Below are positions 1-33,739 of a stretch of 33,739 nt of DNA, piece after piece. Source of the DNA: Actinomycetota bacterium (GTDB lineage: Bacteria > Actinomycetota > Acidimicrobiia > Acidimicrobiales > CAIXPF01). The stretch lies in the NCBI GenBank assembly GCA_016870475.1, contig VGBO01000025.1:1-33739 (forward strand), given 5' to 3'. Under the pieces are notes generated by a model. That model was given only the letters and a program-made list of their open reading frames with translations, did not search any database and was not told the DNA's origin. Position 1 is the stretch's first letter. Each line of letters opens with the position of its first letter. A program made the translations under genes and the position numbers.

Positions 1-207
1 CGCCCCCGACCGCTCCCCGCCGAGGCGGGCGGCGAGGTCGGCCGTCGCGAGGAACCCGAGCCAGTCGCCGATCGCGGAGCACACCATGCCGAGCCAGAGC
101 CGGAAGAACCGCCGCGACCCGAAGATACGCTCGACGAAGCCGACCGACGCCTCCTCGGCCGGTGACACCCCCGGGTGGTAGGCGTCCAGTTGGCCGTCGG
201 CGGTCAC
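1..207 (-). CDS. MFS-type transporter, N-terminal fragment (runs off window)
   Basis: The first 69 codons of a minus-strand gene are present; the rest lies beyond the left edge. A hydrophilic leader of about 30 residues is followed by FFRLWLGMVCSAIGDWLGFL, typical of the first helix of major facilitator transporters. The GTG at 207 is chosen because a -10-like TAACGT (214-219) ends exactly 6 nt upstream, the leaderless layout seen repeatedly in this window. The gene follows topA on the same strand after 62 bp. In some actinomycetes an MFS segment next to topA is fused to thymidylate kinase; that cannot be tested here. Substrate unknown. Confidence 0.7.
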   Translation of the reverse strand, partial: MTADGQLDAYHPGVSPAEEASVGFVERIFGSRRFFRLWLGMVCSAIGDWLGFLATADLAARLGGERSGA

Positions 208-213
208 GGGGCC

Positions 214-219
214 ACGTTA
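214..219 (-). promoter_or_regulatory. -10 element of the MFS gene
   Basis: TAACGT on the minus strand, 6 nt before the GTG at 207. It fits the TANNNT-N6-9-start pattern and suggests leaderless transcription independent of topA. No clear -35. Confidence 0.4.
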
Positions 220-243
220 GGGGATGGCCTCCGCGCAGCCCGA

Positions 244-260
244 CCGGGTTCCCGACCCGG
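244..260 (-). terminator. weak hairpin after topA
   Basis: A perfect 6-bp stem (CCGGGT / ACCCGG, loop TCCCG) lies just past the topA stop. It has no U-tract and is only a candidate terminator. Confidence 0.25.
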
Positions 261-269
261 CCGACCCGC

Positions 270-2975
270 TCAGGAGGTCGGTCGCTTCCTCGCCGCGGGC
301 TTCTTCGTCGCCGGCTTCTTCGCCGCTGGCTTCTTGGCCGCCGGCTTCTTCGCCGCCGGCTTCTTCGCCTTCGTTCCACCACCGGCGGCGATCCGGGCGC
401 GCCGCTCGTCGAGCAGTTCGACGGCACGTTCCACCGTCAGCTCCTCGAGACGATCCCCCGTCCGCAGCGACGCGTTCGTCTCGCCGTCGGTGACGTAGGC
501 GCCGAAGCGGCCTTCCTTCACGACCAACGGCCGACCCGACACCGGGTCCGGACCGAGCTCGGCGAGCGGTGGCTTCGCCACACCGCGGCGCCGTTCCTTC
601 GGCCGGGCGAGGATCTCGAGGGCTTCCTCGAGGCCGATCGTCAGGAGTTGCCGCTCGGTCTCGAGGCTGCGGTTCTCGGTGCCCTTGCTGAGGAACGGTC
701 CGAACCGCCCGTTCGCGGCGACGACCGCCTCGCCGTCGGGCGCGATCCCGACCGTTCGGGGCAGGCGGAGCAGGTCGAGGGCGTCCTCGAGCGTGACGGT
801 CGCGATGTCCATGTCCTTGAACAGCGACGCCCGCGCCGGCTTCGCCACCTTCTTCGAACCCCGACCCGCCGACGGGGGCGGGTCGTCCCCGAGCTGAACG
901 TACGGACCGAACCTGCCGTTCCGCACGGCAACGGTCAACCCACTCTCGGGATCGACGCCGAGGTCACGGTTGTCGCCCGGAGCAGAGATCAACTCGAGCG
1001 CACGCTCGACCGTGAGCTCATCGGGTGGCAGGTCGTCGGGGATCGTCGCCCGGTCCTCGCCCCGTTCGACGTAGGGGCCGTACTTCCCGAAGCGGGCCAC
1101 GACCGGCACACCGTCCGCGTCGGCACCGAGGGGGACCGTCGACACCGCCCGGGGATCGATCTCGTCGAGGTGCTCCGTGATGGCGGTGCGCAGGCCCGGG
1201 GCATCGTCGGCACCGAGGTAGAAGCGTCGGAGCCACGGCACCATGGCCGTCTCCCCGCTCGCGATCCCGTCGAGGTCGTCCTCCATCCGGGCGGTGAACT
1301 CGTAGTCGACGAGGTCGGCGAAGTGGCGTTCGAGCATCTGCACGACCGCGAAGGCCATGAGCGTGGGGACGAGCGCTGTCCCCTTGCGCCACACGTACCC
1401 GCGATCCTGGATCGTCGACATGATCGACGCGTACGTCGACGGTCGACCGATGCCGAGCTCCTCGAGCCGCTTCACGAGCGACGCCTCGGTGTACCGGGAC
1501 GGCGGCTGGGTCTCGTGCCCCCGTGGAAGGAGTTCCACGACGTCGGCCCGATCCCCTTGGGCCAACGACGGGAGCTGGCGATCCTCGTCGTCGCCGTCGT
1601 CCGCGTCGTCGACCGTCTCGACGTACACACGGCGGAACCCGGCATGCGTGATCACCGTGCCCGACGTCGAGAACCCGACCTTCCGGCCCGATGCGGTCGT
1701 CGCACCGAGCCGGGCGGTGACCGTCTCGCCGACGGCGTCGTTCATCTGCGACGCGATCGTCCGCTGCCAGATCAGCTCGTACAGCCGGGCCGGGAGCGAC
1801 CGTTCGCCGAACTCTCGCCGAACCTCGTCGGGGCTGCGGAAGGTCTCGCCTGCGGGACGGATCGCCTCGTGCGCCTCCTGCGCGTTCTTCACCTTCTTGG
1901 CGTAGGTGCGCGGCGCATCGGGCAGGAACTCCCAGCCGTAGCGCCGCCCGATCTCCCCGCGGGCCGCAGCAATCGCCGTCTCCGACAGGCTGGTGCTGTC
2001 GGTCCGCATGTAGGTGATGAAGCCCTTGTCGTACAGCTCCTGCGCGGCGCGCATCGCCTGTCCCGACGTCAGGCCGAGCTTCCGGCCCGCCTCCTGCTGC
2101 AGCGTGGAGGTCATGAAGGGTGCAGCGGGTGAACGCCGGTAGGGGCGGGCCTCCACGTCGGTGACCTCGACCTCCCGTCCGCCGAGCCCCTCCACGATGC
2201 TGCGCACGGTCGCCTCGTCGAGCACGACGACGTCGGCACGGGCGGCGGCGCCGTCGGCGGTGAAGTCCTTGCCCGTCGCGACCCGTCGGTCGTCGACGGC
2301 GACGAGGCGAGCGCCGAACTCGCGGCCCTGCGCGCCGCCGGTGCGGAACGTGGCGTCGACGTCCCAGTAGGCGGCGGTCACGAACGCCATCCGCTCACGT
2401 TCGCGGTCGACGACGATCCGGACCGCGACGGACTGCACCCGACCGGCGGAACGGGCCGGCGACATCTTCCGCCAGACGACCTCGGACATCTTGAAGCCGT
2501 AGATCCGGTCGAGGATCCGTCGGGCCTCCTGGGCGTCGACGAGCTGCCGGTCGATCTCCCTCGGGTGGTCGATGGCGTGCTGGATCGCCTGCGGGGTGAT
2601 CTCGTGGAACACCATGCGGCGAACCGGGATCCGGGCCGGCGGTGCGAGCGCCTCGAGCAGGTGCCAGGAGATCGCCTCACCCTCGCGGTCCTCGTCGGTC
2701 GCGAGATAGAGCTCCTCCGCGTCACGGAGCAGCTTCTTGAGGTCGGCGACCTGGCCCTTCCGATCGGCCGGGATGATGTAGTGCGGCCGGAAATCGTTGT
2801 CGACATCGACGCCGAGCACGTCCCAGCGCTTCTTGTCGCCCTCGACCTGGCTGCCGCGCTCGGGCAGGTCACGGATGTGGCCGACGGACGGCCTGACGGT
2901 GTAGTCCTCGCCGAGGAACCCGGCGATGGTCCGGGCCTTGGCGGGAGATTCGACGATGACGAGGCGGGTGCCCAT
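270..2975 (-). CDS. topA: DNA topoisomerase I (type IA)
   Basis: A 901-aa omega protein that relaxes negative supercoils by single-strand passage. The N-terminal Toprim domain begins RLVIVESPAKA. The catalytic tyrosine is Y322 in GFITYMRTDST. Several C-terminal repeat domains (RFGPYV-type motifs) follow. The protein ends in a Lys-Ala-Pro tail of repeated KKPAA units in place of zinc fingers, as known for actinobacterial TopA, where such tails help DNA binding and processivity. The open frame reaches 3014, but the ATG at 2975 is chosen because MGTRLVIVESPAKA is the usual start and a promoter (TTGACA, TACCCT) places it almost at the transcript 5' end. Very secure. Confidence 0.97.
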   Translation of the reverse strand: MGTRLVIVESPAKARTIAGFLGEDYTVRPSVGHIRDLPERGSQVEGDKKRWDVLGVDVDNDFRPHYIIPADRKGQVADLKKLLRDAEELYLATDEDREGEAISWHLLEALAPPARIPVRRMVFHEITPQAIQHAIDHPREIDRQLVDAQEARRILDRIYGFKMSEVVWRKMSPARSAGRVQSVAVRIVVDRERERMAFVTAAYWDVDATFRTGGAQGREFGARLVAVDDRRVATGKDFTADGAAARADVVVLDEATVRSIVEGLGGREVEVTDVEARPYRRSPAAPFMTSTLQQEAGRKLGLTSGQAMRAAQELYDKGFITYMRTDSTSLSETAIAAARGEIGRRYGWEFLPDAPRTYAKKVKNAQEAHEAIRPAGETFRSPDEVRREFGERSLPARLYELIWQRTIASQMNDAVGETVTARLGATTASGRKVGFSTSGTVITHAGFRRVYVETVDDADDGDDEDRQLPSLAQGDRADVVELLPRGHETQPPSRYTEASLVKRLEELGIGRPSTYASIMSTIQDRGYVWRKGTALVPTLMAFAVVQMLERHFADLVDYEFTARMEDDLDGIASGETAMVPWLRRFYLGADDAPGLRTAITEHLDEIDPRAVSTVPLGADADGVPVVARFGKYGPYVERGEDRATIPDDLPPDELTVERALELISAPGDNRDLGVDPESGLTVAVRNGRFGPYVQLGDDPPPSAGRGSKKVAKPARASLFKDMDIATVTLEDALDLLRLPRTVGIAPDGEAVVAANGRFGPFLSKGTENRSLETERQLLTIGLEEALEILARPKERRRGVAKPPLAELGPDPVSGRPLVVKEGRFGAYVTDGETNASLRTGDRLEELTVERAVELLDERRARIAAGGGTKAKKPAAKKPAAKKPAAKKPATKKPAARKRPTS
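275..373 (-). repeat. 15-bp coding repeat (KKPAA units) at the topA 3' end
   Basis: The minus strand encodes about five tandem five-codon units reading KKPAA or close variants (KKPAT, RKRPT at the end). The plus strand shows recurring GGCTTCTTCGCCGCC. It encodes the basic TopA tail and could change length by slippage. Confidence 0.8.
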
Positions 2976-2983
2976 TGCCGATG

Positions 2984-3014
2984 AGGGTACGGGCAGACTG
3001 CGCGGGACTGTCAA
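2984..3014 (-). promoter_or_regulatory. topA promoter
   Basis: A perfect -35 TTGACA (3009-3014) and -10 TACCCT (2984-2989), separated by 19 bp, lie on the minus strand. The -10 ends 8 nt before the ATG at 2975, predicting a leaderless or nearly leaderless mRNA. The spacer is 1-2 bp longer than ideal. Confidence 0.55.
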
Positions 3015-3018
3015 GCGG

Positions 3019-3450
3019 TCATGTCGGAATGCGGAACGCGAAGGCGAGACGGACGAGGGTTCCGCCCGGCGTCCCGACGAAGACGACCTCGTCGGCGAGC
3101 GACCGCATCAACGGGATCCCGAGCCCCCCGTCGGGGAGGTCGGAGACGTCGAGCCGCCTGCCGTCGGGGGCGACCATCCCGCCGCCCCGGTCGGTGACCT
3201 CGACGACGAGGACCCCCTCGGTGACCGCGCACCGCACGACGACCGGCGCGTCCGATCCGGTGCGCTGGTGGGCGGTGATGGCGTTCGTCACCGCCTCGGA
3301 GACGGCGAGACGGACGTCGTCGATGCGGCCCGGGTCGAAGCCGGGGGCCGTGGCGGCGATCGAGGCGACGAACGCACGCGCCGTTGCGGAGTGGGTCACC
3401 TCGGGCGGGAGTCGAACTTCTGCCGCGCGAGCGTCGAGGAGCAGGATCAC
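3019..3450 (-). CDS. RsbW/SpoIIAB-like anti-sigma factor kinase
   Basis: A 143-aa GHKL/HATPase_c protein. The N-box is EAVTNAITAH, the G1 box DRGGG, and the G2-like segment GGLGIPLMRSLADEV. Such proteins bind an alternative sigma factor and phosphorylate the partner STAS protein on serine. The start is a GTG that overlaps the STAS gene stop by 4 bp (GTGA), so the two are translationally coupled. No sigma gene is adjacent, so the target sigma is unknown. It could instead be a free-standing partner-switch kinase. Confidence 0.85.
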   Translation of the reverse strand: MILLLDARAAEVRLPPEVTHSATARAFVASIAATAPGFDPGRIDDVRLAVSEAVTNAITAHQRTGSDAPVVVRCAVTEGVLVVEVTDRGGGMVAPDGRRLDVSDLPDGGLGIPLMRSLADEVVFVGTPGGTLVRLAFAFRIPT

Positions 3451-3782
3451 TGGTCCGCCTCCGTCTCGGTCACCACGTCGACGATCCGGTCGATGCCCAC
3501 GAGGAACAGCACGTCACGCACCGTGCCGGGTCGGACACGGAATCGGACGTCCGCCGCTCGGGCCCGTGCCCGCCGCACGACGCCGACGAGGACGCCGATG
3601 CCGGACGAATCGACGAAGTCGACCCCGCGCAGGTCGACCTCGACGGTTCCGTCGCCGCCCGCGGCGAACACTGCGAGCACCTGCGCCCGCGCCGCCGGCG
3701 CCGTCGCGAGGTCGAGATCACCGTGGAACCGGATCCGGGTGGACACGACATCGTCACCGCTCAGAGGTTTCTGACGTTGCAC
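3447..3782 (-). CDS. STAS-domain anti-anti-sigma factor (RsbV/SpoIIAA-like)
   Basis: A 111-aa STAS protein. The fold is recognisable from HGDLDLATAP and the motif VDFVDSSGIG (residues 54-63), which carries the serine that RsbW-type kinases phosphorylate. In the unphosphorylated form, family members sequester the anti-sigma factor. The GTG at 3782 is chosen because AGAGGA lies 9 nt upstream; an alternative GTG at 3746 has no ribosome binding site. The gene is first in a two-gene operon with the kinase. The same reading frame stays open far upstream, which is a composition artefact. Confidence 0.85.
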   Translation of the reverse strand: MQRQKPLSGDDVVSTRIRFHGDLDLATAPAARAQVLAVFAAGGDGTVEVDLRGVDFVDSSGIGVLVGVVRRARARAADVRFRVRPGTVRDVLFLVGIDRIVDVVTETEADQ

Positions 3783-3826
3783 TGCGGTCTGTCCTCTCAC
3801 ACGACGACGACATGCGCGCTGCACGA

Positions 3827-3832
3827 AACGTA
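3827..3832 (-). promoter_or_regulatory. -10 element of the rsbV-rsbW-like operon
   Basis: TACGTT preceded by GGGG on the minus strand, giving a leader of about 38 nt. The overlapping GGGTAC resembles the -10 box of stress sigma factors of the SigB/SigF type, which would fit autoregulation by the target sigma. No convincing -35 was found, so this is weak. Confidence 0.35.
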
Positions 3833-3947
3833 CCCCCAGTTGGGAGACCTTCAGAGGATGTCGCCACGTGACCAACTCGAGAGAAGGGGGAGAGACGATG
3901 CTCGGTAGCGAATCCGAAGCACTCCACCCGCAGCCGGATCGCGCAGG

Positions 3948-3953
3948 TAGGGT
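3948..3953 (+). promoter_or_regulatory. -10 element of the APC transporter gene
   Basis: TAGGGT ends 6 nt before the ATG at 3960, the same leaderless layout as at several other starts in the window. Confidence 0.4.
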
Positions 3954-3959
3954 CGATCG

Positions 3960-5123
3960 ATGGACGTCGGGCGCGGCGAGGACGCACTGACCACGAGCCT
4001 GCGCACCGTCCACGTGGTGGCAAGCGGGGTCGGCATCATCGTCGGCGCCGGGATCTACGTCCTGCTCGGCCCGGCGGCGCAGGAGGCCGGCGGACTCGTG
4101 TGGTTGGCGTTCGCCGTCTCGGCGGCGATCTGCTCGCTGACGGCGCTGAGCTACGCGGAGCTCGCCGGCATGTTCCCCCGGGCCGGCGGCGAGTACGAGT
4201 ACGCGAGCCATGTCTTCGGACGGCGGTCGACCTTCGTGGTGGGCTGGACGATGACCATGGGACTCGTCGTCGCGGGCGCCACCGTCGCCCTCGGTTTCGC
4301 CGAGTACGCGCGGTACTTCTGGGACGTCGAGCGCCGAATACCGGCAACCATCGTCATCATCGGCTCGGCCGCGGTCGCCGTGACCGGGGCCACCCGGTGG
4401 TCGAGGGTCGTCGTCGCGCTGAGCTCGATCAAGGTCGGCGGCCTGCTCTTCGTCACGGTCCTCGGGTTCGGTGCCACGGCTCGCGGCTCGGCGCTCGAGT
4501 CCCCGCCGGGATCGACCATGGAGGTCGCCGGCGGCGTCCTCGCCGCCGCAGCGCTCGTCTTCTTCGCGTTCATCGGTTTCGACGAGGTCGCAACCCTCTC
4601 CGAGGAGACGGCGGATCCCACCCGGACCACCCCGCGCGCGCTCCTGTGGTCGCTCGGGATCTCGGCGCTGCTCTACGTCGTGGTCGCCGTCGCCGCGGTG
4701 CGGACACTCGGCGTGGAAGCCCTGGCGAACTCCCCGCGGCCACTCACCGACATCGCGGCCACGGCGCTCGGCGACGGCGCCGGCACCACGATGGCCGTGC
4801 TCGCCCTCGTGACCACTGCGAACACCGTCATCCTCGTGCTCACGGCGGCATCGCGGATGGTGTTCGCTATGGGTCGCCGCGGCGACCTCCCGTCGCGCTG
4901 GGCACGCATCTCCGACAACGGTTCTCCGTCCACGGCGGTCGTCGCAGCGGCCGCGCTCATGGGAGCATTTGCGCTCGTCGGTGAGCTCAAGCTCATCGCG
5001 AGCGCGACCGACGTGATGATCTTCGCCGTGTTCCTCAGCGTGAACGTGATGGTCATCCGACTGCGGCGCACCGCCCCGGACCTGCCGAGGGCCTTCCGGT
5101 CGCCGTGGACGGTCGCGGCCTAG
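3960..5123 (+). CDS. APC-family amino acid permease, cut short by an in-frame TAG
   Basis: A 387-aa reading frame of an amino acid-polyamine-organocation transporter. The first helix carries the family signature GVGIIVGAGIYVLLG, which binds the substrate alpha-carboxyl and amino groups. Other family features are AGMFPRAGGEYEYASHVFG and FFAFIGFDEVATLSEE. About ten hydrophobic segments precede FRSPWTVAA, where a TAG at 5121-5123 stops translation. The same frame continues for 65 codons with what look like the last two helices (see next entry), so the intact protein would have about 12 helices and 453 residues. It is either a recent pseudogene, a shorter product, or a sequencing error. Substrate not predictable. 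Confidence 0.85.
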   Translation: MDVGRGEDALTTSLRTVHVVASGVGIIVGAGIYVLLGPAAQEAGGLVWLAFAVSAAICSLTALSYAELAGMFPRAGGEYEYASHVFGRRSTFVVGWTMTMGLVVAGATVALGFAEYARYFWDVERRIPATIVIIGSAAVAVTGATRWSRVVVALSSIKVGGLLFVTVLGFGATARGSALESPPGSTMEVAGGVLAAAALVFFAFIGFDEVATLSEETADPTRTTPRALLWSLGISALLYVVVAVAAVRTLGVEALANSPRPLTDIAATALGDGAGTTMAVLALVTTANTVILVLTAASRMVFAMGRRGDLPSRWARISDNGSPSTAVVAAAALMGAFALVGELKLIASATDVMIFAVFLSVNVMVIRLRRTAPDLPRAFRSPWTVAA

Positions 5124-5321
5124 CCGGTCCTTCCCTTCGCGGGACTCGCGACGACGGTCGGGATGGCGTTGCTGCTCGAACGCACCGCGGCGCTCGTCGG
5201 GGGCGCCCTGATCGCCGGGGGGATCGTCGTCGCCGTGGTCCGGAAACCGGGCTCGGCGGAACGGCGTGGCGCCGGATCCGATGCGGAGCGCCCGTCGCCG
5301 CTCCGACCGCATGACGAGTGA
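5124..5321 (+). pseudogene. C-terminal remainder of the APC permease, downstream of the TAG
   Basis: In the same frame as 3960-5123, 65 codons encode PVLPFAGLATTVGMALL and ALVGGALIAGGIVVAVV, two likely membrane helices, and then a charged tail ending at TGA (5319-5321). FRxP followed by PVLP and a last helix pair is the usual end of APC transporters. No start codon or ribosome binding site for separate translation was seen. One base change at the TAG (to TGG, TTG or CAG, for example) would restore the full gene. Confidence 0.7.
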
Positions 5322-5642
5322 CGCGGTGAGCGTCCAGTCCGAACGGAGCAGGCGCAGCACGGGGACGCGCACCGGCACGCGCATGCGACCGACCACCCGG
5401 ACGTCCGAGCCGTCCTCGACGGCGACGAGGTCGATCCGCTGATCATCACCGGCCGCGGTCACCGCCGCCGGTCCGTCGAGCGCTGCCCGGCGGGCCTCCT
5501 GCCGAACCCGGTGGACGAGCTGGACCTGTGCGACGACGATCACCCCGGCCTGCGCGACGAGAAGGACCATCACGAGCAGGACCGGCAGGAGCAGCGCGAA
5601 CTCCACGGTCGCCTGTCCGCCGTCACGATGCCGTCGGCACAT
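5301..5642 (-). CDS. tadE: TadE-like pseudopilin (recognisable part; no stop codon at expected end)
   Basis: The start at 5642 gives MCRRHRDGGQATVEFALLLP: a prepilin-peptidase site G|QATVEF with Glu at +5 and Phe at +6, then a hydrophobic helix, as in TadE minor pseudopilins. Similarity seems to end near TLTASLVMRSE (about residue 114, base 5301). There is no in-frame stop there: the frame stays open antisense through the APC gene to 3447. A TGA-to-CGA change two codons later is one possible cause. The gene overlaps the flp stop by 20 bp and the APC tail by about 21 bp. The 3' boundary given is my estimate. Confidence 0.6.
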
Positions 5643-5817
5643 CGTCCACCACCATGTCGAAGACGCTGTCGAAGAGCTCACCGACCCGTCCGGTCGTCGT
5701 CGCCCAGGTGATGACGAGCACGGCGATCGCCGCAGCGGCGAGCAGGACCAGCGCGTACTCGACGGTCGCCTGACCGGAGTCGGTGGGAACGGGACGCGGA
5801 CGACGGTGCAGGGGCAT
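5623..5817 (-). CDS. flp: Flp-family type IVb pilin
   Basis: A 64-aa prepilin. A short basic leader is followed by the processing site SG|QATVEYALVLL, with the Glu(+5)-Tyr(+6) pair that defines Flp pilins, then one hydrophobic helix (LVLLAAAAIAVLVITWA) and a short tail. It would be cut by a TadV-type prepilin peptidase (none in this window) and assembled into a thin pilus. The ATG at 5817 has an AAGGAG ribosome binding site 5 nt upstream, the strongest in the locus, as expected for the major subunit. It follows tadC after 61 bp. Confidence 0.88.
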   Translation of the reverse strand: MPLHRRPRPVPTDSGQATVEYALVLLAAAAIAVLVITWATTTGRVGELFDSVFDMVVDDVPTAS

Positions 5818-5878
5818 GGGATCTCCTTCGGTGGCAGGCCGCCGACGATGCCGACGGACGAGATGACGCACGGCGCCC

Positions 5879-6376
5879 TTACCCGGGGAGGGTGAGGCCG
5901 TCGAGGCTCGTGACGACGAGGGGGACGACGGCGACGAGGACGAATGCCGGCAGCACACCCCCGACGAGGGGAAGGAGGAGGCGCACGGGGATGCGTCGCG
6001 CCCGTTGCTCGAGGTCGCGGCGTCTCGCCGCGCGGAGCTCGGCGCCGAGCTGTTCGACCGGGCCGAGAACGGGCGCTCCTCCGGCGGCGTCGTGCAGCAC
6101 GCCGAACAGCCTCCGGATGGGACGGGGGGCACCGGGCGCACCGGCGCGCAGCGCCTCGGTGATCGCCCACCCGGCAGCGGCGCGGTCCGCGACCTCGCGC
6201 AGCGCCCTCTCGGCCGGCCCGGAACACCACGGGAGCACCTCGCCGATCGCCACACGCACGGTGCTCCCTCCGGCGAATGCGAGCCCGAGGAGCTCGACGA
6301 CCTCGAGCGTCGAGGCGAGCTCCCCCTCGACATCCGGACGGCGGACGAACCGCCCGACCCACCCACGGTCGCCCAT
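5879..6376 (-). CDS. tadC: TadC-like type II secretion F-domain protein
   Basis: A 165-aa inner-membrane platform protein of the Tad pilus. It has an amphipathic N-terminal half with a T2SSF-like core (STLEVVELLGLAFAGGSTV...) and a C-terminal hydrophobic helix (LLLPLVGGVLPAFVLVAVVPLVV). It is shorter than the usual TadC of about 300 aa, with only the C-terminal domain present. The ATG at 6376 overlaps the tadB stop by one base (TGATG). Assignment rests on position and the PVRLLLPLVGG-type end of the family. Confidence 0.75.
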   Translation of the reverse strand: MGDRGWVGRFVRRPDVEGELASTLEVVELLGLAFAGGSTVRVAIGEVLPWCSGPAERALREVADRAAAGWAITEALRAGAPGAPRPIRRLFGVLHDAAGGAPVLGPVEQLGAELRAARRRDLEQRARRIPVRLLLPLVGGVLPAFVLVAVVPLVVTSLDGLTLPG

Positions 6377-6936
6377 CAGCCCGCCACCCCGGCCACGATG
6401 CGACGCATGGCGAGCACGGCCGCCGCATCGAGCACTGCTGCGGCGCCGAGGCACGACCAGCCGAGCGGTGTGGTGAAGAGCAGGGTGCGGACGTCCGGAT
6501 CCCCGGCGACGAGGACCGCGGACACGAGCAGCGGTGCGACCATGAGCACCCGGGCCGAGGCCCTCGCCTGCGTCGCCTCGACGGTCGCCGCGGCGACGGC
6601 CTCGACCCGCATCCGCACGACGGCGGCGAGGCGCTCGACCGCCTCGGCGGACACGCCGCCGGATCGGATCTGGAGCGTGCACGCGGCGACGACGAACCGC
6701 AGGGTGGACGACTCGGCCCCCGACGAGGCCGCCCACTGTCGAAGGGCCTCGTCCGCCGGATCACCTCGCTGAAGCGACGCCGCCACGGCGCGCACCATCG
6801 TGGTCGCGTCGTCGCCGAGACCGTCCACGGACTCCCCGAACGCCGTAGGGAAGGATGCACCGGAGCGCAGCGACCGGGCGACCCCGTCGAGCAGGTCGAT
6901 GAGCACCACCTCGTCATCGGCCCGTCGCGTGCTCAT
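6376..6936 (-). CDS. tadB: TadB-like type II secretion F-domain protein
   Basis: A 186-aa protein whose core (LLDGVARSLRSGASFPTAF ... SGGVSAEAVERLAAVVR) matches the T2SSF fold of TadB. A C-terminal hydrophobic pair (ARVLMVAPLLVSAVLVAG; LGAAAVLDAAAVLAM) follows. The N-terminal membrane helices of typical TadB (about 300 aa) are absent. It would form the membrane platform with TadC above the TadA ATPase. The start overlaps the tadA stop by 4 bp (ATGA). Confidence 0.78.
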   Translation of the reverse strand: MSTRRADDEVVLIDLLDGVARSLRSGASFPTAFGESVDGLGDDATTMVRAVAASLQRGDPADEALRQWAASSGAESSTLRFVVAACTLQIRSGGVSAEAVERLAAVVRMRVEAVAAATVEATQARASARVLMVAPLLVSAVLVAGDPDVRTLLFTTPLGWSCLGAAAVLDAAAVLAMRRIVAGVAG

Positions 6937-7838
6937 CGCAACGCCGTTGCGTCGACCACGTCGGCGACGCGGCGCCGACCGTCGCCGTCGCGGACGAGTT
7001 GGACCACGAGGCCGACTGCGCCGACGACCTGCTCACGAGCGAACGCCGGCACGGTCGAGGGCTCCCCGAGGACGGCCATCGCCTCGAGGCGGCGGAGCAC
7101 GTCGCGCGGCGAGTTGGCATGACACGTCGACATCGACCCGCGGTGCCCCGAGTTCATCGCCTGCGCCATGTCGAGCACCTCCCCGCCCCGCACCTCGCCG
7201 ACGACGATGCGGTCGGGTCGCATGCGAAGCGCGTTCCGGACGAGCGTGCGGACGGGCACGTCCCCGACACCGTCGGCGTTCGGCCGCCTCGTCTCGAGCC
7301 GAACGACGTGGGGGTGGTCGAGACGGAGCTCGGCGACGTCCTCGACCGTCACGATCCGCTCGTCGTGCGGGATCGCCCGGGCGAGAGCGTTCAGGAACGT
7401 GGTCTTGCCGGTCGCCGTCCCGCCGGCGACGACGACGTTCGCCCTCTGCTGCACGGCGACCTCGAGCCGTCGCGCGGTCGCCGCATCGGTGAAGTCGACC
7501 ACCCGAGCGGCAGGGAGGGTGAACCGCCGGATCGTGATGCAGGGCCCGTCGGGCGCCACCGGAGGAAGCACGACGTTGGCGCGCGAGCCGTCGGGTAGGC
7601 GGACGTCGGCGAGCGGGCTCGCCCGGTCGACCCGGACACCCGCCGGCCCCACGACCCGCTCCACGAGCCGTTGCAGTTCGGTCGGCGCGAGCCGCAGCGC
7701 GAGCCGCTCGAGCCGCCCTGCCCGTTCGATCCAGACCTCCGGTCCGTTGACCATGAGCTCCGACACCGTCGGGTCGGCGAGGAGCGGGTCGAGGGGCCCG
7801 AAGCCCACGAGTGGGACCCGCCGTTGGTCAGGCGACAT
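6933..7838 (-). CDS. tadA: TadA/CpaF-family pilus assembly ATPase
   Basis: A 301-aa secretion ATPase of the VirB11/CpaF group that powers Flp pilus assembly. It has an N-terminal domain with FGPLDPLLADPTVSELMVNG (the usual CpaF start), ITIRRF, Walker A GGTATGKTT (139-147), Asp box VTVEDVAELRL, Walker B RIVVGEVRGGE, and a His box HRGSMSTCHANS. It is shorter than many CpaF proteins, lacking their N-terminal extension. The ATG at 7838 lies 11 bp inside the tadZ 3' end. The recognisable start rules out the longer open frame reaching 8867. Confidence 0.93.
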   Translation of the reverse strand: MSPDQRRVPLVGFGPLDPLLADPTVSELMVNGPEVWIERAGRLERLALRLAPTELQRLVERVVGPAGVRVDRASPLADVRLPDGSRANVVLPPVAPDGPCITIRRFTLPAARVVDFTDAATARRLEVAVQQRANVVVAGGTATGKTTFLNALARAIPHDERIVTVEDVAELRLDHPHVVRLETRRPNADGVGDVPVRTLVRNALRMRPDRIVVGEVRGGEVLDMAQAMNSGHRGSMSTCHANSPRDVLRRLEAMAVLGEPSTVPAFAREQVVGAVGLVVQLVRDGDGRRRVADVVDATALR

Positions 7839-8421
7839 CGGCGAGGGGGGTGGCGAGCGCCCGGGGTGGGCGGCTGAGCAGGAGTCCCGCGTCGACCACC
7901 CGTGCGACCGCCGGGTCGACGGGGACGACGGCCACCACCGGCGCACCGAGCACCCCTTCGACGTCGCGAACGCCGAGCGCCCGCCCGGCCTCGGTGACGA
8001 GGACCACGCCGTCGGGCTGCCACGGCGCGGCCACGGCCCGACGCAACGCGAGGATGCAGGGGCGCACGACGAGCAAGGACCGGGCCGCCGCGCCCAGCGC
8101 TGCCGCGGCGACTCCGTCACCGGGGACCGGTCTGCCGCAGTCGACGACGACAGCACGGTCGTCGGCGGCGAGGTGCCCGACGAAGCGCGCCGCCCGGTCG
8201 CCGCTCGGCAAGGGCCCCTCGCCCCGAGGCAGGAGCGCGAGGCCGTCCGCGACGGTGACCTCCACCGATCGGGCCGGTTCCGAGCACCCGAGGATGCAGG
8301 GCTGATCGCCCTCGAGATCGACGAGCAGCGCCCCACCCCGAGCACGTCGGGCCATGGCGAGCGCCGCTGCGACCACCGACACCCCGCTGCCACCCTTGAC
8401 CGACCAACAGACCGTGAGCAC
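7828..8421 (-). CDS. tadZ: TadZ/CpaE-like MinD-family ATPase
   Basis: A 197-aa ParA/MinD-type protein. It begins MLTVCWSVKGGSGVSV, where KGGSGVS (residues 9-15) is the deviant Walker A motif, though lacking the usual final GKS/GKT. DLEGDQPCILG follows, then VVVDCGRPV. TadZ proteins place the pilus machine in the cell. The receiver-like N-terminal domain of CpaE is missing. The GTG at 8421 is chosen over one at 8427 because GGGAGG then sits 5 nt upstream. First gene of the tad operon. Confidence 0.75.
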   Translation of the reverse strand: MLTVCWSVKGGSGVSVVAAALAMARRARGGALLVDLEGDQPCILGCSEPARSVEVTVADGLALLPRGEGPLPSGDRAARFVGHLAADDRAVVVDCGRPVPGDGVAAAALGAAARSLLVVRPCILALRRAVAAPWQPDGVVLVTEAGRALGVRDVEGVLGAPVVAVVPVDPAVARVVDAGLLLSRPPRALATPLADVA

Positions 8422-8501
8422 GGCCACCTCCCGACACCGACGCCGGCCACCGCTGGAGGATGGAACACGACGAACACGGAAAATACTGGGAAGGGATGGA
8501 A

Positions 8502-8530
8502 AGTATCGTCGAGCTCCTCGGGTCCGTCAA
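8502..8530 (-). promoter_or_regulatory. promoter of the tad operon
   Basis: TTGACG (8525-8530) and GATACT (8502-8507) on the minus strand with a 17-bp spacer, a near-consensus housekeeping promoter. The leader would be about 75 nt. It lies back to back with the tRNA-Sec promoter, whose -10 is only 13 bp from this -35. Confidence 0.5.
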
Positions 8531-8542
8531 GCGTCGGGCCGC

Positions 8543-8548
8543 TAGCCT
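8543..8548 (+). promoter_or_regulatory. -10 element of the tRNA-Sec gene
   Basis: TAGCCT ends 7 nt before the first base of the tRNA, so the transcript may start at or within a base or two of the mature 5' end. No clear -35. Confidence 0.45.
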
Positions 8549-8555
8549 CCGGGAC

Positions 8556-8651
8556 GGAGGTGTCCGGGTACCTGGTGGGCTCCCCCGCCTTCAAAGCGGG
8601 TGGGACGGGCGATCCCCGTCCGGCGGGTTCGATTCCCGTCCACCTCCGCCA
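8556..8651 (+). tRNA. selC: tRNA-Sec (anticodon UCA)
   Basis: A 96-nt selenocysteine tRNA. The acceptor arms GGAGGTG and CACCTCC pair over 7 bp, with discriminator G and encoded CCA at 8649-8651. The anticodon stem-loop is CCCGC-CTTCAAA-GCGGG, giving anticodon UCA, which reads UGA. A long variable arm (GGACGG / CCGTCC) and T-loop GGTTCGATTCC complete it. The large variable arm and UCA anticodon are specific to tRNA-Sec. It carries serine, which SelA (31743-33035) would convert to selenocysteine. It stands alone between the tad operon and the carboxylase gene. Confidence 0.96.
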
Positions 8652-8739
8652 CAGTGCGTCGGCCGGAGTTCGGGCCGCCCGCTCCGCTGTCCGGTAGAAC
8701 GTGCCCCGACGTGTCGTGCGTCGACGACGAGGGGGACGG

Positions 8740-11700
8740 ATGGGCCTGCAGAAGGTGTTGGTGGCGAACCGCGGCGAGATCGCCATCCGGATCGCCCGTG
8801 CGGCGACCGATCTCGGCATCGCGACCGTCGTCGTGCACCCCGACGACGATCGGGCGTCGCTGCACACCCGGGCAGGCGACGAATGCCGCCGACTCGCGGG
8901 CCGCGGCGCGGCCGCCTATCTCGACATCGCCCAACTCGTCGCCGTCGCCGTCGATGCGGGCTGCGACGCCGTGCATCCCGGCTACGGCTTCCTCGCAGAG
9001 AACGCGGCGTTCGCCACGGCGTGCGAGGCCGCCGGGCTCCGGTTCGTGGGACCGACGCCGGCGATGCTCGAACTGTTCGGCGACAAGGTCGCCGCACGAG
9101 ACCTCGCCGACCGGTGCGGCGTGCCGACGCTCGGGGGCACCTCGGGGCCGACCGACCTCGCCACGGCGACGGCGTTCCTCGAAGCGCTCGGCCCGAACGG
9201 TGCCGTCATGGTGAAGGCGCTCGCCGGAGGCGGAGGCCGCGGCATGCGGCCCGTCACCGCCGTCGCCGACCTCGCCGAGGCCATGGAACGCTGCCGTTCC
9301 GAAGCACAGGCGGCGTTCGGGAACGGTGCCGTCTACGTCGAACGGTTCGTCCCCCGCGCCCGACACGTCGAGGTCCAGCTCGTCGGTGACGGCACCGGGG
9401 CCGTCGCCCACCTGTGGGACCGCGAGTGCAGCCTGCAGCGGCAACGGCAGAAGGTCGTGGAGATCGCTCCGGTGACCGAGTTGTCCGACGGCGTCCGCGC
9501 ACGGATCCTCGACGCGGCGACGCGCCTCGCCGCCGCTGTCGACTACCGGAGCCTCGGCACCGCCGAGTTCCTCGTCGACGCGCCCGCCGACGGTGACGAC
9601 GTCGACGTCGCGTTCATCGAGCTGAACGCCCGCGTCCAGGTCGAGCACACCGTGACCGAGGAGGTCACCGGCGTCGACCTCGTCGCCACCCAACTCCGCC
9701 TCGCCGGAGGCGAGACGCTCGCCTCGCTCGGCCTCGACCAGGCATCGGTCCCTGCCCCGCGCGGGGTCGCCGTGCAGGTTCGGGTGAACCTCGAGACCAT
9801 GCAGGCCGACGGCACGGCCCGACCGTCCGGCGGCGTGCTGACCCAATTCGACCCGCCATCCGGTCCGGGGGTGCGCACCGACACCTACGGCTACGCCGGG
9901 TACGCGACGAGTCCGAGCTACGACTCGCTCGTCGCGAAGGTGATCGCGCACGCTCCGGACCGCACGGCGGCGCTGCGGCGGGTCGGGCGGGCCCTCGACG
10001 AGTTCCGCATCGAGGGGGTGCAGACGAACATCGGGTTCCTGCGCGTCCTGCTCGAGGCCCCCGAGGTCGTCGGCGGCGATGTCCACACCCGCACCGTCGA
10101 CGAGGCCGTTCCCGCGCTGCTCGCCGCCGCTGCCGCGGGCACGCCCCGCCACTTCGCCACCGAGGCCGCTGCGCCATCCGGGCTCGCCGGCACGCGGGTG
10201 GCGAGCGACGACCCGCTCGCGGTCCTCGCCCTCGGCAAGTCCGGGACGCCGTCGGCACCGGCAGCGCCGGCCGCCCCTCCGGCCGCAGCCGCCGCCGTCG
10301 GCCCCGACGGCACCGTCGCCGTCGCTGCCCCGCTGCAGGGAACGATCGTGAGCGTCGGCGTCGAGGTCGGCCAGGAGGTCGCTGCGGGCCAGCAGGTGCT
10401 CGTGATGGAGTCCATGAAGATGGAGCACGTCATCGCGGCGGAGGTGAGCGGCGTCGTGCGCATGATCGCCGTCGCGTCGGGTGACGCCGTCTACGAGGGG
10501 CACGGCCTGCTGTTCATCGAGGAGGGCGACGTGTCGGTGTCCGCCGATCTCGACGCCGACGCCGTCGACCTCGACCACATCCGGCCCGATCTCGCCGAGG
10601 TGATCGCCCGCCACGCGCACGGGCTCGACGAGAACCGTCCCGATGCGGTCGCCCGCCGTCGCCGCACCGGCATGCGGACCGCACGCGAGAACGTCGCCGA
10701 CCTCGTCGATGACGGGTCCTGGATCGAGTACGGGGCGCTCACCGTTGCCGCCCAGCGGTCACGGCGAACGGTCGAGGACCTCATGGAGAACACGCCGGCG
10801 GACGGCATGCTCGCCGGGGTCGGTTCGGTGAACGGCGACCAGTTCGGCGAGGACGGCTCGCAGGCGGTCGTGATGTCCTACGACTACACGGTCCTCGCCG
10901 GTACCCAGGGGTTCTTCAACCACTACAAGAAGGACCGGATGATGGAGCTCGCCCGCGACTGGCGGCTCCCGGTCGTGTTCTTCGCGGAAGGCGGCGGCGG
11001 GCGCCCCGGTGACGTCGACGTGATCTCGGGCGGCGGCCTCGACGTGACCACGTTCCACACCTGGGGTCAGCTCTCGGGCACCGTGCCGCTGGTGGGCATC
11101 ACGACCGGCCGATGCTTCGCCGGCAACGCCGTGATCCTCGGCTGCTGCGACGTCGTCATCGCCACCGAAGGGTCGAACATCGGCATGGGCGGCCCGGCGA
11201 TGATCGAGGGCGGTGGGCTCGGCGTCTACCGGCCGGAGGAGGTCGGTCCGCTCTCGGTGCAGGTCCCCAACGGGGTCGTCGACATCGTCGTGCGCGACGA
11301 GGCGCACGCCGTCGAGGTCGCCAAGCAGTACCTCTCCTACTTCCAGGGCCGCACGGCGGACTGGGAGGAGCACGACCAACGGGAACTGCGGCACATCGTG
11401 CCGGAGAACCGCCTCCGCATCTACGACGTCCGCAAGGTCATCGACACGATGTTCGACGTGGGGTCGGTGCTCGAGATCCGACGCGGCTTCGGGCACGGCA
11501 TGGTCACCGCGTTCGCACGGATCGAAGGTCGGCCCGTCGGGGTCATCGCCAACGACCCGTCGCACCTCGGCGGCGCGATCGACAGCGACGCCGCCGACAA
11601 GGCCACCCGGTTCATCCAGCTCTGCGACGCGTTCGACCTGCCGATCGTCTCGTTGTGCGACACCCCCGGCAACATGGTCGGCCCCGAGTACGAGAAGCTC

Positions 11701-12141
11701 GCGCTCGTCCGCCACTGCTGCCGCATGTTCGTGACCGCTGCGTCGGTCACCGTGCCGTTCTTCACGATCGTGCTGCGCAAGTCCTACGGCCTCGGCGCCC
11801 AGGGCATGGCCGCAGGCAGCATGAAGACCCCGTTCTGGGCCGTGTCGTGGCCGACGGGCGAGTTCGGCGGAATGGGGCTCGAGGGTGCCGTCAAGCTCGG
11901 GTTCCGCAAGGAGCTCGAAGCGGTCGAGGAGCCGGCGGAACGCCGGGCGCTCTACGACAAGCTCGTCGCGAAGATGTACGAGAACGGCAAGGCGGTCAAC
12001 ACGGCGATGATCTTCGAGATCGACGCCGTCGTCGATCCGGCCGAGTCCCGCCACTGGATCCTGTCCGGGCTCCGCTCCGCTCCCGTCCCCCACTGGCGGG
12101 CACGCGAGACACCGAAGCGGCCCTGCGTCGACACCTGGTGA
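8740..12141 (+). CDS. single-chain biotin-dependent acyl-CoA carboxylase
   Basis: A 1133-aa protein with all carboxylase parts on one chain. Biotin carboxylase lies at about 2-445: KVLVANRGEIAIRIAR start, glycine-rich ATP loop VKALAGGGGRGM, and ELNARVQVEH with E294 and R298. A linker and Ala/Pro-rich hinge follow. The biotinyl domain has VMESMKMEHV with target K560. The carboxyltransferase runs from about 610 to the end (GMGGPAMIEGGG, LCDTPGNMVGPE). This layout matches the single-chain long-chain acyl-CoA carboxylases known from mycobacteria, which carboxylate short to long acyl-CoAs; the substrate here is not predictable. The ATG at 8740 is preceded by GAGGGGGA. No partner subunit is nearby. 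Confidence 0.92.
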   Translation: MGLQKVLVANRGEIAIRIARAATDLGIATVVVHPDDDRASLHTRAGDECRRLAGRGAAAYLDIAQLVAVAVDAGCDAVHPGYGFLAENAAFATACEAAGLRFVGPTPAMLELFGDKVAARDLADRCGVPTLGGTSGPTDLATATAFLEALGPNGAVMVKALAGGGGRGMRPVTAVADLAEAMERCRSEAQAAFGNGAVYVERFVPRARHVEVQLVGDGTGAVAHLWDRECSLQRQRQKVVEIAPVTELSDGVRARILDAATRLAAAVDYRSLGTAEFLVDAPADGDDVDVAFIELNARVQVEHTVTEEVTGVDLVATQLRLAGGETLASLGLDQASVPAPRGVAVQVRVNLETMQADGTARPSGGVLTQFDPPSGPGVRTDTYGYAGYATSPSYDSLVAKVIAHAPDRTAALRRVGRALDEFRIEGVQTNIGFLRVLLEAPEVVGGDVHTRTVDEAVPALLAAAAAGTPRHFATEAAAPSGLAGTRVASDDPLAVLALGKSGTPSAPAAPAAPPAAAAAVGPDGTVAVAAPLQGTIVSVGVEVGQEVAAGQQVLVMESMKMEHVIAAEVSGVVRMIAVASGDAVYEGHGLLFIEEGDVSVSADLDADAVDLDHIRPDLAEVIARHAHGLDENRPDAVARRRRTGMRTARENVADLVDDGSWIEYGALTVAAQRSRRTVEDLMENTPADGMLAGVGSVNGDQFGEDGSQAVVMSYDYTVLAGTQGFFNHYKKDRMMELARDWRLPVVFFAEGGGGRPGDVDVISGGGLDVTTFHTWGQLSGTVPLVGITTGRCFAGNAVILGCCDVVIATEGSNIGMGGPAMIEGGGLGVYRPEEVGPLSVQVPNGVVDIVVRDEAHAVEVAKQYLSYFQGRTADWEEHDQRELRHIVPENRLRIYDVRKVIDTMFDVGSVLEIRRGFGHGMVTAFARIEGRPVGVIANDPSHLGGAIDSDAADKATRFIQLCDAFDLPIVSLCDTPGNMVGPEYEKLALVRHCCRMFVTAASVTVPFFTIVLRKSYGLGAQGMAAGSMKTPFWAVSWPTGEFGGMGLEGAVKLGFRKELEAVEEPAERRALYDKLVAKMYENGKAVNTAMIFEIDAVVDPAESRHWILSGLRSAPVPHWRARETPKRPCVDTW

Positions 12142-12606
<465 letters not shown>

Positions 12607-12627
12607 TCGTTCCGATCGACGGATTCT

Positions 12628-12666
12628 GAAGGTCCTGCGGCGTGGGTGATCCGCCGCAGGACCTTC
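12628..12666 (+). terminator. strong hairpin between the first PII gene and amtB
   Basis: A perfect 14-bp inverted repeat, GAAGGTCCTGCGGC / GCCGCAGGACCTTC, with an 11-nt loop. No U-run follows, as is common for GC-rich actinobacterial terminators. It ends 3 bp before the amtB operator. Confidence 0.8.
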
Positions 12667-12669
12667 GCG

Positions 12670-12707
12670 TTCACATTCCCGAAACAAATCGGAAACCGAC
12701 GGGTAAC
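12670..12707 (+). promoter_or_regulatory. GlnR-type operator upstream of amtB
   Basis: Four half-sites at exact 11-bp steps: TTCAC (12670), GAAAC (12681), GAAAC (12692) and GTAAC (12703). This is the best match to the known GlnR box in the window. The shared 13-mer GGGTAGCCCCGGC (12739-12751) follows; TAGCCC inside it could be the -10. Confidence 0.78.
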
Positions 12708-12766
12708 GGCATGTCGGCAGACTGCCTGCCAGCGTCCGGGGTAGCCCCGGCGCCAGGAGGTGGGAC

Positions 12767-14381
<1,615 letters not shown>

Positions 14382-14409
14382 CCCTGTGGGCCGGCGCGCC
14401 TCCCGCTGC

Positions 14410-15345
14410 TCAGACGGCGAGGAGGTCGCGGGCCCCGGTGTCGGAGCTCGGGTGCCGCAGCTTCGACATCGCACGCGCCTCGATCTGGCGGATCCGCTCA
14501 CGCGTCAGGTTGAAGTGCTCGCCGACTTCCTCGAGCGTTCGGGGCTCACCGCGGTCGAGACCGAAGCGGAGCTTGAGGATCTCACGCTCCCGTTCGTCGA
14601 GCGGGGCGAGCAGACGGCTGATCTCCTCGGGGAGCAGTGCCGTGGCGGCGACCTCGAAAGGTGATTCCGCCGAGCGGTCCTCGACGACGTCGCCGAGCTC
14701 GGCGTCGCCGTCCTCACGCAGCGGTTCGGAGAGCGAGAGCGGCTCGGCGGCGAAGCGCAGCGCCTCGGTCACCTTGTCCTCGGGCATCTCGACCTCGGCC
14801 GAGAGCTCGGCGAGCGTCGCCGGACGTCCGAGCTTGAGCTCGAGGCGTGCACGAGCCTTCTGGAGACGGGCGAGGGTGTCGCCGGCGTGCACAGGCAGAC
14901 GGATGGTCCGGCCCGTGTTCGCGATGCCACGGGTGATCGCCTGGCGGATCCACCACGTCGCGTAGGTCGAGAACTTGAACCCCTTGCGCCAGTCGAACTT
15001 CTCGACGGCGTGCATGAGGCCGAGGTTGCCCTCCTGAATCAGGTCGAGCAGCGGCAGGCCGGACGCCTGGTACTTCTTGGCGATCGACACCACGAGCCGG
15101 AGGTTCGACTGCACGAACGTGCGCTCGGCGTCCTCACCGGTGCGGACGAGCCGACGGAGCTCGCGCTTGCGCGCGGCGGTGGCGTCGGTGGCGCTGTCGA
15201 GTTCGGTGCGGGCCTGCACACCGTTCTCGATCTGCTGGGCGAGGCGCACCTCGTCGTCCTTGGTGAGCAGCGGATACTGCCCGATGTCGGTGAGGTAGAG
15301 ACGGACGAGGTCTTCCTCGTCCCGCTCGACGCGCTCCTTCGGCAA
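14410..15345 (-). CDS. RNA polymerase sigma factor, RpoD family (short, group 2-like)
   Basis: A 311-aa sigma-70 factor. Region 1.2 is DLVRLYLTDIGQYPLLTKDDEVRLAQQIE, split here by domain rather than quoted in full: LYLTDIGQYPLL then EVRLAQQIE. Region 2 has LIQEGNLGLMHAVEKFDWRK and FSTYATWWIRQAI. Region 3 is LPVHAGDTLARLQKARARL. Region 4 is TLEEVGEHFNLTRERIRQIE. Region 1.1 is missing, as in group 2 factors (SigB/HrdA-like), though a short primary sigma cannot be excluded. The start is a TTG at 15345 with AGAGG 7 nt upstream; no better start exists. Confidence 0.92.
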   Translation of the reverse strand: MPKERVERDEEDLVRLYLTDIGQYPLLTKDDEVRLAQQIENGVQARTELDSATDATAARKRELRRLVRTGEDAERTFVQSNLRLVVSIAKKYQASGLPLLDLIQEGNLGLMHAVEKFDWRKGFKFSTYATWWIRQAITRGIANTGRTIRLPVHAGDTLARLQKARARLELKLGRPATLAELSAEVEMPEDKVTEALRFAAEPLSLSEPLREDGDAELGDVVEDRSAESPFEVAATALLPEEISRLLAPLDEREREILKLRFGLDRGEPRTLEEVGEHFNLTRERIRQIEARAMSKLRHPSSDTGARDLLAV

Positions 15346-15373
15346 GGTGCAACCTCTCTACAGCCGGATGACG

Positions 15374-15401
15374 TGCGTAGTCACGATACCGATCCGGTCA
15401 A
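15374..15401 (-). promoter_or_regulatory. promoter of the sigma factor gene
   Basis: TTGACC (15396-15401) and TACGCA (15374-15379) on the minus strand with a 16-bp spacer, giving a leader of about 22 nt with the ribosome binding site. Moderate match. Confidence 0.4.
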
Positions 15402-15444
15402 CCCTTTCCACGGGCCGGGACCCGCGGCGAGACCACGTCGGACC

Positions 15445-15954
15445 TCAGCGCAGACTCGCCGCTTCCACATCGGCGCAGGCTGCGGCTGCGATGGCGGCGT
15501 CGGCGGCGGTTCGGACACACCGGTGGAGTTCCCCAACGGCAGCGGCCCAATCCTCGACCTGGTCGTTGCGCACACCACGGAGCGCGCGCACGTAGGGACG
15601 CTCGGTGAGGGTGGCGGCGTCGAGCCACCGGTCGTAGGCCGCGATCCGGGCCGGCACGACCACCCGGTACAACGCCGCGAGTCGCGGGACCGTGTCGTCG
15701 AGGCGGGCGAGCGCCTCGAGCATCGGTGCGTCGGGGCCGGGCCGGACGAGCGTCGAGGCGGGCGGGACGTAGGCAGAGGGGAAGAGCTCCTCGAGTCGCG
15801 CCGCTCGCCAGGCGTGTCGCAGGCTCGCTTCGGCGAAGCACGCCTTCACCGCCGGCTCCGGCGTCGACGGCACCCACGACCCGACGATCTCGAACAGGCG
15901 GCGCTCACCCCAGCACCACACACCGAGCACCTGCGCCAACTCCTGCAGCGTCAT
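15445..15954 (-). CDS. uncharacterised helical protein, possibly ferritin-like
   Basis: A 169-aa soluble protein with no family I can name with confidence. It looks all-helical. The N-terminal part has ELAQVLGVWCWGERRLFEIV and FAEASLRHAWRAARLEELF, with Glu and His spaced as in ferritin-like four-helix proteins; that is inference from pattern only. An Ala-rich helix ends the protein. The ATG overlaps the nadE stop by 4 bp (ATGA), so it is translationally coupled to NAD synthetase and probably cotranscribed. Confidence 0.7.
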   Translation of the reverse strand: MTLQELAQVLGVWCWGERRLFEIVGSWVPSTPEPAVKACFAEASLRHAWRAARLEELFPSAYVPPASTLVRPGPDAPMLEALARLDDTVPRLAALYRVVVPARIAAYDRWLDAATLTERPYVRALRGVRNDQVEDWAAAVGELHRCVRTAADAAIAAAACADVEAASLR

Positions 15955-17669
15955 CCGCCGTACCGGTTCGTGATCGGGAGGCGTCGGTCCTTGCCGAAGG
16001 CCTTCGTCGAGATCCGGGCGCCCGGCGCCGTCTGCCGACGCTTGTACTCGGCGAGCACGATCAGTCGGGCGATCCGTTCGACCACGGCGCGGTCGAAGCC
16101 CGCGTCGACGAGTTCGTCCACCGACCGGTCGTCGTCGACGAACCCGTCGATGATCGGATCGAGCACCTCGTACGGCGGCAGGCTCTGGTCGTCACGCTGG
16201 TCGGGTCGCAACTCCGCCGAGGGCGGCTTGGTGAGCACCGACACCGGGATCACCGGGGCACCGTCCCGCTCGTTACGCCACCGGCACAGCTCGTACACGA
16301 GCAGCTTCGGCACGTCCTTGATCACCGAGAAGGCCCCGGCCGTGTCGCCGTAGAGGGTCGCGTACCCGACCGCCGACTCCGACTTGTTCGACGTCGTGAG
16401 CACCAGCCAGCCGAACTTGTTCGACAACGCCATCAGGGTGACGCCGCGGAGGCGTGACTGCAGGTTCTCCTCGGTGAGATCGGCACCACGCCCGGCGAAG
16501 CTCGGCGCGAGCATCGACTCGAAGGCGCGATGCGCCTCGTCGATCGGGATCGTCCGGGCCTCGATGCCGAGCGCCGCGGCGAGCGCCTCGGCGTCGGCGA
16601 CGGAGTGGTCCGAGGAGTAGCGGGACGGCATCAGCACGCCGTGCACGCGGTCCGGACCGAGCGCATCCGCTGCGATCGCCGCGACGAGCGACGAGTCGAC
16701 CCCGCCGGACAGGCCGATGACCACGTCGCTGAACCCGTTCTTGCGGACGTAGTCACGGGTCGCGAGCGTCAGTGCGGCGTAGACCTCCGCGACGGGGTCG
16801 AGCGGGTCGGCGACGACGTTCGCCGAGCGGGGCCGACCCTCGACGGCGTCGGTCACCGGGACGAGCGGCAGCGGGGCTGCGTCGGGACGGTGCCTCGGGT
16901 CCACGAGCCGCTTGCGGTACACCGGCCGGATCTCGAGCTCGGTGACGGCGACGTGCTCGAGGAACTGCGGGGACCGGGCGACGAGCTCACCGTCCGCGTC
17001 GACGACGAAGGAGCCGCCGTCGAAGACCAGTTCGTCCTGACCGCCGACGAGGTTCACGTACACGATCGCCGCGCTGGCGTCCGCCGCCCGGGTCGCGATC
17101 ATCCGCTCACGATCGGACGCCTTGCCCCGGTGGTAGGGCGACGCGTTCAGGCTCAGCACGAGGTGCGCCCCACCCGCGGCGGCACGGGCGATCGGCCCGG
17201 CCGGCGCCCACGCGTCCTCGCAGATCGTCACCCCGACCGGAACACCCGCCACGACGAAGAGCGGCTGGTCGACGTCACCCGGCGTGAAGTACCGCTGTTC
17301 ATCGAACGGCCCGTAGTTCGGCAGGAGCTGTTTGCGCACGATCCCGTGCACGCGCCCGTCCGCGCAGACGGCGGCGGCGTTCCCGAGCGCGTCCCCACCG
17401 TCGACGAACCCGACGACCGCCACGCACCGACCGGTCGCTGCGGCGACCCTGTCGAGCGCCGCGAGGTTCGCCTCGACGAACGCCGGACGGAGGACGAGAT
17501 CCTCGGGCGGGTACCCGGTCAGCGTCAGTTCGGGGAACACGGCGAGGTCGCAGCCGGCCGACTCCGCCTCCGTGAGCGCCGCGACGACCGCGGCGACGTT
17601 GCCGTCGAGGTCACCGACGACGGTGTCGAGCTGGCACGTCGCGACACGGATCCTGCGGGAGGATGACAC
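15951..17669 (-). CDS. nadE: glutamine-dependent NAD+ synthetase
   Basis: A 572-aa two-domain enzyme that amidates nicotinate adenine dinucleotide to NAD+, taking ammonia from glutamine. The N-terminal nitrilase-type glutaminase has the triad E47 (FPELTLTGYPPED), K113 (VRKQLLPNYG) and C150 (VTICEDAW). The C-terminal ATP pyrophosphatase domain has GLSGGVDSS (319-327) and STSNKSE-type residues (TTSNKSESAVGYATLYGD). The GTG start lies 7 nt after a TACGCT -10 element (17677-17682). It is divergent from glnA2 across 44 bp and followed by a coupled small gene. Confidence 0.95.
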   Translation of the reverse strand: MSSSRRIRVATCQLDTVVGDLDGNVAAVVAALTEAESAGCDLAVFPELTLTGYPPEDLVLRPAFVEANLAALDRVAAATGRCVAVVGFVDGGDALGNAAAVCADGRVHGIVRKQLLPNYGPFDEQRYFTPGDVDQPLFVVAGVPVGVTICEDAWAPAGPIARAAAGGAHLVLSLNASPYHRGKASDRERMIATRAADASAAIVYVNLVGGQDELVFDGGSFVVDADGELVARSPQFLEHVAVTELEIRPVYRKRLVDPRHRPDAAPLPLVPVTDAVEGRPRSANVVADPLDPVAEVYAALTLATRDYVRKNGFSDVVIGLSGGVDSSLVAAIAADALGPDRVHGVLMPSRYSSDHSVADAEALAAALGIEARTIPIDEAHRAFESMLAPSFAGRGADLTEENLQSRLRGVTLMALSNKFGWLVLTTSNKSESAVGYATLYGDTAGAFSVIKDVPKLLVYELCRWRNERDGAPVIPVSVLTKPPSAELRPDQRDDQSLPPYEVLDPIIDGFVDDDRSVDELVDAGFDRAVVERIARLIVLAEYKRRQTAPGARISTKAFGKDRRLPITNRYGG

Positions 17670-17676
17670 GTCCGCC

Positions 17677-17706
17677 AGCGTACGCCAGCGGCCGCCGCGC
17701 CAGAAT
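17677..17706. promoter_or_regulatory. divergent -10 elements of nadE and glnA2
   Basis: TACGCT on the minus strand (17677-17682) ends 7 nt before the nadE GTG. CAGAAT on the plus strand (17701-17706) ends 7 nt before the glnA2 ATG. Both suggest leaderless transcripts from a 44-bp shared region. No GlnR-like half-sites were seen here. Confidence 0.45.
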
Positions 17707-17713
17707 GGTGCCC

Positions 17714-19069
17714 ATGGAGAACGACCGGTCAGCAGCAGGACGACGCCGAGCCGACGAGTACGTCCTGCGCACCGTCGAGGAGCGCTCGGTTCGGTTCATC
17801 CGGATGTGGTTCACCGACGTCCAGGGTTCGCTGAAGTCGTTCGCGATCACGCCGGCGGAACTCGAGGTCGCCTTCGACGAGGGCATGACCTTCGACGGAT
17901 CGGTGATCGAGGGGTTCTCGCGGGTGCAGGAGGCCGACATGGTCGCCCGCCCCGATCCGACCACCTTCGAGCTGCTCTCCTGGCGCAAGGACGACGAGCC
18001 GGTGGCGCGCATGTTCTGCGACATCCTCGACCAGTCCGGCGCCACCTTCGCCGGCGACCCGCGTCAGGTCCTCAAGCGCAACCTCGCCCGCGCCCGCGCC
18101 GCCGGGTTCACCCTGCACGTCAGCCCGGAGATGGAGTTCTTCTACCTCCGTTCCTCCGAGGGCACGCCGGAACCGGTCGACCGGGTCGGCTACTTCGACC
18201 AGAACGCACCGGAGGCGACTGCCGGGCTGCGGCGGAACACCATCCTCACGCTCGAGGCGATGGGCATCCCGGTGGAGAGCAGCCACCACGAGATCGCCCC
18301 CGGCCAGCAGGAGATCGACCTGCGCGCCACCGACGCGCTCACCATGGCCGACTCGATCATCACCTTCCGGACCGCCGTGAAGGAGGTCGCCCACCAGTTC
18401 GGGGTGTACGCGACCTTCATGCCGAAGCCGATCCGTGGCGTGAACGGTTCCGGCATGCACACCCACCTCTCGCTGTTCGAGGGCGACGTCAACGCGTTCG
18501 CCGCGCCGGACGATCCGTTCGGGTTGACCGCGGTCGGCCGGTCCTTCATCGCCGGACTCCTCCATCACGCCGCCGCGATGACCGCGGTAACGAACCCGTG
18601 GGTGAACTCCTACAAGCGGCTCGTCGCCGGCTTCGAGGCTCCCGTGCACATCTGCTGGGCGCGCAACAACCGGTCGGCGCTCGTGCGGGTGCCGCCGGTG
18701 CCCGCCGCCAAGGCGGCGTCCACGCGCGTGGAGTACCGGGCCCCGGACCCGGCGTGCAACCCCTACCTCGCTCTCTCGGTCATGCTCGCCGCCGGTCTCG
18801 ACGGCATCGAACGGGGCCTCGAGCTCCCCGTCGAGGCAGCGGACAACCTCTACGCCCTCGGCGAGGAGGAGCTCGCAGCGCTCGGGGTGCGGTCGCTCCC
18901 ACGCACCCTCGGCGAAGCGGTCACCGAGCTCGAACGCTCGGACCTGCTGCGCGAGGCCCTCGGCGAGCACACGTTCGAGCACCTGCTGCGGAACAAGCGG
19001 CGAGAGTGGGCGGAGTACTGCGCCGAGGTGACGCCCTACGAGCTCGACCGGCACCTCGGAGTGCTCTGA
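17714..19069 (+). CDS. glnA2: glutamine synthetase type I, GlnA2-like
   Basis: A 451-aa GS fold: N-terminal beta-grasp with FIRMWFTDVQGSLKSFAI and FDGSVIEGF. The catalytic domain has the metal ligands in SPEMEFFYLR, the ATP-loop region [20 protein letters not shown], and RVEYRAPDPACNPYLALSV. It is shorter than GlnA1 (478 aa) and lacks the GSI-beta insert, as expected for GlnA2. NLYALGEEE retains a tyrosine (Y380) at the adenylylation-loop position. It sits just upstream of glnE, the same order as glnA2-glnE in mycobacteria. GlnA2-like proteins may be true synthetases or act on other amines, so its substrate needs care. Start ATG 17714 is set by the CAGAAT -10 element. Confidence 0.92.
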   Translation: MENDRSAAGRRRADEYVLRTVEERSVRFIRMWFTDVQGSLKSFAITPAELEVAFDEGMTFDGSVIEGFSRVQEADMVARPDPTTFELLSWRKDDEPVARMFCDILDQSGATFAGDPRQVLKRNLARARAAGFTLHVSPEMEFFYLRSSEGTPEPVDRVGYFDQNAPEATAGLRRNTILTLEAMGIPVESSHHEIAPGQQEIDLRATDALTMADSIITFRTAVKEVAHQFGVYATFMPKPIRGVNGSGMHTHLSLFEGDVNAFAAPDDPFGLTAVGRSFIAGLLHHAAAMTAVTNPWVNSYKRLVAGFEAPVHICWARNNRSALVRVPPVPAAKAASTRVEYRAPDPACNPYLALSVMLAAGLDGIERGLELPVEAADNLYALGEEELAALGVRSLPRTLGEAVTELERSDLLREALGEHTFEHLLRNKRREWAEYCAEVTPYELDRHLGVL

Positions 19070-21796
19070 GTGCTCGACGCGATCGTCCGCGACGCCGGTG
19101 ACCCACGATGGGTCGCCGTCGTCGTCGAACGACTCGCATCCGCGGACCCGACGCTCGGCGCCCGCCTCCGCGACGACGAGCACGTCGCCCGTGCCGTGGT
19201 CGCCCTCGCGGATGCATCCCGGTCGCTGACCGAGGCCGTCCTGCGCGACCCGTCGCTGCTCGCCGTCGTCGAAGACCTCACCGAGCGCGAGCCGGCGGAA
19301 CGGCGCGACGAGGTGCTCGCCCTCCTGCGTACGCCGGGTGCCGACGCCGGCGCCGTGCTCCGACGGTGGAAGCGGCAGGAGTTCGTGCGGGTCGCCCTGC
19401 GGGACCTCCTCGGCCTCGCCGACCTCGCCGTCGTGGCCCGGGAGGTGTCCGACATCGCCGACGCCTGCCTCGGCGGAGCACTGGTCGCCGCCGCGCCGAC
19501 GCAGCCGTTCGCCATCCTCGCGATGGGCAAGCTCGGGGGACGGGAGCTGAACTACGCGAGCGACGTCGACGTGCTCTTCGTGCACGAGGGCGACGAGTTC
19601 ACCGCCGTGCGCACCGCCCGTCGGGTCATCGCGCTGATGTCCGACCAGACCGTCGACGGGATCGTGTTCCGCACCGACGCCGACCTGCGACCCGACGGCA
19701 AGGTCGGCGCCCTGTCCCGGACCGTCGCCGCCTACCGGGCGCACTACGCCGAACGGGCGCTCGCCTGGGAACGCCAGGCGCTGCTCAAGTCGAGGTTCTG
19801 CGCCGGCGACGTCGACCTCGCCGTCACCTGGTTCTCCGCCACACGCCCGGCACTGTGGGAGGCCCCGCTGGCCGACGACGACGTGCGGTCGATCCGGGCG
19901 CTCAAGGCCCGCGCCGAAGGCCTGCTCGAACGTGCCGGAACCTTCGAGCGCGAGGTGAAGCGCGGCCGGGGCGGGATCCGCGACATCGAGATCGCCGTCC
20001 AGCTCCTGCAGCTCGTGCACGGCCGGCACGACCCGGCGATCCGCTCGGCGACGACCCTCGACGCGCTCGCCCAGCTCGCGCGCAACGGCTACGTCGACCG
20101 CGACGACGCAGAACACCTCGACGTCGCCTACCGCTACCTGCGCACCGTCGAACACCGACTGCAGCTCGAGGGCGAGCATCAGGTCTACGCTCTCCCGGCG
20201 GACGACGCAGGGCTCGACCGGCTCGCGCGGGTCCTCGGCTACCGCGACACCGCAGCGGCGACCGCACGGGAACAGTTCGAGGCGACGCACCGACGCCATC
20301 AGGCGTCGGTGCGCTCCATCCACGAGCGCCTCTTCTTCCGCCCGCTGCTCGAGGCGCTCGCCGGGACCCGCCCCACCGACGGCGCGGCGCTCGCCGAGCA
20401 ACTCGCTGCATTCGGGTTCCGTGATCTCGCTGCGACACGGGCCGCTGTGGAGGAGCTGACCATGGGCCGCGGCCGCAACGCCACCCAGCTCCGCCTCCTC
20501 CTGCCCGGGCTCCTCGAGGCCCTCTCCGTCGCCCCGAACCCCGACCTCGGCCTCCTGCAGCTGCGGGTCGTGCTCGATGGGCCGGTACGGGCGACCGCGG
20601 TCGTCCCGGTGCTGCGGGAGTCGCCGGTCGCCGGTGAACGACTCTGTCGGGTGCTCGGGTCGTCGAAGCTGATCGGGCAGGCGATCCGCCGCCAACCCGA
20701 CTTCGTCGCCGAACTTGCCGAGGACGAGATCCTCTCCCCCCGGGACGCCGCCGAACTCCGTGAGGACGCCGTCGAGACGCTCCGCTGGCGGTCCGACGAC
20801 GACGCCGCCCGCCAGGACGGCCTGCGCCGGTTCAAGCGCCGCGGCGAGCTCCGAGTGGCGACCCGCGACGTGCTCGGCATGGCCGACGTCGAACAGGTCG
20901 GCCGGGAGCTCGCCGACCTCGCCGACGCCGCGCTCACCGGCGAGCTCGCCGCACTCGCCCCCTCGGTGCCGATGGCCGTCGTGGGGATGGGCAAGCACGG
21001 CGGACGCGAGCTCGGTTACCCCTCCGATCTCGACGTGCTGTTCGTCCATGCCGGCGACCGGACCGCTGCGGAGGCGACCGCTGCCCGTCTGCTCGCCGAC
21101 GTCGGCGCCCTCACCGCCGAGGGACGGGCGTGGGAGATCGACGCGCGCCTCCGGCCGGAGGGGTCGAGCGGCCTCCTCTCCCGCACGATCGACTCGTACC
21201 GCGAGCACCACCGGTCGCACGCGCTGCTGTGGGAACGCCAGGCGATGACCCGCGCCCGCGTCGTCGCCGGCGACCCGGCGCTCGCCGTCGAGTTCGCCGC
21301 GCTCCGCGACGAGGTGGCGTTCGGACGCGGACTCACTGCCGAGGAGTCCGCCGAGATCGGGCACATGCGCAACCGGGTGCGAACCGAACGGTTCCGGCGC
21401 GGCGAGGTCCCGGCCCGGCACCTCAAGCTCGGCCCCGGCGGTCTCGCCGACATCGAGTTCGCCACCCAACTGCTGCAACTCCGTCACGGCCGGGAGGTCC
21501 CGGCGGTTCGCGACCCGGGGACTCTCCCGGCCCTTCGGGCCCTCGGGGAGGCGGGCGTGCTCGCAGCAGGCGACGTCGAGGTGCTCGTCGAAGCCCACCG
21601 GTTCTGTTCCCGCGCCCGCAACGCTCTCCACCTGCGCGGTGCGGTGAACGCCGATCAGCTCCCCGCTCGGGACGAGGAACTCGTCGACCTCGGACGGCTG
21701 CTCGGCATCGACGGACCGGCTGCGACGGCCGTCGCGGCGGTGCACGCCGACCGGTGCGGCGCCGCCGCCGCGGTCGTCGACGCCCTGTTCGCCTGA
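19070..21796 (+). CDS. glnE: glutamine synthetase adenylyltransferase/deadenylylase
   Basis: A 908-aa two-headed nucleotidyltransferase that adds AMP to, or removes it from, glutamine synthetase. Two catalytic domains are visible. The first begins near M152 (MGKLGGRELNYASDVDVLFV) and the second near M640 (MGKHGGRELGYPSDLDVLFV). Each has the metal-binding Asp pair in SDxDxLFV and is followed by a GlnE-type helical region (RGRGGIRDIEIAVQLLQL; LGPGGLADIEFATQLLQL). The GTG start directly abuts the glnA2 stop (TGAGTG). Slightly shorter than most GlnE proteins. No GlnD is present in the window. Confidence 0.96.
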   Translation: MLDAIVRDAGDPRWVAVVVERLASADPTLGARLRDDEHVARAVVALADASRSLTEAVLRDPSLLAVVEDLTEREPAERRDEVLALLRTPGADAGAVLRRWKRQEFVRVALRDLLGLADLAVVAREVSDIADACLGGALVAAAPTQPFAILAMGKLGGRELNYASDVDVLFVHEGDEFTAVRTARRVIALMSDQTVDGIVFRTDADLRPDGKVGALSRTVAAYRAHYAERALAWERQALLKSRFCAGDVDLAVTWFSATRPALWEAPLADDDVRSIRALKARAEGLLERAGTFEREVKRGRGGIRDIEIAVQLLQLVHGRHDPAIRSATTLDALAQLARNGYVDRDDAEHLDVAYRYLRTVEHRLQLEGEHQVYALPADDAGLDRLARVLGYRDTAAATAREQFEATHRRHQASVRSIHERLFFRPLLEALAGTRPTDGAALAEQLAAFGFRDLAATRAAVEELTMGRGRNATQLRLLLPGLLEALSVAPNPDLGLLQLRVVLDGPVRATAVVPVLRESPVAGERLCRVLGSSKLIGQAIRRQPDFVAELAEDEILSPRDAAELREDAVETLRWRSDDDAARQDGLRRFKRRGELRVATRDVLGMADVEQVGRELADLADAALTGELAALAPSVPMAVVGMGKHGGRELGYPSDLDVLFVHAGDRTAAEATAARLLADVGALTAEGRAWEIDARLRPEGSSGLLSRTIDSYREHHRSHALLWERQAMTRARVVAGDPALAVEFAALRDEVAFGRGLTAEESAEIGHMRNRVRTERFRRGEVPARHLKLGPGGLADIEFATQLLQLRHGREVPAVRDPGTLPALRALGEAGVLAAGDVEVLVEAHRFCSRARNALHLRGAVNADQLPARDEELVDLGRLLGIDGPAATAVAAVHADRCGAAAAVVDALFA

Positions 21797-21798
21797 AC

Positions 21799-21816
21799 GC
21801 CGGCGACGGTGCCGGC
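21799..21816 (+). terminator. weak hairpin after glnE
   Basis: A 6-bp stem GCCGGC / GCCGGC with a 6-nt loop starts 2 bp after the glnE stop, without a U-run. Candidate only. Confidence 0.3.
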
Positions 21817-21826
21817 CCCCGGCCGG

Positions 21827-21832
21827 TAGCGT
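21827..21832 (+). promoter_or_regulatory. -10 element of arsM
   Basis: TAGCGT ends 7 nt before the arsM ATG, predicting a leaderless transcript. No clear -35 and no ArsR-type operator seen. Confidence 0.4.
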
Positions 21833-21839
21833 CGTCGGC

Positions 21840-22598
21840 ATGGCCGAGCGCAACCTCATCCACCTCGAGGTCGAAGAGCACTACGCCGCCGCCGCCCGGA
21901 CCGCCGCCGCGGGCGGTGCCGCCTGCTGTGGCGAAGACGAGCGCACGTGGGGCGCCGTGCACTACGACACGGTCGCCGACGAACTCGGTTCGTTGCCCGA
22001 CGCCGTCGCACTCGCAAGCCTCGGATGCGGGAACCCGACTGCGGTCGCCGAGCTGCGGGCCGGTGAGGTGGTCCTCGACCTCGGGTCCGGCGGCGGCATC
22101 GACGTGCTGCTGTCGGCACGCCGGGTCGGACCGACCGGTCGGGCGATCGGCGTCGACATGACCGACGACATGCTCGAGCTGGCGCGTCGCAACGCGACCG
22201 AGGCCGGGGCGACGAACGTCGAGTTCCGCAAGGGCCACATCGAGGAGCTCCCCGTCGAGGACGGCAGCGTCGACGTGATCATCTCGAACTGCGTGATCAA
22301 CCTCGCCGCCGACAAGGACGCCGTGTTCGGCGAGATGTTCCGGGTGCTCCGGCCGGGTGGGCGTGTCGGCGTCAGCGACGTCGTGACCGAGGACCGCCTC
22401 TCCGCCGAGGAGCGCGTCGCACAGGGTTCCTACGCCGGCTGCATCGCCGGCGCCCTGCCCGTCGCCGCCTACACGGCCGGTCTCGAGTCGGCAGGATTCG
22501 ACGACGTGTCGGTGACCTTCACCTCCAGCGTCGGCGACGGCATCCACGCGGCCATCGTGCGGGCGACCAAGCCCGCCGCTGGCGGCTGCTGCGCCTGA
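21840..22598 (+). CDS. arsM: arsenite S-adenosylmethionine methyltransferase
   Basis: A 252-aa class I methyltransferase that methylates As(III). The SAM site is VLDLGSGGGIDVLL (78-91) with GVDMTDDML downstream. The ArsM cysteines are present: C63 in SLGCGNP, C151 in SNCVINL and C201 in YAGCIAGAL. A further CC pair lies near the N-terminus (29-30) and at the C-terminal end (GGCCA). The start follows a TAGCGT box by 7 nt. It stands alone between glnE and glnA1, with no arsR, arsC or arsB nearby, so it may be constitutive or serve detoxification in trans. Confidence 0.92.
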   Translation: MAERNLIHLEVEEHYAAAARTAAAGGAACCGEDERTWGAVHYDTVADELGSLPDAVALASLGCGNPTAVAELRAGEVVLDLGSGGGIDVLLSARRVGPTGRAIGVDMTDDMLELARRNATEAGATNVEFRKGHIEELPVEDGSVDVIISNCVINLAADKDAVFGEMFRVLRPGGRVGVSDVVTEDRLSAEERVAQGSYAGCIAGALPVAAYTAGLESAGFDDVSVTFTSSVGDGIHAAIVRATKPAAGGCCA

Positions 22599-22604
22599 CG
22601 CGCA

Positions 22605-22630
22605 GCGGCGGCGCCCGAAGGCGCCGCCGC
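22605..22630. terminator. bidirectional hairpin between arsM and glnA1
   Basis: A perfect 11-bp stem, GCGGCGGCGCC / GGCGCCGCCGC, with a CGAA tetraloop lies between two convergent genes. No U-run. It can serve both strands. Confidence 0.7.
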
Positions 22631-22670
22631 CGTCACGCGACCACCGGTTCCGCCCTGCGGCGGGTCCGAC

Positions 22671-24107
22671 TCACAGGTCGAAGTACAGGTGGAACTCATA
22701 CGGGTGGGGCCGCAGCCGGATGGCGTCGACTTCCTTCTCCCGCTTGTAGGCGATCCACGTGTCGACCACGTCCTGAGTGAACACGCCACCGGCGAGCAGG
22801 AACGCATGGTCCGCCTCGAGGGCGTCGAGCGACGCCTCGAGCGACCCCGGCACCTGCGGGACCTTGGCGAGCTCCTCCGGCGGGAGGTCGTACAGGTTCT
22901 GGTCGACCGGCGCCGGCGGCTCGATCCGGTTCTGGATCCCGTCGAGGCCCGCCATGAGCTGGGCCGCGAACGCCAGGTAGGGGTTGCACGACGGGTCCGG
23001 GCAGCGGAACTCGAGACGCTTCGCCTTCGGCGACTTCGAGTACTGCGGGATCCGGATCGCTGCGGAGCGGTTCCGCTGGCTGTACACCAGGTTCACCGGG
23101 GCCTCGTAGCCCGGCACGAGCCGCTTGTAGGAGTTCGTCGTCGGCGCAGCGAAGCCGAGAATCGCCGGAGCGTGCTTGAGCAGACCGCCGATGTACCACC
23201 GGGCCATGTCCGACAGGCCGGCGTACTTGTCGCCGTCGTAGAACAACGGCGAGCCGCCCTTCCACAGCGACTGGTGGGTGTGCATGCCCGAGCCGTTGTC
23301 CTGGAACAGCGGCTTCGGCATGAACGTCGCCGTCTTGCCTGCGGCCCACGCCACGTTCTTGACGATGTACTTGTAGAGCATGAGCTTGTCGGCCACCCGC
23401 AGGAGGGTGTCGAAGCGCATGTCGATCTCGGCCTGCCCGCCGGTGGCGACCTCGTGGTGCTGCAGCTCGATCTCGATGCCGCACTGCTCCATGAGGGCGA
23501 CCATGTCGGACCGGAGGTCCTGGAACTGGTCGCTCGGCGGAACCGGGAAGTAGCCCTCCTTGTGCCGGGGCTTGTAGCCGCGGTTCCGGGTGCCGTCGAG
23601 GTTGAACTCCTTGCCGAGGTTCCACGCCGCAGCATCGGAGTCGACCTCGTAGAACGCGCTGTTGGCGTTCTGCTGGAACCGGGCGGAGTCGAAGATGAAG
23701 AACTCCGCCTCAGGACCCATGAAGCAGGTGTCGGCGAGACCGGTGGAGATCAGGTAGGCCTCGGCCTTCCGTGCGATGTTCCGCGGGTCACGGCTGTACT
23801 GCTCGCCCGTCAGCGGGTCGTGCACGAAGCAGTTGAGGTTCATCGTCTTCCGGGTGCGGAAGGGGTCGATGACCGCTGTGTTCGGGTCCGGGAGCAGGAT
23901 CATGTCCGACTCCTGGATCTCCTGGAAGCCGCGGATCGAGCTGCCGTCGAACCCGAAGCCCTCCTCGAAGGAGTCCTCCGAGAGCTCGTGCAGCGGCGCC
24001 GAGTAGTGCTGCATCTGGCCGGGCAGGTCGCAGAAGCGGAGGTCGACGAATTCGACGCCCTGCTGCCTCGCGTACTCGATCACCTCGGACGGCGTTCTGT
24101 TCTCCAC
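22671..24107 (-). CDS. glnA: glutamine synthetase type I (GSI-beta)
   Basis: A 478-aa main glutamine synthetase, making glutamine from glutamate, ammonia and ATP. Motifs: [31 protein letters not shown] (metal ligands), [36 protein letters not shown], and [20 protein letters not shown]. The adenylylation site is Y406 in NLYDLPPEE, the target of GlnE. The GTG at 24107 is chosen because GAGAGGTG precedes it by 5 nt; longer in-frame starts add non-conserved sequence. The upstream region carries a four-part GlnR-type operator shared with glnR. Confidence 0.96.
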
Positions 24108-24187
24108 GGTGTCACCTCTCTCGTGCTGCGGCCCCCGCTCGTCGGGAGCCCGACCGGGGGGCCGTGGCGCCATGGTGGCACCTCACC

Positions 24188-24225
24188 GTTTCCCTACCGT
24201 GTTCCGATTGTGAACGCCGTGTGAA
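24188..24225 (-). promoter_or_regulatory. GlnR-type operator between glnA and glnR
   Basis: Read on the minus strand: TTCAC-N6-TTCAC-N6-AACAC-N6-GAAAC, with half-sites at 24221, 24210, 24199 and 24188 (plus-strand left ends), exactly 11 bp apart. It lies about 80 bp upstream of the glnA start and 67 bp upstream of glnR, so it could control both, including autoregulation of glnR. Confidence 0.7.
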
Positions 24226-24267
24226 CGGATCGGCCCGCGGGGTGCGGGTCGGGGCGGGCGGACGCGG

Positions 24268-24273
24268 TACCGT
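24268..24273 (+). promoter_or_regulatory. -10 element of glnR
   Basis: TACCGT, 19 nt before the ATG, giving a leader of about 12 nt. Weak, no clear -35. Confidence 0.3.
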
Positions 24274-24292
24274 TCCGTGCGGTGAGCGCCTG

Positions 24293-24973
24293 ATGGAACC
24301 CCTGCTCGTCTACCCCTACCCGGTTCCTGCCGACCTTGCGCAGGCGCTCGGCCGTGCCGACCTCACCTACATCGGCGTGCGCGACGATGTCGAGGCGACC
24401 CGGAAGGAACCCGAGAACGGCTGGAGCGGTGCCGTGCTCGTCGCCGAGGACGACCCGGACGCCGCGCTCGCCCTCGCCAAGGTGCTCCGCGACCGGGACT
24501 ACCCGCTCGAGCCGCTGGTGATCGTCCTGCGATCCGATCAGCTCCCCGTCCTCGAGGGAGAGGACGGGCTCTACGACGACTTCGTCCTCGCCCCGCTCAA
24601 CCACCGGGAGCTCGACGCCCGCCTCCGCCGCCAGTTCGTGCGTCTCGGGCGGTCCGAACGCTCGGACCTCGTCGTGCACGGCGATCTCGTCCTCAACCTC
24701 GAGACCTACCAGGCTGCGATCGCCCGCGAGCCGCTCACCCTCACGTACATGGAGTACGAGCTGCTGAAGTTCCTCGCCCAGCACCCGGGCAAGGTCTTCA
24801 CCCGCGAGGCGCTGCTGAACCGGGTGTGGGGCTACGAGTACTACGGCGGGGCGCGCACGGTCGACGTGCACGTGCGCCGCCTGCGGGCGAAGCTCGGCGA
24901 GGAGCATGCGAACCTGATCCAGACGGTGCGTTCCGTCGGTTACCGGTTCGGTCAGACCCGGTGGTCGAGCTGA
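24293..24973 (+). CDS. glnR: GlnR-type nitrogen response regulator
   Basis: A 226-aa OmpR/PhoB-type regulator. The winged-helix DNA-binding domain (about 125-222) is very close to known GlnR: LTYMEYELLKFLAQHPGKVF, VWGYEYYGGARTVDVHVRRL and NLIQTVRSVGYRF. The receiver domain is divergent: the stretch corresponding to the phosphorylation site reads AVLVAEDDPD (47-56), with Ala where GlnR has its conserved Asp. That fits the known phosphorylation-independent, orphan character of GlnR. No sensor kinase is adjacent. It is divergent from glnA, and three matching operators in this window support its identity. RegX3/MtrA-like regulators are the main alternative. Confidence 0.88.
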   Translation: MEPLLVYPYPVPADLAQALGRADLTYIGVRDDVEATRKEPENGWSGAVLVAEDDPDAALALAKVLRDRDYPLEPLVIVLRSDQLPVLEGEDGLYDDFVLAPLNHRELDARLRRQFVRLGRSERSDLVVHGDLVLNLETYQAAIAREPLTLTYMEYELLKFLAQHPGKVFTREALLNRVWGYEYYGGARTVDVHVRRLRAKLGEEHANLIQTVRSVGYRFGQTRWSS

Positions 24974-24974
24974 A

Positions 24975-26525
24975 TCAGACGATCCGGGTGGAGTGGTTGC
25001 CCCAGTACCGGTCCTTCAGCAGCCGCTTGTACAGCTTGCCGGTCTCGAGGCGCGGCAGCTCGGGCAGGTAGTCGACCGACCTCGGGACCTTGTACTGCGC
25101 GAGGTGCTCCCGGGCGAACGCGAGGATCTCACCGGTGACCTCGTCGGACGGCTCGACCCCGACGGCGAGCTGGACGACCGCCTTGACCTCCTCGCCCATC
25201 TCTGCGTTGGGCACGCCGAAGACGGCGACGTCGGCGATCTTCGGATGGAGCACGAGGGCGTTCTCGATCTCCTGGGGGTAGATGTTCACCCCGCCGGAGA
25301 TGATCATGAACGTCTCCCGGTCGGTGAGGTAGAGGTACCCCTCGTCGTCGAGGTACCCGACGTCGCCGAGCCGGGTCCAGTTCGGCATCGTCGGGTGCTG
25401 GGCGTCGGCGGTCTTCTCCGGGTCGTTGTGGTAGGTGAACACCTGCGCGTCACGCTCGAAGTAGACGGTGCCCGCTGTCCCGACCGGCACCTCGGCACCG
25501 GTCTCGTCGCAGATGTGCAGCGTCCCGAGGATCGGCCGACCGACCGAACCCGGGTGCGCCAACCACTGCGGCGTGTCGATCACCGTCATCCCGTTCAGTT
25601 CGGTGGCGCCGTAGTACTCGTAGATGATCGGGCCCCACCACTCGATCATCTGGCGCTTCACCTCGACCGGACACGGGGCCGCCGCGTGGACCGCGACCCG
25701 GTGCGACGACAGGTCATAAGGGGTGCGTTCGGCCGGATCGAGCTTCAGCATGCGGACGAACATCGTCGGCACCCACTGCGAGTGCGTCACCCGGTACTTC
25801 TCCATGAGCTGCAGCGACTCGACCGGGTCGAACTTCTCCATCACCACGATGGTCCCGCCGTGGAAATGCACGGCCGCCGTGAACGCGAGCGGAGCCGAGT
25901 GGTAGAGCGGCGCCGGCGACAGGTACACCGCGTTCGCGTCGACGCCGTACATCTTCTCGATGAGCAGGTCGAGACCCGACGCCTCGCCGAACGGAACCCC
26001 CGTCAACGGGCGTCGGATGCCCTTCGGCCGACCGGTCGTGCCGGAGGAGTAGTTCATGAAGTCACCGCGCTGCTCCGACGGCAACGATTCGGCCGGGTAG
26101 GCGGCGACCGCCGTCTCGTAGCGGTCGTAGCCGGCGACGTCACCACCGGCGACGAGTCGCAGCGTGCAGTTCGGGATGTCGGCCACGATCGCCGCAGCGA
26201 CGTCCGCGACGCCCGCCGAGCACACGATCGCCCGGCATCCGGCATCGTTGACGATGTAGGCGGCCTCGTCCGCCGTGAGATACCGGTTGATCGGGGTCAG
26301 GTACATCCCCGACCGGATGACCGCCCAGTACACGGCGTGGTAGGTGGCGTTGTTCTCCATGAACAGCGCCACCCCGTCGCCGGGGCCGAGGCCGGCCGCC
26401 GCAAAGAGCTGCGCGAGCCGCTTCGAGGCGGCGTCGAGCTCGCCGTAGGTGACGACCTCTCCGCTCCGGCCCATGATCGTCGCCGGCTTGTCGGGATTGC
26501 GTCGGGCGTGTTCGGAGATCGACAC
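24975..26525 (-). CDS. acyl-CoA synthetase (AMP-binding, FadD-like)
   Basis: A 516-aa ANL-superfamily enzyme that activates a carboxylic acid to its CoA thioester through an acyl-AMP. Motifs: P-loop YSSGTTGRPKG (159-169), YYGATE, hinge TRLGDVGYLDDEGYLYLTDR, FMIISGGVNIYPQEIE, and the C-terminal catalytic lysine in LETGKLYKR (K497). The substrate (fatty, aromatic or sterol-derived acid) is not readable. The GTG at 26525 has no clear ribosome binding site; TGCCAT 9 nt upstream may be a -10. It converges with glnR, with 1 bp between stop codons. Confidence 0.93.
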   Translation of the reverse strand: MSISEHARRNPDKPATIMGRSGEVVTYGELDAASKRLAQLFAAAGLGPGDGVALFMENNATYHAVYWAVIRSGMYLTPINRYLTADEAAYIVNDAGCRAIVCSAGVADVAAAIVADIPNCTLRLVAGGDVAGYDRYETAVAAYPAESLPSEQRGDFMNYSSGTTGRPKGIRRPLTGVPFGEASGLDLLIEKMYGVDANAVYLSPAPLYHSAPLAFTAAVHFHGGTIVVMEKFDPVESLQLMEKYRVTHSQWVPTMFVRMLKLDPAERTPYDLSSHRVAVHAAAPCPVEVKRQMIEWWGPIIYEYYGATELNGMTVIDTPQWLAHPGSVGRPILGTLHICDETGAEVPVGTAGTVYFERDAQVFTYHNDPEKTADAQHPTMPNWTRLGDVGYLDDEGYLYLTDRETFMIISGGVNIYPQEIENALVLHPKIADVAVFGVPNAEMGEEVKAVVQLAVGVEPSDEVTGEILAFAREHLAQYKVPRSVDYLPELPRLETGKLYKRLLKDRYWGNHSTRIV

Positions 26526-26583
26526 GCCCCGAGCATGGCACGGTCGACGGCGGCGACGCAGCCCGGCCCGACCGGCGGGCTGC

Positions 26584-26742
26584 TCAGGTGTTCAGGTCGG
26601 CCCAGACCGAGTCGCCGGCACGCCGCTCGGCGTCGTCCTTGAGCAGCCAACCGATGATCGCCGCCACCGGCGGGCCCGACATGATGACGAGCACCGGGAA
26701 GACGACGAGCAGGACGACTGCGAAGATCACGCCACCGAGCAC
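26584..26742 (-). CDS. 52-residue membrane protein
   Basis: A small gene encoding a start LGGVIFAVVLLVVFPVLVIM, then SGPPVAAIIGWLL and a charged tail KDDAERRAGDSVWADLNT. One long or two short membrane segments with a cytoplasmic tail are likely. The GTG is 9 bp after the stop of the iron-sulfur/molybdenum fusion gene and has AGGAAG 5 nt upstream, so it belongs to that operon. Clean codon use, a ribosome binding site and operon position support a real gene. No function recognised. Confidence 0.72.
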   Translation of the reverse strand: MLGGVIFAVVLLVVFPVLVIMSGPPVAAIIGWLLKDDAERRAGDSVWADLNT

Positions 26743-26751
26743 GAGGTCTTC

Positions 26752-28344
26752 CTAGCGCACGGGACGGCCCGTCGGCCAGCACTCCGGCCGCCCCTGGTGC
26801 CGCCAGACGGCGGCGGCGACCGCGGCGAACACCGCGTCGGACACGGGGAGCGGTTCGCCCGTCCCGACCTCGACGACGACTCGAACCGTTGGCATGTCGA
26901 CCGCCCGCACCACACCGGCACTCCGCACGGTGAGCCCGAGCGGCACACCGTCGGCGCCGACCGCGAGCGCTTCGGAGGTCACCCACGAGAGCGCCATGTG
27001 CGCCGCACCGATGGCGTAGGAGCGCACCACCACCTCGTCGAGCGGATCCCCGCACCGCACCACGACCTCGATGGTGCCGTCCCCGTGCACCTCGACGGTC
27101 GCCTCCGCGCCCTGCGGGGTCCGCACCGTGATCGGTCCGACGTCGACCGCCGACGACGCGAGCACCACGCCCTCCGCCCAGCCGGCGGTCCGCAACGCGG
27201 TCGAGGTCGGCGGGCCGGGGACGTCGACCTCGGTGACCTCGACGTCCCACCCCTCCACACCGGGCACGGCACCGAACCCGGCCCGGATCCGGTCGACCAC
27301 CCCGGGGGTGCGGACGACGGCGACGTGGGCGGTCCGACCGACCGGGTCGACCGACGCGGCGACCGGAGGACGCTTCGGGCCGAGGCGGACGACGTCCTCC
27401 CGGGACCAGCGCGCACGGACCGGCCGACCGACCTCGGCCGCGAGACCTCGGGCGATCTCGGGCAGCGGCGACGCGGTCTTCCCGCCGAACGCCCCGCCCG
27501 CAGCGACCGGCGACGCCGGCACACCTCCCGGCTCGCACCACGACGCATCCGGTTCGAGGTAGGCCGGGTCGACCCACGAGGTCCGCAGGGTGACCGGGGC
27601 ATCGACGGGCGGCACGGCGAGCGGCGGCACCGCTTCGAGCGTGCCGTGGCGGCCGGGGACCACCCCGGCGAGCCGCCGGGCGGCGTGGGGGGTCGCGGCC
27701 GTCACCCAGGTGCCGTCCGCCGCCCGCATGGCCACCGTCGCGTCGGCGGGCGCCGTGTCCTCGGCGAAGGGCGCACGCCCGAGCGGCACGTCGAGGCCGA
27801 CCTGCTGCGGTCCGGCACCTTCGATCGCCGCACGGCGGGCCGCCGCCCCGAGGTCACGACCGGCGAGCAGCACGGCCGGGTCGACCGACGGGTCGGTGAC
27901 GAGCGCGTAGGCCTCGAGGATCGTCGTCCACCCGGTGCACCGGCACAGGTGCGCGAGCAGCGCCCGCTCCGGGTCGGGACGCTCGCCCGCCGCCTCGGCG
28001 TCGAGTCGCAGCACGATCCCCGGCGTGCAGAACCCGCACTGGCTGCCGCCCGTAGCACACAACGCTGCCGCCCACCGGTCGCGTCGCGCCGGGTCGAGCC
28101 CGTCGACCGTGGTGACGGTGCGATCCGCGATCCGACGCAGCGGGGTGACGCAGGCGACGCGGGGGGCACCGTCGACGAGCACCGTGCAGCAGCCGCACTG
28201 GCCCTGGGGGGCGCAGCCGTCCTTCACCGACCGCACACCCAGCGACTCGCGGAGCGCGTCGAGGAGGGAACCGCCGTCGTCGGGCGCCTCGACCGGCCGA
28301 CCGTCGAGGACGAAACGGACGACGGCACCGGTCGGATCGGACAC
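26752..28344 (-). CDS. fused 2Fe-2S subunit and shortened molybdenum hydroxylase domain (xanthine dehydrogenase/CO dehydrogenase-like)
   Basis: A 530-aa fusion. Residues 1-165 are a CoxS/XdhA-type iron-sulfur subunit: plant-type cluster C44, C50, C53, C65 (GCAPQGQCGCC) and second cluster C103, C106, C134, C136 (QCGFCTPG; HLCRCTGW). Residues about 185-530 resemble pieces of the CoxL/XdhB molybdopterin subunit: GGAFGGK, GRPVRARWSREDVVRLGPKR, SYAIGAAHMALSWVTSEALA, LTVRSAGVVRAVDMPTV, and GTGEPLP with E497 at the place of the catalytic glutamate. CoxL is normally about 770 aa, so over half of the domain is missing while both ends remain. No FAD subunit is nearby. Start: GTG 6 nt after TAACCT. Enzymatic activity is uncertain. 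Confidence 0.82.
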   Translation of the reverse strand: MSDPTGAVVRFVLDGRPVEAPDDGGSLLDALRESLGVRSVKDGCAPQGQCGCCTVLVDGAPRVACVTPLRRIADRTVTTVDGLDPARRDRWAAALCATGGSQCGFCTPGIVLRLDAEAAGERPDPERALLAHLCRCTGWTTILEAYALVTDPSVDPAVLLAGRDLGAAARRAAIEGAGPQQVGLDVPLGRAPFAEDTAPADATVAMRAADGTWVTAATPHAARRLAGVVPGRHGTLEAVPPLAVPPVDAPVTLRTSWVDPAYLEPDASWCEPGGVPASPVAAGGAFGGKTASPLPEIARGLAAEVGRPVRARWSREDVVRLGPKRPPVAASVDPVGRTAHVAVVRTPGVVDRIRAGFGAVPGVEGWDVEVTEVDVPGPPTSTALRTAGWAEGVVLASSAVDVGPITVRTPQGAEATVEVHGDGTIEVVVRCGDPLDEVVVRSYAIGAAHMALSWVTSEALAVGADGVPLGLTVRSAGVVRAVDMPTVRVVVEVGTGEPLPVSDAVFAAVAAAVWRHQGRPECWPTGRPVR

Positions 28345-28350
28345 CCGGCC

Positions 28351-28360
28351 AGGTTAGGGT
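28351..28360. promoter_or_regulatory. overlapping divergent -10 elements
   Basis: AGGTTAGGGT holds TAACCT on the minus strand (28351-28356), 6 nt before the GTG at 28344. It also holds TAGGGT on the plus strand (28355-28360), 9 nt before the ATG at 28370. The intergenic region is only 25 bp. Confidence 0.5.
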
Positions 28361-28369
28361 CGCACGACG

Positions 28370-29290
28370 ATGACACCCCGCGAGCACCCTCCGATCCGAC
28401 CGTTGCGCCTCACCCGCCGTGGCCTGCTCGCCGGTGCCGCCGGAACGGCCGGTCTCGCCCTCCTCGGCGCGTGCGGGCGCGCCACACCGGGCAACGGTTC
28501 CCTCGGCGCGGGGGTTGCGACGTACCTCCGACCGTTCTTCGCTACCGGCCTGCGGGAACCCCCGGTGCTGCGCACCGGACTCGAGCAGCGGCTCCCGTGG
28601 GGCGTCGCCGACCCCGACGGCGTGCCGCTCCGGTCCGGCCCGGCGACCGTCACGTTCCGGGTGGTCGGTCCGAGCGGCGCCGAGTTCGCACCGATCGCCG
28701 TCGAGCGCCACGACGGGTCGGTGCCGTTCCCCTACTACCCGCTGCGGTTCACGCCCACGGAGACGGGCACCCACGAGATCGTCACGGAGATCGACGGCCT
28801 CGAACTCACCTCCGCGTTCGCGGTCGGTGCGCCGAGCGACGTCCGGCTCGTCCAGGTCGGCGATCCGGCGATCCCGCTCGACACCGCGACCTTCGACGAC
28901 CCTCGCGGCATCGACCCCGCGTGCACGCGCGACCCGGCCTGCCCGTTCCACGCCGTCACACTCCGGTCGGCGCTCGCCTCGGGTCGACCGACGGTCTTCC
29001 TCGTGTCCACGCCGGCGTTCTGTCAGACGAACGTCTGCGGGCCGGTCCTCGAACAGCTCATCACCGCCGCCGCGGCGCGCCCCGACCTCGTCGTGGTCCA
29101 CAGCGAGGTGTACGCCGACGTCGGCCGCACGAAGGACCCGCTCCGCTCGGCGATCGCACCGCCGGTCGAGGCCTACGGGTTGACGTTCGAGCCGAGCCTG
29201 GTCGTCACCGACGCCCGGGGCATCGTGGTCGAACGACTGGACTTCACCTGGGACGAGCGCGAACTCGCCGCCGCGCTCGCCGCCGTCTGA
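28370..29290 (+). CDS. Tat-type lipoprotein with thioredoxin-like fold
   Basis: A 306-aa exported protein. A twin-arginine signal LTRRGLLAG (RR at 16-17) is followed by a lipobox LLGAC with lipidation Cys35. The middle is a beta-rich segment (VTFRVVGPSGAEFAP..., YPLRFTPTETGTHEIV). The C-terminal part looks thioredoxin-like: RPTVFLVSTPAFCQTNVCGP, with C218 and C223 in a CxxxxC motif instead of CxxC, then VVHSEVYAD and SLVVTDARGIVVERLDF. It might act in extracytoplasmic thiol chemistry or metal handling, but this is inference. It is followed 10 bp later by the thioesterase-like gene. Confidence 0.8.
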   Translation: MTPREHPPIRPLRLTRRGLLAGAAGTAGLALLGACGRATPGNGSLGAGVATYLRPFFATGLREPPVLRTGLEQRLPWGVADPDGVPLRSGPATVTFRVVGPSGAEFAPIAVERHDGSVPFPYYPLRFTPTETGTHEIVTEIDGLELTSAFAVGAPSDVRLVQVGDPAIPLDTATFDDPRGIDPACTRDPACPFHAVTLRSALASGRPTVFLVSTPAFCQTNVCGPVLEQLITAAAARPDLVVVHSEVYADVGRTKDPLRSAIAPPVEAYGLTFEPSLVVTDARGIVVERLDFTWDERELAAALAAV

Positions 29291-29300
29291 AGAGGATCGG

Positions 29301-30083
29301 GTGACCGAGGCGTTCTTCACCGAGGCGGACGGATGGTTCGTCGGCAACACCCCGGCCCGGGGGCCGTGGGACCCGACGGCGTGTCATGCCGGCCCGGTCG
29401 CCGGCGTGATCGCCGGGGAGCTCGAGGCGCTCGCCGAGGACCGCCAACTCGTGCGGCTCACGGTCGAGGTGCCGAGACCGGTGCCCATCGCCGGGTTCCG
29501 TGTCGTGGCCTCCGTCGTGCGCTCGTCGCGCTCGCTCACCGCGACCACGGCGACGCTCCTCGACGCGGAGGACCGGGTGTGTGCCACCGCGGCCGGGCTG
29601 CACCTGCTGCCCAGCGACCTCGGTGACGTGCCGACCATCGTCGTGGACGCCCCCCGTCTCGACGAGGCGGTCGACGGGCCGTTCTTCCTCGCCGGTCGAC
29701 TCAGCGACCCGCCCGGGTTCGGCTCCGCAGTGGCGATCCGCTACCCACCGGGCGAGACGAACGACCCCGGACCGACCACGGCCTGGATGTGGGCGCCCGA
29801 GATCGTGGACGGACGGGCGTCGTCGCCGTTCCAGCGGATCTGCCCGCTCGCCGACTGCGGCAACGCCCTGAGCCGCAACGACGACCCGCCCGCGATCACG
29901 TTCGCGAACGCCGACCTGACCGTGCACCTGGTCCGGCCGCCGGTCGGCGAATGGTTCGCCTCACGCGCGGTCGGGTTCTGGGAACGCAACGGCGTGGGCC
30001 TGTCCGACGCGACGCTCTTCGACGAGGTGGGTTACGTCGGGCGCGCGCTGCAGACGATCGTGCTGCGTCGGGGCCCCGCCTGA
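29301..30083 (+). CDS. acyl-CoA thioesterase-like protein (double hotdog)
   Basis: A 260-aa protein of the thioesterase-like superfamily (TesB-related, two hotdog folds). Typical points are the N-terminal PARGPWDPTACHAGPVAGVI, the VEVPRPVPIAGFRV beta-strand region, and the C-terminal hotdog with LTVHLVRPPVGEWFASRAVG and SDATLFDEVGYVGRALQTI. Members hydrolyse acyl-CoA or have unassigned roles; the TesB-type catalytic set is not clear by eye. The GTG start follows AGAGG by 5 nt and lies 10 bp after the lipoprotein gene. It converges with erpA across 22 bp. Confidence 0.82.
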   Translation: MTEAFFTEADGWFVGNTPARGPWDPTACHAGPVAGVIAGELEALAEDRQLVRLTVEVPRPVPIAGFRVVASVVRSSRSLTATTATLLDAEDRVCATAAGLHLLPSDLGDVPTIVVDAPRLDEAVDGPFFLAGRLSDPPGFGSAVAIRYPPGETNDPGPTTAWMWAPEIVDGRASSPFQRICPLADCGNALSRNDDPPAITFANADLTVHLVRPPVGEWFASRAVGFWERNGVGLSDATLFDEVGYVGRALQTIVLRRGPA

Positions 30084-30105
30084 GCGAACGCCGCCGTGCG
30101 ACGCC

Positions 30106-30426
30106 TCAGCTGAACGACGACCCGCAGCCGCAGGTCTTCGACGCGTTCGGGTTGTTGATCGAGAACCCCTGCTGGTTGAGGCCGTCCTTGAAGTCGAGCG
30201 TCGCACCGGTGAGGAGCGGGGCGCTCGTCGGGTCGACCACGACCTGCACGTCCCCGAAGGCCACGGCATGGTCGTCGGCGGCGATCTCGGTGTCGAAGAA
30301 CATCTCGTAGCTGAAGCCCGAGCAGCCGCCGGGCCGCACGGCGACCCGCAGAGCGAGCCCGTCGACGCCCTCGGCGTCGATGAGCTCCTTGACCTTCTTC
30401 GAGGCGGTGTCGGTGAGCGTGATCAC
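30106..30426 (-). CDS. erpA: A-type iron-sulfur carrier (ErpA/HesB/IscA)
   Basis: A 106-aa Fe-S carrier that passes clusters to apoproteins. The three ligands are C35 (RPGGCSGFSYEM), C99 and C101 (KTCGCGSSFS). The GTG at 30426 has GGAGG 5 nt upstream. It is divergent from the Mrp/ApbC ATPase, another Fe-S carrier family, across 94 bp. ErpA is a descriptive name; A-type carriers are hard to subdivide by eye. Confidence 0.94.
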   Translation of the reverse strand: MITLTDTASKKVKELIDAEGVDGLALRVAVRPGGCSGFSYEMFFDTEIAADDHAVAFGDVQVVVDPTSAPLLTGATLDFKDGLNQQGFSINNPNASKTCGCGSSFS

Positions 30427-30456
30427 AAGGACCTCCAGAACGGGATTTCGCCTACG

Positions 30457-30513
30457 AGCATAGGAGGAATCGAGGCGTTCGGCATCCCCGAACGTTCGAG
30501 GGCTCCCTAGCAT
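30457..30513. promoter_or_regulatory. divergent promoters of erpA and mrp
   Basis: TATGCT on the minus strand (30457-30462) gives erpA a leader of about 25 nt. TAGCAT on the plus strand (30508-30513) ends 7 nt before the mrp ATG. No SufR/RirA-like palindrome was evident. Confidence 0.45.
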
Positions 30514-30520
30514 TTCCGGC

Positions 30521-31696
30521 ATGCCGTCGACGCCCGCAGCCCCGCCTTCGCCGGACGACGTGTTCGCGATGCTGCGCGGGGTCGTCGACCCCGAACTCGG
30601 ATCCGACATCGTCGATCTCGGCATGGCGCGCGACGTGACCGTCGACCCCGACGGCGCAGTCCAGGTGACGGTCGCCCTCACCACCGCAGGCTGTCCGCTC
30701 CGGGCGCAGATCCAGTCCGACGTCCGCACCCGGGTCGGGTCGATGCCGGGCGTGCGGAGCGTCGGCATCACCTTGACGGAGATGACCGCCGAGCAGAAGT
30801 CGGCGGCGATGGCACGCGCCCGCTGGAACGTGCGGGAGAAGGCCCCCGACACCGCCGTTCCGCCGACCACCCGGGTGGTCGGCATCGCGTCGGGCAAGGG
30901 CGGGGTCGGCAAGAGCTCGGTCACCGTCAACCTCGCGGCGGCCATCGCCGCGACGGGGCGCACCGTCGGTGTCCTCGACGCCGACATCTGGGGGTTCTCC
31001 GTACCGCGGATGCTCGGCGTCGACGGGCGTCTGCGCACCGTCCCCGGCGAGAAGCGCATGCTCCCGAACGAACGTCGGGTGGGCGACGGCCGACTCGAGG
31101 TCGTGTCGATGGGCTTCCTCGTCGACGACGAGACCGATGCGCTCATGTGGCGCGGACTCATGCTCAACCGGGCCGTGCAGCACTTCCTCGAGGACGTCGA
31201 GTGGGGCGACCTCGACTACCTGCTGATCGACCTCCCGCCCGGAACGGGTGACGTGCAGATGGGCCTCGCGCGGATGCTGCCGCGAACCGAGCTGCTCATC
31301 GTGACGACACCGGCCCGGGCCGCGCAGAAGGTCGCCGCCCGGGCGGCGACGATGGCCCGCAAGAGCTTCCTCCGCGTCGCCGGGGTCATCGAGAACCTGT
31401 CGGTGTACGTGGCACCGGACGGGTCGACGCACGAGATCTTCGGCGCCGGTGGCGGCGAGGAGCTCGCCGAGGAGATCGGCGTGCCGCTCCTCGCCCGACT
31501 CCCGATCGACGCCACGGTCGCCGCCGGTGGCGACGTCGGTGACCCGGTCGCGCTGCACCCCGGCCCTGCCGGCGACGCGTTCCGGGCCCTCGCCGACCGC
31601 ATCCTCACCGAGGCGATCCCACCGGTCGACCTCGCCGGCTGCTCCGCACGCCTGCTCGATGCGATGGCCGCAGCGTTCGACACGCCGACGACCTGA
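30521..31696 (+). CDS. mrp: Mrp/ApbC-family P-loop ATPase
   Basis: A 391-aa Fe-S cluster carrier/scaffold ATPase. An N-terminal MIP18/DUF59 domain (about 8-85: VFAMLRGVVDPELGSDIVDL, LTTAGCPL) is joined to a Mrp P-loop domain with SGKGGVGKSSVTVNLA (124-139), DADIWGFSVPRML and DYLLIDLPPGTGDVQM. The usual CxxC motif near VIENLS is absent here: the site reads VYVAPDGSTHEIFG. Since that motif holds the cluster in ApbC, this protein may not carry one itself. The ATG follows a TAGCAT box by 7 nt. Confidence 0.93.
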   Translation: MPSTPAAPPSPDDVFAMLRGVVDPELGSDIVDLGMARDVTVDPDGAVQVTVALTTAGCPLRAQIQSDVRTRVGSMPGVRSVGITLTEMTAEQKSAAMARARWNVREKAPDTAVPPTTRVVGIASGKGGVGKSSVTVNLAAAIAATGRTVGVLDADIWGFSVPRMLGVDGRLRTVPGEKRMLPNERRVGDGRLEVVSMGFLVDDETDALMWRGLMLNRAVQHFLEDVEWGDLDYLLIDLPPGTGDVQMGLARMLPRTELLIVTTPARAAQKVAARAATMARKSFLRVAGVIENLSVYVAPDGSTHEIFGAGGGEELAEEIGVPLLARLPIDATVAAGGDVGDPVALHPGPAGDAFRALADRILTEAIPPVDLAGCSARLLDAMAAAFDTPTT

Positions 31697-31727
31697 CCGC
31701 GCCGGCCGAGGTCGCCGGGCCCGCCGG

Positions 31728-31733
31728 TAGGCT
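31728..31733 (+). promoter_or_regulatory. -10 element of selA
   Basis: TAGGCT ends 9 nt before the selA GTG, within the 46-bp gap after mrp. Confidence 0.35.
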
Positions 31734-31742
31734 CACGCGGCC

Positions 31743-33035
31743 GTGCAACCGACCGACGACCCGCCGACGAGCACACCCCGACCGCCCTCCGTCGACGCGC
31801 TCGCGCGGTCGTTGCGGTCGACGGGTCTCCCCCAACCGCTCCTCGTCGACGTCGCCCGCCGGGTGATCGCCGAGCGACGTGTCGAGGATGCCGCAGCCGA
31901 GGCCGAGGCGGTGCGCCGACGCCTCCTGCAGCCCGTGATCAACGGCACCGGCGTGCTCCTGCACACGAACCTCGGGCGCGCCCCGCTCGGGTACACCGCA
32001 GCCGCGACCCCGACCAACCTCGAACTCCGGCTCGCCGACGGCCGTCGGGGCTCGCGGAGCGACCATGTCGCCACGCTGTTCGCCCGCCTCGTCGACGCCG
32101 ACGCCGCCCTCGTCGTCAACAACTGCTCGGCTGCGCTGCTGCTCGTCCTCGGGGCGATCGCGGCGGGACGCGGTGTCGCGGTCAGTCGAGGCGAGCTCGT
32201 CGAGATCGGCGGCGGCTTCCGGGTTCCCGAGGTCATGACCCAGTCCGGTGCGCTCCTCGTCGAGGTCGGCACCACCAACCGGACGCGCCGCGCCGACTTC
32301 GAACGTGCCGTCTCGACGGCGGGCGGCGACCTCGCTGCCGTGCTGAAGGTCCACCAGTCGAACTACCGCATCGTCGGCTTCACGGAATCGGTCGAGGTAC
32401 CCGACCTCGTCGGCCTCGGCGTGCCGGTGATCGCCGACATCGGCTCGGGACTGCTCGACGCGGCCTGTCCGTGGCTCGACGGGCCACCCCCGTCGTGGCT
32501 CGACGGTGAACCCGCTGCCCGACAGACCCTCGCAGCCGGCGCCGACCTCGTGCTCTTCAGCGGCGACAAGCTGCTCGGCGGGCCCCAGGCCGGGATCATC
32601 GCCGGTCGCGCCGACCTCGTCGCGGCGTGCGCCGCGCATCCGCTCGCCCGGGCGCTGCGACCGGGAGGGCTCGTCCTCGGCGCACTGCAGGAGGTCGCGC
32701 TCGCCTACCTCGACCGTTCTGCCGGCAACCTGCCGTTCTGGCACATGGCGACGCTCACGGTGGACGAGCTGCGTGCCCGCGCCGGAGCGCTCGGGGCCGG
32801 GGTTCCGGTCGATCTCGCCGCCGTCCCGGGCGGCGGCACGCTCCCCGGCGTCGAGATCCCCTCGGCCGGCGTCCGCCTCCGGGGCGACCACCTCGACGCG
32901 CTCCGGCTCCGACCCCCCGGCGCACGGCCGATCATCGCCCGGGTGCGGGACGGGCACACCGAGATCGACCTGCGGACCGTGGACGCGGCCGACGACGGCG
33001 AGCTCGGCGAAGCTCTGCGCGAGCTCCCCGCGTGA
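31743..33035 (+). CDS. selA: L-seryl-tRNA(Sec) selenium transferase
   Basis: A 430-aa PLP enzyme that converts Ser-tRNA-Sec to Sec-tRNA-Sec with selenophosphate. Recognisable family segments are INGTGVLLHTNLGRAPL, VVNNCSAALLLVL, SRGELVEIGGGFRVPEVM, VGTTNRTR, VHQSNYRIVGF, and the PLP lysine K276 in LFSGDKLLGGPQAG. Its tRNA substrate is encoded at 8556-8651. The usual partner selB does not follow; instead an MFS gene overlaps the stop by 4 bp (GTGA). selB and selD must lie elsewhere if the pathway is complete. Confidence 0.96.
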   Translation: MQPTDDPPTSTPRPPSVDALARSLRSTGLPQPLLVDVARRVIAERRVEDAAAEAEAVRRRLLQPVINGTGVLLHTNLGRAPLGYTAAATPTNLELRLADGRRGSRSDHVATLFARLVDADAALVVNNCSAALLLVLGAIAAGRGVAVSRGELVEIGGGFRVPEVMTQSGALLVEVGTTNRTRRADFERAVSTAGGDLAAVLKVHQSNYRIVGFTESVEVPDLVGLGVPVIADIGSGLLDAACPWLDGPPPSWLDGEPAARQTLAAGADLVLFSGDKLLGGPQAGIIAGRADLVAACAAHPLARALRPGGLVLGALQEVALAYLDRSAGNLPFWHMATLTVDELRARAGALGAGVPVDLAAVPGGGTLPGVEIPSAGVRLRGDHLDALRLRPPGARPIIARVRDGHTEIDLRTVDAADDGELGEALRELPA

Positions 33036-33739
33036 GCACCTCCGGACCGTCGGCACCCACCGCTGTGCTCGGCTCACGCCTCGAGCTCGCGATGATCACG
33101 CTCGCGAAGACGGCGTCGAACGCGTCGCTGCGGTGGATCCCCGCGTTCCTTCCCGTCGTCGCCGCCGGGATCGGCGTGGGGATCGGGACGATAGCGACGC
33201 TCCTCAGCATCGCCGAGCTCACCGGTCTCTGGGCCGTGGTCGTCGGACGACGGGCGGCGGTGGTGGGGGAACGCCGACTCGTCGCGGCCGGGCTCGTCGT
33301 GAGCTCGATCGGTTGCCTCGTCGTGGCGTCGGTCGCCCACCCGGCCGCGTTCCTCCTCGGCTACGCCGGGATCGCTGTCGGTGGGGTGGTGTTCGTCACC
33401 GCCGGACACCTCTGGATCGGTGGCCGGTACCCGTTCGCCGTCCGGGGGCGCGCCATGGCGCTGTTCGAGACGTCGTGGGCGGCGTCGCTCCTCATCGGCG
33501 CACCGACCGCAGCGATCGTCATCGCGCTCACGTCGTGGCGGGGACCGTTCGTCACGTTCGCCGTCGTCGGCTTCCTCGCTGCGGTGATCGTGCTGCTACG
33601 GGTGCGCGACAACCCGGTGCACGTCGTGGCGGCGTCGGCGCGGCACCGCACGGACGCGACGACCGGCACGAAGGGCGTCCGACGGCGGGAACGGGGTGGC
33701 CTGCCGACCGGGGCGATCGCCACGGTCACGGTGACCGCA
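33032..33739 (+). CDS. MFS transporter, N-terminal part (runs off window)
   Basis: The first 236 codons of a major facilitator protein. Helices include WIPAFLPVVAAGIGVGIGTI and LTGLWAVVVGRRAAVVGERR (a helix 2-3 loop resembling the MFS GxxxDRxGRR motif), LVVSSIGCLVVASVA, then the helix 4-5 pair ending GRAMALFETSWAASLLIGAP. About six helices are present before a hydrophilic linker, after which the window ends. The GTG start overlaps the selA stop (GTGA), so it is cotranslated with selA. A link to selenium transport is only a guess from position. Confidence 0.82.
   Translation, partial: MSTSGPSAPTAVLGSRLELAMITLAKTASNASLRWIPAFLPVVAAGIGVGIGTIATLLSIAELTGLWAVVVGRRAAVVGERRLVAAGLVVSSIGCLVVASVAHPAAFLLGYAGIAVGGVVFVTAGHLWIGGRYPFAVRGRAMALFETSWAASLLIGAPTAAIVIALTSWRGPFVTFAVVGFLAAVIVLLRVRDNPVHVVAASARHRTDATTGTKGVRRRERGGLPTGAIATVTVTA

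Follow-up and report, generated by a model that had tools for sequence, protein, structure and literature searches.

A molybdenum hydroxylase family in Acidimicrobiia that appears to have turned into a molybdenum-independent iron-sulfur protein

Normally, it is the cofactor that defines the molybdenum hydroxylase fold. Here, we describe a widespread and strongly selected protein family that kept this fold together with both iron-sulfur clusters and seems to have shed the cofactor site. As some of its carriers are unable to make the molybdenum cofactor (MoCo), a family of molybdenum hydroxylases appears to have turned into a molybdenum-independent iron-sulfur protein. We named this family of short proteins, whose representative studied here has 530 residues, MINI, and consider it probable that its members are MoCo-independent Fe-S proteins for electron transfer or docking. 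A description of the family was found neither in the papers searched nor among the library family names.

Gene and domain composition

The window is the whole stretch of DNA that was analysed (33,739 nucleotides). The MINI gene starts with GTG, and all motifs quoted in an earlier note on this DNA were found in its translation. The gene and its parts are as follows:

26752..28344, minus strand: MINI, 530 residues, two fused [2Fe-2S] domains and a condensed part derived from a Mo hydroxylase (open reading frame, Pfam, orthologues, AF2 model)
27895..28344, minus strand: Fe-S domains, residues 1-150, plant-type and helical [2Fe-2S] with eight ligand cysteines (Pfam Fer2/Fer2_2, invariant Cys, alignment to 1rm6_C and 1sij)
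27595..27894, minus strand: linker and remnant of the α/β hammerhead, residues 151-250, with most of the hammerhead missing when MINI and the fused enzymes are aligned jointly
27145..27594, minus strand: MoCoBD_1 remnant, residues 251-400, with GGAFGGK, SRED, KRPP and AGWAE (hhalign to fused enzymes)
27478..27498, minus strand: GGAFGGK, residues 283-289, followed in the fused enzymes by an acidic pair (E and D) that is lost in MINI
26755..27144, minus strand: MoCoBD_2 remnant, residues 401-530, with RSY-x2-GAAHM, DLT-x-RS (in relatives) and a C-terminal helix
26854..26856, minus strand: codon of E497, the proposed catalytic Glu, at a position that is variable across the family

The eight Fe-S cysteines claimed in the earlier note are indeed present (C44, C50, C53, C65, C103, C106, C134 and C136). 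Seven of the ligands occur in 65 of 65 members of the class-wide set, and C65 is invariant in an alignment of 38 members. In the Pfam search with the window's MINI, Fer2 and Fer2_2 scored above the cut-off, and fragments of MoCoBD_1 (residues 282-331) and MoCoBD_2 (residues 428-485) scored below it. A CoxM-like FAD subunit was not found in the window, in agreement with the note. The missing FAD domain had been regarded as an oddity; however, fused Fe-S/Mo hydroxylases without this domain are a known arrangement.

Descent and predicted fold

The best profile match of MINI is to a set of enzymes, about 860 residues long, in which the Fe-S and Mo parts are fused (hhalign P 100, E 4e-68). Each of these enzymes has matches to the hammerhead and to the two MoCo-binding domains. 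In a tree of the shared columns, 65 MINI sequences form one clade with a support of 0.975, and the sister group is made up of fused Fe-S/Mo enzymes that come mainly from the same class. MINI descends from these fused hydroxylases of about 860 residues, which have no FAD domain. Its nearest full-length relatives resemble selenium-dependent xanthine dehydrogenase (XDH).

The AF2 model of the window's MINI (pLDDT 91.3, pTM 0.92) superposes on the Desulfovibrio aldehyde oxidoreductase (AOR) with 488 residues (Z 22.5, 2.9 Å), reaching from residue 1 to residue 898 of 907. In the model of a MINI protein from family f23 (pLDDT 92.2), all ligands are kept, and 485 residues align with 1sij (Z 23.8, 2.7 Å). 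Since the superposition on the Desulfovibrio enzyme runs from end to end, the ancestral enzyme was condensed along its whole length and not truncated. Compared with the fused enzymes, 354 positions are missing in many separate pieces.

Losses in the molybdenum-derived part

The Fe-S part of MINI retains 22 of the 28 positions that are invariant in 16 fused enzymes. For the Mo part, the corresponding value is 21 of 113, with 42 positions deleted and 50 changed.

Cofactor loops: The GQG, TTGSR and GVGE loops contact the pterin in the xanthine oxidase structure. The longest deletion in MINI corresponds to residues 610-731 of the fused enzyme L018 and takes out both the GQG and the TTGSR loop. The GVGE loop, which carries the catalytic Glu, falls into a deleted or variable segment of MINI in the joint alignment.

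Catalytic glutamate: This Glu is essential in the parent family; the E1265Q variant of mouse AOX1 is inactive (PMC2671166), and the corresponding residue in D. gigas AOR is Glu869 (PMC10223205). GTGEP with E497, as listed in the earlier note, is not a feature of the MINI family: the column contains P in 29 and E in 20 of 65 relatives, A in 4, and other residues besides.

Hammerhead: PF01315 was matched by none of 38 MINI proteins versus 16 of 16 fused enzymes.

Pocket residues: FRGFGANQ of the fused enzymes is replaced by LRAAGWAE in MINI. GGAFG-x-K is retained, as are R325 and R385, two Arg residues lining the parent pocket. Invariant or near-invariant within the family are D266, W269, C270, R385, E391, R441, H449 and R474.

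Judging the state of the pocket from these deletions, MINI has most likely lost MoCo binding and hydroxylase chemistry.

MINI in genomes without MoCo synthesis

We tested 115 MINI-carrying genomes for MoaA, which was present in 107 and absent in 8. Six of the negative genomes (G078, G193, G215, G236, G341 and G949) are all the tested MINI carriers of family f23, and they are 94-97% complete. MoeA was absent in five of five f23 genomes tested (G078, G193, G215, G236 and G341), MoCoBD_2 proteins other than MINI were not found in the MINI carriers of f23, and MoaC was absent in G215 and G236. These are draft genomes, but the absence of the Mo genes is consistent across f23. The other two genomes without MoaA are weaker cases, as G235 has MoaC and G776, without MoaC, is split into 280 contigs. 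The genome of the source organism makes MoCo, unlike the f23 carriers. MINI therefore persists without MoCo in f23, though most carriers make it. Since MoCo-making carriers are so common, binding of MoCo or a precursor would be compatible with the genome content there.

Four f23 genomes contain an orphan MoaC without MoaA (G193:C26, G078:C1, G949:C102 and G341:C55; L190-L193). G193, G078 and G341 lack MoeA as well, and a pathway is not obvious. The orphan gene adjoins a gene pair that is also found in relatives and looks TldD/PmbA-like in sequence.

A MoCo enzyme or a MoCo-binding accessory role is unlikely for MINI because the Glu is variable, the loops are deleted, and carriers without MoaA and MoeA exist. 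Both roles had been offered in the earlier note, the former as a compact oxidoreductase. A minimal active hydroxylase would hold MoCo in the condensed domain, perhaps without a dinucleotide, and oxidize a small substrate. The retained GGAFG-x-K, SRED and KRPP motifs with a single Arg from the FRGFG loop, the superposition of the predicted fold on D. gigas AOR, and MoaA in most carriers would fit such an enzyme; set against the variable Glu, the three missing loops and the persistence of MINI in f23, they leave it very unlikely. A carrier or insertion factor that supplies MoCo to the cell's own full-length Mo hydroxylases is highly improbable. MINI is derived from the kind of enzyme that it would serve and resembles it, and many carriers encode such full-length enzymes, but the f23 carriers have neither MoaA nor another MoCoBD_2 protein, and the gene lies in a block of Fe-S, RidA and glutamine genes and not among Mo genes.

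Distribution and selection

A full-length short MINI was present in six of six sampled genomes of the source organism's family. For the order, it was found in 250 of the 397 genomes sampled, and for the class (Acidimicrobiia) in 93 of 296, including several families outside the order. The orthologues have the same length, and most of the listed matches from the order are 54-62% identical. The full-length MINI relatives L010-L015 are assigned to Acidimicrobiia, Acidimicrobiales or Microthrixaceae and are mostly metagenome-assembled genomes; carriers are soil and water actinobacteria. Outside the class, MINI was not found in a phylum sample of 396 genomes, where the 18 carriers are all members of the class, nor among the listed matches of a scan of 85,000 species. 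A plasmid search gave zero matches.

For close MINI pairs, dN/dS was 0.15-0.26 over the whole protein and 0.17-0.29 when only the Mo-derived part was compared. Because the compact domain order is real, its length is conserved across the class, and purifying selection acts on it, MINI is a functional family, as the earlier note had thought possible. Of the signs it named for such a family, conserved length, conserved Cys and low dN/dS were all found, but E497 is not conserved. The case that it regarded as refuting, full-length relatives with this copy alone shortened, does not apply, as the relatives share the short form. The half-usual length and the sub-threshold Pfam matches to the Mo domains could still suggest a decaying fusion, which the note had also considered, or an assembly or frameshift artefact. 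The orthologues, of equal length and conserved from start to end across the class, and the dN/dS values of 0.15-0.29 rule this out, and the model predicts a single fold with high confidence, so that the chance of such an origin is negligible.

We also considered an internal TGA read as selenocysteine, with SelA encoded nearby, and rejected it for L111, where open reading frame and match end together and the stop lies at the C-terminal edge of the match.

Gene neighbourhood

Besides MINI, the locus in the window contains the following genes, with counts referring to 35 regions compared:

24164..24973, plus strand: GlnR-like response regulator (Pfam Trans_reg_C; 33 of 35)
26584..26742, minus strand: small protein of 52 residues, 9 nt after MINI, where most relatives have RidA
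28370..29290, plus strand: putative Tat lipoprotein of 306 residues, divergent from MINI (20 of 35; also in genomes without MINI)
30109..30426, minus strand: A-type Fe-S carrier (ErpA/IscA-like), the upstream neighbour of MINI (Pfam Fe-S_biosyn; 33 of 35)
30521..31696, plus strand: Mrp/NUBPL-type Fe-S carrier ATPase (Pfam ParA and FeS_assembly_P; 32 of 35)

MINI has a fixed locus with the order Mrp, ErpA, MINI, RidA, GlnR-like, which holds in most of the 35 regions, taken from several orders. RidA is found in 30 of them, glutamine synthetase, after the GlnR-like gene, in 33, and a winged-helix regulator between Mrp and ErpA in 18; the lipoprotein gene, where present, lies between ErpA and MINI. 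Genomes without MINI mostly retain the block, and RidA then often comes directly after ErpA. Hence, MINI is an accessory gene with one fixed site and a history of repeated loss, or of gain and loss.

In 84 of 99 loci, the gene downstream of MINI on the same strand encodes RidA, in most cases within 50 nt, and the PARS motif is conserved in the adjoining RidA. RidA belongs to a family of imine/enamine deaminases (PMC5619798). One f23 genome that lacks MoaA, G949, encodes MINI and RidA in a single in-frame open reading frame of 710 residues (L182:7935-10067), the only such fusion among the 99 loci. At the MINI locus of the window, RidA is absent and the 52-residue reading frame stands in its place; the earlier note was right that this frame exists, and its few homologues lie near the MINI locus in relatives. 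Since ErpA and RidA are also adjacent without MINI, the neighbourhood by itself says little about a shared function.

An arrangement of this kind could mean that MINI donates electrons to the adjacent Fe-S assembly proteins ErpA and Mrp, much as a ferredoxin does in isc operons, while RidA would protect a PLP-dependent cysteine desulfurase. The two [2Fe-2S] clusters with invariant ligands and the order Mrp, ErpA, MINI, RidA in most of the 35 regions, across several orders, agree with this role. However, genomes without MINI still have ErpA, Mrp and RidA grouped together, so that MINI is dispensable for these three, and we consider the role unlikely.

Several further observations concern the window. 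The reading frame called at 30106-31167 (minus strand) is far longer than the ErpA-like gene, which is matched only at 30109-30426. The 306-residue protein has a Tat-like signal and a lipobox, its called start is 25 nt from that of MINI, and it gave zero family (Pfam included) or structure matches. SelA (L-seryl-tRNA selenium transferase; 31743-33035, plus strand) adjoins Mrp and is a neighbour in a few relatives as well. Two glutamine synthetases, a GlnE-type adenylyltransferase (19070-21796) and the GlnR-like regulator are clustered at 17663-24973; the GlnR-like/GlnA part next to the MINI locus is conserved across the class. At 8701-12141 (plus strand), a reading frame of 1146 residues combines biotin carboxylase, biotin-carrier and carboxyltransferase domains.

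Proposed function

The preferred reading, an Fe-S protein that works in electron transfer or docking without MoCo, is probable. MoaA in 107 of 115 carriers, the retained GGAFG-x-K, R325 and R385, and the orphan MoaC in four f23 genomes count against the independence from MoCo. The Fe-S assembly system would load the clusters, with the neighbouring ErpA as the obvious candidate; ErpA may be either the cluster source or an electron acceptor. Electrons would take the parent enzyme's route through both clusters and end at a partner protein, or at a new ligand in the condensed former Mo domain, and not at molybdenum.

The tight coupling to RidA, seen as a gene pair and in one natural fusion, suggests a joint task, in which the partner of MINI would act with RidA, the remover of reactive imines and enamines. 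With only a single fusion and no adjacent RidA at the window's copy, a functional coupling is tentative, at somewhat less than an even chance. The fullest version of this proposal is rather doubtful: a Mo-independent family in which the xanthine oxidase fold shrank to about 370 residues and was remodelled around a new site with D266, W269, C270, R385, E391, R441, H449 and R474, giving a redox protein with two clusters that acts directly together with RidA.

MINI shows a route by which a complex redox enzyme may become an electron-transfer or scaffold protein. The carriers without MoCo make its molybdenum independence directly testable. For annotation, genes labelled xanthine dehydrogenase or (2Fe-2S)-binding protein may belong to MINI and are then unlikely to encode molybdoenzymes.

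Relation to known hydroxylases

Fused Fe-S/Mo hydroxylases (set A2, L017-L040): These enzymes, the sister clade in the tree, share the order of the Fe-S part followed by the Mo part with MINI. Common motifs are the KDGC-x-PxGQCGCCTV spacing, EH/EP-x-x-LE, NGGAFGGK, SRE, KR-x-P and GAxHM. In contrast, MINI is without about 354 residues, the hammerhead core, the GQG, TTGSR and GVGE loops and the catalytic Glu. The best NCBIfam match of MINI, TIGR03311 (Se-dependent XDH), covers only the Fe-S part, and its score of 124 bits stays below the cut-off of 830.

Desulfovibrio AOR/MOP (1sij, 1dgj): The chain order is the same, and both proteins are without an FAD domain. The Desulfovibrio AOR has 907 residues, the MCD cofactor and Glu869, whereas MINI has 530 residues and its cofactor loops are missing.

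CoxSL/XdhABC-type enzymes: Their Fe-S subunit and elements of their Mo domain are homologous to MINI. However, they consist of separate full-length subunits with an additional FAD subunit, and MINI is one short chain.

Of the features that define the xanthine oxidase family, MINI shows the two [2Fe-2S] domains with eight Cys, the common descent and the fold. It does not show PF01315, complete MoCoBD_1 and MoCoBD_2 domains with their loops, or the Glu of GxGE; the host makes MoCo in the case of the source organism's genome but not in the six f23 carriers. As only descent, fold and Fe-S domains agree, MINI is classed as a MoCo-independent derivative of the molybdenum hydroxylases and not as a member.
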